Assembly: GCA_003598085.1 (NCBI GenBank)
Contig: QZKU01000031.1
Coordinates: 1 to 45,993, forward strand
Direction of reading: 5' to 3'
DNA from: Candidatus Abyssobacteria bacterium SURF_5
GTDB lineage: Bacteria; Abyssobacteria; SURF-5
Length of the DNA: 45,993 nucleotides
Part shown: positions 1 to 45,993 of the stretch, one piece after another
Numbering within the stretch: the stretch's first letter is position 1
Layout of the letters: the number at the start of each line of letters is the position of its first letter
Program-made: the position numbers and the translations under genes
The notes under the pieces: model-generated
Told to the model about the DNA's origin: nothing
Database searches by the model: none
Seen by the model: the letters and a program-made list of their open reading frames with translations, nothing else

Positions 1-115
1 ATCTCCAAAACCACAAAGGAAACCCAACAGAGCCAATAAGAAGGAGCAGTCAGCAAAAATCCGCCCCCAAGGGCCGATTTAGATGCGTAAGCCCTAGTTT
101 TCTGGCCGGAATCAG

Positions 116-145
116 TTGACAAGACAGCAACAGATTCGCTATAAT
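116..145 (+). promoter_or_regulatory. Sigma-70 promoter of the tRNA-Ala gene
   Basis: A consensus -35 TTGACA (116-121) and a consensus -10 TATAAT (140-145) are separated by 18 bp. The predicted start near 152 is about 7 bp before the mature tRNA. Seen directly in the sequence. Confidence 0.85.
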
Positions 146-158
146 TTCGACAGACCAT

Positions 159-234
159 GGGGATGTAGCTCAGCTGGGAGAGCGGCGCGTTCGCAACGCG
201 TAGGTCGGCGGTTCGAATCCGCTCATCTCCACCA
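159..234 (+). tRNA. tRNA-Ala, anticodon CGC
   Basis: The sequence folds as a complete cloverleaf: acceptor GGGGATG (159-165) pairs with CATCTCC, there is a GCTC...GAGC D-stem, a TTCGCAA anticodon loop giving anticodon CGC, and a T-loop TTCGAAT. The acceptor contains a G3:U70 pair, the classical identity element for alanyl-tRNA synthetase. The CCA end (232-234) is genome-encoded. It reads GCG alanine codons. It has its own promoter and no neighbouring tRNA in the window. Confidence 0.96.
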
Positions 235-376
235 AAAACGCCTCGACGAATGCTCGATCGAGTAGACTGCCAGGAAGAACCACCCTTTGTTTTCCAATAG
301 AAAATGTGCCTTAACTCTCTCCTTTTGTGCACCCCCTGCGAAGATCCCGCGGTTTTAATGAGTAGAACAGCAGATT

Positions 377-1270
377 TCATGCGGGCTTCTTCATCGCGTC
401 CAGGTGAAGCAGCGGTTTGATGATATCGGCAAAGGCTCTGGCCGCAGGCGAGCGTGCGGCCGCGCCAACGGCCGGCTTGCCCTCGTCCGCCGCCGTGACA
501 ACGGATGGATCGATGGGAATCCTGCCGAGGAACGGCGCGAGCATCTCAGCGGCCATATCCTCGCCGCCGCCCGATTTGAAGATATCATGGCGCGAGCCGC
601 AGTCGGGACATACGAACCCGCTCATGTTTTCGATGACGCCTATGACAGGCACATGCAACTGCCGGCAGAACGTGATGGATTTTCGAACGTCGTCGATGGC
701 GACCTCTTGCGGAGTAGTAACGATGATGGCGCCGGTTATATCCTCGATAAGCTGCGCAGCCGAAAGCGGTTCGTCGCCGGTTCCGGGCGGCGAATCAATG
801 AGCAGATAATCGAGATCGCCCCACTCGACGTCGCGCAAGAATTGGCGGATAACGCTCATCTTCATTGGACCGCGCCAAATGACAGCCTCATCACGCAGCG
901 GCATGAAGAATCCCAGCGACATCACCTTCAGGTTATCGATGACTGCCGGCATGATGCGTTCGTTCACAATCCGCGGACGGTGTTCTTCGAGGCCGAGCAG
1001 TTTCGGAATGCTTGGCCCGTGGACATCGATATCCAGCAAGCCGACCTGTTTGCCGGATTCAGCCAACGCGACCGCAAGATTTGCCGCTACCGTGCTCTTG
1101 CCCACGCCCCCTTTGCCGGAGAGCACGAGAATTTTATGTTTGATCCGGCAGAGGTTTTCGTACAAAGCTTGCCGCTCGCGAAATGCCTCGTCAGTTTCCG
1201 CTTCGCTTTTCTGTCTTGCCGGGCATTCCGAAACCGGGCAACTCTCACATGGTTTCTTTTTCTGATCCAT
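377..1270 (-). CDS. mrp: Mrp/ApbC (NBP35-like) Fe-S cluster carrier ATPase
   Basis: P-loop NTPase of the Mrp/NBP35 family, which assembles and transfers 4Fe-4S clusters to apoproteins in the cytoplasm. The 297-residue protein has an N-terminal cysteine cluster (CESCPVSEC, residues 8-16), a deviant Walker A GKGGVGKST (about 53-61), a DIDVHGPS switch segment, an IDSPPGTGDE motif, and the CPDC pair near residue 220 expected for cluster binding between subunits. The N-terminal cysteines resemble the ferredoxin-like segment of NBP35-type members rather than the DUF59 domain of E. coli Mrp. ATG at 1270 is preceded by GGGGAG six bases upstream. It is a single gene, separated from the PilZ gene upstream by about 220 bp. 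The N-terminal cysteine cluster would suit maturation of the Fe-S and molybdoenzyme-related proteins elsewhere in the window (inference). Confidence 0.93.
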   Translation of the reverse strand: MDQKKKPCESCPVSECPARQKSEAETDEAFRERQALYENLCRIKHKILVLSGKGGVGKSTVAANLAVALAESGKQVGLLDIDVHGPSIPKLLGLEEHRPRIVNERIMPAVIDNLKVMSLGFFMPLRDEAVIWRGPMKMSVIRQFLRDVEWGDLDYLLIDSPPGTGDEPLSAAQLIEDITGAIIVTTPQEVAIDDVRKSITFCRQLHVPVIGVIENMSGFVCPDCGSRHDIFKSGGGEDMAAEMLAPFLGRIPIDPSVVTAADEGKPAVGAAARSPAARAFADIIKPLLHLDAMKKPA

Positions 1271-1493
1271 GCACTTCTCCCCTTCGGTAGATTATCGATA
1301 TTCTGTCTTTGAAAACGTCTTGTGATGAAAACGATTGCCGCTCTCGGGCTCACGGGTTATCCGCAATCGTCCCATTTAAATATGCCAATTTGCAAGCACT
1401 TAAGAAACCCCTGTAATGACGGAGAGACTTGCAGGAAGGTCCTCATGACTGAACCAGAAAACAGCTCATCTACCAGCGGGAAAACCGGACCGG

Positions 1494-1841
1494 TTATTGA
1501 GGCGGGAGAACAGGCAGGACGTTTTGGAGATGCGTCTTCGTCTCCTTTTTCAGTCCGAGAAATTGGACGCCTGCGGTATAGAGCGAGGTCCTCTCGTCGA
1601 AGGTGTGCCACATGATCTTTGCCGGGGTGACGACATGCACCGAGGGTCTGCCTGCCACCTTCATCTCGAACGAGAGATTAAAGACCGATTCGTGCGAGAT
1701 GTCAAAGTCGGTGGTAAAGCAGAGCCCGTCGATGCTGATATTGAGCACCCTTAATTGGTGTCCCCTTTCCCCGGGAAAAGTTGCGGCCGCAAACAGTGAG
1801 TCGGGTGCCTTATATCTGGGAAATCGTCGTCTCTCGTGCAT
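1494..1841 (-). CDS. PilZ-domain protein (probable c-di-GMP receptor)
   Basis: Small 115-residue single-domain PilZ protein. The first c-di-GMP motif is the RRRFPRY stretch right after the start (RxxxR), and the second is NISIDG (N/DxSxxG) about 35 residues later, both with spacing normal for the family. PilZ domains bind cyclic di-GMP and alter motility, adhesion or polysaccharide output; the partner here is unknown. ATG at 1841 is preferred because it places the RxxxR motif at the N-terminus. An in-frame TTG at 1961 would add 40 unconserved residues and overlap the upstream gene. It lies downstream of a PocR-AraC regulator and a small membrane protein in the same direction, with a 116-bp gap, so it may be the distal gene of that unit. 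Confidence 0.85.
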   Translation of the reverse strand: MHERRRFPRYKAPDSLFAAATFPGERGHQLRVLNISIDGLCFTTDFDISHESVFNLSFEMKVAGRPSVHVVTPAKIMWHTFDERTSLYTAGVQFLGLKKETKTHLQNVLPVLPPQ

Positions 1842-1957
1842 ATTTTGAGCTTTTTCCGCCCTTTCGTTCCGGAGTGAGCCGCAGGCATAACGGCTGCCGG
1901 CACTGGATTTCTCACAAAGGCTGACCGGCATCCGATCAGGCAGCAGCCTCTTCCGGA

Positions 1958-2344
1958 TCAATAGGCATAGATCGCCATGATCGCCAGAAACAAACCAAAA
2001 GCAAATCCAATGCCATAAAGCATTCGGACGGTGGACTCGGGCAGAGCCATAAACCAGTCCACCAGCAGTTTATACTTTCCGGGAAAGAACGCCATCAATA
2101 TGGCTCCGGACAAGATAGATATGGCTACGAGGAGCATAACGATTCGCGGCCCGAAAATTTCCCCGCCAACTGCCGCGAAAATAAGCAAGGAAAGAACGAA
2201 CAAAATTGAACCAACTATGCGCACCAGCGTCGAATCGTGCGCCAATTCTGTCGCTATCGATTTCATTTTTGTGGGGAACAAAAAGCCGTATCCGCGCGTA
2301 ATCATGATGAATATGCCGAGGAGTATCGTGACAGGCTTAAGCAT
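1958..2344 (-). CDS. Small membrane protein, four predicted TM helices
   Basis: A 128-residue hydrophobic protein with four likely membrane segments: the N-terminal KPVTILLGIFIMI region, LVRIVGSILFVLSLLIF, IVMLLVAISILSGAILM, and a C-terminal MLYGIGFAFGLFLAIMAI. The connecting loops are short and no catalytic motif is visible. ATG at 2344 is chosen over an in-frame TTG at 2353; neither has a convincing Shine-Dalgarno. It starts 20 bp after the AraC-type regulator stops, so co-transcription is likely. It resembles small inner-membrane proteins of the DUF2065-like type in size only. No function can be assigned. Confidence 0.7.
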   Translation of the reverse strand: MLKPVTILLGIFIMITRGYGFLFPTKMKSIATELAHDSTLVRIVGSILFVLSLLIFAAVGGEIFGPRIVMLLVAISILSGAILMAFFPGKYKLLVDWFMALPESTVRMLYGIGFAFGLFLAIMAIYAY

Positions 2345-2364
2345 GGAACCCAAAACCAGCGAAT

Positions 2365-3684
2365 TTAACTGTGGCTTTCACTCTTGAATTTCGAAGGCGT
2401 CGTCCCAACAGTCGCTTTGAATATTTTCGTGAAGTAACTCTGATCGGAAAAACCTGTTTTCGCGGCAATCTCGCCAAGATTCAGATCGGTCGTCCGAAGC
2501 AAGCGTTTCGCCTCGGAAACGCGCAGCGAAATGACATAATCGGTGAAGCCCGTGCCGCAATGTTTTACGATGAGGGCATTGAGCGGTTTTTCCTTCAGTC
2601 CGAACCTTGCGCCAACTGTCGCCAGCGTCAGCTTTTTCGAGAGATTCTTTTCGATGTATCCCTGGATCGCCTTCACCTGTCGCGGGCGCGGCTCGCATGC
2701 GAGCTCGCCGGCCAGGCAGACGAACTGTTCGCACAGGCGCACAAGCCTCTTCTTGCCCTCCGGCCCGCGCGTCAGCCCGAGCGCATCCTTCAGGAGGGCC
2801 GCCTGCTGCTCCTGGATCTGCCGGGGTGCGCGACGATTTCGGAGAAGCACGCGCAACATGCGCGCAAACATTTCGGCCGCATCGGCGCGAGGAACTTGAA
2901 GGTCGCCCGCCGCTCTATTTGCCGGCTGCAGGTATTCGTTCAATGCCCGCAGCGCGTCGTCTTGCCGCCTTTCGTGAAGGAGACGAATGATCTCCTTCTC
3001 CGCCCCATCCCGACGTCGAGCAGCATCGCGGCACGCCCGCTCTTTCTTCGGCTCCTTTCGCTTCTCCGGGGGAAAAACGAGTGAGGCCTGCTCAGGGCCG
3101 ACAAAAGTGAAAGCGGGCGCCGCAACGGGAGCGGGAGCATGCATGGCCGGCCGCGAAATAACAGCCGGAATCAACTCGAGCAGAAATGCGGCAACTGACC
3201 TGAACTGCCCGCGCGAAACGACGGCAAGATGATTCAGGGAATCGATCAGTACCCTCGATTCGATCCCCTGTCTGATCGCAATCTCTTCGAGGTGACGGGC
3301 AAGCGCCGCATCGGGTTTCATCAGGAGCGCTCCGCCGCAGATCAATGCCGTCTGAAGCGTCTTCTCTTCATGCAGGATGGGAATCGCCCATGCCGCCAGA
3401 CGGGAATGACAGGTGAAGATGTACGGCCGGCGAAGCGAGCGAGCAAGCCTGATCGCGGAAGAATGGGCTCCGGCGCATCGCTCCGGAAAAACTCCATCGC
3501 GAAGAAAGACAGCGCAGGGACCCGCCGCTTCCGTTACCGCACCGTCGGCTATCGGATTGCCATCGCATCCGCACAATTTCATCTGCAGCCCGACAACGGC
3601 AGCGAATGAGTGCAGGAGCGGGACGACGGGCTGAAGCAGCTTTCGTTCCACTTCATTTTGGGAATCAATACCGCTCGGCGCCAA
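2365..3684 (-). CDS. PocR-domain / AraC-family transcriptional regulator
   Basis: A 439-residue regulator with an N-terminal PocR sensory domain (about residues 15-170) and a C-terminal double helix-turn-helix of the AraC family (about 335-435). The PocR fold shows its usual cysteines: one in GPCAVFLRD, one in ERCAGAH and one in the TCHSRL segment. The AraC part ends with NLGEIAAKTGFSDQSYFTKIFK and TTPSKFK, the signature of the second HTH. In known members PocR senses small ligands such as diols; some redox or metal roles are possible through the cysteines. The middle (about 190-330) is charged and proline-rich. The start is TTG at 3684, supported by AAGGAG seven bases upstream. It lies 35 bp after the MBL hydrolase gene, so it is probably in the same transcript. 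The target genes are not evident. Confidence 0.85.
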   Translation of the reverse strand: MAPSGIDSQNEVERKLLQPVVPLLHSFAAVVGLQMKLCGCDGNPIADGAVTEAAGPCAVFLRDGVFPERCAGAHSSAIRLARSLRRPYIFTCHSRLAAWAIPILHEEKTLQTALICGGALLMKPDAALARHLEEIAIRQGIESRVLIDSLNHLAVVSRGQFRSVAAFLLELIPAVISRPAMHAPAPVAAPAFTFVGPEQASLVFPPEKRKEPKKERACRDAARRRDGAEKEIIRLLHERRQDDALRALNEYLQPANRAAGDLQVPRADAAEMFARMLRVLLRNRRAPRQIQEQQAALLKDALGLTRGPEGKKRLVRLCEQFVCLAGELACEPRPRQVKAIQGYIEKNLSKKLTLATVGARFGLKEKPLNALIVKHCGTGFTDYVISLRVSEAKRLLRTTDLNLGEIAAKTGFSDQSYFTKIFKATVGTTPSKFKSESHS

Positions 3685-3719
3685 AGGAGGACTCCTTGAC
3701 GAGCCGGCAAGACAATGCC

Positions 3720-4520
3720 TTAGACGGGAATCGGCAGTCCGACTTCGTCCTGATCGCCCGCAAAAATCCTGATATCAGCGCGCCCCATCTTCTTCAGGTG
3801 AGCGTCCACGAGGGAGAGCGCGTGATCGGCGCAGTTGGCCTCGCGGCTGATATGAGCAAGCACGACCGTATGCAGCGTGTCATGCACGAGCTCGCCCAGG
3901 AGCGCGAGCGCGGCTTCATTCGACATGTGACCCGTCTTGCTGAGAATCCGCTGCTTCAATTCCCATGGCCGGTTGCAGTGCCGCAGCATCTCCGGATCGT
4001 GATTAAATTCAAGAATAAGCATATTCGAATCGCACAGGCGCTGTTTGACCAGCTTCGTTGGATAACCCATATCCAGCGCGATTCCAATCCGGCGCGAAGA
4101 ATTGTGAATGCAGACGCCCACGGGATCGGCGGCGTCATGCAGAACGGGATACGTCTGGAACCCGAGGCCGCCGACTTCGATCAGATCTCCTGTCTTGAAT
4201 AGTTCGGCGCTCGGAATCTCGCCGACAATCGAACACGCGCCCGCACGAGTGCCGCGATTCAGGTAGATCGGAATCCCGTAGCGCCGCGAAAGCACGCCCA
4301 CGCCGCGGACGTGGTCCAGATGCTCGTGAGTGACGAAGACAGCCGCGATCTTTGCGGGGCTTTCCCCCGCGATTGCGAGGCGGCGCTCGAGTTCACGACA
4401 GCTCAAACCGGCGTCAATCAAAATATTTGCGGCCCCCGAACAGATGAGAATCGAGTTGCCGCCGCTCCCGCTGGCAAGAACACGAACTGTAAGCGAATGA
4501 TTTGGAGAAGCTGCGTCCAT
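3720..4520 (-). CDS. MBL-fold metallohydrolase, YycJ/WalJ type
   Basis: A 266-residue metallo-beta-lactamase-fold hydrolase. The N-terminus VRVLASGSGGNS is the hallmark of the YycJ/WalJ group, and the metal-binding motif THEHLDH follows around residue 64, with LDMGYPT, FNHDPE and KTGHMSNE further on. Family members are DNA exonucleases linked to cell-wall or repair phenotypes in Firmicutes; the role outside that group is unclear. ATG at 4520 is chosen over TTG at 4556 because the leftward promoter predicts a transcript start near 4561, which would leave only a few bases before the TTG. First gene of a leftward unit with the PocR-AraC regulator. Confidence 0.88.
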   Translation of the reverse strand: MDAASPNHSLTVRVLASGSGGNSILICSGAANILIDAGLSCRELERRLAIAGESPAKIAAVFVTHEHLDHVRGVGVLSRRYGIPIYLNRGTRAGACSIVGEIPSAELFKTGDLIEVGGLGFQTYPVLHDAADPVGVCIHNSSRRIGIALDMGYPTKLVKQRLCDSNMLILEFNHDPEMLRHCNRPWELKQRILSKTGHMSNEAALALLGELVHDTLHTVVLAHISREANCADHALSLVDAHLKKMGRADIRIFAGDQDEVGLPIPV

Positions 4521-4567
4521 AACTAAAGGTAAAGGGTTCCGGCTGCCGCACCACAAGATTTAGGGCG

Positions 4568-4597
4568 AGTATACCAGCCGAAAAAGGCACTTGTCAA
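4568..4597 (-). promoter_or_regulatory. Leftward promoter of the MBL/AraC unit
   Basis: On the minus strand, -35 TTGACA (4597-4592) and -10 TATACT (4573-4568) have an 18-bp spacer. The -35 lies in the left half of the perfect palindrome TTGTCAATTGACAA (4591-4604); the rpoN promoter uses the right half. Confidence 0.75.
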
Positions 4598-4626
4598 TTG
4601 ACAAACGTATGAAGTTGAGATACAAT
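4598..4626 (+). promoter_or_regulatory. Rightward promoter of rpoN
   Basis: -35 TTGACA (4598-4603) and -10 TACAAT (4621-4626) have a 17-bp spacer; start expected near 4633. It is back to back with the leftward promoter, so both -35 boxes share one 14-bp palindrome. A protein bound there, or RNA polymerase on one side, would exclude the other side (inference). Confidence 0.8.
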
Positions 4627-4669
4627 TGTGTGAGAAAATCAAGGAGAGAAAGGGGTAAAATACAGGTCA

Positions 4670-6136
4670 ATGGCACTGCACCAGACCCTCGTACAGGGGA
4701 CAGTACAGCAGATGATACTGACCCCGAAGATGCAGCAGGCGATTGAGATCCTTCAATTGTCAACACTCGAGCTGGAAAAGTATATCCAGCAACAGCTTAC
4801 AGAAAATTTCCTCCTTGAAGAAGAGCCTACTCAGACCCAGGAAGTTGAACTGCCGTCCGAAATCCCTTCGTTTACCAGCCACACAGCAGCGCCCGCGGAG
4901 AGCATGGATGAAGAGCGCGAGCGTCAGGACAAGGAAAGCGCGCGCGACGTCGACAAAGAGCTCGAGACGCTCATGGCGTCCTATAACGACTACTACTACG
5001 AAGGGCGCGATCTGAGCTTTTCCGACGAAGACGGTAAACGAGGGTTTATCGAAAATACCGCCGCCGAAGCCGAATCCATGCATACCAATCTTCTGCGGCA
5101 GCTCTCTTTGAGCACGAATAACCCGACCGACTACAAGATCGGAGAATGGATAATCAGCGAGATCGATTCGCGCGGTTACTTCTCGGCTACGGTCGAGGCC
5201 GGCGCTGAAAAACTGGGCGCGCCGCCGGAAGAGATCGAGCGCGTTCTCAAGATCATCCACACGTTCACGCCCGTCGGCATCGGCGCCCGCAATTTGCGCG
5301 AATGCCTCCTGATTCAGATTGCGGCGTCGCATCCGGACAAGCCGATGCTCAAGAAGATCGTCGAGGACCACCTCGAGCAGCTTGCGAAAAAACAGTTCCC
5401 GAAGATCGCGCAGGCGCTGAAAATCTCCGTTCAGGAAGTGCAGGACCTGGCGGCCATCATTTCATCGCTCGAGCCGCTGCCCGGCAGAAGCTTCGGCAAC
5501 CGGGAAGTCATCTATATCGTGCCCGATGTCGTCGTCAAGAAAGTTGATAACGATTACGTTGTCTACATCAACGATGACGGCATGCCGAAACTGCGGATCA
5601 GCTCGTTCTACCGCAAGCTCCTGAAGGGATACACCGATAATCCGGAAACGAAGGAATACGTCCGCGACAAGCTGCGGGCCGCGCAGTGGCTGGTGAAAAA
5701 CATCCAGCAGCGCAAAGAGACGATCCAGAAAGTGGCCGAGAACATCGTGCAGGTGCAGCGCGATTTCTTTGATCGCGGTGTCGCGCATCTCAAGCCGCTG
5801 ACGCTCAAGGAAATCGCCGAACGCATCGGCATGCATGAGTCGACCGTCAGCCGCGTGACCACCAATAAATACATGGAATCTCCGCGCGGCATCTTCGAGC
5901 TGAAATACTTCTTCTCGTCCGGCATCGAAGGCTCCGACGGCGAATCGACCTCCTCGACCAGCGTGAAGGAAATGATTCGCCAGTTGATCGAGAACGAGAA
6001 CAAGCGCAAGCCGCTGAGCGACCAGAAAATCACCGAACTCCTCAACCGGCGCGGCCTCAATATCGCGCGCCGCACCGCCGCCAAGTACCGCGAGGAACTC
6101 GGCATCCTCTCCTCCAAATACCGCAGAGAATATTAG
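4670..6136 (+). CDS. rpoN: RNA polymerase sigma-54 factor RpoN
   Basis: Alternative sigma factor that directs RNA polymerase to -24/-12 promoters and needs AAA+ activators. At 488 residues it has normal length. Region I is the glutamine- and leucine-rich start (LTPKMQQAIEILQLSTLEL, residues about 18-36). Region II is acidic, the core-binding region follows, then the HTH LKEIAERIGMHESTVSRVT (about 383-402). The RpoN box ARRTAAKYREEL (about 466-477, consensus ARRTVAKYRE) contacts the -24 element. ATG at 4670 has AGGGGT about 13 bases upstream, a somewhat long spacing. It stands alone; the usual hpf/PTS-Ntr neighbours are absent, although an EIIA-containing regulator lies at 41.4 kb. Confidence 0.97.
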   Translation: MALHQTLVQGTVQQMILTPKMQQAIEILQLSTLELEKYIQQQLTENFLLEEEPTQTQEVELPSEIPSFTSHTAAPAESMDEERERQDKESARDVDKELETLMASYNDYYYEGRDLSFSDEDGKRGFIENTAAEAESMHTNLLRQLSLSTNNPTDYKIGEWIISEIDSRGYFSATVEAGAEKLGAPPEEIERVLKIIHTFTPVGIGARNLRECLLIQIAASHPDKPMLKKIVEDHLEQLAKKQFPKIAQALKISVQEVQDLAAIISSLEPLPGRSFGNREVIYIVPDVVVKKVDNDYVVYINDDGMPKLRISSFYRKLLKGYTDNPETKEYVRDKLRAAQWLVKNIQQRKETIQKVAENIVQVQRDFFDRGVAHLKPLTLKEIAERIGMHESTVSRVTTNKYMESPRGIFELKYFFSSGIEGSDGESTSSTSVKEMIRQLIENENKRKPLSDQKITELLNRRGLNIARRTAAKYREELGILSSKYRREY

Positions 6137-6323
6137 GCCTCCACAAACCACTCCCTGCATCTCTTATCAAAGCCGGCTTCGCTTAAAGTGATTTTTCTTC
6201 AAGAGAATCCGAGGCCGGCCCAGGCCGAAACGAATGAGACGTACAGCAAGAGCCTCGGCACAAGAGCCATCGCTTGAAACCGGCTGATCAGGCGCTTATA
6301 ATAAAATGAGTTGTTATCGTGAT

Positions 6324-6337
6324 GCGTCACGTGACGC
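6324..6337. promoter_or_regulatory. 14-bp palindrome in the rpoN downstream gap
   Basis: GCGTCACGTGACGC is a perfect palindrome in the 297-bp non-coding gap 6137-6433, about 100 bp before the YfhO-like gene. It may be an operator. Nothing else in the gap looks coding, and no clear terminator is seen after rpoN. Confidence 0.3.
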
Positions 6338-6433
6338 CGGCTTCTCAAGCTAAAGGCCCGCACCACTTTCTCTTGGAAGGATACTGAGAATTGAGGGTGG
6401 TGGAAACCTTGCCACTGATTTACAGATACGTTA

Positions 6434-8866
6434 ATGCCTGATTCTCAGCCCTCCCGTCCGACAAACGTTCGCGAGCGGGCAAGCACCGTCGCGGGCAAAG
6501 AGGCGCTGGCCGATTTCCCGGCCCGGTCGCGCGCGATCTTTTCTCCCGCGGTTCTCAGCGCCGGTTGCATCCTCCTCTTTGCCGTTTCGAGCGCATACAT
6601 CTTTCGCGGAGCGTGGAACCCGTTTAATACCCTTGACGGGGCCGACCTCGCCATTTTTTTCCCGAGCTTCGTGCGGAAATGGACACACGCGCTGTTTGTC
6701 CCGCGCTGGTTCCCTCACTACCTGGCAGGCATCCCCCAACAGTTCCAGTTCCTGTCGCACTCGCTCCCGTTGATGCTCGCAATTCCGCCGCACCGATTAT
6801 ACGCGTTCCAGTTCATGCTGGACACATTTCTGGCGGGCGCGTTCATGTTCGCCTTCCTGCGCGACCAGCACATCGGACGATTCGGCGCGCTGGTTGGCGG
6901 GCTCGCGTTTCAACTGAGTAACGGGTTCATCACGAGCGCGAGCCAGGGATTCGCGTGGAAATTCGACACCGTCTGCTGGGTCCCGCTCTTTCTGCTGTTC
7001 TTCAGCCGCCTGCTGGACGATAGCCGCCGAAAACTCACCGATGCGCTTTTTGCCGGCGCGGTTCTCGGCATCATGTTTCTCGGCGGAGAGATACAACTCG
7101 CCTATTACGTCTGCCTGTTTGCTTTCGCCTTCTTTGCGGCTCGTTCTATTCTATCCATCTTCGGCGAACAGGAAAACACAGGACTTATAGGTGGACTGAA
7201 ATCCGCCGGCAGGCGATCCTTCTTAGCGGCGCTGGTTGTAATGATCAGCATCGCGTTCGCGGCCGAGATTTTCCACGGATATCTCACATATTCCAAGAAC
7301 AACGAGAACGTCGGAGTTGCAAGCGAGGCCGATAACTGGCGGTTTGCCACCGAATTCTCATTCGCGCCGAAAGAGACGCTCTCGCTCGTTTTCGGCGGCG
7401 ACATCTTTGGAGACGTTTATGCAGCCCGGGAATATGAAGGCCGGCAGGTTGTTCGTGAATCCGACGACTATCTCGGAATCGCAGTCCTCATGTTCGCGTT
7501 TGTCGGCTTGTTCTCGGACAGAAAGAACCGGGTTTTCTTTGCCGTCGCCGCAGGAGCGGCATTGCTGATCTCGTTCGGCAAATATTTTCCGCCGCCGTAC
7601 CGGCTCGTGTACATGCTGCCGATCATGAAGGGATTTCGTAATCCGCACAAATGGCTTTTTATCACCTCCTTGTGCGTCTCAATCCTCGCAGGCATGGGGG
7701 CCGATTACTGGATGAGCGCGCCGGCATCAAAGAACAGGAAGCTCGTTGCGCTTGTCACCGCGTTTGCCGGGCTGATATGCCTGCTGCTTCTCGTGGGTGT
7801 TGCCGTAAACAGGAACCGAAACGAGATGCATCTGGCGGCTTTCGTGCGCCCGCTCGTGATTCTGGGAGTATCGGCGCTCGCTTGCCTGCTTATACGAATA
7901 AAAGAAATCAGCCGCTACCCCTTCGCGCGGGTTGCGCTAGCTGCCGTGATCTTGGCCGCGCTTGCAGGCGATCTTGCCGTTAACGCGCAGCCGTTTATTT
8001 CCTATTATGATCCTCGCGCCCATTACATCGAGGATAAACTGGTTCAGTGGATGAACTCGCAGCCGGGACCGTTCCGCGTGAAGCTGTGGAGCGAGAGCCA
8101 CTACCTGAAGAACGTCGTGACGAAGGTGCTGCCGTACCACGAGATCGATGCGGTCGACGTCATCATGTCGAGGCGTCCCAAACGATACACGGACGTTTTC
8201 CAGGCCCTTCGCGACCGGCGACTCTCGCTCGAGCGCTTTTTCGAGGTAATGAACGTAAAGTACATCTTGTCGCCCGCGCCAATACCGCCGACGGCCGTCC
8301 CCTTGCGGCCCGCCGGCTTCTTTGGATCGGGCGCGAGCACGGAATCGAGGACTTGTTACGCGTACGAGTTCGAGAATTTTCTGCCGCGAGCGTACGCTGT
8401 CGAGCGGTATGAGGTGCGCGAGGAGAATAACGTAATTGATGCGCTGAATGCTGCGGATTTCGATGCGCGCGAGACGGTTGTTCTCGAGAAACAGCCCACG
8501 CTCCCGAGTGAGCCCGCAGCGGACGTTTTTTCGTGGAGTGTGGATGAGCTTTCGCGTTCTCCACATAGAGTCGAGCTCCGCGCCCAATTGTCGAAACCCG
8601 CGATCGTAGTGATGAACGATTTCTTTGATGAACGGTGGCGCGCCCAGGTCGACGGGCAACAGGCGGAAATCCTGAGGGCAAATTATCTGATGCGGGCCGT
8701 TGTCGTGCCGGAAGGCACGCATACTGTTACCTTCGCCTATGCGCCTCGCTCCTGGCCGTTCGCGCTCACTCTGGCGGGATGGTGTGGCGTCATACTCCTT
8801 GCTGCATGGGTCGGTGTTACCGGCGTGACAAAAACAAAGAGAGCATACCCCGACGCGGCAGGTTGA
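6434..8866 (+). CDS. YfhO-like polytopic membrane protein (GT-C glycosyltransferase-like)
   Basis: An 810-residue integral membrane protein. After a 35-residue soluble lead there are about a dozen hydrophobic segments (residues about 36-520). A periplasmic C-terminal domain (about 530-780) ends with VVMNDFFDERWRAQVDGQ and RAVVVPEGTHTVTFAYAPRS, the typical closing pattern of bacterial YfhO proteins, and a last TM helix. The early acidic GADLAIFFPS resembles the donor-site aspartate of GT-C enzymes. YfhO relatives glycosylate lipoteichoic acid or other envelope polymers; the substrate here is unknown. The start ATG lacks a visible Shine-Dalgarno. The methyltransferase gene follows after 3 bp, so the two are co-transcribed and probably act on the same surface glycan or lipid. 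Confidence 0.8.
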   Translation: MPDSQPSRPTNVRERASTVAGKEALADFPARSRAIFSPAVLSAGCILLFAVSSAYIFRGAWNPFNTLDGADLAIFFPSFVRKWTHALFVPRWFPHYLAGIPQQFQFLSHSLPLMLAIPPHRLYAFQFMLDTFLAGAFMFAFLRDQHIGRFGALVGGLAFQLSNGFITSASQGFAWKFDTVCWVPLFLLFFSRLLDDSRRKLTDALFAGAVLGIMFLGGEIQLAYYVCLFAFAFFAARSILSIFGEQENTGLIGGLKSAGRRSFLAALVVMISIAFAAEIFHGYLTYSKNNENVGVASEADNWRFATEFSFAPKETLSLVFGGDIFGDVYAAREYEGRQVVRESDDYLGIAVLMFAFVGLFSDRKNRVFFAVAAGAALLISFGKYFPPPYRLVYMLPIMKGFRNPHKWLFITSLCVSILAGMGADYWMSAPASKNRKLVALVTAFAGLICLLLLVGVAVNRNRNEMHLAAFVRPLVILGVSALACLLIRIKEISRYPFARVALAAVILAALAGDLAVNAQPFISYYDPRAHYIEDKLVQWMNSQPGPFRVKLWSESHYLKNVVTKVLPYHEIDAVDVIMSRRPKRYTDVFQALRDRRLSLERFFEVMNVKYILSPAPIPPTAVPLRPAGFFGSGASTESRTCYAYEFENFLPRAYAVERYEVREENNVIDALNAADFDARETVVLEKQPTLPSEPAADVFSWSVDELSRSPHRVELRAQLSKPAIVVMNDFFDERWRAQVDGQQAEILRANYLMRAVVVPEGTHTVTFAYAPRSWPFALTLAGWCGVILLAAWVGVTGVTKTKRAYPDAAG

Positions 8867-8869
8867 CAA

Positions 8870-9613
8870 ATGAAATTATTTCTCGCGTGGCTCGCGCCGA
8901 AATCATTCAATGATGGTCTGGCCGAATGCAACCGGCTCGGCAAGCGACTCGTCACGCGTACCGGCGTCGAGAAATTCCTGGATATCGGCTGCGGCGACGG
9001 GAAGCTGACCCTCGAATTTGCGGAGGTCATCCGCCCCAAGGAGATGTTCGGAATCGAATACGTGGATGAATACCGCGCAGCGGCGGAGGCGAAGGGAATT
9101 GTCTGCAGCAAATTCGACTTGAATGCGCCGTGGGAGTATCCCGATGAATCTTTCGATTTCATCCTCTCCAGTCAGACGATAGAACACCTGCATAATACGC
9201 GCCTCAACCTGGAGGAATGCTACCGATGTCTCAAGAGGGGCGGTCAGATCATCGTCCTGACTGAGAACCTCGCCTCCTGGATCAATATCGGCGCGCTCCT
9301 GTTCGGTTGGCAGCCGTTCTCGACCACCAATATCAACGGGTGGAGCCTCGGAAATCCGCTCATCTGGCACAAGGGCGAAATCAAGGACGCGCGTTTGTTC
9401 GAGAAATATCAGGCGACAGGCGTTAGCGGGACCGTCGGGCACGTGCGGGTTCTGTCGTATAAGGGGCTGCATGATGTGCTGGCGAAGACCGGCTTCAGCC
9501 GGGTGAAGGTGTATTCAAGAGGATATCTGCCTCTTTGGGGATTTCCCTCCGGTGTCCTCTGCGCGATTGACAAGTGGCATGGCCATTTCCTTGTAGCAAC
9601 CGGATACAAATGA
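8870..9613 (+). CDS. Class I SAM-dependent methyltransferase
   Basis: 247 residues with a Methyltransf_11-like Rossmann domain. Motif I is LDIGCGDGKLTLEF (about 37-50), the acidic residue ending strand 2 is in GIEYVDE, motif II/III is FDFILSSQTIEHL (about 94-106), and LKRGGQIIVLTEN follows. The C-terminal third has several tryptophans and aromatic residues, as in enzymes acting on lipid-linked or sugar substrates. It starts 3 bp after the YfhO-like gene. The substrate is unknown. Confidence 0.85.
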   Translation: MKLFLAWLAPKSFNDGLAECNRLGKRLVTRTGVEKFLDIGCGDGKLTLEFAEVIRPKEMFGIEYVDEYRAAAEAKGIVCSKFDLNAPWEYPDESFDFILSSQTIEHLHNTRLNLEECYRCLKRGGQIIVLTENLASWINIGALLFGWQPFSTTNINGWSLGNPLIWHKGEIKDARLFEKYQATGVSGTVGHVRVLSYKGLHDVLAKTGFSRVKVYSRGYLPLWGFPSGVLCAIDKWHGHFLVATGYK

Positions 9614-9659
9614 CCGGCTTCGACGGCCGCAACGGCGAGGCCGGCGGAACTTCCGCCCC

Positions 9660-9688
9660 TTGCAGAGCCTGTTTGCCACTGTTATAAT
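9660..9688 (+). promoter_or_regulatory. Promoter of the 2-oxoacid dehydrogenase operon
   Basis: -35 TTGCAG (9660-9665) and -10 TATAAT (9683-9688), spacer 17 bp; start near 9695, about 45 bp before the E1 alpha ATG. Confidence 0.6.
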
Positions 9689-9738
9689 TTAGCGATTCCT
9701 GTTGAAGATTTCCCAATCAATAATCCCGAACGGATAGC

Positions 9739-10743
9739 ATGGCCGTCAAAACCTACCCGAAAGAAAAACTGCTCAAACTCTATCACGACCTGCTTCTGAC
9801 GCGGCAGTTCGAGCAGCGATTGTCCATTCTGTACCGGCAAGGCAAGATCGTCGGCGGCCTGTATCTCTCCCGCGGACAGGAGGCGATCCCTGTCGCAACA
9901 TGCCAGCACCTGCGGAAGGACGACTTCATCTCGCCGGTCCACCGCGACCTCGGCGCGTTTCTCGTCAAGGGGATGGATCCCGGCGTCCTGATGGCCCAGA
10001 TTCTGGCGAAACAGACGGGGCCTTCCAAAGGGAAGGACTCGTTCCTCCACGCGGGCAGCAAAGAACTCGGCATCATCCCGCCGACCAGCATTCTTGCGTC
10101 AACAATTCCGATCGCGGCCGGCGTCGCCTTCGGCTTCAAGATACGCGGCGAGGACCGCGTCGCCGTCAGCTATTTCGGAGAGGGCGGCTCCAATCGCGGC
10201 GATTTCCATGAAGGCCTCAATTTCGCCGGCCTGCACAAGCCGCCGCTCGTCCTGATCTGCGAAAATAACAAGTATGCCTATTCCACGCCCGTCGAAAAGG
10301 AAATGGCCATCTGCTGCGTCGCCTATCGCGCCGAGTCCTACGGATTCGAAGGACTCATTGTCGATGGAAACGATGCGCTCGCGGTCTACGATACGATGGA
10401 GTACGCCGTGAACAAAGCCAGAGAGGGCGGCGGCCCGACTTTGATCGAGTGCATGACCTACCGCATCAGCGGACACTCCGAACACGACGAGGCGAAATAT
10501 CAGCCGCCGGAAGAAAAAGAAATATGGAAGCGCCGCGACCCGATCGAAAATTTCAGGAAATACCTGACCGACCGCGGCCAGCTCGATGAATCCGAAGACC
10601 AGCGCATCCAGACGCAAATCGCGCAAACGCTCGATAAAGCCGTCGCATTCGCCGAACAAAGCCCGTATCCGCCTCCCGAAGACGCGCTCCGCCACGTCTT
10701 CGCCAACGAGGAGCCAAAATATGGGGACAGACACCATATTTAA
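9739..10743 (+). CDS. 2-oxoacid dehydrogenase E1 component, alpha subunit
   Basis: Thiamine-diphosphate-dependent decarboxylase subunit that forms an alpha2beta2 E1 with the next gene and acylates the lipoyl group of E2. The 334-residue protein carries the ThDP motif GEGGSNRGDFHEGLNFAG (about 148-165) closed by ENNKYA. The GEG...DFHEGLNFA form matches branched-chain 2-oxoacid dehydrogenases more than pyruvate dehydrogenase (GDG). The phosphorylation-loop-like YRISGHSEHD is also present. The last residues (YGDRHHI) are not native-looking: they are encoded by the left arm of an inverted repeat (10716-10744) that provides the TAA stop. ATG at 9739 follows GGATAGC. The beta subunit gene starts 209 bp later, beyond the repeat element. 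Confidence 0.9.
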   Translation: MAVKTYPKEKLLKLYHDLLLTRQFEQRLSILYRQGKIVGGLYLSRGQEAIPVATCQHLRKDDFISPVHRDLGAFLVKGMDPGVLMAQILAKQTGPSKGKDSFLHAGSKELGIIPPTSILASTIPIAAGVAFGFKIRGEDRVAVSYFGEGGSNRGDFHEGLNFAGLHKPPLVLICENNKYAYSTPVEKEMAICCVAYRAESYGFEGLIVDGNDALAVYDTMEYAVNKAREGGGPTLIECMTYRISGHSEHDEAKYQPPEEKEIWKRRDPIENFRKYLTDRGQLDESEDQRIQTQIAQTLDKAVAFAEQSPYPPPEDALRHVFANEEPKYGDRHHI

Positions 10744-10938
10744 ATCGTTATTTTATTTTTTATACAAATGGTTGAAATATGGGGACAGAGACCGTATTTA
10801 AATCCTTATTTTATTGTTTTTATATATGGTTGAAGCGTAAAAGCCCGTTCCGCTGCCCGTGCCCGTTGAAGAAGCTCTGTTACCATATGGATATTACTAT
10901 TAATAACAGTTTAAATATGGTGTCTGTCCCCATATTTT
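10716..10938. repeat. 223-bp element with 29-bp perfect terminal inverted repeats
   Basis: The arms 10716-10744 and 10910-10938 are perfect 29-bp reverse complements containing the GGGGACAGACACCAT motif. A second direct copy of the left arm with two mismatches lies at 10775-10803. The interior is AT-rich and non-coding. The left arm overlaps the 3' end of the E1 alpha gene, and the right arm ends 14 bp before the E1 beta ATG. It could be a MITE-like or REP-type element; no transposase is nearby. Confidence 0.85.
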
Positions 10939-10952
10939 TAGGAGCGAGGTAA

Positions 10953-11936
10953 ATGCCTGAGATCACGATGGTTGAGGCCGTGCGCCAAGCGATGAAGGAG
11001 GAGATGGAGCGCGACGAGACGGTCGTCGTGCTGGGAGAAGACGTCGGCGAGTACGGCGGCGCGTTCAAGGCGACCGAAGGGCTGTTCCAGCAGTTCGGCG
11101 AGTACCGCGTAATCGACACTCCCATCTCGGAATCGGTCATCGTGGGGGTCGCGCTCGGAATGGCGATCATCGGGTTTCGCCCGGTAGCGGAAATCCAGTT
11201 CGCCGACTTCATCACGTGCGGGTTCGACATGATCGTGAATCAGACGGCGACGCTGCGCTATCGCACGGCCGGCGACATGCACGCGCCGATGGTGATTCGC
11301 GCGCCGTCCGCTGCGGGGGTGCACGGGGGGCTGTATCATTCGCAAAGTCCGGAGGCGTGGTTCGCTCACACACCCGGCATAAAGGTGGTTGTTCCTTCGA
11401 CCGCTTACGACGCGAAGGGGTTGCTGAAGGCGGCGATCCGCGACGAGGACCCGGTGGTTTTCTTCGAGCCGAAGTATCTGTACCGGCGCGCGAAGGACGA
11501 GGTGCCGGAGCAGGAGTTTGTTGTTCCGCTCGGGAAAGCGAAGCTGCTGCAGGAAGGCGGCGACGTCACGGTCGTCACCTATGGCTCGATGGCGCCGCTG
11601 TGCCGAAACGCGGTGAAGACACTCGAAGAAGAGGAGGACCTGTCGATCGAATTGATTGACCTGCGCACCATCATGCCGCTGGACAAAGACCTCATCTATG
11701 AATCGGCAAAGAAGACCAACCGCGTGGTTCTCGTGTATGAGGACCACAAGACGCTCGGGATCGGCGCCGAGATAGCTGCGCTGCTGGCGGACGAACTGTT
11801 TGAATACCTCGATGCCCCGATCGCGCGCGTCGCCTCGCCGGACACGCATATCCCATACAGTCCGCCTCTGGAAGAATTCTATTTGCCGAAAAAGGAGGAT
11901 GTAATCGCCGCCGTTCACCGCGTCATCGAATACTAG
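10953..11936 (+). CDS. 2-oxoacid dehydrogenase E1 component, beta subunit
   Basis: A 327-residue transketolase-like beta subunit with the Pyr domain N-terminal and the C-terminal swivel domain. Conserved pieces are VLGEDVGEYGGAF (about 27-39), FADFITCGFDMIVNQ, and LYHSQSPEAWFAHTPGIKVV (about 128-147). FFEPKYLYRRAKDEVPEQ, LIDLRTIMPLD and EEFYLPKKEDV complete the set. The YHSQSPEAwFAH.PGIKVV and FFEPK.LYR segments are closest to branched-chain E1 beta, as recalled. ATG at 10953 has GGAG/GAGG immediately upstream, just past the inverted-repeat element. Part of the E1 alpha-E1 beta-E2-IDH unit. Confidence 0.92.
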   Translation: MPEITMVEAVRQAMKEEMERDETVVVLGEDVGEYGGAFKATEGLFQQFGEYRVIDTPISESVIVGVALGMAIIGFRPVAEIQFADFITCGFDMIVNQTATLRYRTAGDMHAPMVIRAPSAAGVHGGLYHSQSPEAWFAHTPGIKVVVPSTAYDAKGLLKAAIRDEDPVVFFEPKYLYRRAKDEVPEQEFVVPLGKAKLLQEGGDVTVVTYGSMAPLCRNAVKTLEEEEDLSIELIDLRTIMPLDKDLIYESAKKTNRVVLVYEDHKTLGIGAEIAALLADELFEYLDAPIARVASPDTHIPYSPPLEEFYLPKKEDVIAAVHRVIEY

Positions 11937-12002
11937 CAATTTTCGTCTGGTTCATTTTGTGTCTGTTGCTTTTCAAGTTCTCACCTCACCGGAGGAACTG
12001 TG

Positions 12003-13364
12003 ATGCCCACCGAAGTGGTAATGCCCGAAGTCGGCGAATCGGTTGTCAGCGGCACGATTGTGAAGTGGCTCAAACAGGTCGGCGACGAGATCAAGCGGGA
12101 TGAGCCGCTGGTCGAGATTTCGACCGACAAGGCCAATGTCGAGATCCCATCGCCGGGCGAGGGCGTGCTGAGCAAAATTCTCGCCGAGGAGGGCGACGAG
12201 GTCGAGGTTGGCGGGCTGCTGGCAATCATAAGCGCGCCCGGCGAGAAAATCGAGGCAGAGGAACCCCCGCCAAAAGAGGAGAAGCCCAAACCGGCGAAGA
12301 AGGCGCCGCCACCGGAAGAGAAGGCCGAGCGGCCCGCGCCCGCAGCCGAAAAGAAACCGCCCGAGAAGGAGAAGCCGCCTCCACCAAAAGAGCCCGCAAG
12401 AGAAAAGGCTGAGGAAGTGGAGGAAGAAGCGGCGCCTGCCGCCGAACGCCGGCGCGAGCGCTCGTCGCCGCTCGTCCGCCGACTTGCAAAGGAGCACGGC
12501 ATCAATCTCGAGGAGATCGAGGGCAGCGGCCTCGATGGGCGCGTGACAAAAGAAGACGTGCTCGATTACCTCGCGCGGCGCGAGAAGGGGGAAAAAGCGC
12601 CCGCCCGCCCGAAGGCGCCTGCGCCCGAGCGGCCCGGCCGGCCCGCCGAGAAAGCCGCCGCCGAGCTCGAGGAAATCATTCCGCTCGAAGGCATGCGCAA
12701 GGCGATCTCTGACCACATGATCCGCAGCAAGCAGACATCGGCGCATGTCACCACGATCAATGAGGCCGACATGTCAGCCGTCGTCGCTCTGCGCGAAAAA
12801 CACAAGGAAAATTTTCGGAAGAAGTACGGCATCTCGCTGACGTACCTCGCGTTCGTCATCCAGGCCACGGTCCAGGCGCTCAAGGAATTCCCGTACATGA
12901 ATTCATCGATGCAAGAAGACAGGATAATCCTCAAGCGGTATTACAACATCGGGATTTCCGTGCAGACCGAGCGCGGGCTGATGACGCCGGTCATCGCGAA
13001 CGCCGACCGGCTCGGCCTCGAGGAACTCGCGCAGAAAGTCGACTCGCTCGCGCGCCGCGCCCGCGAAGGCCGGCTGGCGCTCGACGAGATACGCAACGGC
13101 ACCTTCAGCATCACCAACGCCGGCTTCTACGGCGCTCTGCTCTCGACCCCGATCATCAATCAGCCGCAGGCGGCGATCCTCGGAGTCGAAAAGATGGAGA
13201 AACGAGCCGTCGTCGTGGACGACGCAATCGCGATCCGGCCGATGATGTACCTGTGCCTCTCATACGACCATCGCATCGTTGACGGCGCCACCTCGATCCA
13301 GTTCCTGCAGCGGATCAAGTCTCTGCTCGAGGCCGGCGAATTCGAGCTCGATGTGTGTCTCTGA
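12003..13364 (+). CDS. 2-oxoacid dehydrogenase E2 (dihydrolipoamide acyltransferase)
   Basis: Core acyltransferase of the complex, 453 residues. Domain order: a lipoyl domain (residues 1-78) with the lipoylated lysine in STDKANVEIPSP; a linker of about 70 residues rich in proline, lysine and glutamate; a peripheral-subunit-binding domain (about 150-195, SSPLVRRLAKEHGINLEEI...GRVTKEDV); an Ala/Pro linker; and the catalytic domain (about 220-453) with SYDHRIVDG, containing the active-site histidine and aspartate of the DHRxxDG motif. One lipoyl domain only. ATG at 12003 has GGAGG seven bases upstream; the GTG at 12000 is too close to it. No E3 lipoamide dehydrogenase gene is in the window. It must be encoded elsewhere. 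Confidence 0.95.
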   Translation: MPTEVVMPEVGESVVSGTIVKWLKQVGDEIKRDEPLVEISTDKANVEIPSPGEGVLSKILAEEGDEVEVGGLLAIISAPGEKIEAEEPPPKEEKPKPAKKAPPPEEKAERPAPAAEKKPPEKEKPPPPKEPAREKAEEVEEEAAPAAERRRERSSPLVRRLAKEHGINLEEIEGSGLDGRVTKEDVLDYLARREKGEKAPARPKAPAPERPGRPAEKAAAELEEIIPLEGMRKAISDHMIRSKQTSAHVTTINEADMSAVVALREKHKENFRKKYGISLTYLAFVIQATVQALKEFPYMNSSMQEDRIILKRYYNIGISVQTERGLMTPVIANADRLGLEELAQKVDSLARRAREGRLALDEIRNGTFSITNAGFYGALLSTPIINQPQAAILGVEKMEKRAVVVDDAIAIRPMMYLCLSYDHRIVDGATSIQFLQRIKSLLEAGEFELDVCL

Positions 13365-13376
13365 AGAACAAGAACA

Positions 13377-14474
13377 ATGGCTCACACGATAACATTGATA
13401 CCGGGTGACGGAGTCGGACCCGAGATAACTGAGGTCGTGAAGCAGTGCATCTCCGAGCTGGGTGTCGCGATCGAGTGGGATATCCAGCAGGCCGGCGCAT
13501 CGGTCGCCGAGAAAGAGAAGACCGTGCTGCCGGACCGGGTGATCGACTCGGTCCGTCGCAACAAGGTAGCGCTTAAGGGACCGGTCGAAACTCCCATCGG
13601 AAAAGGATTCCGCAGCGTGAACGTCGCGCTCCGCCAGTCGCTCGACCTCTATGCCTGCGTGCGCCCGTGCAAATATTACGAAGGCGTCGCCAGCCGAATC
13701 ATGAATCCGCAGTCCATCGATCTGGTGATCGTTCGCGAAAACATGGAGGACCTGTACGCCGGCATCGAGTTCATGGAAAGCTGCGGCGAGAACAACCAGC
13801 TCCTGCAATTCCTCAAGGAACGCAAGGGCGTCGAGCTCGAATGCGACACCGGCATCAGCATCAAGCCGATCTCGGTTCGCGGATCAACGCGGATCGTGAC
13901 TTTCGCCTTCGAGTACGCCAAAAAACGCAAGCGGAAGAAAGTAACCGCGATCGACAAGGCCAATATCATGAAGTACACCGACGGCCTGTTCATGAAAGTG
14001 GCCGAAGAGATCAGCAAAAAGTATCCCGATATCCCCTACGAGCACAAGCTGGTCGACAACATGTGCATGCAGCTCGTGCAGTACCCGGAGAAGTACGACG
14101 TGCTCGTTCTGCCCAACCTGTACGGCGACATCATCTCGGACCTGGCGGCCGGCTTGATCGGCGGACTCGGCGTCGCGCCCGGCGGCAACTTCGGAGAGCA
14201 GGTTGCAGTCTTCGAGCCGACTCACGGAACCGCCCCCGACATCGCGGGCCAGAACAAGGCAAACCCGGCCGGAATCCTGCTTTCGACAGTGATGATGCTC
14301 GATCATATCGGCGAAAAAGACGCGGCGAATCGTCTCGAAAAAGCTATTGCAGGTGTGCTGAGAGAAGGAAGATTTGTGACCGCCGATCTGAAGCGGGCCG
14401 GCTCGAAAACGCCGCCGGTCGGCACGCGAGAGATGGGACGCGCCGTCGCCGAACGCATCCACTCGGGCGCCTGA
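13377..14474 (+). CDS. icd: NAD-type isocitrate dehydrogenase
   Basis: Beta-decarboxylating dehydrogenase of the isocitrate/isopropylmalate family, 365 residues. It starts TLIPGDGVGPEI and has KGPVETPIGKGFRSVNVALR (about 62-81), the isocitrate-type substrate loop with SVNVALR, and the VRENMEDLYAG segment. IDKANIMKYTDGLF gives the catalytic lysine; LPNLYGDIISDLAAGLIGG carries the metal-binding aspartates. The cofactor loop HGTAPDIAGQNKANPAG lacks the usual NADP-specificity residues, so NAD is likely. It starts 12 bp after E2 and is surely co-transcribed, tying the dehydrogenase complex to the TCA cycle. Its stop abuts the convergent glycosyltransferase gene. Homoisocitrate or isopropylmalate activity is a lesser alternative. 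Confidence 0.88.
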   Translation: MAHTITLIPGDGVGPEITEVVKQCISELGVAIEWDIQQAGASVAEKEKTVLPDRVIDSVRRNKVALKGPVETPIGKGFRSVNVALRQSLDLYACVRPCKYYEGVASRIMNPQSIDLVIVRENMEDLYAGIEFMESCGENNQLLQFLKERKGVELECDTGISIKPISVRGSTRIVTFAFEYAKKRKRKKVTAIDKANIMKYTDGLFMKVAEEISKKYPDIPYEHKLVDNMCMQLVQYPEKYDVLVLPNLYGDIISDLAAGLIGGLGVAPGGNFGEQVAVFEPTHGTAPDIAGQNKANPAGILLSTVMMLDHIGEKDAANRLEKAIAGVLREGRFVTADLKRAGSKTPPVGTREMGRAVAERIHSGA

Positions 14475-16274
14475 TCAGGGAACGCCCTCCCCCGTCAACT
14501 GCAGTTCCTTCAGTTTCCTCCGATGGGCCTCGGCCTTAGCCATATCCCCCCGCTGTTCATACAGAGTCGCAAGCCAGAAATGAGGCTTGTTCCAGTCGGG
14601 CTTCAAGTTGGCTGCCGTCTCATAATATTGAATGCTTTGCTCGATGTCGCCCTTCTGATAATAGAGGAACGCGATGCGCGCGCAGATGTCGGGATTCCCG
14701 AGGTTGTACGCGCGCGCATAGTGGTATTTCTCCAGCGCCATATCGACCTCGCCCATGCGCGAGTATATTTGCGCCAGCCCGTAGTGCGACGCCCAGTAGT
14801 GCGGCATGACCTCGGTCGCCCGTCGATACGCGATCAGCGCAGAAGGATCATCCCCCTGCGACTCGTAGACCGCCCCGAGACGGCAATACGCATTGGCGCT
14901 GTCGGTGTAGTATTCGATCTTGTCGACATGCGTCCCGATAAGGAGAAACAGCCCAAGAAAAACTCCCGCGCCGGCGCCCATCCATTTCCATTTCTTTTCT
15001 GTTGCTTTTGCGGCCGCCTCGCAAACGAAAAAAGAACCAAACAGGATCAGCACCGGAACCACGGGCAGCCGATACCGCGCGAAAATGTAAAACGCGATCA
15101 CCGTCATTGAGTACAGCACCACCGTCATATACAGCGGAAACAGCCGCTTCCACCACGGGAGCAGCAACAGCATTCCGGTCAGCCCGAGCGCCGCCGCAAG
15201 GCGGAAAGTGGGCAACGGCAATCTCTGAAGAAGCGAATAGTTACTAAAGAAGTAGAAGTTCTGGTTGTCCGGCACCTCATACCAGTTCCAGAACCGCCAG
15301 AATTTTTTCGCCGTCAACTTGAGCCATTTCGCGGGCTCCTGCTCGACAAAGTGAAACGCCTCGACAAACCAGTAATTCGATACCTCCGACGGCCTCAGCG
15401 AGCGGCCAAGCGCGATCTCCGCGCGAACGCGGAAATCCTCTTCCTCATAGCGGGGATTCGGCCGGATAAAACTCGGCGGCTGATATCGTCCGCTGGTGTT
15501 GACCGGATTGTTCCCGATGTAGAAATTCTGGCCTGCCTGCGAAGTCACGAGAGCGAAATCCTTCCCCACAATGTAGTTTCTCGCGCTCACGGGAATAACG
15601 ACGAGCAAAAGGCCTACAATGAAGCCTGCCGTTGCGATCAACTTGTAATTTCGCGTCTCACCCTCCCGCTCGACGAGAAACAGCCAGGCGGGCGCCCCGA
15701 TCACAAGCGCGAGCGCGTTCGCGCGCACCAGCGCCAGCAGTCCGAGCACCAATCCGGCCGCGACCCATGCGAGCAGCGACCGGCGCGGACGCGCCACAAT
15801 CAGGACCACCAGGAAAAGGCAGAGCAGGAACACGCCGAGGAACGTCTTCAGGATCATCGCGTCGAAATAAAAGAAAGGCTTGTAAACGGCGGCGAATATG
15901 CCGGCCACGAGTGCGGCGCGCTTACCGAAAAACGAATGGCCGAGGATGAAGATAAGCACGCATGTGAGCGAGCCGATCAGCATCTGGACCGCGCGGACCC
16001 AAAAGAGGTCGCGCCCGAATATCCGGTATAGGACACCCAAAAAATACGGGTACAGCGGGTCCTGATAGAAGATATCGGTTCCGAGCCAATCCCCCGCGGC
16101 GATCCTCTGCGCCCAGCGGTCATACGAGGCCTGATCCAGCGTCAGATTCTCGAAAAAAGGGTTGCCCCGGATCTCGTACAGGTAGACCAGGCGAACCACC
16201 AGCGCCAGAAGGAAGACCAAGCCGCAAAGGAATGCAGGTGAGCGAAGATATGTCCGTAACTTCTCGTGGGTCAT
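14475..16274 (-). CDS. Glycosyltransferase family 39-like protein with C-terminal TPR
   Basis: A 599-residue polytopic membrane protein of the PMT_2/ArnT-like GT-C type. About 11-12 TM segments occupy residues 12-455. The first external loop has the acidic LTLDQASYDRWA segment expected for polyprenyl-phosphate-sugar donors, followed by FYQDPLYPYFLG. The periplasmic part includes GQNFYIGNNP. After the last TM helix, residues about 465-599 form three to four TPR-like units (AYCRLGAVYESQGD, YGLAQIYSRMGEVDMAL, ARIAFLYYQKGDIEQSI, FWLATLYEQRGDMAKAE). A GT-C enzyme fused to TPRs suggests glycosylation of a protein or assembly with a partner. Convergent with, and directly abutting, the isocitrate dehydrogenase gene. 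Confidence 0.85.
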   Translation of the reverse strand: MTHEKLRTYLRSPAFLCGLVFLLALVVRLVYLYEIRGNPFFENLTLDQASYDRWAQRIAAGDWLGTDIFYQDPLYPYFLGVLYRIFGRDLFWVRAVQMLIGSLTCVLIFILGHSFFGKRAALVAGIFAAVYKPFFYFDAMILKTFLGVFLLCLFLVVLIVARPRRSLLAWVAAGLVLGLLALVRANALALVIGAPAWLFLVEREGETRNYKLIATAGFIVGLLLVVIPVSARNYIVGKDFALVTSQAGQNFYIGNNPVNTSGRYQPPSFIRPNPRYEEEDFRVRAEIALGRSLRPSEVSNYWFVEAFHFVEQEPAKWLKLTAKKFWRFWNWYEVPDNQNFYFFSNYSLLQRLPLPTFRLAAALGLTGMLLLLPWWKRLFPLYMTVVLYSMTVIAFYIFARYRLPVVPVLILFGSFFVCEAAAKATEKKWKWMGAGAGVFLGLFLLIGTHVDKIEYYTDSANAYCRLGAVYESQGDDPSALIAYRRATEVMPHYWASHYGLAQIYSRMGEVDMALEKYHYARAYNLGNPDICARIAFLYYQKGDIEQSIQYYETAANLKPDWNKPHFWLATLYEQRGDMAKAEAHRRKLKELQLTGEGVP

Positions 16275-16330
16275 CGACGTGCCTGATATCCATTATCTTA
16301 CCACACGCGGATTTCGTTACTCAAACCGGA

Positions 16331-16360
16331 TTGACAAGCCGGCGCCGCCCCACATATACT
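16331..16360 (+). promoter_or_regulatory. Promoter of the MBL/phosphotriesterase pair
   Basis: -35 TTGACA (16331-16336) and -10 TATACT (16355-16360), spacer 18 bp, start near 16367; the ATG at 16405 has a strong GGAGG. Confidence 0.75.
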
Positions 16361-16404
16361 GCATGCGCCCCTCAAACCCCAAAAATCCCTGAAGGAGGCC
16401 TACA

Positions 16405-17658
16405 ATGGGAGCAGTATTAGACCTGTCCGAACAGCTCTGGACCGGCAAAACGAACACGTACGAGAATCACCCGTTCATGGCGCTGAATGAATATGACGTA
16501 GTCGCCGAACGGACAATCTTCTATAATTCATTTGCAGGCGTCACCGCATTCGGGACCGACGACGGATTGGTGATGGTCGATACCGGCCTTTTCGCGCTGC
16601 AGGAGGCCGTCTTCGGGGCGGTCCGCAGTTGGTCGCGCGACCGCCTGAACACCGCCATCTTCACGCACGGGCACGTCGACCACATCTTCACCGTTCCGCT
16701 GTTCCAGGCGGAAGCGAAGGAGCGCGGATGGACTCCGCCGCGCGTGGTCGCGCACGAGGACGTTCCACGCCGGTTCGACCGCTACATCATGACCGCGGGC
16801 TATAACGGCGTCATCAACCAGCGCCAGTTCGCTCAGCCGGTCACCTGGCCGACCTCGTATAGCTACCCGGATGTCACCTATCGAAACGCGATGACGCTCA
16901 AGATCGGCGGACTTACGTTCGAGTTGAATCATGCGCGCGGCGAGACCGACGACCACACCTGGGTGTGGGTGCCCGAGCGAGAGGTCTTGTGCAGCGGCGA
17001 CCTCATCATCTGGGCCGTGCCCAACGCGGGCAACCCGCAGAAGGTGCAACGGTATTGCGCCGAATGGGCGGCGGCCCTGCGAAAAATGGCCGGCCTGAAG
17101 GCGAAGGTACTGTGCCCGGGACATGGAGTCGTGGTTGTCGGCAGGGATCGCGTCGAACACATTCTCTCCGACACGGCCGAATTGCTTGAGTCGATTCACA
17201 CGCAGGCGCTCGCGCTGATGAATGAGGGCGCGACGCTCGACAGGGTCATTCACTCGGTCGAGGTGCCCGAACATTTGAAGAAGCGCCCCTATCTCCAGCC
17301 GGTCTACGACGAGCCGCAGTATATCGTCCGAAATATCTGGCGGCTGTACGGCGGCTGGTACGACGGCAATCCGGCCCATGTCAAGCCGGCGCCCGAAGCC
17401 GCGCAGGCGGCTGAGATCGCGGCTTTGGCCGGCGGAGTCTCCGCACTAGTGAAACGCGCGAAAGAACTCGCAAAGGAGGGCGACCTGCGCCTGGCGTGCC
17501 ACCTGATCGAGTGGGCGTTTGCAGCGGCGCCGACCAACAAATCCGTCAACAAGGCGCGCGCCGAAATCTATGAGAAACGCGCAGCAACCGAAACCGCCCT
17601 CATGACCATGAACATCTACAATGCCGCCGCGCGCGAATCAAGGGCGACATTGGATTGA
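16405..17658 (+). CDS. Alkylsulfatase-like MBL-fold hydrolase
   Basis: A 417-residue metallo-beta-lactamase-fold enzyme. The binuclear zinc motif is FTHGHVDH (about 86-93); later ligands lie in NHARGETDDH, CSGDLI and CPGHG. The segment RLYGGWYDGNPAHVKP (about 313-328) and the following helical part match the dimerisation domain of SdsA1/BDS1-type alkylsulfatases. The C-terminal SCP2-like domain of those roughly 650-residue enzymes is missing, so this is the shorter form. Probable role is hydrolysis of a sulfate or other ester; the substrate is not predictable. AAGGAGG precedes ATG 16405 by seven to eight bases. It is followed 7 bp later by a phosphotriesterase-family gene, suggesting a joint catabolic step. 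Confidence 0.82.
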   Translation: MGAVLDLSEQLWTGKTNTYENHPFMALNEYDVVAERTIFYNSFAGVTAFGTDDGLVMVDTGLFALQEAVFGAVRSWSRDRLNTAIFTHGHVDHIFTVPLFQAEAKERGWTPPRVVAHEDVPRRFDRYIMTAGYNGVINQRQFAQPVTWPTSYSYPDVTYRNAMTLKIGGLTFELNHARGETDDHTWVWVPEREVLCSGDLIIWAVPNAGNPQKVQRYCAEWAAALRKMAGLKAKVLCPGHGVVVVGRDRVEHILSDTAELLESIHTQALALMNEGATLDRVIHSVEVPEHLKKRPYLQPVYDEPQYIVRNIWRLYGGWYDGNPAHVKPAPEAAQAAEIAALAGGVSALVKRAKELAKEGDLRLACHLIEWAFAAAPTNKSVNKARAEIYEKRAATETALMTMNIYNAAARESRATLD

Positions 17659-17665
17659 TGACCTT

Positions 17666-18604
17666 ATGAAACAACGGATCAATACCGTAACCGGCCTGAT
17701 TGCCGCCGAGCGGCTCGGAGTAACGCTCGGGCACGAGCATGTCCTTATCAGCGGCGGCGGCATCAAACAAGAATTCGCATTCCTTTTCGATTATCGCAAG
17801 ACGCTCGAACGGGTCATACACGAACTCAGACTGGCGAAGGCGGGCGGCATAGACACCATTCTCGATCTGACGACGGTCGACCTCGGCCGCGACGTCGAGC
17901 TCTATGCGGAAGCTTCGCGGCAAAGCGGAATGAATGTAGTGGCCACGACGGGCTTCTGGCTGAATCCGCCGCTGACCTTCCGCGACCGCCCGCCCGACTT
18001 CTTTGCCGACCTGTTCATCCACGAGATCGTAAACGGAATCGCCGGCACCGGCATCAAGCCCGGCCTGATCAAGATCTCGAATGATATCGGCGGCGTGACG
18101 CCCGAGGCCGAAATCATCATCCGCGGCGCCGCGCGCGCATGTAATGCGACCGGCATTCCGATCAGCACTCATCAGTGGGCGCCGGAGCAAGTGGGCGCGC
18201 GCCAGCTTGAGATCCTTCTCGATGAGGGAGTCCGGCCGCAGCATATCTGCATCGGGCACAGCGCCGACACGACCGACATCGAATATCTCGTCTCATTGCT
18301 CCAGGCAGGAGTCTTCCTCTCGATGGACCGGTATCCCGGCCGCGAGGGCCGGCCCGACTGGCGCACCCGCAACGCGACCGTCAAGGCGCTCATCGACCGC
18401 GGTTTCGCAGATCGGCTGATGCTCGGACACGACTACGCGCCCCGGCCGGTCATCGCAGGTGAAAAGCCGGAACTGAATTCCTCGACTCCCTACCTCTTCT
18501 TATCTGAAACCGCGATCCCGGCGCTGCGAGCTTCGGGCGTCGGCGACGACGTCATTCAGACCATGCTGGTGGATGCTCCCCGCCGCTTCCTCAGCGGCGA
18601 CTAG
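17666..18604 (+). CDS. Phosphotriesterase-family metal-dependent hydrolase
   Basis: A 312-residue amidohydrolase-superfamily TIM barrel. Metal ligands are visible as GHEHV (HxH, residues about 22-24), a lysine in GLIKIS (the carboxylated bridging lysine), STHQ, IGHSADT, and the final aspartate in LGHDYAP. This is the complete PTE/lactonase set. Family members hydrolyse lactones or phosphotriesters, lactonase activity being the more common natural role. ATG at 17666 is chosen because the sequence before it (from 17621) overlaps the preceding gene and is unlike the family. It forms a two-gene unit with the alkylsulfatase-like gene. Confidence 0.88.
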   Translation: MKQRINTVTGLIAAERLGVTLGHEHVLISGGGIKQEFAFLFDYRKTLERVIHELRLAKAGGIDTILDLTTVDLGRDVELYAEASRQSGMNVVATTGFWLNPPLTFRDRPPDFFADLFIHEIVNGIAGTGIKPGLIKISNDIGGVTPEAEIIIRGAARACNATGIPISTHQWAPEQVGARQLEILLDEGVRPQHICIGHSADTTDIEYLVSLLQAGVFLSMDRYPGREGRPDWRTRNATVKALIDRGFADRLMLGHDYAPRPVIAGEKPELNSSTPYLFLSETAIPALRASGVGDDVIQTMLVDAPRRFLSGD

Positions 18605-18660
18605 CTGCTCCTCCGGATTGTCCCCCGAAGCTTACGAAAGTAGAACAACAAAGAATCAAG

Positions 18661-18887
18661 CGAAGACTGTGCGAATGAATTCGCACCTACCGTGGGAACG
18701 CACCTGCCGTGGGAACGCACCTGCCGGTCGAACGCATCTCGGCCGGTAGGGCCGAATTCATTCGGCCAGTCTTTCCTGGAAAATCCAACCACAAAGGCAC
18801 AAAGACATCAAGAAGACTAACCACCAAGGCACCAAGAAAATATTTTCTCCGTAGTTCTCCGTGCCTTTGTGTCTTGGTGGTTGTATT
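18661..18887. repeat. GTAG-REP pair plus CACCAAGA-type hairpin
   Basis: In the 18605-19003 gap: GTGCGAATGAATTCGCAC (18669-18686) followed by CCTACC, then an inverted partner GTAG+GGCCGAATTCATTCGGCC (18746-18767), a BIME-like arrangement. Next (18788-18887) comes a long imperfect inverted repeat built from octamers CACAAAGG/CACCAAGA on the left and CCTTTGTG/TCTTGGTG on the right. Non-coding. Confidence 0.85.
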
Positions 18888-18911
18888 TTGATCGGTCAGA
18901 ATGAATCGCAT

Positions 18912-18941
18912 TTGGCAAATGGAGGCGCGATAATATATACT
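18912..18941 (+). promoter_or_regulatory. Promoter of the 4Fe-4S protein gene
   Basis: -35 TTGGCA (18912-18917) and -10 TATACT (18936-18941), spacer 18 bp, directly after the repeat block. Confidence 0.55.
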
Positions 18942-19003
18942 TCGAACAGCACCGGGCGAACTCCACACATAGTGCGATAACAGCCTGAAAGGAACCACGA
19001 ACG

Positions 19004-20062
19004 ATGTCGGATACGCCTTATATCAAATTGCGGGAGTTCCTCGATCAGTTTCCGATCGGATTCCCATTGACGCCTTCCGGCGTCGAAATGGAAATCCTGA
19101 AGCGCCTGTTCACGAGAGAAGAGGCGAAGCTGGCCGTCCTCTTGACGCCGATGCCGGAGGACGCGTCGCAGGTCGCCGCGCGAACCGGTCTTGACGAGCG
19201 CGAGCTCGAGGAGAAGCTCGAGGCGATGTCGCGCAAGGGTCTTGTCTTCAGAATTCGGCGTAACGGAAAGGCGCAGTACCGGGCGGCGCCCTTCATGATC
19301 GGGCTGTACGAGTATTCGGTGAAGAAAATAGACAAGGAGCTCGCGAAGCTGTTTCAGGAATACTACGAGGCCGCATACCTCGACGAGATGGGCGCGAGCA
19401 ACGTACCGGGCTTCAAGGTGTTGCCGGTCGATGAGAATGTCAAGGCGGACATGGTTTTGTTTCCATACCACCGGCTGAAGGAAAGCATCAAGGCCGCCAG
19501 AAAGATCGCGGTCGCCGATTGCGTGTGCCGGAAGGAAGGGAAACTCGTCGGGAAAGGGTGCAACCATCCGATCGAGACGTGCCTCAGCTTCGGCGCCGCC
19601 GCCGAATACTACATCGAGAACGCGATGGGCCGCGAGATCACTGCGGACGAAGCCATCAGGATCGTGGAGGAGGCCGACCGATCGGGGCTGGTGCATGCCG
19701 GCGCGAACGCGAAGCATCTGTCCAATGTCTGCAACTGCTGCCCCTGCTGCTGCGCTTCAATGAAGGGCATCACGCAAAGAGGCCACTCGAAACAGAAGTA
19801 CTTTAACGCGCTGTTTGAGGCGATTGTCAATCAGGATGAGTGTACGGCCTGCGAGTCGTGCGTCGAGCGTTGTCCGGTCGGCGCGATCACGGTTGACGAG
19901 GCGGCGCAGGTGGAAAGAGACAAATGCCTGGGCTGCGGCCTGTGCGCGAGCGCTTGCCCCGTCGAAGCGATCGACTTGCGCCTGCGCGAGGACCGCGAGG
20001 AGCCGTTCGAGCGGGCGTTCGATCTCGGAATCGCGATTCTCCAGGGCAAGAGCGGCAAATAA
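19004..20062 (+). CDS. Winged-helix / double 4Fe-4S ferredoxin-type protein
   Basis: A 352-residue soluble protein. Residues about 25-105 look like a winged helix (EEAKLAVLLTPMPEDASQVAARTGLDERELEEKL...). The middle contains a cysteine-rich region: DCVCRKEGKLVGKGC...ETCLSFG (about 168-192) and CNCCPCCC (about 244-251). The C-terminus has two 4Fe-4S motifs, CTACESCVERCP (about 283-294) and CLGCGLCASACP (about 312-323). Similar proteins occur in anaerobes next to redox or hydrogenase genes, as recalled; their role is unknown, probably electron transfer with sensing. AAAGGA lies about ten bases before ATG 19004. ModF-like follows after 81 bp. Confidence 0.82.
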   Translation: MSDTPYIKLREFLDQFPIGFPLTPSGVEMEILKRLFTREEAKLAVLLTPMPEDASQVAARTGLDERELEEKLEAMSRKGLVFRIRRNGKAQYRAAPFMIGLYEYSVKKIDKELAKLFQEYYEAAYLDEMGASNVPGFKVLPVDENVKADMVLFPYHRLKESIKAARKIAVADCVCRKEGKLVGKGCNHPIETCLSFGAAAEYYIENAMGREITADEAIRIVEEADRSGLVHAGANAKHLSNVCNCCPCCCASMKGITQRGHSKQKYFNALFEAIVNQDECTACESCVERCPVGAITVDEAAQVERDKCLGCGLCASACPVEAIDLRLREDREEPFERAFDLGIAILQGKSGK

Positions 20063-20143
20063 AATCTTCCTCGTATCCCGCCTGTAAAGATCCTGTGAGA
20101 GAGGTATAACTATTCGACGCCGGCAACCGCATTCGGTGTTGAA

Positions 20144-21733
20144 GTGAGTGTAGACCGCAAAATGACGGACCACAGAGCTGTATCTCAGCTTGTCTCGTTC
20201 CATGACGTAACGCTCCAATTGCGGGACCAACGCATTCTCCGAGCCATTACCTGGTCGATCCGAAGCGATGAGCATTGGGCGATCATTGGCGGTAACGGGT
20301 CGGGGAAGTCGGTGCTCGCCCGGGCGCTGTATGGCGCCGTCCCTGTTGTTTCCGGCGAGGTGGAACACCATTTTCTGAACAGGCGCGAGCCGGGGACGAA
20401 TCGGCCGCGCTCTGCTGAGGACTTCATCGCGCACGTCTCATTTGAGGATCACCAGCATTTCATCGGGCAAGAAAGCCCATATCTTCAGTCGCGCTGGAAT
20501 AGCTGCGAGCGAGACAGCGGGCTCACCACATTGGACGCGCTGTGCTTTCTTGCCGGAGATACCTTTTCGGGACGACGGCGGAAATCGCGTACCGGCATGA
20601 AAGAACTCGCCCGGAATGCGCCTGCAACACGATATCTTGACATCGCCTCTCTTTTCGAGCGAAAGCTGGCGCACCTGTCGAACGGCGAGATGCGAAAGGT
20701 GCTTATTGCGGGGGCTCTGCTTCGTTCTCCGTTAATCCTGATCCTGGATGAGCCATTTGCCGGCCTCGATTACCGCTCGCGGCGCGCGCTCCGGAGCTTA
20801 CTCAGCGGGCTGATGAAAGGCGCTACACGCGTAATCTTCGTGTCTTCCCATCCCAACGAACTGCCGCGCGGAATCACGCATGTGCTCCGGCTCGAGGGCG
20901 GCACGATAGCCGCCATCGGCGAGAAGGAGAAAGTTCTGCGGACTTATCCTGACAAGTGGGATATACCGCCGCCAGCGCCGGAGCCGAGAGGATCACACAG
21001 ACGGCGCACCCGCGATCTTGTGCCCGTGCTCTTCAAGATAAGCAAAGCTTGCGTGACGTACGGCGGCATTCGGGTGCTTGACAAAGTGAACTGGACGGTG
21101 CGGGAAGAAGAGCGCTGGGCCGTGCTCGGGCCGAATGGCAGCGGCAAGACGACGCTGCTCAGTCTCATTCTGGGGGATAACCCGCAGGCATATGCGAACG
21201 ACATCCGGGTGTTCGGGAAGAAACGGGGAAACGGAGAAACCATTTGGGATGTAAAGAAGCACATCGGGTTTCTGTCGCCGGAACTGCACATCCACTACCG
21301 GAAAACTCTGACGGTTCTGGAAATTGTCTGTTCCGGATACTTCGACTCGATTGGCCTGTACAGGGAATGCTCGGGCAGGCGGATAAACGCCGCGCTCAAA
21401 TGGATGCGAGCTTTGGGGCTTTCGGCGCTGGCGGAAAAAAGATTCGATGAACTTTCCGCAGGCCAACAGCGAATGGTGCTGCTGGCGCGCGCATCGGTCA
21501 AGAGGCCGCGGCTGCTAATTCTGGACGAGCCCTGCCATGGGTTGGATCCGGAAAACAAGCGAGTGGTTCTTGACGCGATTGACGCCATCGCTCGCCGCGA
21601 ATTGAACAGCCTCATATATGTAACGCACCGCCTCGAAGAACTGCCCGCGTGCATCAGCCACGTTCTTCGGCTGCGCAATGGCCGGATTACCGCGAAAGGG
21701 AAGCGAGTGCCGGCTTTGGGAAAGCGGCGTTAG
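20144..21733 (+). CDS. modF: ModF-like protein with two ABC ATPase domains
   Basis: 529 residues with duplicated ABC ATPase domains and no membrane segment. Domain 1: Walker A GGNGSGKS (about 49-56), signature LSNGEM, Walker B LILILDEPFAGLD. Domain 2: Walker A GPNGSGKTT (about 330-338), signature LSAGQQ, Walker B LLILDEPCHGLD. The architecture is that of E. coli ModF (PhrA), associated with molybdate metabolism, and the convergent neighbours are molybdenum genes. No ModABC permease is in the window. The start is uncertain: GTG 20144 or ATG 20162; neither has a clear Shine-Dalgarno. Alternative: a non-transport ABC-F-like ATPase. Confidence 0.85.
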   Translation: MSVDRKMTDHRAVSQLVSFHDVTLQLRDQRILRAITWSIRSDEHWAIIGGNGSGKSVLARALYGAVPVVSGEVEHHFLNRREPGTNRPRSAEDFIAHVSFEDHQHFIGQESPYLQSRWNSCERDSGLTTLDALCFLAGDTFSGRRRKSRTGMKELARNAPATRYLDIASLFERKLAHLSNGEMRKVLIAGALLRSPLILILDEPFAGLDYRSRRALRSLLSGLMKGATRVIFVSSHPNELPRGITHVLRLEGGTIAAIGEKEKVLRTYPDKWDIPPPAPEPRGSHRRRTRDLVPVLFKISKACVTYGGIRVLDKVNWTVREEERWAVLGPNGSGKTTLLSLILGDNPQAYANDIRVFGKKRGNGETIWDVKKHIGFLSPELHIHYRKTLTVLEIVCSGYFDSIGLYRECSGRRINAALKWMRALGLSALAEKRFDELSAGQQRMVLLARASVKRPRLLILDEPCHGLDPENKRVVLDAIDAIARRELNSLIYVTHRLEELPACISHVLRLRNGRITAKGKRVPALGKRR

Positions 21734-21868
21734 GGAAGTGACCTGTGTCTGAATTGCGGAACGAAGAGCGGCACGCCGGCTCCGGCCAGTGGTTCTATCC
21801 CCTGTTCAGGAATTCTTCTCCAGTCCTTGAAAATCCAAATGGCGGCATCGCCTTTGAGCCTCCGAATC

Positions 21869-22945
21869 CTATTTCCCGAACGGGCAGACGGGATAGCGGC
21901 ATTCGCCGCAGTTGAGGCACAGGCCGCCGTGGCCAAGACGGGCAAGCTCCATCTTTCCAATTTTCTCGCCGGCAAGAATCCGCGGGAGAACAAGGTCGAA
22001 CACCGTCGCCTGATGGAAAAGCGCGCACGCGGGCACGCCCAGAATGGGGATCGCGTCGCCGTTCATGCCCCCGAGGTATGCCACGAGCATCATTGCGCCG
22101 GGCAATACCGCCGAGCCGTAAGTGAGATCGGCGGCGCCAAGTTTTCGGATGGCGAACCGGGTGACGTCGTCGGGATCGACCGACATGCCGCCGGTGGTCA
22201 CGAGCAGATCGGCCCCGGCCTCGAGACAATCCCTGATACTGCGCTCGATTTGCTCGACGTCGTCGGGCGCATATTTTATGGCCCTGATCTCGCCGCCCAA
22301 CTGCTCGATCTTTTGGCGGATAATCGGCGCGAAGCCATCCTTGATCCTGCCGTAGAAAACTTCGTTCCCGGTAATGACCACGCCGGCCTTCGGCTTGCGA
22401 ATCGCGCGCACCTCGACAATCCCGTTTCGAGCGATCGCGACGGCCTCATCAATAATGCTGCGCTTCACCACGAGCGGGATCGCACGCGTGCCTGCGATCC
22501 GGTCGCCCTTCGATACAACCGTATTGGCGTGAAGCGTGGCGCACATGACGTCGCCGAGCATGTTGAACTGCGCGAGGGCGTCAACATTGATTTTCAGCAG
22601 GCCGTCATGCGCGGCGAGCAGGTTGAGACGTCCCTCCTTCGGCTCGTTCCCGAATACGACGCCCGGCCCGGCAAGCGCGCCGGCCAATGCCCGTGCGGCT
22701 TCATCCTCGTGCATCTCATCGTCCGAGATGCTGAGGACATAGACCTTTTCTTTGCCCAGCCGCTGAAGATGGCAGACATCGCCGGCGCCGATGATGTGGC
22801 CCTTCTTGAAAGCCCTGCCCTTGAATTCGCCCGGCCGAATCTCGGTGATATCGTGCGCCAGCGGCATCCCGACGGCTTCACTGACGGGTACGGTCTTGAA
22901 AGCCTGACCCGCGGGATATCCGCTCGCTGTTTTTCCCTCACACAT
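21869..22945 (-). CDS. Molybdopterin-binding (MoaB/MogA-like) protein with C-terminal Cys motif
   Basis: 358 residues. The C-terminal half holds a MoCF_biosynth (molybdopterin-binding) domain: VVITGNEVFYGRIKDGF (about 189-205) and GADLLVTTGGMSVDPDD (about 248-264), as in MoaB, MogA, MoeA and CinA. The N-terminal part (SEAVGMPLAHDITEIRPGEFKGRAF) matches the MoeA-like/FdhD-associated molybdopterin-binding proteins of anaerobes. The last residues CLNCGECRYPVCPFGK have four cysteines, possibly a metal or Fe-S site. Likely role: late steps of molybdenum or tungsten cofactor synthesis. ATG 22945 has AAGGAGG five bases upstream. Third gene of the ModE-FmdE operon, 93 bp after FmdE. Confidence 0.85.
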   Translation of the reverse strand: MCEGKTASGYPAGQAFKTVPVSEAVGMPLAHDITEIRPGEFKGRAFKKGHIIGAGDVCHLQRLGKEKVYVLSISDDEMHEDEAARALAGALAGPGVVFGNEPKEGRLNLLAAHDGLLKINVDALAQFNMLGDVMCATLHANTVVSKGDRIAGTRAIPLVVKRSIIDEAVAIARNGIVEVRAIRKPKAGVVITGNEVFYGRIKDGFAPIIRQKIEQLGGEIRAIKYAPDDVEQIERSIRDCLEAGADLLVTTGGMSVDPDDVTRFAIRKLGAADLTYGSAVLPGAMMLVAYLGGMNGDAIPILGVPACALFHQATVFDLVLPRILAGEKIGKMELARLGHGGLCLNCGECRYPVCPFGK

Positions 22946-23038
22946 TGCCGCCTCCTTCGAAACTGAATGTTGCTGGGGACGATTTCGGTGTCGCCGGTAA
23001 ACAGAAAATCAGGTCAAATGGAATAACTTTATGAAGAA

Positions 23039-23635
23039 TCACGTGCGAACGTGATAATAGCCGCCATGCGCGCAGGGGCGGCACAGCGGGCCATCGTCGC
23101 TTTGCACTTCCCGCATATCCTGCACGAATTCGCCGCACCGCCGGCACTGCACCCGGCTCATCGGCCTGCCCGGCATGTCCTGCGGCTTCAATTCGACTTC
23201 CACCTCGGTCACCTCGAACAGCTCGTTGTCCGGCATGACCTTGTAAGCCTCGAGCTGGGCCTTGTATTTGTCTCCGATCTCGGGGAAAAGGGCCGCCGCA
23301 ACCTCGCGCGACTCCTCGCGCGCCAGCACGCGCACCGCTTTTCCGGCGCTCAGGTTGACGAACGTGGCCGCCATCTTGCCGTAGTCCACGTATCTGAGCG
23401 TTCGCTTGCCCATCGAACAGCCGGTGACCGACTGGACCGCATCCGTCGCGCACCGGTCCATCTCGACGAACACAATGATGTTCTTTCGATCCGCACCCTT
23501 CGGGTCGGATATCCCCGCCTCGCGCAGCCCGAGCATCGACATCCTGACCCCGAGCACCTGCCCGGGACACAGGTGCCCGTGCACCCTGACCGATTCCTCG
23601 AGGAGCGGTTCAAAATCAATCCGGTCTTTATCCAT
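23039..23635 (-). CDS. FmdE-family protein
   Basis: 198 residues of the FmdE family, named from the molybdenum formylmethanofuran dehydrogenase operon. The signature VHGHLCPGQVLGVRMS lies at residues 18-33, with a conserved cysteine in MDRCATDAV and in TGCSMGKRTL. The C-terminus is a zinc ribbon: CRRCGEF (about 165-171) and CRPCAHGG (about 187-194). The family is associated with molybdo- and tungstoenzymes and proposed to help cofactor insertion; biochemistry is sparse. AAAAGGA stands seven bases before ATG 23635. It lies 18 bp after the ModE-like gene. Confidence 0.88.
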   Translation of the reverse strand: MDKDRIDFEPLLEESVRVHGHLCPGQVLGVRMSMLGLREAGISDPKGADRKNIIVFVEMDRCATDAVQSVTGCSMGKRTLRYVDYGKMAATFVNLSAGKAVRVLAREESREVAAALFPEIGDKYKAQLEAYKVMPDNELFEVTEVEVELKPQDMPGRPMSRVQCRRCGEFVQDMREVQSDDGPLCRPCAHGGYYHVRT

Positions 23636-23653
23636 AACGAAATCCTTTTCAAT

Positions 23654-23983
23654 CTATTCTGTCAGCATGGCGCCCGATGCGGAAACCGCCCGGTCCATTT
23701 TGCGGGATAATTTCTCGTACTGCTTTATCAGCTTGACGGCCTCCGCGGTCAGGCGAGTGCCGCCGCCGTCGGTTCCGCCGCGATTGGCGACGACGAGAGG
23801 ATGCCCCAGAAGCTCTTCCATCTCGCGGATCTGGGCCCAGGCGCGCCGGTACGAAATCCCCACCTCGGTCGCGGCGGCATTGATTGAGCCGGTCTGCTGG
23901 AGCGACGAGAGCAGACGGTATCTGCCGGGCCCCATGAGCGGGCGGTTATCTATTTCGCTCCACACCTTGAATCTGAATCTCAA
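23654..23983 (-). CDS. modE: ModE-type HTH regulator lacking the molybdate-binding domain
   Basis: 109 residues corresponding to the N-terminal DNA-binding domain of ModE: RPLMGPGRYRLLSSLQQTGSI, then the winged HTH NAAATEVGISYRRAWAQIREME (about 34-56), and NRGGTDGGGTRLT. The two Mop/TOBE molybdate-binding domains of E. coli ModE are absent, so effector sensing must be through another protein or the domain itself, as in other short ModE homologues. The start is TTG 23983 with GAAGGGA upstream. First gene of the operon; a ModE-like palindrome sits in its promoter. Confidence 0.88.
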   Translation of the reverse strand: MRFRFKVWSEIDNRPLMGPGRYRLLSSLQQTGSINAAATEVGISYRRAWAQIREMEELLGHPLVVANRGGTDGGGTRLTAEAVKLIKQYEKLSRKMDRAVSASGAMLTE

Positions 23984-24025
23984 TGGTTCCCTTCTCGCCG
24001 GCTTCGCTCGGCGCGTCGAAATGGT

Positions 24026-24060
24026 ACCGTTATTCTATCCTGCATAACGGTCGTTGTCAA
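24026..24060 (-). promoter_or_regulatory. Promoter with ModE-like operator for the modE-fmdE operon
   Basis: On the minus strand, -35 TTGACA (24060-24055) and -10 TAGAAT (24037-24032) have a 17-bp spacer. Between and over the -10 lies the inverted repeat ACCGTTAT-N10-ATAACGGT (24026-24051), whose CGTTAT...ATAACG halves match the E. coli ModE site halves. This suggests repression by the first gene product. Confidence 0.75.
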
Positions 24061-24068
24061 GGGGCGCA

Positions 24069-24645
24069 GGCAAGTTCAAGGTCAAAGTCAAGGTTCAAAG
24101 TTCAAGGTTCAAAGTTCAAAGTGAAGGTTAAGAGGAGCCTTAAACAGGAGGCAACGGAGGAGAAAAGCGAATCGCCAAGACACAAAGACGACAAAGAAAA
24201 AGACTGCTTTGTGTCTTGGCACCTTGGTGGTTAGATTCTTCTTGAAAGACCGGCCGAATGAATTCGGCCCTACCGGCTGAGATGCGTTCGACCGGCAGGT
24301 GCGTTCCCACGGTAGGTGCGAATTTATTCGCACAGTCTTCGGCGCTGGAGAAAACCTTCGGCAAAAAAGGAAAAATCTCCCCCTCCGTTTCCTCCGTTAC
24401 CTCCTGTTTAAGGTATTTCCTCTTCAAATTATCTTCCTGGTGTCTTGGTGCTTTGGTGGTTAGATTTTTCTTGAAAGACCGGCCGAATGAATTCGGCCCT
24501 ACCGGCTTTGGCATTCGCGCGATAGGTGCGGTCCTACCGGCAGGTGCGTTTCTACCGGTGGCCGCGTTCCTACCGGTGTGCGTTCCCACGGCAGGTGCGA
24601 ATTCATTCGCACGGTCTTCGCCGCCCAGATAACTCATTTAGCCCC
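24069..24645. repeat. Repeat block: TTCAAAG heptamers, octamer hairpins, two GTAG-REP pairs
   Basis: 24071-24127: degenerate heptamer tandem TTCAAGG/TTCAAAG. 24130-24165: inverted copy of the CCTCCGTTACCTCCTG repeat. 24177-24236: CACAAAGA hairpin closing with TCTTGGCACCTTGGTGGTT. 24252-24269 GGCCGAATGAATTCGGCC and 24316-24333 GTGCGAAT-type REP form a facing pair. 24385-24465: the CCTCCGTTACCTCCTG direct repeat and octamer block, shared with 27937-28020. 24481-24620: a second REP pair with extra CTACCGG units. No ORF here looks real. Confidence 0.85.
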
Positions 24646-24704
24646 AACCACATACGCCCGAAAACCCTCACGTATTCCCCCTCTTTTCTCTCCAATCAAC
24701 ATGT

Positions 24705-24733
24705 TTGACGAAAGTAATATCCGGTGGTATAAT
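24705..24733 (+). promoter_or_regulatory. Promoter of the unknown gene at 24779
   Basis: -35 TTGACG (24705-24710) and -10 TATAAT (24728-24733), spacer 17 bp, start near 24740. Shows that the downstream gene starts at 24779 and not in the repeat. Confidence 0.75.
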
Positions 24734-24778
24734 CTCTCTGGACACTATGGGCTCCGCGTTCGCGGAAGGAGGGGGATT

Positions 24779-25495
24779 ATGAGACCCATCGCCGTCGCAA
24801 CCCTTGAATCGAAGCCGCTCACCAAGCCGCTCACCGCCCACCGCCTGAAAACCGTCCCCAAACGGATTTCCGGATTGTATCGCCTTTCAGTTGTCGCCAA
24901 GATTCCGTTTCAGGTCGATATCGGCGGCCGCATTCTGGAGGCGCGCACGCTCGAAGTGTTCCATGAGAGGCCGATGTTCATGGACGGTCTCGAGCATGTC
25001 GCCGCGGTCGATCTGCTCAACCAGGGCAACACGACGCGAATGGTGCGCGTCCATCCCACCCGCGACAGGAGAAAGCCGCTGCGGTTCCGCATCACCGCGC
25101 ATGAGGAGATGGCGGAGCGCCACGAGTTCGAGCGAAAGAAGCCGCTTGGCTCGATCGAGACGCCGCTCGAGAGAAAAGGGGTGGTGAAGCATATCGTCGA
25201 GACGCTGCGCGAGGAGGGGCACGAGATCGAGACGGATTCGAAAACCGACCATGTGGCCGACGTTCTCGCCGAAGTCGTCATCGGCGCAATCGCAATCTCC
25301 CTGAGCGCCGGCGCCGCGCTGGCGGCCTCATCGATCGCGCTTGCGGCGACCGCCGCGCCGCTCGTCACGCCGGCCCTGTTCGTCGCCACCTGCGATCCCT
25401 CCCGAACGTATGTCGATGGAAAGCTGTTCAAGAACCTGCGCGAGGTGAAGGTCAAGATTACTGAGGGCGCGATCGTAGGGTACACGTCTCCGTGA
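24779..25495 (+). CDS. Unrecognised protein with C-terminal hydrophobic region
   Basis: A 238-residue protein I do not recognise. The first 160 residues are basic and charged with beta-like segments (LYRLSVVAKIPFQVDIGGRI, TLEVFHERPMFMDGLEHV). Residues about 165-215 are Ala-rich and hydrophobic (two membrane-like stretches: VLAEVVIGAIAISLSAGAAL and ASSIALAATAAPLVTP). The tail has a single CDPSRTYVDGKLFKNLREV segment. ATG 24779 has AAGGAGGGGG three bases upstream and a good promoter, so it is expressed. It stands between repeat arrays, near another unknown gene (26536). Longer upstream starts fall in repeats and are rejected. Confidence 0.7.
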   Translation: MRPIAVATLESKPLTKPLTAHRLKTVPKRISGLYRLSVVAKIPFQVDIGGRILEARTLEVFHERPMFMDGLEHVAAVDLLNQGNTTRMVRVHPTRDRRKPLRFRITAHEEMAERHEFERKKPLGSIETPLERKGVVKHIVETLREEGHEIETDSKTDHVADVLAEVVIGAIAISLSAGAALAASSIALAATAAPLVTPALFVATCDPSRTYVDGKLFKNLREVKVKITEGAIVGYTSP

Positions 25496-25544
25496 TGATT
25501 GAAGCTTCGGGGACAGAAAACGTATCCGGCAACGATTGATTGCT

Positions 25545-25810
25545 CTTGTCTCGGGGACAGGCACCATTCTACGAACTTAAAAAGGCATAAGTTCCGTAAA
25601 TGGAGCCAGTCCCCTTCGCTTGGGACAGTCCCCGACGCCTGTGAATTCCGTAAATGGAGTCAGTCCCCTACGCGGGCGCGATCGTGGGGTACACGTCTCC
25701 GTGATGATTGAAGCTTCGGGGACAGACACCATTGATGCTCTGGGGACAGTCCCGAATCTACGAAATTTACACTACAAAATTTCCGTAATTCCTGGGACAG
25801 TCCCCACGAA
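25545..25810. repeat. GGGGACAG hairpin repeats, several copies
   Basis: Copies of the GGGGACnGnCnCCATT...AATGGnGnCnGTCCCC hairpin. One complete copy runs 25552-25615 with inner stem GAACTT...AAGTTC. Partial or variant copies follow to 25810. A short duplication of the 3' end of the preceding gene (25675-25720, repeating the bases after its ACGGGC... end near 25468-25510) is visible. Non-coding. Confidence 0.8.
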
Positions 25811-25811
25811 A

Positions 25812-26200
25812 TGCAACCACCAAGACACAAAGGCACGGAGAACCCCAAGAGATTAAGAAAGTCGTTGAACCGCGGAGACGCGGAGGACGCAGAGGCAGGA
25901 AAAAGGGAAAAAAGAAAATCAGGATTTGCATTTCTCTGCGCCCTTTGCGCCTCTGCGGTTAAAATGGATTTAAAAGATACCCTTAAAGAAAAAAACCGGC
26001 CGAATGAATTCGGCCCTACCGCCTTGGGCGTTCGAGCGGCAGGTGCTTACCACGGCAGGTGCGAATTCATTCGCACAGTCTTCGTCGCCGAAGAAAGACC
26101 GGCCTGGCGGATAGAAATGCAACCACCAAGATACCAAAGCAGGGAGAACTACAAAAAACCCTTGGTGTCTTGGCGCCTTGGTGGTTAGATTTTTCGTCGC
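25812..26200. repeat. Octamer hairpins, CGCGGAGG hairpin and GTAG-REP pair
   Basis: 25812-25850: left half of a CACCAAGA block. 25868-25965: AACCGCGGAGACGCGGAGG ... CCTCTGCGGTT inverted repeat. 25997-26015 GGCCGAAT REP faces 26056-26075 GTGCGAAT REP. 26119-26190: complete CACCAAGA/TCTTGGTG hairpin. Non-coding. Confidence 0.82.
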
Positions 26201-26224
26201 AGTCAGTCGCGTGGGGGTGGCGCA

Positions 26225-26460
26225 ATAGTCCGGCACATAGACCCTATTCTACGCCCTCGGCAAGCTCGGACCGTAAATAGGGTCAGTCCCCGCCGCCCGG
26301 GCCGTAAATGGAGCCAGTTCCCTTCTCGAGACCTGTAGGGGCGGGTTTCAAACCCGCCCGAATGAAGTGCACATGACGGAGAGGAAGCCTTCACGGGAAG
26401 GCTCATTCAATCGGCAGGTGCGAATTCATTCGCACAGTCTTCGTCGCCGAAGAAGACTTC
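26225..26460. repeat. Variant GGGGAC-type hairpin and two GTAG-REPs
   Basis: 26227-26325: variant with CACATAGACCCTATTCTACG and AATAGGGTCAGTCCCC arms. 26336-26360: GTAGGGGCGGGTTTCAAACC-type REP. 26412-26440: GTGCGAATTCATTCGCAC REP. 26330-26440 is the reverse complement of most of 31745-31850. The remaining bases to 26535 carry half of a CACCAAGA block and no gene. Confidence 0.78.
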
Positions 26461-26535
26461 GGACCCCGGATGAAACATAAACCACCAAGACATAGAGACA
26501 TGGAAAGTTATCAATCCCCCATATAGACGTGTCTC

Positions 26536-27633
26536 ATGCAGAAACCCGCGAAAAAACAGCCGCAGCAACCCGACGAACATCATTTTGATGCCGCGGGCGA
26601 GACGCTCTTCATCAAACTTCCAAAAGGCGCCGTCGCAACGTGGCAAACGTCTTCCCGCATGACGATCGAGGCCGGCGGCGGCATACTCCGCGGGCCCGCC
26701 TCATTATTCACGCTCGGTAAGGGCACATTCAAGATCAATCCCGTTTCCGCCTGCCGGGTTTCCGCGGTCTTCGAGCATCCCGTCTACCTCGTGAGCTACC
26801 TGAGACTGGCCGATATCATGAAGAACCGGTACGTGTTCACGGTTCAGCTCCGGCCCGACTGGCGCGTCAACCTGTGGCCGCACCTGTTCGGCGCGTACGC
26901 GAGGACCGGCCAATGGCCCACCCGCAAGCGCGACTACGCCAGATTCTTCCGGCTCATCCTCGAACAGGCCGATCTCGATGCGCTCGCGCGCGCCGATTCG
27001 AAAACGCGCCTGCAGAAAATGAGCAGTTACCTCTCCCTCGCCGCGCTGGTGAAGGTCGGCCGAAACACGACGGCGCGCCGGCTGGCGGCGGAACATGGCG
27101 AAAAGATAATCCGGAAACTGCTCGAGGCGGAATATTATCCGGAACTGCTGGCCGAGGTGGACGCTTTCAATTCGCTGAAAAAGGCGGGCGGCATCGTGCC
27201 GCTCACCGGCGCGCTCGCGCAGGATGAGACCGGCCTGAAGACCCCATTCGAGATCGCGCGCCCGCAGCGCATCGAGGTGCGGGGCCGCTGTTCGGTTGAA
27301 TTCATGTGGGAGTATGGCGAGCACTATGACGGCGGGCTGCTGTGCTCGTCCATCGAGCTCACGCCGAAGGCGCCGCTCGCGCTGCCCGGGCGACTCCAGG
27401 TGAGCGCCCCGCGCGCGCATTTCGTCCTCGATACCGGCGCAAAGACCGCCTACGGCGCCACGTTTCCTGCGCCGCTCATTTGCAAGGGAGAAGATGCATC
27501 CATCAGCATTTCCAATGGCTCTCCGGGCGCGCTCGCAAACATCAAGCAAGGAATTGCCGGTTTCCTCTCGCGCCGCCCGCCCCGCCGCGATCCCGGCAGC
27601 CTCGCAATCGAGATCGCCGCAACCGAAATCTGA
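26536..27633 (+). CDS. Unrecognised soluble protein
   Basis: A 365-residue protein I do not recognise. No signal peptide or TM segment. Residues about 15-85 look beta-rich (ETLFIKLPKGAVATWQTSSRM, GGILRGPASLFTLGKGTFKINPVS). About 90-220 is helical and basic with several Arg/Lys and aromatic residues. About 220-365 is again beta-like and ends in a proline/arginine linker (RRPPRRDP). The two-part beta-helix-beta pattern could be a carbohydrate-binding or AIM24-like fold; the first 60 residues loosely recall the AIM24/TRAP-like family (speculative). No Shine-Dalgarno is seen before ATG 26536. Its neighbours are repeats and another unknown gene at 24779. Confidence 0.65.
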   Translation: MQKPAKKQPQQPDEHHFDAAGETLFIKLPKGAVATWQTSSRMTIEAGGGILRGPASLFTLGKGTFKINPVSACRVSAVFEHPVYLVSYLRLADIMKNRYVFTVQLRPDWRVNLWPHLFGAYARTGQWPTRKRDYARFFRLILEQADLDALARADSKTRLQKMSSYLSLAALVKVGRNTTARRLAAEHGEKIIRKLLEAEYYPELLAEVDAFNSLKKAGGIVPLTGALAQDETGLKTPFEIARPQRIEVRGRCSVEFMWEYGEHYDGGLLCSSIELTPKAPLALPGRLQVSAPRAHFVLDTGAKTAYGATFPAPLICKGEDASISISNGSPGALANIKQGIAGFLSRRPPRRDPGSLAIEIAATEI

Positions 27634-27649
27634 AAAGCCGCAACCAAAA

Positions 27650-28020
27650 AATCCTGGAAACACGAATTACATGAATTTGACGAATTACACGAATGAAATC
27701 CCTTCTTCTGGTCATTCCTGCTCCGCCTGCGGCGCTGCCGCCAGGAATCCAGAATACGCGGCACAGCCATGCCTGCCACGCGTCTCGCGTGGTCATCTCA
27801 AGCTTCCTCTCGAAGAGCGTTAGCGCCTAAGCTGAGCGTCGCCTAAGCTGACCGTCTGCCTCTCGTGTGAAGTCACGCCTGGCGTGATCACGCGCCTCGC
27901 CGGCAACGGAGCCAAGCAAAAAAAGAATCATCTCCTCTGTTTCCTCCGTTATCTCCTGTTTAAGGTATTTCCTCTTCTTATCTTTCCGGTGTCTTGGTGC
28001 CTTGGTGGTTAGATTTTATT
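27650..28020. repeat. Repeat block: CACGAATTA nonamers, CTCCGTTA and TCTTGGTG repeats
   Basis: 27660-27697: tandem nonamers CACGAATTA-CATGAATTT-GACGAATTA-CACGAATG. 27937-28020: a copy of the block seen at 24385-24465 (CTCCGTTATCTCCTG, then TCTTGGTGCCTTGGTGGTT). Between them (27700-27930) is unremarkable sequence with GCC-rich palindromes such as the hairpin around 27776-27795. No gene is supported in 27634-28104. Confidence 0.75.
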
Positions 28021-28110
28021 TGAAAAACCTTTATCCCTGCCTCCCATAGCGGAGGCGCGTGTCAGGAGCAAAAATGTAACAAGGGAATCGCTTTTCAGCG
28101 GCGGGTGCTC

Positions 28111-28538
28111 ATGTGGCAGGCGCAGAAAAAGGAAATTCAGATTATCATCAAGTTCATCTCGGTTCTGGAGCGCGTGCAGCTTGTCTGCGCATCAGTCCTG
28201 TTTCTGGTCATCGTCGTTGAGGCGGCGGGGCTGTTTGGGGGAACACGGGTTTTCTTGGAAAGACGCTGCTGTTCGCCTGCTCGCTCGCCCTGTTTCAGAC
28301 AGGCGTTCTTTATCTCATGTTCTACCATTGCAACCGGAACAGCAGATACCGCGATAAAATGAGGATGTTCCTGGTTCACATGTCCGTTCTCCCATTCGTT
28401 TTCGTCGTCGCAACCGGAATCTCGTATCTGTTCGTTCAAATCCCTCTGATTCACTTCGCGTACGCCCTTGCCTGCCTCTCGCTCATCCCCGTCTTTCATC
28501 TCACCTTCCGCATTCTTGTCTCGCGACAGTTGGTTTAG
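28111..28538 (+). pseudogene. Frameshifted small membrane protein, four TM helices
   Basis: Two overlapping reading frames encode one protein. From ATG 28111 the first part has a hydrophobic VCASVLFLVIVVEAAGLFGG, then runs out of frame to 28362. The rest continues in the other frame as LGKTLLFACSLALF and three more membrane segments to the stop at 28538 (RILVSRQLV). Adding one G to the G-run at 28237-28241 joins them as GLFGGNTGFLGKTLLF without a gap, giving about 143 residues and four TM helices. So either a one-base deletion or a homopolymer error. A GTG at 28105 is an alternative start. Function unknown. Confidence 0.75.
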
Positions 28539-28610
28539 GAAACAGAGCATCTGTTATAATACGACTCAGTTAAGCATTTTCTGGATTATAGTAAACATCG
28601 AGGAGGTCTT

Positions 28611-29345
28611 TTGATCTTGTGGAGATTGAAGAGACTCATTAAGCGGAATGCGTTTGCGCTTTCAAAAGAGCCATTTGCTAAAGGTCAAAGTGACCGTGCT
28701 ATCGAAATCCCTTGGGCAATAGCCAAAGCTCGCGGAATGAAAGAAATACTTGAGATCGGTTTCGCAAGAGGCGAAGAAATATGGATAAAGTCTCTGCTTT
28801 CTCTTCCACGTAAAGAATTGTATGGAATAGATCTCTATGATAGAAGCATGTGGAGATTACCCGAGCTCATGGGGAAGATGAAGAATGTTCGGGGAGATAT
28901 CCTGCATCCGCCCTATAAAGAAAGCTCTTTTGACTGCGTGCTTTGCATCTCGACGCTGGAACATGTCGGTATGAACTCTCATAAGGTGAGAAACCCCTAT
29001 GGTGCCCCGCCCTGGCCGACAGAGCCCGAATGGTTTCTCAAACATAAGGAAGATTTTGAGACTGTCAAAGAGATCAAGCGAATTCTCAAGAACGGAGGAA
29101 AGCTGCTTCTAACAGTTCCATTTGGAAAGCTCTCCAACTATGGCAGCCATATTCAATATGATGCTACCAGACTCAAGCAGATTGCTGCGTCAACCTCTTT
29201 ACTGATTACTGACGAGGCTTATTTTGAATACCGGTTTGATGGTTGGTATACGAGTTCCGCCGAGAAGCTTTCTGACGTCCTTTTTCAAACTTGTGGTGCG
29301 CCAGCATCGACCGGTTTAGCATGTCTTGAGCTGAGGAAAATCTAG
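28611..29345 (+). CDS. Class I SAM-dependent methyltransferase, AT-rich
   Basis: 244 residues. Motif I ILEIGFARGEEIW (about 46-58) deviates from the usual GxGxG (GFARG); acidic GIDLYD follows strand 2, then FDCVLCISTLEHVG (about 103-116) and LKNGGKLLLTVPFGK. It is closest to FkbM/Methyltransf_11-like proteins of surface-glycan clusters by pattern. The start is TTG 28611 behind GAGGAGG, which is strong. The coding sequence is clearly AT-richer than its neighbours (about 43% GC in one 60-base line I counted) and uses AAA/GAA/ATA more, suggesting recent transfer. A TATAAT at 28555-28560 may be its -10. Confidence 0.85.
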   Translation: MILWRLKRLIKRNAFALSKEPFAKGQSDRAIEIPWAIAKARGMKEILEIGFARGEEIWIKSLLSLPRKELYGIDLYDRSMWRLPELMGKMKNVRGDILHPPYKESSFDCVLCISTLEHVGMNSHKVRNPYGAPPWPTEPEWFLKHKEDFETVKEIKRILKNGGKLLLTVPFGKLSNYGSHIQYDATRLKQIAASTSLLITDEAYFEYRFDGWYTSSAEKLSDVLFQTCGAPASTGLACLELRKI

Positions 29346-29373
29346 AAACAGCTTCAGTTAATAGCTCAAGACA

Positions 29374-29619
29374 TTATATTCGCACTTTCAAGAGCATCAG
29401 AATGATGCCAACGAGATTGGCAATGATCAAAGTGACGAAACCCCAGAACATGTTGGTCAGCCTGTCGACCTTCGCCTCGATCCGCTCGAGATACGCCGCC
29501 TCCGCCTTCTGCGAGAGAATGTGATCCAGCCGCTCGATGTTTTCCTCGAGCAATCGAATCTGCTGAGCGTGCGCGGCCCCTATCGGGCAAATTCCGTTTG
29601 ACATCGTTTCCACCTTCAT
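29374..29619 (-). CDS. XhlA-like coiled-coil membrane protein
   Basis: 81 residues: an N-terminal coiled coil (QQIRLLEENIERLDHIL...RIEAKVDRL, about 20-54) followed by one TM helix (FWGFVTLIIANLVGIILMLL). Size and layout match XhlA/hemolysin-type phage proteins that accompany holins. ATG 29619 overlaps the fibre stop as ATGA; an internal ATG at 29604 with AAGGTGG five bases before it is also possible (76 residues). Last gene of the phage module. Confidence 0.7.
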   Translation of the reverse strand: MKVETMSNGICPIGAAHAQQIRLLEENIERLDHILSQKAEAAYLERIEAKVDRLTNMFWGFVTLIIANLVGIILMLLKVRI

Positions 29620-31472
29620 GTTTGCGTTGAGCTGGCATCCGCACTATATGCGGTCCCGCATCCGAAATAGTTTTGCGTCGAGACGCTGACTCCCAGACTT
29701 GCGTCCGTATTGCGAATGCCGACCGTTTCACTATTGATGTAACTTGCATAGGCCCCACCAGCAGTCATTAACGTCGCATTTCGGTTGCAGAAAATTCCAT
29801 AATTAGTATTTGCGTAAGTATAGCTGTTGTAGATGTTAACTATCGCTCCTTCCGTCACCTGAACGCCGACGCTGCCGCAGGAGCGGAAATAGGATCGGGA
29901 GAGCGTTCCCGCGGCCAACTGTCTCAGTATGAGACCGATGTTTCCGACGTCGTCGGCGAAGATCGCCTCGGACGAGCCGGCCGAGTCGCCCGTGCCTTTC
30001 AGGACCGAAAGGCTTTTAATTTCAAACGCGCGGCTGGTCACGTTCGTTGTCGCCGCCCGAAGCCCGATCAGCGAAGCGGCGCTCGAATTATCGAGTACAA
30101 CGAATTGAGCCGCCGCGGTGCACTGCAGAAACCGCAGGGTGACGCCTCGCTGTTCGTCGAGCCTGATCGAAATATTGCCCGCGCCTCCGTTGACACTTGT
30201 GCCGAGCGAATCGATTGAATAGGCGCTTGTCGCGTTGGGGACAGTGGTCCATTGGCCGGCGATCGTAATCGATGTGGCGGTGTTGCTTGCGATCCAGGCA
30301 AGCTGGCCGCTGCCGGTTCCGGCGGTAATGCGCAGCAGCTTATACTGGTGCGCGTTAGTTCCCCACGATTTGCTTGTGTCGCTGAGCGTCGTTGCGGTCG
30401 CGCCGGTCGCGGTCCCGGCGTCGCTGTTGACCAACGCGCCTTGCAGCGTGACCGATGCGCCCGCCGAGCCCATGGTCTTGCCGGCGAAAAGAAGCGCCTC
30501 GGGATAGGTCCCGGCCGCGATATCGATCACGATCGGTTCGAGCACGACGGCGGGAACGGCGTCCCAGGCGCGCTGGATCGTTGCGAAGGGCGCCGCCGAA
30601 GTGCCGGGATTCGCATCGTTGCCGATGGCGCCGTTGACCGAGATGGTGCGCGTGCCGCCGGAAAGCTCGCCGCAGGTGGTCCCGAGCTCCAGATTCACGC
30701 GGTCGCCGCCCGCGCCGATGAATTTGAGGTCTTCGCCGTTGACGTTGATCGAGCCGATCGAGGCGAGCGCCGGTTGCTCGTTGTTCTCGGCATCTATCTG
30801 CGTGTGCGCGAGGTCGGTGATATCGGCCTCGGTGTGCTGATGGCCGGGCGCCGAATAGTCCGTTCCGGCCGCCGCGATCGAGAGCACGCCGGTGGCCGTC
30901 GTGTTCTTCAGCAGTCCGCTTTCGAGATCCGCAAGCGCCTGCTCGGCCGAGAGCGCGGCGTCATGCGTTTGGGTGATATACGTGGCGCCGACCGGCGCTC
31001 CCGAGCCGGATGAGCCGGTGAAATATTCGTCGAATCCGAGCTCGATGCTCGCATAACACTGGCCGGGCGCCGGAACGCCGGCCGCGGTGACCGCCCGCGC
31101 GAAGATGCCCGCCTGCGGCGAATCGACTCCTTTCGCCTTGCCCGCGGTCGCCGACGTGATCAGCCATTGTCCGCGGGTGACCGTTCCGACCACGTTAACC
31201 GCCACGCGGCCGCCGTCCTGCCTGATTATGCACAGGTTGCCGGCCGTGACCGATTCGTCCGCGACGCCCGCAACGGCCTGCGCGCCCTCGACCGCAGTCG
31301 TCTTCACGCCGTAATCGGCGGTCGGGTCCCACACGACGACGTCGCCCGCGCTCACCGCGGTGGTCGCATAAAACGTTGTGGCCGCGATTGCGCCGCCGCA
31401 CGCAACGATGAGCACCAAAAAGACAACAGCCAGAGTTACGATCGTTTTCATTTTCCGTTTCCTCCCGTACAT
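29616..31472 (-). CDS. Phage-like beta-helix fibre/appendage protein with N-terminal signal-like segment
   Basis: 618 residues from ATG 31472 (or 611 from ATG 31451; both have Shine-Dalgarno sequences). The N-terminus MKTIVTLAVVFLVLIVACGG is a signal or anchor segment, unusual for a virion protein. Then come a small domain with VVVWDPTADYG, a linker with HQHTEADITDL (the HxH-Tx-DI pattern of tail fibres), and a long right-handed beta-helix-like region of Ser/Ala/Thr-rich short repeats (about 300-600) containing ISVNGAIGNDANPGTSAAPFATIQ, typical of pectate-lyase-like folds. Probably the tail fibre or a surface appendage. An in-frame extension to 31697 is repeat sequence and is excluded. Confidence 0.75.
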   Translation of the reverse strand: MYGRKRKMKTIVTLAVVFLVLIVACGGAIAATTFYATTAVSAGDVVVWDPTADYGVKTTAVEGAQAVAGVADESVTAGNLCIIRQDGGRVAVNVVGTVTRGQWLITSATAGKAKGVDSPQAGIFARAVTAAGVPAPGQCYASIELGFDEYFTGSSGSGAPVGATYITQTHDAALSAEQALADLESGLLKNTTATGVLSIAAAGTDYSAPGHQHTEADITDLAHTQIDAENNEQPALASIGSINVNGEDLKFIGAGGDRVNLELGTTCGELSGGTRTISVNGAIGNDANPGTSAAPFATIQRAWDAVPAVVLEPIVIDIAAGTYPEALLFAGKTMGSAGASVTLQGALVNSDAGTATGATATTLSDTSKSWGTNAHQYKLLRITAGTGSGQLAWIASNTATSITIAGQWTTVPNATSAYSIDSLGTSVNGGAGNISIRLDEQRGVTLRFLQCTAAAQFVVLDNSSAASLIGLRAATTNVTSRAFEIKSLSVLKGTGDSAGSSEAIFADDVGNIGLILRQLAAGTLSRSYFRSCGSVGVQVTEGAIVNIYNSYTYANTNYGIFCNRNATLMTAGGAYASYINSETVGIRNTDASLGVSVSTQNYFGCGTAYSADASSTQT

Positions 31473-31489
31473 AGGTTTTCTCCTTTCCA

Positions 31490-31900
31490 GCGAAGGGGAC
31501 TGACTCCATTTACGGAATCCACGCTTATTCCGATGCTCGTTGAGCGGAGCGAAATCACGCGCCTCGCGTGATAGAATGGTGTCTGTCCCCGAAGCCTCCA
31601 AAAGCCTCAAATCAACCACCAAGACACCAAGACACCAAGAAGATTCCTTCTTATTCTTTATGTTTCCTCTGTGCCTTTGTGTCTTGGTGGTTCGCATTTC
31701 ATTCCGGGCGCATCGAAGGTTCTTTCTTCAACAGCGAAGACTGTGCGAATGAATTCGCACCTACCGATTGAATAAGGCTTCCCATGAAGGTTTCCTCTCC
31801 GTTATTCGCATTTCATTTCGGGCGGGTTTGAAACCCGCCCCTACAGGTTTTGTATCCTAATCCGCGAAAATCCGCGTAATCTGCGGATACACGCCTTTTT
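31490..31900. repeat. Repeat block between fibre and tail-hub genes
   Basis: 31493-31595: GGGGACTGACTCCATT...AATGGTGTCTGTCCCC with the long inner loop. 31618-31690: CACCAAGA triple octamer facing CTTTGTGTCTTGGTGG. 31742-31765: GTGCGAATGAATTCGCAC REP. 31825-31850: GGGCGGGTTTGAAACCCGCC REP. 31857-31890: AATCCGCG/AATCTGCGG nonamers. Confidence 0.85.
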
Positions 31901-31901
31901 C

Positions 31902-34900
31902 TTAAATGATTTCTTCCCATCCGCAGTCCTCGACCACGTCGCGCGGAAGCCGCAGATAGCCGCCTGCGGTCGCCTCGGCCGCGCGCGTCGAACCGATGTT
32001 GAACCACACCTTCTCCGCGTCGGCCTCGATCGCGTCTTCGGCGCCCGAAAACGCAAGCGCCTGATCGCCCAGAATATCCGACGGAACCAGCAGATTCCCC
32101 TTCTCGTCGAATTCCATGACGCGCGTCCCGTCGGAGAGCGCGAACGCGATGCATTCGCGAGCGCCGTCGTACAAGATCGGGTAGCCCGCCGCGGGCGGCA
32201 ATTCCTGATCGCCCACAACGAATCCCTTGAGATACAGCCTGCCGTCAATCGACAGGCACGCCGCGAGAAGACCGCGAATGACGAAATAGAAATTCTGCTC
32301 GTCGAGCTTGATGAACGTAGCGCCCGAACCCGTCCAAAAATATTCGTACCGTTCGAGCTCGGCGCAGAAGCCGATGGCATCGAGCTCGCGCCGGTCGGTT
32401 CGCCCGGAAACGAATGCCGTCTCGATCAACTCGCCCTTCACCTTGAGCAGTCCCTTTTCGAGATCGGTGATCTCGGCGACGTCGCCGCGCTCAAGATTCA
32501 AATCCCGCAGGAACGAGGTCCACCGATAACGCCGCCGCGGGATCGAGTGTCGGCCCAGAAAGAACTGGAGGAGGCTCTGGACATAGGAGGCGTCGCGGAG
32601 CGCAAAGAATTCATGAACCTTTGCGCGCGCGCCGAAAGACTCGCGGCTCTCGCCGTCCGCCACCTGAACAATTCCCGCGTATCTGTCGGCCAGAGTTCCT
32701 TTCCTGCTGTAATCGCGCGAGTGATAACCGGTGAGCATGTTGCGGATCGCGGAGACGCCGGCATGCTCGAGCCGGACCGATGCCGCCGCCCGATGAGCCG
32801 GCGCGATGACGCGGACCGGATTCTCGAGCGACTCCGCCCGATAGAAAAGGGAGAATCTGCCATTGAAGGCGAGGCGGCTGCGCGCCTGCTCGGCCAGCTC
32901 GAACAACAGCCGGGCCGCGCTTATTCGCTCGCACAACGAGAACGCGAATGCGGCGCCCGCGGCCTGAAGCGAGGAGCGCGCCTCCGCGAACGAGGCCGAA
33001 TCGATATGGGCCGCCTCGCTGAGACCGAGCACGTCCACGAGGATGTGCCGGATCACGTCGGCCGGATTCTCGAGCAACTCGCCGGTCCCGTCGCCGCTGG
33101 ATTCGATCCCTTGCACCGTGCAGGTGACGTCGTCGCTGATGATCTCCTCGAGCGGCGCGTATTCGACCTCGAAGAAGACGTGCAGGATATAGCCGAGCAC
33201 CCCGTCGTCGGCGCCGGCGACGTTGTAATCGACGCTGATCTCGCGGCCGGTGAACCAGCCCCAGTCATTCGCCACGAGGTCGGTTATGTCCACCGCCTCC
33301 ACGACCGAGGTCGAGCTGATCGGCTCTTCATTGATGACATGATGGTGTGCCGCCGCGTAGGCGCCGACGTCGGCGCTGTCCTTCGTGCCGGGACCCTCGT
33401 ATTCGATCGGCTGTTCGAGATATTCGAGCTCGTACCAGACGCCGAACAGCCGGATCAAACCGGTGCCGAGCGGAATGATCGCAATGTAGGTATTCGAGTT
33501 TTCGAGGTCTTCCCAGTTCAGGCCGCTGATCGTTTCCCAGCCCGATTTCCAGGTTTCCGGCGTCGAGCTGCCGGAGACGGTATACTGTTTCGCCTGCACG
33601 CCGTTGTGATAGAACCTCAGAACAAACGAGCCGACCATTCCGCTCTCGCCGCGGCGGCAGCAGAATTGAATGCGCTGAACGCTTCCTTTCGATGTCGTGG
33701 CCGCAAGCGTGCAGATGAGATTCCTGTCGGTGCTCGCCGTGGTGGTGTAGCCGCTCCTGTCGAGGTTGTTGCCGGCGATATCGTTCAGTTCGGCCCAACT
33801 GCCGGTGGTCCCGCCGGTTTGCGCGACGGTATTCGTGAACAGCGCCTCCTTCTTGACCACCATCGAATGCGTGTGTTCGCCGGTGATCGAGTGGGCGTGC
33901 CCGTGATCGACGTCCACCTCGCCGCCGCCGCCTGCCACGTCCTCCTCGCCCGGGCCGGCAAGCCTGAAGGTCTGGGCGGCAACAGTGACGCTGAGGTAAT
34001 CGTCGGCGAACGCGGTGCTCTCGAAATGCTCGACCACGAGGAATGCCTTCAGGATCTCGCCGCGCGCGTCCGCGTTCGGGCTCATGTCGGTGGTCTGCCT
34101 GATGCGAAGAGAGTCGTTGCCGGCGGCGCCGGAAATCCTGGCGACGAGCGTCGCGAAGCCCTCGAGCGTGGTGTAGTAGCAATGCTCCGGATCGAGCGCC
34201 TCGTTGCCCGCCGCCGTCTCATCGAACTGCATCTCGAGGAACCGAGACGCGCGCGAATACCTGCGCACCTTCGGCCGGTTCGTAAACGTGATGGTGGCGA
34301 GCGCGGCGCCGGGCAGCAGCGCCGTATTGTTGCAGTCGATGGCGCACGAGCCGGCGTCAACCGGCACGCCGGCCACGCGCACGCTCTCGATCGATTTGCA
34401 TGCGTGGCATGCGACGAGATAGATATGATCGGTCATATACTCGATTACATCGGCACGGTTCAAGTGCTCGGCGGCCTCCGTCCCGTTCGCTCCGCGCGTG
34501 CAGCCGGTGAAGACAGTCTCGCTTCTGCCCGAATAGGTGATCTGTTCGTCCTCGATCAGAAGCGTGCCCGCATCCGGGAAGCCGCTCGTGTCGTCCACCT
34601 CGATCGTGGTATCCGCCGACAGGATGCTTCCGCGCAGACTGGTCGAGCGGCCCACCTTCGCCCGGACCGCGGGCACGCGCGGAACTTGTCCGAAAATGAG
34701 AGGGACCGGCCGCCCGACGTCGTCCGGATGAGCCGCGGGAAAATTGGCGGCCGAAACCAGCATCTCGGGCAGCGCCCGATCGTACCTGCCGAACAGCGGC
34801 TCGATGATGAGCTCGATCCGGTCGTCACGCAACTGCGCCTTTTCGATGTGCCCGGAAAACAGGTCGACAACGTCGGCGGCCGTCAGCGGTTCGAAAAAAA

Positions 34901-35195
34901 GCCTGACGCGCGCCGGCTTGCCCTCGGGGATCGACGCCGTCACCCGCTCGAGGAGCGATTCCTCCGGCGCAAGCGCAACCGTGACCGGCTCATATTCGGC
35001 CGAAGGATTCTTGAAGGAGGCGCTTATCGGGCTTATGGCGAGAATGATTCCGGCGTAGCTCGTGCCGTCGATGGTGACCGGCCGCTGGGAATAGCGACCG
35101 GTCAAGATATCTGTCCACTCAACCTCGAGCAGCAGCACCGGCCGGTTGTATGCGGCGGCGCATTCAATGAGCGTTTGCGGCGTCAGCGATTTCAT
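31902..35195 (-). CDS. Large phage tail-hub/baseplate-like protein
   Basis: 1097 residues from ATG 35195 (GGGGAGA upstream). The N-terminus (LLLEVEWTDILTGRYSQRPVTIDG) and the early part (EPVTVALAPEESLLERV, FGRYDRALPEML) look like a tail-hub domain. Around 225-275 is a DDTSGFPDAGTLLIEDEQITY / FTGCTRGANGTEAAEH segment, common to tail-associated phage proteins. Later beta-rich domains and a C-terminal hub-like part (LENPADVIRHILVDVLGLSE) end in receptor-binding or carrier domains. It is comparable in place and type to GTA gp13/gp15 or lambda J-type host-specificity proteins. It is the largest gene in the window. Four His residues in DHGHAHS and the HTHSM motif could bind metal. Confidence 0.75.
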   Translation of the reverse strand: MKSLTPQTLIECAAAYNRPVLLLEVEWTDILTGRYSQRPVTIDGTSYAGIILAISPISASFKNPSAEYEPVTVALAPEESLLERVTASIPEGKPARVRLFFEPLTAADVVDLFSGHIEKAQLRDDRIELIIEPLFGRYDRALPEMLVSAANFPAAHPDDVGRPVPLIFGQVPRVPAVRAKVGRSTSLRGSILSADTTIEVDDTSGFPDAGTLLIEDEQITYSGRSETVFTGCTRGANGTEAAEHLNRADVIEYMTDHIYLVACHACKSIESVRVAGVPVDAGSCAIDCNNTALLPGAALATITFTNRPKVRRYSRASRFLEMQFDETAAGNEALDPEHCYYTTLEGFATLVARISGAAGNDSLRIRQTTDMSPNADARGEILKAFLVVEHFESTAFADDYLSVTVAAQTFRLAGPGEEDVAGGGGEVDVDHGHAHSITGEHTHSMVVKKEALFTNTVAQTGGTTGSWAELNDIAGNNLDRSGYTTTASTDRNLICTLAATTSKGSVQRIQFCCRRGESGMVGSFVLRFYHNGVQAKQYTVSGSSTPETWKSGWETISGLNWEDLENSNTYIAIIPLGTGLIRLFGVWYELEYLEQPIEYEGPGTKDSADVGAYAAAHHHVINEEPISSTSVVEAVDITDLVANDWGWFTGREISVDYNVAGADDGVLGYILHVFFEVEYAPLEEIISDDVTCTVQGIESSGDGTGELLENPADVIRHILVDVLGLSEAAHIDSASFAEARSSLQAAGAAFAFSLCERISAARLLFELAEQARSRLAFNGRFSLFYRAESLENPVRVIAPAHRAAASVRLEHAGVSAIRNMLTGYHSRDYSRKGTLADRYAGIVQVADGESRESFGARAKVHEFFALRDASYVQSLLQFFLGRHSIPRRRYRWTSFLRDLNLERGDVAEITDLEKGLLKVKGELIETAFVSGRTDRRELDAIGFCAELERYEYFWTGSGATFIKLDEQNFYFVIRGLLAACLSIDGRLYLKGFVVGDQELPPAAGYPILYDGARECIAFALSDGTRVMEFDEKGNLLVPSDILGDQALAFSGAEDAIEADAEKVWFNIGSTRAAEATAGGYLRLPRDVVEDCGWEEII

Positions 35196-35214
35196 GATTG
35201 TTCTCCCCGATCGA

Positions 35215-35400
35215 TCCGCAGATTTCGCAGATTTCCGCGGAGTCTGTTTGCTGTGGCGATGGGTTTCATACCCGACCGAATGAAAACAAACCGCCAAGAC
35301 ACAAAGGCACGGAGCATTGCAAATAAAAATCCTCTTGGTGTCTTGGTGTCTTTGTGGTTAGCATTTTTCTTGGAAGCTGTGGGGATGGTCCCCGTCGCAA
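35215..35400. repeat. Repeats: AATCTGCGG nonamers and CACAAAGG hairpin
   Basis: 35217-35245 carries CCGCAGATTTCGCAGATTTC nonamers. 35288-35368 is a CCAAGACACAAAGG ... TCTTGGTGTCTTTGTGGTT hairpin. 35380-35400 holds a half GGGGAC motif. Non-coding. Confidence 0.7.
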
Positions 35401-35402
35401 CC

Positions 35403-35777
35403 CTACGGCTCGAAACCCTCGACGCGCAGTCTGATCGTGCCCGACCAGCGGTTGGCGCCGTCTTTCTGCCAGTCAGACGGCCCATTGAGCCAGCGGACGC
35501 TGTAGCCCAGGCCGTCGCCGTCAACGAATGAAAATACCCGCCGCATCCCCTCCGCTACATACACGTACCAGTCCCTCAGGGCCTCGTAATCGACGTCGCG
35601 CACGCCGGCGAAGGAGCGCACCAGCGTAAGCGACGGAGCAGCTTTCCTGCCGACATAGATGCCGCCATCCTGCGATATTCCGCCGGCAAGGCCCAAATCC
35701 ATCTCGTCCTTCAGCGGATACATCAATCCGTGCAGCACCAGCGAGTTTGTTTCCGATATCAAATGAACGTGTTGCAT
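35403..35777 (-). CDS. Small phage tail-associated protein
   Basis: 124 residues from ATG 35777 with CAGGAG six bases upstream (an upstream TTG at 35792 is less likely). The sequence is soluble and aromatic-rich, with a C-terminal beta-like part YSVRWLNGPSDW...WSGTIRLRVEGF. The middle has a GGISQDGGIYVGRKAAPSL stretch. I do not recognise the family; context suggests a minor tail, completion or distal tail protein. Confidence 0.65.
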   Translation of the reverse strand: MQHVHLISETNSLVLHGLMYPLKDEMDLGLAGGISQDGGIYVGRKAAPSLTLVRSFAGVRDVDYEALRDWYVYVAEGMRRVFSFVDGDGLGYSVRWLNGPSDWQKDGANRWSGTIRLRVEGFEP

Positions 35778-35819
35778 ATCGCGCTCCTGCAAAGGGTCAT
35801 ATTGGAGATAGACAAATTG

Positions 35820-36300
35820 TCCCCGATTCCCACATACAAAAGACTCAAATCAACCACGAAGGCGCCAAGACACCAAGAAGATTTTTTATTTGCAATGCTC
35901 CGTGTCTTTGTGTCTTGGTGGTTTGCATTTCATTCCGGGCGGGTTTGAAACCCGCCCCTACAGGTTCCGCGAAGGGGACTGACTCCATTTACGGAGTTCA
36001 TGCTTATTCCGATATCGTTGAGCGGAGCGAAATACAGTTTCTTAACCCTGCTTCAGCAGGGCGCCCCGCGGGATAGAATGGTGTCTGTCCCCGAAGCCTC
36101 CGCGTTGTCCCCGGGCGAAGGGGACTGACTCCATTTACGGAGTTCATGTCTTTTTGAACTCGTAGAATGGTGTCTGTCCCCGAAGCCTCCGCGTTGTCTA
36201 TCCCCAAAGCAACAATCTGTGAAAATCTGCGCAATCTGCGGATGGAAGTCTTGGTTCTTCCAATCCAAAGCTTGTCCCGGACTTTGATCCGGGATCCAAA
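35820..36300. repeat. Repeat block between small tail protein and connector
   Basis: 35852-35925: CCAAGACACCAAG / CTTTGTGTCTTGGTGG hairpin. 35938-35965: GGGCGGGTTTGAAACCCGCC REP followed by CTACAGG. 35975-36092 and 36117-36182: two GGGGACTGACTCCATT...AATGGTGTCTGTCCCC copies, the first with a long loop, the second with stem GAGTTCA...TGAACTC. 36218-36244: AATCTGTGAAAATCTGCG nonamers. An unrelated direct repeat AATCCAAAGCTTGTCCCGGA (36260-36285) recurs at 38453-38473. Confidence 0.85.
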
Positions 36301-36305
36301 ATCCC

Positions 36306-36863
36306 TTAGACTGCTCCGACGCGGGCGCGGCGATACTTGTCGAGGATCAGCGCGACCGAAAGCGGGATCGCGGCGCTCGCGAAATTGTCGGTAACTTTGT
36401 TGACCTGCCTGCTCGTGATGCCTTCCGCCCCGCGCATGAAGTACTTGAACGAGACCAATTGAATGCATGCGTCCTCGAGATCGGGCGGCGGCGATTCGAT
36501 CGCGGGATCATAGAAGCCGGCGGAATACTGAATCTCGACGTTCTGCTCGCCCGGCGTGAACAGGCGCGAGCACAATCGCACGTAGTCGTCGTACACCTTG
36601 TATTCGTCCGCTGCCATCGCCTCTTCGTCAATCGCAACGGATGCGACCGAAACGATCGGCGTGTGATCGAGGAACAGGATATCGCTCGCGTTGCCGTCAT
36701 AGAGTTCCGTTCGCGCGGTGATCCCGAACGTGCGGTTGCAGTAGGCCTCGATCTGGCGGCTCGATGCAGTTATCATCCTCGCGAGCAGTTGGTCGAATTG
36801 CGTCTCGCCCGACTCGATATCGAGATGCTCTTTCACGTTTGCGAGTGTTGTGAGATCGGCCAT
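36306..36863 (-). CDS. Phage head-tail connector (gp6-like) protein
   Basis: 185 residues of the gp6/DUF3199-type connector family. It starts DLTTLANVKEHLDIESGETQFDQLLARMITASSRQIEAYCNRTFG, the usual helical N-terminal half with the AxxYCNRxF motif. A beta-part follows (ELYDGNASDILFLDHTPIVSV) and ends with a helix (LILDKYRRARVG). It connects the portal to the tail tube in known phages, yet no portal gene is present. The start ATG 36863 is followed directly by the capsid gene upstream in the transcript. Confidence 0.85.
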   Translation of the reverse strand: MADLTTLANVKEHLDIESGETQFDQLLARMITASSRQIEAYCNRTFGITARTELYDGNASDILFLDHTPIVSVASVAIDEEAMAADEYKVYDDYVRLCSRLFTPGEQNVEIQYSAGFYDPAIESPPPDLEDACIQLVSFKYFMRGAEGITSRQVNKVTDNFASAAIPLSVALILDKYRRARVGAV

Positions 36864-36934
36864 GGAATCAGCTCCTGGTAAAGATCGATTGCGCGGCGCG
36901 GGCGCGCCGCGCCGCGCAACCTTTTCCTGTCAGC

Positions 36935-38230
36935 TTACGCGGTGATGTTGTAGCCGAGGCCGATGATCGGCTCGGCGGCTGCGTCCTGAACCGGTTGGAA
37001 ATCGAGCCGCTGTGTCGCGATGGCGACGTCCTGGTCGGTTTCCATGTACAGTTCCTGGCTCACGCGCAGGGTGATGCTCCTGCGATCGCCGTACAGAAAC
37101 GCCGGCCGGTACACCAGCGGGAGCACGGTATCGGTCGTGGTGATCCCGTCGTACACGCCGGAATCGTTGAGGTCCTCGCGGATGAACTCGCTCACGATGA
37201 CGGGGATTCCGTCGAGCTTGGCGAGTTCGCCGCTCAGGATGGTGGCATTTGCGCCGTACTTGTCGACCGTGAGCACCTCGCTCAGGTTGAGCATCTTGTT
37301 GAAGACGCTGATGCCCGCGATCCAGGCGAGGTTGTTCGGGTTGACGCCGTACTTGCCCATCGCGGCGCGGACCGCGCGCAGGTCCGTGATGTTGAACGTC
37401 GCCAGGTCCACCTTCGCCGACGCCAGCGCCAGCTTGCGGTAGCCGTCCCACGCCTTGCGAGTGTCGTTCGCGCCGGTTACGTCGCTGTCCTGGTGCGTAC
37501 CGGCGGTGTCGCCGTTGATGGTGGCGTTCTCCTGCGCCTCGGCGAGCGCCTGCACGATCTTGTCGCGCAACAGCGGAAGAATCGCCACGACGCTGTCCTC
37601 CTCGAGCTCGGTCGATACCAGCACGCGGCACGCGAGCTTGACCGCGTCGAACGTGACGTTTTTGGTGCCGGGCGTCGAAGCCGTGAACTTCGTCGCCGTG
37701 TCGCTGGTCGATTCGGCGGCCAGGTACGCTGTCGCATCCGCGCCGTCGATCGGCAGCTTGAACGGGTTCATCGGCATGACGATGCGCGCGTGCAGCGCCG
37801 CCACCTTCAGCGCCAGCTTCACCTTCTGGATCAACTCCGCCGAGAAACCGGTCGGAATCCATTCGAGCCCTTCATCGGCGGTGGCGGTGTCCATCGCCTT
37901 GCGCAAAGCGGACGCATCCTGCGAGAATTCGCCCCACATCTTCAGGCTGCGCGGGTCGCGCCGCAGCAGCTTCGAGACGAGGTAGATATCGTCGGCCCGG
38001 CGCTGCAGCTCGGGAGAGAGGTTGGGCCGCGCGAACCGGTGCGATTCGGCGTCGGTGCTGAATTCGACCTTGCGCAGCGAGCGCTCGCGCACCGCCGTCC
38101 TCTGCCGGCTGAGTGCGTCCTCGATCATCGTGTCGATCAACTTGCGCTGAGCGCCCGCGTCCACCTTCTCCTTGATGGCGCGCACCAGTTGAAGCAACTC
38201 GTGATCCGGTTTGGTCTGTACGTCTGTCAT
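36935..38230 (-). CDS. Phage major capsid protein, HK97 fold
   Basis: 431 residues. About 110 N-terminal residues are charged and helical (a delta-like scaffold, ADDIYLVSKLLRR) and would be removed by the protease. The HK97 core follows with LEWIPTGFSAELIQKVK, PFKLPIDGADATAYLAAES and DAVKLACRVLVSTELEEDS, as in many siphophage capsids, and ends with YRPAFLYGDRRSITLRVSQE. ATG 38230 has AGGAGG six bases upstream. It sits downstream of the prohead protease, the usual order, and about 70 bp before the connector. An encapsulin is unlikely because of the delta-like domain and the protease. Confidence 0.92.
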   Translation of the reverse strand: MTDVQTKPDHELLQLVRAIKEKVDAGAQRKLIDTMIEDALSRQRTAVRERSLRKVEFSTDAESHRFARPNLSPELQRRADDIYLVSKLLRRDPRSLKMWGEFSQDASALRKAMDTATADEGLEWIPTGFSAELIQKVKLALKVAALHARIVMPMNPFKLPIDGADATAYLAAESTSDTATKFTASTPGTKNVTFDAVKLACRVLVSTELEEDSVVAILPLLRDKIVQALAEAQENATINGDTAGTHQDSDVTGANDTRKAWDGYRKLALASAKVDLATFNITDLRAVRAAMGKYGVNPNNLAWIAGISVFNKMLNLSEVLTVDKYGANATILSGELAKLDGIPVIVSEFIREDLNDSGVYDGITTTDTVLPLVYRPAFLYGDRRSITLRVSQELYMETDQDVAIATQRLDFQPVQDAAAEPIIGLGYNITA

Positions 38231-38269
38231 GTGCTTCCTCCTTTTGGTTGTGGTTGTTTTATGGGGCGG

Positions 38270-38420
38270 TCTTGAACCTGCCCCTATGAGTTTGTTTTGG
38301 GGACAGTGAATGTCCGACGATTGATTCGCGTGCCTCGTTGCGATGGGGACAGCCCCGAAGCTACGCTGAAAGACGCGGCCCGTAATTCTTGGGACAGTCC
38401 CCATCGCGACCATGGGACCC
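38270..38420. repeat. GGGGACAG hairpin variants between protease and capsid genes
   Basis: 38298-38410 contains GGGGACAGTGA, CGATGGGGACAGCCCCGAAGC and TCTTGGGACAGTCCCC pieces shared with 40560-40760. 38450-38490 carries the CCAAAGCTTGTCCCGGA direct repeat. Confidence 0.7.
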
Positions 38421-38494
38421 ATCCACCGTCCCCGTAGTTCCCCATCCAAAATCCAAAGCTTGTCCCGGACCTCGATCCGGGATCTAAAATCCCC

Positions 38495-39514
38495 TTACTC
38501 CAGCATCTCCATCACTTCAGTCAGAACCGCGTGCGCCTCGGCCAACGCGAGGGGACTGACTCCATTTACGGAATTCATGCTTATTCCGATGTCGTTGAGC
38601 GGAGCGAAATCCCGCGCCCCGCGGGATAGAATGGTGTCTGTCCCCAAGCGAAGGGGACTGACTCCATTTACGGAATCCACGTCTTTTTGGATTCGTAGAA
38701 TGGTGTCTGTCCCCGGAGCCTCCGCAGTGTCTCTCCCCCGGCGAAGGGGACTTACTCCATTTACGGCCGCGCGAAGGGGACTGACTCCATTTACGGAGTT
38801 CATGCTTATTCCGATGTCGTTGAGCGGAGCGAAATCCCGCGCCCCGCGGGATAGAATGGTGTCTGTCCCCGGAGCTTCTGCAGGGTCTGTACCCATGGCG
38901 ATCTTGGCGTCTTTCCCCGCAGCCTCCTCCACGAGATCATTCCCCATGCTCAGGCCCTTGCTGACCGAAAAAAGGGCGCGCCGGTTCGCGGGGATGCTGA
39001 CGACGGCCACCTCGTAGAGCCTCAGCCGCAAGATGTGGTTGATGCCGCCGACAACTTTCTCCTCGACCACCTCGTATCCGATGCTGAAGGCGCGCAGGAT
39101 GCCCTCGCGGATCAGCTTCCACACCTTCTCCGCCGTTTCCGAGATCTCGGCCCGGATGAATAGACCGACCTCGTCGATGCGCGCTTCGACCACCTTCCCG
39201 ATGGGATTGCTCCAGTCGTGCATGTAGGTCAGCACCGGGTTCGCCATGAATTCGGTGAGGCTGTCGGCGAACGCGCCCGGCTCCACGATCTCGCCGGTCC
39301 GGTCAAGGTCGCGCGTCGAGGCGTAGCCCTCGATGCGGCGCGCGCCGTCGCCGGACTCGACCAGCTTCATGTGAAACTGGAAGGTCCTGCGGCCGCCGGC
39401 GGGGCGGGCGGAAGCGGTTCGCCCGTCCCCCTCCGACGCCGTCACCCGGTCGCCCGCCCGGTGCTGCCCGTTCTCCAAAAGATGTTCGCCTTTCACATCC
39501 GAATGCTCTGCCAT
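38495..39514 (-). CDS. Phage prohead protease (HK97 family) with in-frame repeat insertion
   Basis: 339 residues from ATG 39514 (AAAGGAG eight bases upstream). The maturation serine protease shows its catalytic region: FQFHMKLVESGDG, VLTYMHDWSNPIGKV with the histidine (about 95-109), AFSIGYEV with the serine (about 143-150), and VAVVSIPANRRALF. The enzyme should end near residue 200. Residues about 207-321 are instead repeats (GTDTIL...NGVSPLR units), translated without a stop from the repeat array at 38549-38895, and the native-looking tail ALAEAHAVLTEVMEMLE follows in frame. So the repeats grew or were inserted inside the gene while keeping the frame. It is unknown whether the longer protein is functional. 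Confidence 0.88.
   Translation of the reverse strand: MAEHSDVKGEHLLENGQHRAGDRVTASEGDGRTASARPAGGRRTFQFHMKLVESGDGARRIEGYASTRDLDRTGEIVEPGAFADSLTEFMANPVLTYMHDWSNPIGKVVEARIDEVGLFIRAEISETAEKVWKLIREGILRAFSIGYEVVEEKVVGGINHILRLRLYEVAVVSIPANRRALFSVSKGLSMGNDLVEEAAGKDAKIAMGTDPAEAPGTDTILSRGARDFAPLNDIGISMNSVNGVSPLRAAVNGVSPLRRGRDTAEAPGTDTILRIQKDVDSVNGVSPLRLGTDTILSRGARDFAPLNDIGISMNSVNGVSPLALAEAHAVLTEVMEMLE
38549..38895. repeat. In-frame array of GGGGACnGACnCCATT hairpin repeats inside the protease gene
   Basis: Two near-identical long copies (38551-38645 and 38773-38872, each with a CCCGCGCCCCGCGGG inner hairpin) flank a short copy (38647-38718, inner stem GAATCCA...TGGATTC) and a partial one (38740-38772). 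One reading frame is open through all of them on the minus strand. Confidence 0.9.
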
Positions 39515-39719
39515 ATCGGTGACTCCTTTTCTGTGGTTCGATTCAGTTCTCATGATGAAGAAATACCACACCCCGAATTCCTGAACAACGACATAGTTGT
39601 GAACGGATATGTCAGGAAAACCGGAAGATTTTTTACATCAGTGAGTTACGCGGATAATCAGAAATGGGAAAAGGGGGGAGCGGGTTTGGGCTCGGGGCCT
39701 TGGGTTTTGTTCAAAATTG

Positions 39720-39748
39720 TTGATTATCAGGAGGGTGACTGATATGAT
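39720..39748 (+). promoter_or_regulatory. Promoter of the four-helix-bundle gene
   Basis: -35 TTGATT (39720-39725) and -10 TATGAT (39743-39748), spacer 17 bp; the gene start at 39779 has GGGAGGGGG upstream. Confidence 0.55.
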
Positions 39749-39778
39749 CTTGATAACTTTTTGGGAGGGGGAACAAAG

Positions 39779-40453
39779 ATGCCTGACAATGAGCCGCTGA
39801 TTCCGAAGCACGGAGGATATCGTAAGCTGAAGACTTTCCAGATTACGCAACTGATTTACGATGTGACAGTGCGCTTCTGCGATCGCTACATTGATCGGCG
39901 CAGCCGGACCCACGACCAGATGGTGCAGGCGGCTCGGAGCGGAGTCCAGAATATCGCCGAGGGCAGCCAAGCCTCCGGCACCTCAAAGAAGATGGAGCTG
40001 AAATTGACAAACGTAGCGCGGGCCAGCCTGGAGGAATTGCGGCTCGACTACGAGGATTTGCTGCGACAGCGGCGACTGAGGCTGTGGGAGCGTGAAGACA
40101 TACGCCGATCAGAACTGATCGCGCGGCGACCCGCCAGCGTTGAGGATGTGGCGCAGTGGATAAGTGAAACGCGTGGACGTAGTGGACTGGATGGACGCAC
40201 CCGCCACGAAGAAAAGAGAGATTTTGAGGAAAACGCTGGTCCCTTATCGTCCACAATGTCCACGACGTCCATGCCGTCCACAGAGTCCACCTATCCGGAG
40301 ATCGCGGCCAATGGCGCCTTAGCTCTGATCGCCGTGGCAGTTTCTCTTCTAGACCGCCAAATCGCTGCGCAAGCCAAGGCTTTCGAGCAGCAGGGCGGCT
40401 TTACCGAACGGCTTTACCGAACACGGAGGAACAGGAGGCGAGGTGCGGAATGA
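39779..40453 (+). CDS. Four helix bundle (S23/IVP-like) protein with suffix domain
   Basis: 224 residues. The N-terminal half (about 10-120) is an S23/23S-intervening-sequence-type four-helix bundle: KTFQITQLIYDVTVRFCDRYI, SRTHDQMVQAARSGVQNIAEG, KKMELKLTNVARASLEELRLDYEDLL. After a variable, low-complexity linker (about 125-180), the C-terminal segment ANGALALIAVAVSLLDRQIAAQ and GGFTERLYRTRR matches the four-helix-suffix domain found in such proteins. The linker is encoded by a GTCCAC-type inverted repeat. Function unknown; the family is common beside repeats. It is divergent from the prohead protease, which starts 265 bp away (39514/39779). Confidence 0.82.
   Translation: MPDNEPLIPKHGGYRKLKTFQITQLIYDVTVRFCDRYIDRRSRTHDQMVQAARSGVQNIAEGSQASGTSKKMELKLTNVARASLEELRLDYEDLLRQRRLRLWEREDIRRSELIARRPASVEDVAQWISETRGRSGLDGRTRHEEKRDFEENAGPLSSTMSTTSMPSTESTYPEIAANGALALIAVAVSLLDRQIAAQAKAFEQQGGFTERLYRTRRNRRRGAE
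40172..40290. repeat. GTCCAC nonamer inverted repeat inside the four-helix gene
   Basis: Left arm 40172-40197 reads GTGGACGTAGTGGACTGGATGGAC in 9-bp steps. The right arm 40249-40290 reads GTCCACAAT, GTCCACGAC, GTCCATGCC, GTCCACAGA, GTCCACC. It codes for the low-complexity STMSTTSMPSTESTY linker. Confidence 0.8.
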
Positions 40454-40800
40454 AGGCTGGGGCTGCGGGGATAGACGCCAATCTACGAATTTTGGAAGAT
40501 GCGGATTCCGTAATTGGAGTCAGTCCCCTTCGCTTGGGACAGGCACCATTAATGCTCTGGGGACAGTGAGACTGTCCGACGATTGAGCGGCTGGTTCTTG
40601 CTCTGGGTACAGACACCATTCTACGAATTTAAAAAGGCATAAATTCCGTAAATGGTGTCAGTCCCCGCCGCCTTGCTAATCCGGTGCCATCTGCTCTGGG
40701 GACAGCCCCGAATCTACGGCCTAAAAGACGCGGCCCGTAATTCTTGGGACAGTCCCCGACGCCTGCGGATTCCGTAATTGGAGTCAGTCCCCTTCGCCCC
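40445..40800. repeat. GGGGACAG hairpin repeat cluster
   Basis: In the gap between the four-helix gene and the DUF378 gene. 40463-40535: variant copy ending in GGAGTCAGTCCCC. 40545-40575: half copies. 40605-40668: complete copy with stem GAATTT...AAATTC. 40690-40795: a copy with GGGGACAGCCCCGAATC and two GTCCCC ends. The gap 40454-40879 holds no gene. Confidence 0.85.
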
Positions 40801-40802
40801 CC

Positions 40803-40837
40803 AAAAAAAGAAAGCCCATGCACTAAGCACAGGCTTT
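40803..40837 (-). terminator. Intrinsic terminator of the DUF378 gene
   Basis: Read leftwards: AAAGCCTGTGC, loop TTAG, TGCATGGGCTTT, then a C and seven T. The hairpin and T-run lie 43 bp past the stop. Confidence 0.85.
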
Positions 40838-40879
40838 CCAAATTTGGAGTCTGCAGGTTGTGGCGCTTGTTACTGCGGG

Positions 40880-41137
40880 TTAGGCCGTGGGACGCAACAC
40901 ATGCTCTTCCCTGCAGATCGGGGTCCACCTTTCACGTATCAATTTCAGCGTGAAAATCTCGTACAGAGCGGAGAGGCCGACCAGGGCGTATACTATTCGG
41001 CTGATCAGGAGCATTTCGCCCCCGAAAATGGCCGCAACAAGGTTAAACTCGAAAAACCCTATCAGCCCCCAGTTTATCCCACCGATAACCAGTAAAAGCC
41101 ATGAAACGAAATCTACGCCTTTCATGAACTTCTTCAT
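40880..41137 (-). CDS. DUF378 family membrane protein
   Basis: 85 residues with two TM helices: VSWLLLVIGGINWGLIGFF (about 10-28), the conserved GGxNWGLxG motif of DUF378, and MLLISRIVYALVGLSALYEIF. A common small inner-membrane protein of unknown role. ATG 41137 has AAGGAG nine bases upstream. Divergent from the XRE-EIIA gene; its promoter is unclear (a TATAAT lies at 41196-41191). Confidence 0.92.
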   Translation of the reverse strand: MKKFMKGVDFVSWLLLVIGGINWGLIGFFEFNLVAAIFGGEMLLISRIVYALVGLSALYEIFTLKLIRERWTPICREEHVLRPTA

Positions 41138-41351
41138 TCTATATCACTCCTTGCGTTTGTTCCCTCGCATTGTCTTCCATCGCTTTTCTATTATATTTTG
41201 TCAACAATACGGACAGCCTGCAAGAAATACAACACTTTTAGAACAGATGCATTATAAAAAAATTTAACCTTTTCAAAACAGCGTCCGAAGGTCTGAGCGG
41301 GCCTTGGGGGGCGGATGCGCCGTTATGCTGGACTTTTGGCAAGCGGATTCC

Positions 41352-41403
41352 TTGACAGAGGCCGCCAAAGCGGATATAATTTTATTGTTAACTAAACAAT
41401 AAA
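41352..41403 (+). promoter_or_regulatory. Consensus promoter and operator of the XRE-EIIA gene
   Basis: -35 TTGACA (41352-41357) and -10 TATAAT (41375-41380), spacer 17 bp. Just downstream is the 9-bp inverted repeat TTTATTGTT-AACTA-AACAATAAA (41381-41403), over the transcription start. Likely autoregulated by the XRE domain of its own product. Confidence 0.8.
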
Positions 41404-41413
41404 CGGAGTGGAA

Positions 41414-42292
41414 GTGAATTTCGGATACCTCCTCAGGACGTTGCGCATCTGCGCCGGTCTCAGCCTTCGAGAGCTTGCGCGGACCATTGATGTTTCGCCA
41501 ACGTACCTGAGCCTGATAGAGAACGGAAAGCAGCCTCCCCCGAGCGCCTCCAGGATAGCCAGAATCGAGCAAGTCCTCGAGGTGCCGGCGGGCTACCTAT
41601 TGTCCATCGCCCGCGGGCTTGACCCCGCCATTCTCTCCTTCATTCAAGACATGCCTGAGGCCCTCGATTTTCTGACGGCGGTAAAGGAAAGGGGAATCAA
41701 GCCGGCCGATCTCAGCGAACTGGCCGCATTTGTGACCACGCAGGGAGGCGATAAGCTCAGACAGGTCCTGCAATCAGCCACTTTGCCGGCGCCGGAGCCG
41801 AAGCCGGCGGCAAAAAGTTCCTGTGGGGCCTATATCTGGCCGTACCTGGACGAGGAGCTGGTTTTCGATTTTACCGCCGTGCGCGAGAAAGAGGGGTTTC
41901 TCCAGGATGCTGTCCATCGCATATGCCAGCATTGCAACGGCGCAAGCGAGGAGAGTATTCTGGCGGAACTGCTGAAGCGTGAGAAAATAGCAAGCACCGG
42001 CATCGGGCATGGGATCGCGGTGCCGCATGCTTATGTATCAGGCATCGAGCGCCTGGTGGTCGCCTTCGCCAGGATTCCGCGGGGGCTGGATTTTCACGCG
42101 ATCGACGGTGAGCCGGTCCACATGGTCCTGGTGCTTGCCGGCCCGCGTTCGGCCAAGAACCTGCATCTGCTGCTGCTCGCCCGGATCGCCCGACTGGTGC
42201 GCAACCGCTCCTTCTGCCAGCGCGTTCTTTCTGCCGCCACCCCTCGCGAGATAGTGGACATCTTTCGGAACGCCGAAGCGGCCAGTCCGTAA
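41414..42292 (+). CDS. XRE-family HTH regulator fused to PTS EIIA (EIIA-2) domain
   Basis: 292 residues. N-terminal HTH_3 (about 5-60: LRTLRICAGLSLRELARTIDVSPTYLSLIENG), a helical linker with Ala/Pro (about 85-135), and a C-terminal PTS EIIA type-2 domain (about 140-290). The phosphorylatable histidine is in GIAVPHAYV (motif ASTGIGHGIAVPHA) with the downstream DFHAIDGEPVHMVLVLAGP segment. Regulation of an HTH by EIIA phosphorylation links transcription to PEP:PTS or nitrogen state. The GTG at 41414 is chosen, with GGAG five bases before; GTG 41408 is too far upstream of any SD. No EI or HPr gene is in the window. Confidence 0.85.
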   Translation: MNFGYLLRTLRICAGLSLRELARTIDVSPTYLSLIENGKQPPPSASRIARIEQVLEVPAGYLLSIARGLDPAILSFIQDMPEALDFLTAVKERGIKPADLSELAAFVTTQGGDKLRQVLQSATLPAPEPKPAAKSSCGAYIWPYLDEELVFDFTAVREKEGFLQDAVHRICQHCNGASEESILAELLKREKIASTGIGHGIAVPHAYVSGIERLVVAFARIPRGLDFHAIDGEPVHMVLVLAGPRSAKNLHLLLLARIARLVRNRSFCQRVLSAATPREIVDIFRNAEAASP

Positions 42293-42310
42293 TCTTTTCC
42301 CGCCTCTAAT

Positions 42311-42354
42311 AAAAACAGAATCCCCGCAAAGCCTGCGTGAGGATTGCGGGGATT
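42311..42354 (-). terminator. Intrinsic terminator of the csp gene
   Basis: Inverted repeat AATCCCCGCAA (42319-42329) and TTGCGGGGATT (42344-42354) with a 14-base loop; read leftwards it is followed by CTGTTTTTA. Confidence 0.8.
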
Positions 42355-42382
42355 AAGCGTGCAAGAAAAGATAAGAAACCGA

Positions 42383-42583
42383 TTATAGTTTCATTACGTT
42401 TTCTGCCTTCAAACCTTTTTGGCCCTGGACCGTCTCGAAGCGAACACGATCATTCTCCGAAAGCGTCTTGAAACCGCTCCCCTGGATGGCTGAATGATGA
42501 ACAAACACATCCGGACCGTTGTCCTGGGTAATGAACCCATAGCCCTTCTGGTCGTTGAACCATTTTACTGTTCCTTCCGGCAA
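42383..42583 (-). CDS. Cold shock protein (CspA family)
   Basis: 66 residues, a full [18 protein letters not shown] (RNP1, about 4-18), DVFVHHSAI (RNP2, about 25-33), and [18 protein letters not shown] chaperone that melts secondary structure. The start is TTG 42583 behind AAGGAGGTG about nine bases upstream. It has a 136-nt leader with a terminator hairpin and a strong upstream promoter, and an intrinsic terminator at its end. Monocistronic. Confidence 0.93.
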
Positions 42584-42630
42584 CTACCTTTCACCTCCTT
42601 CTCTCGCAGTTGTATCTGTAATAGATGTCT

Positions 42631-42673
42631 AAAAAATAAAAAACCGTAAGAGTCGAAACTCTTACGGAGGTGA
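42631..42673 (-). promoter_or_regulatory. csp leader: terminator hairpin with anti-Shine-Dalgarno segment
   Basis: The leftward transcript contains TCACCTCC (42673-42666), complementary over eight bases to GGAGGTGA of the csp ribosome site (42598-42591). It overlaps by two bases a perfect 10-bp hairpin CCGTAAGAGT-TTCG-ACTCTTACGG (42667-42644) followed by TTTTTTATTTTTT. This can act as an attenuator or a small RNA terminator. Confidence 0.75.
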
Positions 42674-42725
42674 GTCAATTTTTTTCAGACCAACTCGATG
42701 CGAAGAGCTTTCACTCTTGCGGGCG

Positions 42726-42754
42726 AGTATAGCATACCCGGAAAGGCTTGTCAA
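42726..42754 (-). promoter_or_regulatory. csp promoter
   Basis: On the minus strand, -35 TTGACA (42754-42749) and -10 TATACT (42731-42726), spacer 17 bp; start near 42719. Confidence 0.85.
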
Positions 42755-42805
42755 GAAAGAGCGATCATCTAATCCCCGGATGCAGCAGGCAGGCTTTTCC
42801 GGCTC

Positions 42806-44437
42806 TTATTTCGGATCGGGAAGCGTGAAGTAGAAGGTGGCGCCTTTCCCGACGGCGGCCTCGGCCCAGATCGTGCCGCCGTGGCGGCGAATGATGCGGG
42901 CGACCGTGGCCAGCCCGATGCCTGTTCCCGCGAATTCGCTCGATGGATGCAGCCGCTGGAATGCCTGAAAAAGTTTCTCGACGTACTCCATGTTGAAGCC
43001 GGCGCCGTTATCGCGGACGAAATATACGCGCGGCCCTGCCGCGGCCGTGTCCTCCGCAGGCTGCTGCAACACACCGAATTCTATTCTTGCGTTCTTTTTG
43101 CCGCCCGTGAATTTCCAGGCGTTCCCGAGGAGATTTTCCAGCGCCAGGCGCAGCAGCCGGAAGTCGGCGTTCGCGAACAGGCCGGGCGCAATCGATACGT
43201 TCACGACGCGGTCGGGCTCGGTTTCCTGCAGTTGGCCGATGACGGCGCTCGCCATCGAGCTGATGTCCACCTGCTCGCGGTGCAATGGCGTGCGCGTCGC
43301 GGTCGACAGGCCGAGCAGGTCGTTGATAAGCTGGGTCATCTGAAAACAGGCGCTGCGGATGTTGCGCAGGTATCGTTTTCCGCGCTCATCCATATGCTGG
43401 GTGTACTCGTCGGAAAGGATCTGGCTGAACCCGAGGATGTTGTTGAGCGGCGAGCGCAGGTCGTGTGAGGCGGAATAGGTGAAAGCTTCGAGCTCGCTGT
43501 TTGCCTGCTCCAACTGGCGGGTGCGCTCCGCCACCCTTTGCTCGAGTTCTTCGTTCAGCCTGCGGATTTCGTCCTCCGCCTTTTTCCTTTCGGTGATGTC
43601 GCGAACGTACTCGATAATCCCCTCGAGCTGCCCGGTCCCGGTATCGACGAGCGGGAACGCATACAGGTCGAACCACCCGATAATGCCGCCGTCCGGTCCG
43701 CGCCGCGGAACAACCTCATGCGACGCTCCGCCGCTCTCGATCGTTCGCAGGGTCGGGCACAGCTCGCACGACCGATCGCTTCCGTTATAGGCCTCATAAC
43801 ACTTCTTGCCGACGAGCGGCATCGCGTGAGCGTACCACCGCTCCATCGTCGGATTGACGCGAAGGATGTTCATTTTGTTGTCGAGCACGCTGATGCCGTC
43901 CTGGATGCTGGCGAAGATGTTCGAGAGGAAGCGGTCCTGTTCCTGCAGCGCCTGCTCGGCGCGTTTGCGTTCCGTTATATCAAGCGCAAGCGAAAGCGCC
44001 CCGATGACGTGGCCCTCGTTGTCGTACCGGATCGCGTTGTTCCATTCGCACAGAATCAGTTTGCCGCTCTTGGTGAGGTTCTCATTGATGTGCGTGATCG
44101 GCAATTCCCTGTTCAGCAGAGCGGAAACCACATCCTTGACCTCGAACTGCACGGTCTCCGGGATGAGAAACTCAAAGAAATTTTGGCCGATGATCTCTTC
44201 CCGCTTCCAGCCGAACATCTTCTCGGCCCGCTCATTCCAATCGATCACGCGGCAGTCGAGGTCCCAGATGACGAACGCAAGCGGCGCAATCGCATAAATG
44301 TTGCGGTACAGCCGCTCGCTTTCCGTCCGGGCGCCCTCGGACCAGGCCGGCGGTTGAGGGACTGGTTTTTTGGCCCCCTTCTTCTGAACGCGCGCCCGGC
44401 GCCGCAACGGCTGCTTTTTGTTTTTCTCGTTCTTCAT
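42806..44437 (-). CDS. PAS-PAS sensor histidine kinase
   Basis: 543 residues, no TM segments. Basic N-terminus (about 1-35); PAS 1 (about 45-160, NWDLD...EKMFGWKREEIIGQNFFEF); PAS 2 with a cysteine cluster (about 170-300, KCYEAYNGSDRSCELCP); a coiled linker (KKAEDEIRRLNEELEQRVAERTRQL). HisKA has H in ASHDLRSPLNNILG (about 330-343). HATPase_c has N box NLLGNAWKF, G1 VRDNGAGF and G2 GTGIGLATVARIIRRHGG. Cytoplasmic, hybrid-free; the response regulator is not in the window. The ATG at 44437 is preferred over TTG 44446. The Cys-rich PAS 2 may bind a redox or metal cofactor (inference). Confidence 0.92.
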   Translation of the reverse strand: MKNEKNKKQPLRRRARVQKKGAKKPVPQPPAWSEGARTESERLYRNIYAIAPLAFVIWDLDCRVIDWNERAEKMFGWKREEIIGQNFFEFLIPETVQFEVKDVVSALLNRELPITHINENLTKSGKLILCEWNNAIRYDNEGHVIGALSLALDITERKRAEQALQEQDRFLSNIFASIQDGISVLDNKMNILRVNPTMERWYAHAMPLVGKKCYEAYNGSDRSCELCPTLRTIESGGASHEVVPRRGPDGGIIGWFDLYAFPLVDTGTGQLEGIIEYVRDITERKKAEDEIRRLNEELEQRVAERTRQLEQANSELEAFTYSASHDLRSPLNNILGFSQILSDEYTQHMDERGKRYLRNIRSACFQMTQLINDLLGLSTATRTPLHREQVDISSMASAVIGQLQETEPDRVVNVSIAPGLFANADFRLLRLALENLLGNAWKFTGGKKNARIEFGVLQQPAEDTAAAGPRVYFVRDNGAGFNMEYVEKLFQAFQRLHPSSEFAGTGIGLATVARIIRRHGGTIWAEAAVGKGATFYFTLPDPK

Positions 44438-44691
44438 TTTCCTCAAAAATGATTGTCTTTCTTTATTATAACAGAAGTTCGGATTTTACAAGTAGTTACT
44501 TGCCGGAAGAATCTGCTTGAATTTTCCGAGCGGAAAAGGGACTACAGGCAATGCACAAAAGGCGCCAAATCATCACAAGTAAGGCTATCATCCAAATCGC
44601 AGCAAAAATTCACGCTTGTCCAAAAAAGATTCCTCGAATGCTCCTGGCGCCCTGGCAGCCTTTGCGGTTGTTTTGAAGCTCAAGGAAAAAC

Positions 44692-44755
44692 GGGCCGAAT
44701 GAATTCGGCCCTGGATGGACTTTCAACCGGTAGGTGCGAATGTATTCGCACAGAG
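44692..44755. repeat. GTAG-REP pair between the kinase and GH1 genes
   Basis: GGCCGAATGAATTCGGCC (44693-44710) faces GTAG+GTGCGAATGTATTCGCAC (44730-44751). This lies in the 44447-44759 gap, which otherwise shows nothing but the kinase promoter area (TATAAT at 44468-44463 on the minus strand). Confidence 0.85.
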
Positions 44756-44759
44756 CCCG

Positions 44760-45993
44760 TCAAAACTCATTGGCTCTTGCGATCCGCCCGAGATAAGTCG
44801 CGCTCGGTTTGATCGTGCGCAACTGGGTTTCTCGGTCAACCGCGATCAGCCCGAATTGAGGGCCGTAGCCGAAGAGCCACTCGAAGTTGTCCATGAGCGA
44901 CCAGTAATAGTAGCCGCGCACGTCGATCTTGTCCTGCAAACAGTTGACGACCCCCTTCAGCGCGCGGCGGACATACTCGATGCGCTGCTCGTCGTTCGTC
45001 GTGCCGATGCCGTTCTCGGTCACGTATACCGGCACCTTCGCCTTCTCGTATGCATACCGGATGGTCGGCTCGAGCGCTTCCGGCCAGAATTCGTATCCCA
45101 TTATCAGCACTTCAACGCCTTCCTCGGGCCCCAGGGCGCCGTCCGGCCCGAAGCGGGTTCGGCTGTAGGTCTGAACTCCAATGAAATCGTCCTTGCGTGC
45201 GGCTTCGAGGAACGGATCGTAATCCTCGGCCAGCGCGCGGTCGCGCTGCTGTTCGCCGCCCGGCACGGCCTGGTAATCCGCCATCGAGAGGGTGACGCCG
45301 ACCGGGAATTTGCCCGAGGCCGCCTTCATCGCGTCACGCGCCTTGATGTGCGACTTGAGCATGACCTCGTTGATCCGGAACGGCTTGCCGAAGAGGTAGG
45401 GACCGAACCGGTCGACCGTGCTTCCGCAACGGCGCGCCGCTTCGGCCATAAATTCGAGGCGCGTCTTCAGGCCTTCGCGCGGAAGCGTTCCCCTCGCCGC
45501 GAGCGACCCGTTGAGGTTTGCTTCATTAATGGTGCACGCCATGCCGATCATATCGCCGAGATGCCTGCTCGCGCGCTCGCAATAGCGCGCAAACCGATCG
45601 GCGGCTTTGTCGTCTTCCCATCCGCCGTCCGAGGTGAACCAGAGCGGCGCGGTGAAATGCTGAAACGTGACACACGGAAAAAGCTTGTTTTCCCAGCAGG
45701 CGGCCAGCATGCGCCGGTAATGATCGAGGACGGCGACGGAAAAATGGCCCGGCTGCGGCTCGATGCGCGCCCATTCGATCGAGAACCGGTAGGAGTTGAA
45801 CCCGAGCTGCGCCATCAACTGGATATCGTCGCGATAGCGGTGGTAATGATCGCACGCGTCGCCGGAGGGCTCTGCAAAGATCGTGTCCGGCATGTGTTCG
45901 AGAAACCAGAAATCGCTGTTGGTGTTGTTGCCTTCTACCTGATGCGCCGCATCCGCCGTTCCCCACAAGAACCCTTTCGGAAATGCAAAGGCC
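44760..45993 (-). CDS. GH1 family glycosidase (5' end beyond window)
   Basis: The reading frame is open to the window edge (FPKGFLWGTADAAHQVEGN at its visible start), so the N-terminus is missing by only a few residues. About 410 residues are visible of the GH1 TIM barrel. Acid/base glutamate in CTINEAN (usually NEP), nucleophile in VTENGIG, and the DNFEWLFGYGPQFGL segment of the aglycone side. Beta-glucosidase or a related beta-glycosidase. Its specificity is uncertain and the Pro-to-Ala change after the acid/base is unusual. It ends 10 bp after the REP pair. Confidence 0.9.
   Translation of the reverse strand, partial: AFAFPKGFLWGTADAAHQVEGNNTNSDFWFLEHMPDTIFAEPSGDACDHYHRYRDDIQLMAQLGFNSYRFSIEWARIEPQPGHFSVAVLDHYRRMLAACWENKLFPCVTFQHFTAPLWFTSDGGWEDDKAADRFARYCERASRHLGDMIGMACTINEANLNGSLAARGTLPREGLKTRLEFMAEAARRCGSTVDRFGPYLFGKPFRINEVMLKSHIKARDAMKAASGKFPVGVTLSMADYQAVPGGEQQRDRALAEDYDPFLEAARKDDFIGVQTYSRTRFGPDGALGPEEGVEVLIMGYEFWPEALEPTIRYAYEKAKVPVYVTENGIGTTNDEQRIEYVRRALKGVVNCLQDKIDVRGYYYWSLMDNFEWLFGYGPQFGLIAVDRETQLRTIKPSATYLGRIARANEF

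Follow-up and report, generated by a model that had tools for sequence, protein, structure and literature searches.

The repeat array in the phage-type head protease gene of this bacterium very probably consists of accumulated copies of a dispersed REP-like palindrome of the poribacterial lineage, inserted into the linker of a phage-derived protein. It lies in a window of 45,993 nucleotides, the whole stretch of DNA analysed here, which comes from contig C31 in a draft genome of 5.1 Mb and 145 contigs. Between positions 38551 and 38870, three full copies and one half copy of the palindrome occupy the Peptidase_S78 gene (38495-39571, minus strand), whose reading frame stays open through all units, as the original prediction of hairpin repeats without a stop inside an HK97 protease frame had held. 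When up to two mismatches are allowed, GGGGACnGACnCCATT arms are found at 27 sites in the window, compared with 0.31 expected from shuffles, and the repeats are therefore not a chance observation; seven of the 27 sites fall in 38551-38870.

All units are read on the minus strand. Unit 1 (38776-38870) is a 95-nt core with a nested second palindrome and encodes GTDTILSRGARDFAPLNDIGISMNSVNGVSPL. It is followed by a half unit (38746-38761), a single arm with one mismatch that encodes NGVSPL, by unit 2 (38653-38714), the canonical 62-nt core encoding GTDTILRIQKDVDSVNGVSPL, and by unit 3 (38551-38645), another 95-nt core, which encodes GTDTILSRGARDFAPLNDIGISMNSVNGVSPL and is nearly identical to unit 1 (99% over 96 nt). 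The array peptide reads GTDTILSRGARDFAPLNDIGISMNSVNGVSPLR / GTDTILRIQKDVDSVNGVSPLR / GTDTILSRGARDFAPLNDIGISMNSVNGVSPLA in a single phase throughout, with seven of seven arms in the same codon phase. Three units had been said to give the same GTDTIL...NGVSPLR peptide in one frame; the single phase holds, while the ending of the last unit is ..PLA where ..PLR had been given. The array is likewise somewhat shorter than the roughly 345 bp and 115 residues first given for it: the clear repeat cores span 320 nt, or about 110 residues, and the larger figures count a degenerate arm that extends to 38895. The repeat-derived part stops at most two codons from the conserved protease tail, and the peptide DVDSVNGVSPLR is an example of a junction between native protease residues and repeat peptide. 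Third-position GC is 91% for the catalytic part but only 57% for the array, a drop to be expected of intruding DNA. No Rfam families were found at the array.

The gene that received the repeats is recognizable as an HK97-type prohead (head maturation) protease by its PF04586 domain, its His/Ser motifs and the adjoining PF05065 capsid gene. Its likely start is the ATG at 39514, as judged by alignment with L005 and L006. Upstream of the array, the ORF matches Peptidase_S78 (PF04586, E 2e-18; residues 70-202, 38966-39364, minus strand) and phrog_80 head maturation protease (E 2e-40), and the residues H99 (YMHDW) and S144 (FSIGY) are invariant in the protease alignment. Downstream of the array, the native C-terminal tail LAEAHAVLTEVMEMLE and the stop codon (38495-38545, minus strand) are homologous to LGEAHAILKGVMEKLN in L005 and LVEIKEILKEVMEKLG in L069, and a helix is predicted there in a low-confidence model. 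Because the AlphaFold model of the protease is of low confidence throughout (mean pLDDT 42), it only suggests that the inserted peptide is a disordered spacer.

Among the genomes compared, the closest relative by protease is the Candidatus Poribacteria MAG JACRIR010000239.1, with 78% identity. The catalytic part is common to L005/L007 (78%), to L069 from IMG/VR (79%) and to L006 (57%); the IMG/VR search gave no homologues with the full protease as query at first, and these were found with an alignment query. Neither L005 nor L069 has the array repeat, but both retain the catalytic domain and the C-terminal helix (EAHAVLTEVMEML in the present gene, EAHAILKGVMEKL and VEIKEILKEVMEKL in the two homologues). 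The linkers in between are unrelated and differ in length: 141 aa in this protease compared with 85 for L005 and, in a count by eye, about 43 for L069. Both homologues keep the flanking parts and lack the repeat; by homology, therefore, the roughly 110 array residues were inserted into a variable, poorly conserved linker that joins the catalytic domain to the C-terminal helix, in agreement with its proposed position between the catalytic part and a native tail.

The commonest form of the element is a 62-nt core (plus strand GGGGACTGACTCCATTTACGGAATTCATGTCTTTTTGAATTCGTAGAATGGTGTCTGTCCCC). Its many dispersed copies are REP-like: the core has 54 BLAST places genome-wide, and the arms number 101 at no more than one mismatch, compared with 0 for a reversed-pattern control. 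Longer forms of 77, 91, 95, 115 and 119 nt contain extra loop sequence, with a second palindrome in the 95-nt form. The borders are conserved (GCTTC before and TTCGC after the core). Among 42 units drawn from the window and 41 further stretches of the genome, the length with borders is 72 nt in 22; a further six measure 87 or 105 nt. When single-stranded, the element folds into a hairpin with z-scores against shuffles of -7.1 (63 nt) and -6.3 (96 nt). The GTAG/CGTC tetranucleotide was not found at the palindrome end, where GCTTC and TTCGC stand instead, GTAG being located inside the core, and for this reason we do not file the repeat under the GTAG/CGTC REP superfamilies. Exact two-arm elements occur only in this genome among the three family genomes examined, and the sister genus G001 carries a related but different GGGGACAGTCCC(G/T)ATT set; from this distribution the 62-nt family looks lineage-specific within the clade. 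A blastn search of phage and plasmid records found no REP.

The copies are mainly intergenic, with gene starts judged by eye. In the window, two units with 119-nt and 62-nt cores (35974-36181) lie between genes downstream of the adaptor gene, and a 96-nt unit (31495-31590) closely precedes the probable start of a tail-like gene. An arm cluster at 40467-40792 includes two 62-nt units (40467-40528 and 40605-40666), and a second cluster at 25553-25754 contains one 62-nt unit (25553-25614) together with further arms. The window makes up 0.9% of the genome sequence but holds 24 of the 101 arms (at most one mismatch), a density about 26-fold that of the genome as a whole, noted for 25553-40792. Since a recurring GCGGAGGCT(C/T)C precedes the copies at 35974, 36120 and 38653, some local copying inside the capsid module is suggested.

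Do the repeats preserve an open frame when they expand, as had been proposed? Within the protease they do, in so far as all units share one phase and are spaced by multiples of three, but there is no genome-wide frame keeping. When it was checked whether the same frame is open in every copy, the answer was no, most copies being intergenic and 13 of the 42 units having lengths that are not multiples of three. The remaining 29 are of 3n length; the 72-nt unit corresponds to 24 codons and the 105-nt variant to 35. The three sense phases are open in 30, 6 and 32 of the 42 units and the antisense phases in 10, 10 and 12, so in the GGGGACAG-sense orientation two of the three phases mostly lack stops. 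Given such lengths and such an orientation, a frame-keeping device is unnecessary; if the copies located outside genes were inserted at random, an ORF would stay open in 28% of cases. Same-strand spacings are multiples of three in five of five cases in the protease versus eight of 37 elsewhere (Fisher p 0.0015, which is optimistic as the spacings are linked), and thus coding constraint on the protease array is still visible. Every copy found within a gene has the sense orientation.

Could the protease gene be a decaying relic, in which the repeats landed where the gene no longer matters and the open frame is a matter of luck? The frame evidence leaves some room for this, because one antisense frame of the array is open as well, and 239 of 5000 dinucleotide-shuffled versions keep the native frame open; the crowding of arms in the window would also fit. 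The substitution ratios relative to the sister genus point the other way, with a dN/dS of about 0.1 for the catalytic part (dN 0.14, dS 1.34) and about 0.17 for the capsid gene (dN 0.14, dS 0.82), values that are averages over the whole divergence and would accommodate very recent decay. Judging from these ratios, purifying selection has acted on the protease since the two genera diverged. Moreover, the active-site motifs are invariant, the native tail is conserved and in frame after the array, and the spacings are all 3n. We consider a relic improbable.

In the homologous protease linker of the sister genus G001 (L005:1281-1536), a different dispersed repeat is present in frame. It has 40 other matching places in G001, mainly at query positions 35-70, a count that low-complexity sequence may inflate. 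Because this linker carries a different repeat, the protease linker seems to tolerate repeats and to have received them more than once. The same observation, together with the long linkers that follow the protease domain in protease-capsid fusions such as L071-L077, could also be taken to mean that the repeats were recruited and that the REP-encoded peptide is functional, for example as a scaffold-like spacer in the protease. This we regard as quite unlikely, given that the peptide is not conserved, the linkers of L005, L069 and L006 being unrelated and shorter, and that the third-position GC of the array has not been adapted. Least probable of all is a misjoining of repeats during assembly, which the near-identity of units 1 and 3 and the 145-contig draft might invite, but against which stand the unique spacers between units, the unique flanks, the native sequence in frame on both sides and similar in-frame cases in other assemblies.

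For the reading that we prefer, an insertion of mobile palindromes into a tolerant linker, a route can be proposed from general knowledge of TnpA_REP. The folded single strand of the element would be handled by a candidate RAYT/TnpA_REP-like (Y1) transposase and thereby inserted, with local duplication inside the module perhaps assisting the growth of the array. With units of 3n length that are mostly stop-free in two of three sense phases, a fair share of linker insertions would leave a working protein, and those that did not would be removed by selection. The repeat peptide would most likely be a tolerated disordered spacer without a specific task. The single insertion events and their exact borders are inferred. 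A candidate enzyme is encoded at L001, where a Y1_Tnp gene is flanked by GGGGACAGAGACC inverted ends, its flanking arms (GGGGACAGAGACCATATTT) being related, not identical, to the 62-nt family; the two other Y1 genes of the genome have no flanking arms. A second, AT-rich family with GGGGACAGA(C/G)ACCATATTT ends is found at 10717-10940 of the window, L038:2364-2434, L046:2297-2554 and L001:1332-2288. Its members are likely miniature derivatives of an element with a Y1 (RAYT-like) gene, one copy flanking that gene.

The protease belongs to a module with an HK97-type major capsid protein as the next gene (36935-38230, minus strand; PF05065) and a head-tail adaptor gene (36306-36863, minus strand). 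An ORF at 36004-36468 was rejected as coding, as it is a shadow frame over the adaptor gene. Phage head genes are located at 28000-39600 of the window, L058:7831-9015, G001:C77 and G002:C57. The original prediction called the protease a viral protein, a label open to doubt: three genera of the family each have a single copy of the capsid module, which is under purifying selection, and no match to the large terminase (phrog_2, TerL_ATPase) was found in the genome. The portal gene stands alone among ordinary genes of a different contig and is about 80% identical across the three genera; the terminase and portal that a complete tailed prophage would have beside its head genes are thus missing from this place. 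In the sister genus, an apparent cellular gene precedes the protease. Next to the capsid module, 39761-40453 weakly resembles the 23S rRNA intervening-sequence protein family, with a score below the cut-off. Instead of a prophage, the capsid module may represent domesticated or gene-transfer-agent-like phage genes. A broader reading, to which we give rather little weight, would see domesticated, vertically inherited, GTA-like phage genes scattered in the poribacterial family, with protease, capsid and adaptor together and the portal by itself elsewhere, and with the linker as a repeated landing site that turns lineage-specific repeats into a spacer in each genus.

Only the protease and a porin were found to be hit inside among the genes of this genome. 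In the DUF1302 outer-membrane porin (L028/L053; L028:279-1892, G000:C88), two elements lie in frame between the signal peptide and the barrel and are absent from two relatives, so that for the porin, as for the protease, an in-frame insertion can be set beside homologues without it. Repeats that appeared to lie within FtsY, ADH, HGD-D, DUF2959, ECH (enoyl-CoA hydratase) and the tail-like ORF at 29616 were rejected because they are upstream of the likely start. Beyond this genome, a gene of 242 residues in the IMG/VR sequence L056 contains a unit in frame; we read the contig as Mu-like by gene content, Pfam giving no confirmation. The L056 copy also folds as a single strand (z -6.95 against shuffles); the gene and its parts gave nothing in Pfam or PHROG beyond one weak chance-level match, and the predicted protein structure has a mean pLDDT of 36. 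In IMG/VR L067 (3300047185_000031; 3471-5747) a related unit is in frame in a Mu-type transposase, between the first (21-47) and second (189-231) HTH domains. The same inter-HTH linker also has repeated SVISDQ stretches, which look like another short repeat. No homologues without the repeat were found for the L056 and L067 proteins. In L064, a unit directly follows a stop codon. L063, L065 and L066 have one arm only and were rejected as further viral copies, being taken as chance matches.

The array is a known kind of event, in which mobile palindromes become protein; the host group and the target are new, the kind of system is not. Protein-coding palindromes were described as Rickettsia palindromic elements (RPE; Ogata et al. 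2000, 2002; reviewed in PMC10969869). Like these, the present elements are short mobile palindromes lying in frame at tolerated places in unrelated protein genes and giving a recurring peptide. The likeness drawn here is one of description. Our elements belong to another phylum, are mostly intergenic and hit two genes of the genome, and the main case consists of three and a half units stacked in a phage-type head protease. Intragenic REPs are known from many genomes and have been proposed to be neutral insertions in flexible protein parts, with in-gene clusters reported to code for 43 to 82 residues (PMC3733652). The palindromes described here are also mostly intergenic with few in genes, but they have no GTAG/CGTC border tag, the cluster encodes about 110 residues, and the target is a phage-derived head protease. 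With REPIN/RAYT systems (PMC3116915, PMC8266576) they share dispersed imperfect palindromes able to fold single-stranded and the presence of genomic Y1 (TnpA_REP-like) genes, of which one has similar GGGGACAG arms on its flanks. In contrast to those systems, there is one long hairpin with nested variants, and the arms at the Y1 gene are of a related, not the same, family. Enterobacterial RU units are small mobile repeats whose open frames are fused in frame into annotated genes (PMC2759123); the in-frame fusion is alike, while element, length and hosts differ. Our analysis adds a Poribacteria lineage to the hosts of protein-coding palindromes, and phage-type head protease and transposase genes to their targets, with an insert that is unusually long next to the REP clusters reported before (PMC3733652). 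The numbers show how such repeats can enter genes, most units being whole codons and stop-free in one orientation, and the array provides a small natural test of the foreign peptide load that a phage head protease can bear.

Follow-up and report, generated by a model that had tools for sequence, protein, structure and literature searches.

Leaders in which an intrinsic terminator responds to a protein or a condition are familiar from attenuators of the pyr operon type and from riboswitches. To our knowledge, the control of cold-shock genes outside model bacteria is largely unknown. In Escherichia coli, cspA has a long leader element that acts on translation and stability (PMC4956666), cspB and cspG are under Rho-dependent control (PMC7815308), and the Csp proteins CspA/C/E/D alter intrinsic termination (PMC9765468), as do CspB and CspD in Bacillus subtilis (PMC8307031). 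Csps are known as antiterminators or termination helpers (PMC4956666, PMC9765468, PMC8307031). With the terms used, a search of the open PMC literature turned up no account of csp leaders with an intrinsic terminator for the lineages considered here.

The locus studied here lies in a 45,993-nt stretch of DNA (the window) from Candidatus Abyssobacteria SURF_5. The host is an uncultivated bacterium of the deep subsurface. Its genome comprises 5,103,455 bases in 145 contigs, and the published description gives 5.1 Mbp, 145 scaffolds and sampling at 22 °C (PMC6121073). On the minus strand, an open reading frame with a TTG start (42583–42383) encodes a 66-aa cold-shock protein (Pfam CSD match, E = 2.7e-28). 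Its Shine-Dalgarno (SD) sequence, GGAGGTGA, was read directly at 42598–42591. The leader occupies the same strand between a histidine kinase gene, which ends at 42806, and csp. On the plus strand, the gene at 41408–42292 is convergent with csp; its product joins a helix-turn-helix domain to one of PTS EIIA type. Genes for a phage capsid protein (PF05065) and a prohead serine protease (PF04586) are adjacent at 36935–39571 on the minus strand, a pair that we read as a possible prophage remnant or similar element. Dispersed repeats around GGGGACTGACTCCATTTACGG / TGGTGTCTGTCCCC are present at 38546–38894 and 40461–40797 and extend into the end of a prohead-protease reading frame. Three genomes of the Abyssubacteria family contain five csp genes each, giving 15 csp genes for comparison; in the csp region that was compared, one of these relatives (G002) is identical to Candidatus Abyssobacteria SURF_17 (L055).

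Direct reading of the minus strand revealed a csp promoter at 42754–42726, in which TTGACA (from 42754) is separated by a 17-nt spacer from an extended -10 element, TG.TATACT (ending at 42726). The original prediction had called this promoter perfect; it is present, and with 11 of 12 consensus bases and a TG before the -10 it is near-perfect. We then have, downstream of it, an intrinsic terminator (42667–42631) composed of a 10-bp hairpin, CCGTAAGAGT-TTCG-ACTCTTACGG (42667–42644), and the U-rich tail TTTTTTATTT, which agrees with the hairpin and U-run predicted ahead of csp. Terminators of this quality are rare in the window, a strict scan of both strands giving three in 46 kb. The distance from the -10 to the U-run implies a terminated RNA of ~80–90 nt, in line with the roughly 90 nt anticipated. 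Ownership of this terminator by the upstream histidine kinase gene was considered and rejected, since the csp promoter sits between them.

The same arrangement was observed in nearly all csp genes of the family. A terminator passing the strict scan is present in the leader of 14 of the 15 genes from the three genomes, L043 being the one that fails; by comparison, the whole 46-kb window has three such terminators. Promoters were scanned in these 14 copies, L043 being omitted as it has no U-run: a TTGACA matching at 6/6 positions with a 17-nt spacer lies upstream of the terminator in every copy, and it belongs to the sole good promoter, with 10–12 of 12 matches upstream of the terminator versus at best 6–8 of 12 downstream. 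From the positions of promoter and terminator, csp would be transcribed by read-through only.

Twelve of the 15 csp genes (class I) share one leader. It consists of the TTGACA-17-extended -10 promoter, a 5'-terminal hairpin AGAGT-AA-RCTCTT (P1), a variable linker and a terminator of the form GTCCGTAAGAGTTTTG...RCTCTTGCGGGCTTTTTT, followed by a variable stretch of ~40–60 nt and a strong AAGGAGGTGA. All 12 have the promoter, P1 and the terminator in common, with divergent sequence in the intervening and downstream stretches; the core of the SD, GGAGGTG, is conserved in 12/12. As paralogs and orthologs within a single family, the 12 leaders do not represent independent events. The terminator hairpin with its U-run is conserved in all of them: 93.3% of cells are paired, three pairs show double changes, and none of 500 shuffles matched the covariation score. 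In the scan, terminator stems of the relatives have 12–16 pairs with U-runs, and their outer pairs have been lost in the window copy. The three divergent copies (class II: L042, L005 and L043) have unrelated leaders, two of which also contain a strict terminator; by eye, the complements at their 5' ends are too short for significance. The attenuator layout envisaged in the original prediction is right, because an intrinsic terminator separates promoter and gene in every one of the 12 class-I copies from the three genomes.

Layout, conservation and terminator covariation are shown by the sequences, and so is the restriction of the element to csp, which was examined with R1, a covariance model of the class-I leader. 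R1 had 12 matches in the three family genomes, all of them csp leaders and nothing else, and 0 matches at 93 further loci, made up of other csp genes and the class II copies. Over 290 genomes, one further weak match (E = 0.02) was obtained at an apparent purH leader (L147), which is probably due to chance. Around positions 1501–1601 of L147, a locus from an unrelated genome, a terminator-bearing leader precedes a purH-like gene. Rfam searches at a low threshold (E up to 5) yielded nothing in the window but an irrelevant microRNA model, and at the gathering score no csp leader match was found at 17 csp loci, including L062, L068, L088 and L114. Judged from sequence, the class-I leader is a candidate for a real, conserved, csp-only transcription attenuator.

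The distribution of R1 also bears on the suggestion that the terminated RNA of ~85 nt is a trans-acting small RNA, for example one that titrates ribosome sites. A discrete short RNA would be expected if termination occurs. All 12 model matches are csp leaders and no stand-alone gene was found in the three genomes, which leaves the titrating-RNA idea without support; the linker between P1 and the terminator is poorly conserved, and the segment complementary to the SD is confined to one copy. A trans-acting role thus appears very unlikely. Leader-peptide attenuation was also considered. By eye, a GTG-initiated frame in P1 is found only in the window copy and in L040 (GTGA), the other ten leaders having GTAA at this position; with a GTG start in only 2 of 12 leaders, this candidate was rejected.

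The original prediction had also pointed to a segment able to pair over eight bases with the csp ribosome site, a pairing that could be pictured as a translational thermosensor. An exact 8-nt complement indeed exists: TCACCTCC (42673–42666, minus strand) is complementary to GGAGGTGA (42598–42591), and its last two C residues also begin the terminator stem, an overlap of 2 nt. When the window leader was shuffled with its dinucleotides preserved, 0.7% of the shuffles had an exact match of this length to the SD; the figure is post hoc and applies to a single leader. The segment is present in one of the 12 leaders; in the other 11, Watson-Crick complementarity to the SD extends over no more than 3–5 nt. 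The prediction had named lack of conservation in relatives as a result that would speak against it, and as a conserved part of the leader the anti-SD is therefore refuted. In most relatives, the homologous bases (AGGTCC, TGGTCC, AGATCC or AAGTCC) lengthen the terminator stem outward. In addition, the pairing is absent from the lowest-energy fold of the window copy, and when forced it is 0.8 kcal/mol worse than the free fold at 37 °C and 3.8 kcal/mol worse at 10 °C. Folding of the 12 leaders showed no consistent temperature trend in SD accessibility. Among the 12 leaders, only the window copy has the anti-SD. It could act in this single gene, but a thermosensor of this kind as the explanation of the leader is highly improbable.

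The anti-SD principle may exist elsewhere. In a separate type of csp leader from Desulfobacterales, a recurrent CATCCTCC was found by eye to face AGGAGGATG at csp. Within 230 nt before the csp start in L101, L102, L089, L120, L129, L111 and L113, a recurrent ATCCTCCAGT faces GGAGGAT at the csp ribosome site. By eye, this segment is a real candidate for an anti-SD hairpin.

Another conserved part of the class-I leader is P1, AAGAGT...GCTCTT, which in the window occupies 42718–42703 of the minus strand with arms at 42718–42713 and 42708–42703. It is conserved in 12/12 leaders, with 91.7% of cells paired and no double changes. P1 and the terminator are built on a common AGAGT/CTCTT stem, in register with each other, which allows the 3' arm of P1 to pair with the 5' arm of the terminator. 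In the window copy, the P1 3' arm AAGCTCTT (42710–42703) is complementary to AAGAGTTT (42663–42656), a segment made up of the terminator 5' arm and the start of its loop, and this pairing is a candidate antiterminator. The pairing is possible in the 5-bp core of every leader; over the 12 leaders, 87.1% of cells are paired, no covariation was detected, and 412 of 500 shuffles of its own columns attain the observed pairing. Since the cores of P1 and the antiterminator are almost invariant, covariation cannot speak here.

One account of these features is a plain leaky terminator. The hairpin would then set a fixed low level of read-through into csp, or serve as a stabilizing stem of the 5' UTR, with P1 as a 5' stability hairpin and no switching at all. 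The lack of covariation in P1 and the antiterminator is in keeping with such an arrangement, and so is equilibrium folding: once fully formed, the terminator gives the more stable fold in 11/12 leaders, and its advantage grows in the cold. Tests on single sequences are likewise weak, shuffled sequences performing almost as well for most leaders. Sequestration of the terminator arm exceeded that in shuffles at P ≤ 0.05 in 4/12 leaders, and the window copy was the weakest of the 12, falling below most shuffles (z +1.3). When duplexes between the 5' end and the terminator were compared with those of shuffled upstream sequence, P ≤ 0.01 was reached in 2/26 csp leaders and 0/46 control terminators, P ≤ 0.05 in 5/26 and 2/46, and P ≤ 0.1 in 7/26 and 7/46, respectively. 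A leaky terminator, however, gives no reason why P1 and the terminator should have the same stem sequences in each of the 12 leaders, and stems of 12–16 bp with U-runs, such as those of the relatives, would presumably come close to silencing csp unless they were relieved. We regard this account as unlikely. In folding, the antiterminator is lower in energy than P1 in 10/12 leaders before the 3' arm of the terminator emerges. A candidate partner switch between P1 and the terminator, weak in the window copy, has moderate support from the sequences.

In our view, this leader probably acts in cis as a transcription attenuator of csp that is specific to the clade. With a conserved stop on the way to csp, read-through is probably what turns the gene on. 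The start site would lie ~80–90 nt ahead of the terminator's end, and the first part of the transcript may either form P1 or pair with the terminator's ascending arm and loop. If the latter pairing were held, the apical, nucleating part of the terminator would be blocked and polymerase would pass into csp, which it could reach in this way only; if P1 formed, or if the full terminator arm displaced the antiterminator pairing, transcription would stop. We infer this partner switching, and likewise its signal, Csp protein level or cold, and the direction of the response. The most likely input would be the folding state of the nascent RNA, set by free Csp RNA chaperone (autoregulation) and/or by slower strand exchange in the cold. 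As the terminator is favored more at low temperature, any induction by cold would need a kinetic basis. The window copy can also fold into a long alternative hairpin, equal in energy to the terminator at 37 °C but less stable than it in the cold; an equilibrium switch that turns on in the cold would behave the other way round.

A special case of the attenuator, in which the signal is protein and not temperature, is autoregulation by Csp. Here Csp bound to the nascent leader would melt either the antiterminator or the terminator and thereby feed back on read-through. This possibility fits with the effects of Csps on intrinsic termination, which are reported to run in opposite directions in E. 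coli (PMC9765468) and in B. subtilis (PMC8307031), and with the exclusive occurrence of R1, and likewise of the second family described below, at csp genes. On the other hand, a conserved single-stranded Csp motif was not identified in the leader, and Csp binding is putative. Autoregulation may be a plausible candidate for the signal, though we would not yet bet on it.

A second family of csp leaders was found outside this clade. Among csp upstream regions (146 matches, 136 unique after removal of repeats by identity), 26 leaders, mostly from Desulfobacterota-type genomes, have the layout TTTAGCATGTCAGAC...terminator with apical ATGCTAAA. A loose motif had selected 28 leaders, from which L078 and L080 were dropped as another type (set A3); members include L060 (1850–1991), L062, L068, L088, L114 and L116. 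RNAalifold chose a pairing between the 5' end and the terminator apex unprompted. In 24 of the 26 leaders (A4; L060 and L091 left out), this pairing holds in 95.8% of cells, with double changes in three pairs. Swapped partners equaled the native ones in 98 of 5000 permutations, a figure not corrected for relatedness. The corresponding model, R2, gave 39 matches in 14 of the 18 genomes searched, and all 30 matches fetched lie directly upstream of csp. Like R1, the R2 family is exclusive to csp among the loci examined; the 5' end of its RNA pairs with the terminator apex, as is proposed for R1. It differs from R1 in its unrelated sequence and extra stems, and in that its pairing between 5' end and apex covaries; model R1 does not detect it, with no match at the 93 loci.

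Taken together, R1 and R2 might represent two undescribed RNA families, and cold-shock genes of several deep lineages might have independently evolved attenuators of one design, in which the very start of the transcript base-pairs with the apical part of the csp terminator, making csp transcription a readout of nascent-RNA folding and hence of free RNA chaperone. This broad generalization is tentative and rather doubtful at present. With csp placed behind its own terminator, the leader offers a compact circuit in which autoregulation of a chaperone through transcription attenuation can be tested directly, and the two csp-linked families, both without an Rfam match, are concrete objects for such tests.

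With the thermosensor in the E. coli cspA 5' UTR (RF01766), the class-I leader shares its nature as a structured leader of a cold-shock gene with a proposed regulatory role through RNA folding; unlike RF01766, it is an ~80–90-nt leader with an intrinsic terminator and has no Rfam match. Attenuators of the pyr type and riboswitches resemble it in having a promoter and a terminator ahead of the gene, together with alternative hairpins, which are putative in the class-I leader; the latter has no known ligand domain or Rfam match, would control a csp gene, and has a candidate alternative pairing that does not covary. The E. coli and B. subtilis cases, as far as these two papers set them out, are not intrinsic-terminator leaders of csp itself, but they share with the possible autoregulation an action of cold-shock proteins on terminators (PMC9765468, PMC8307031).
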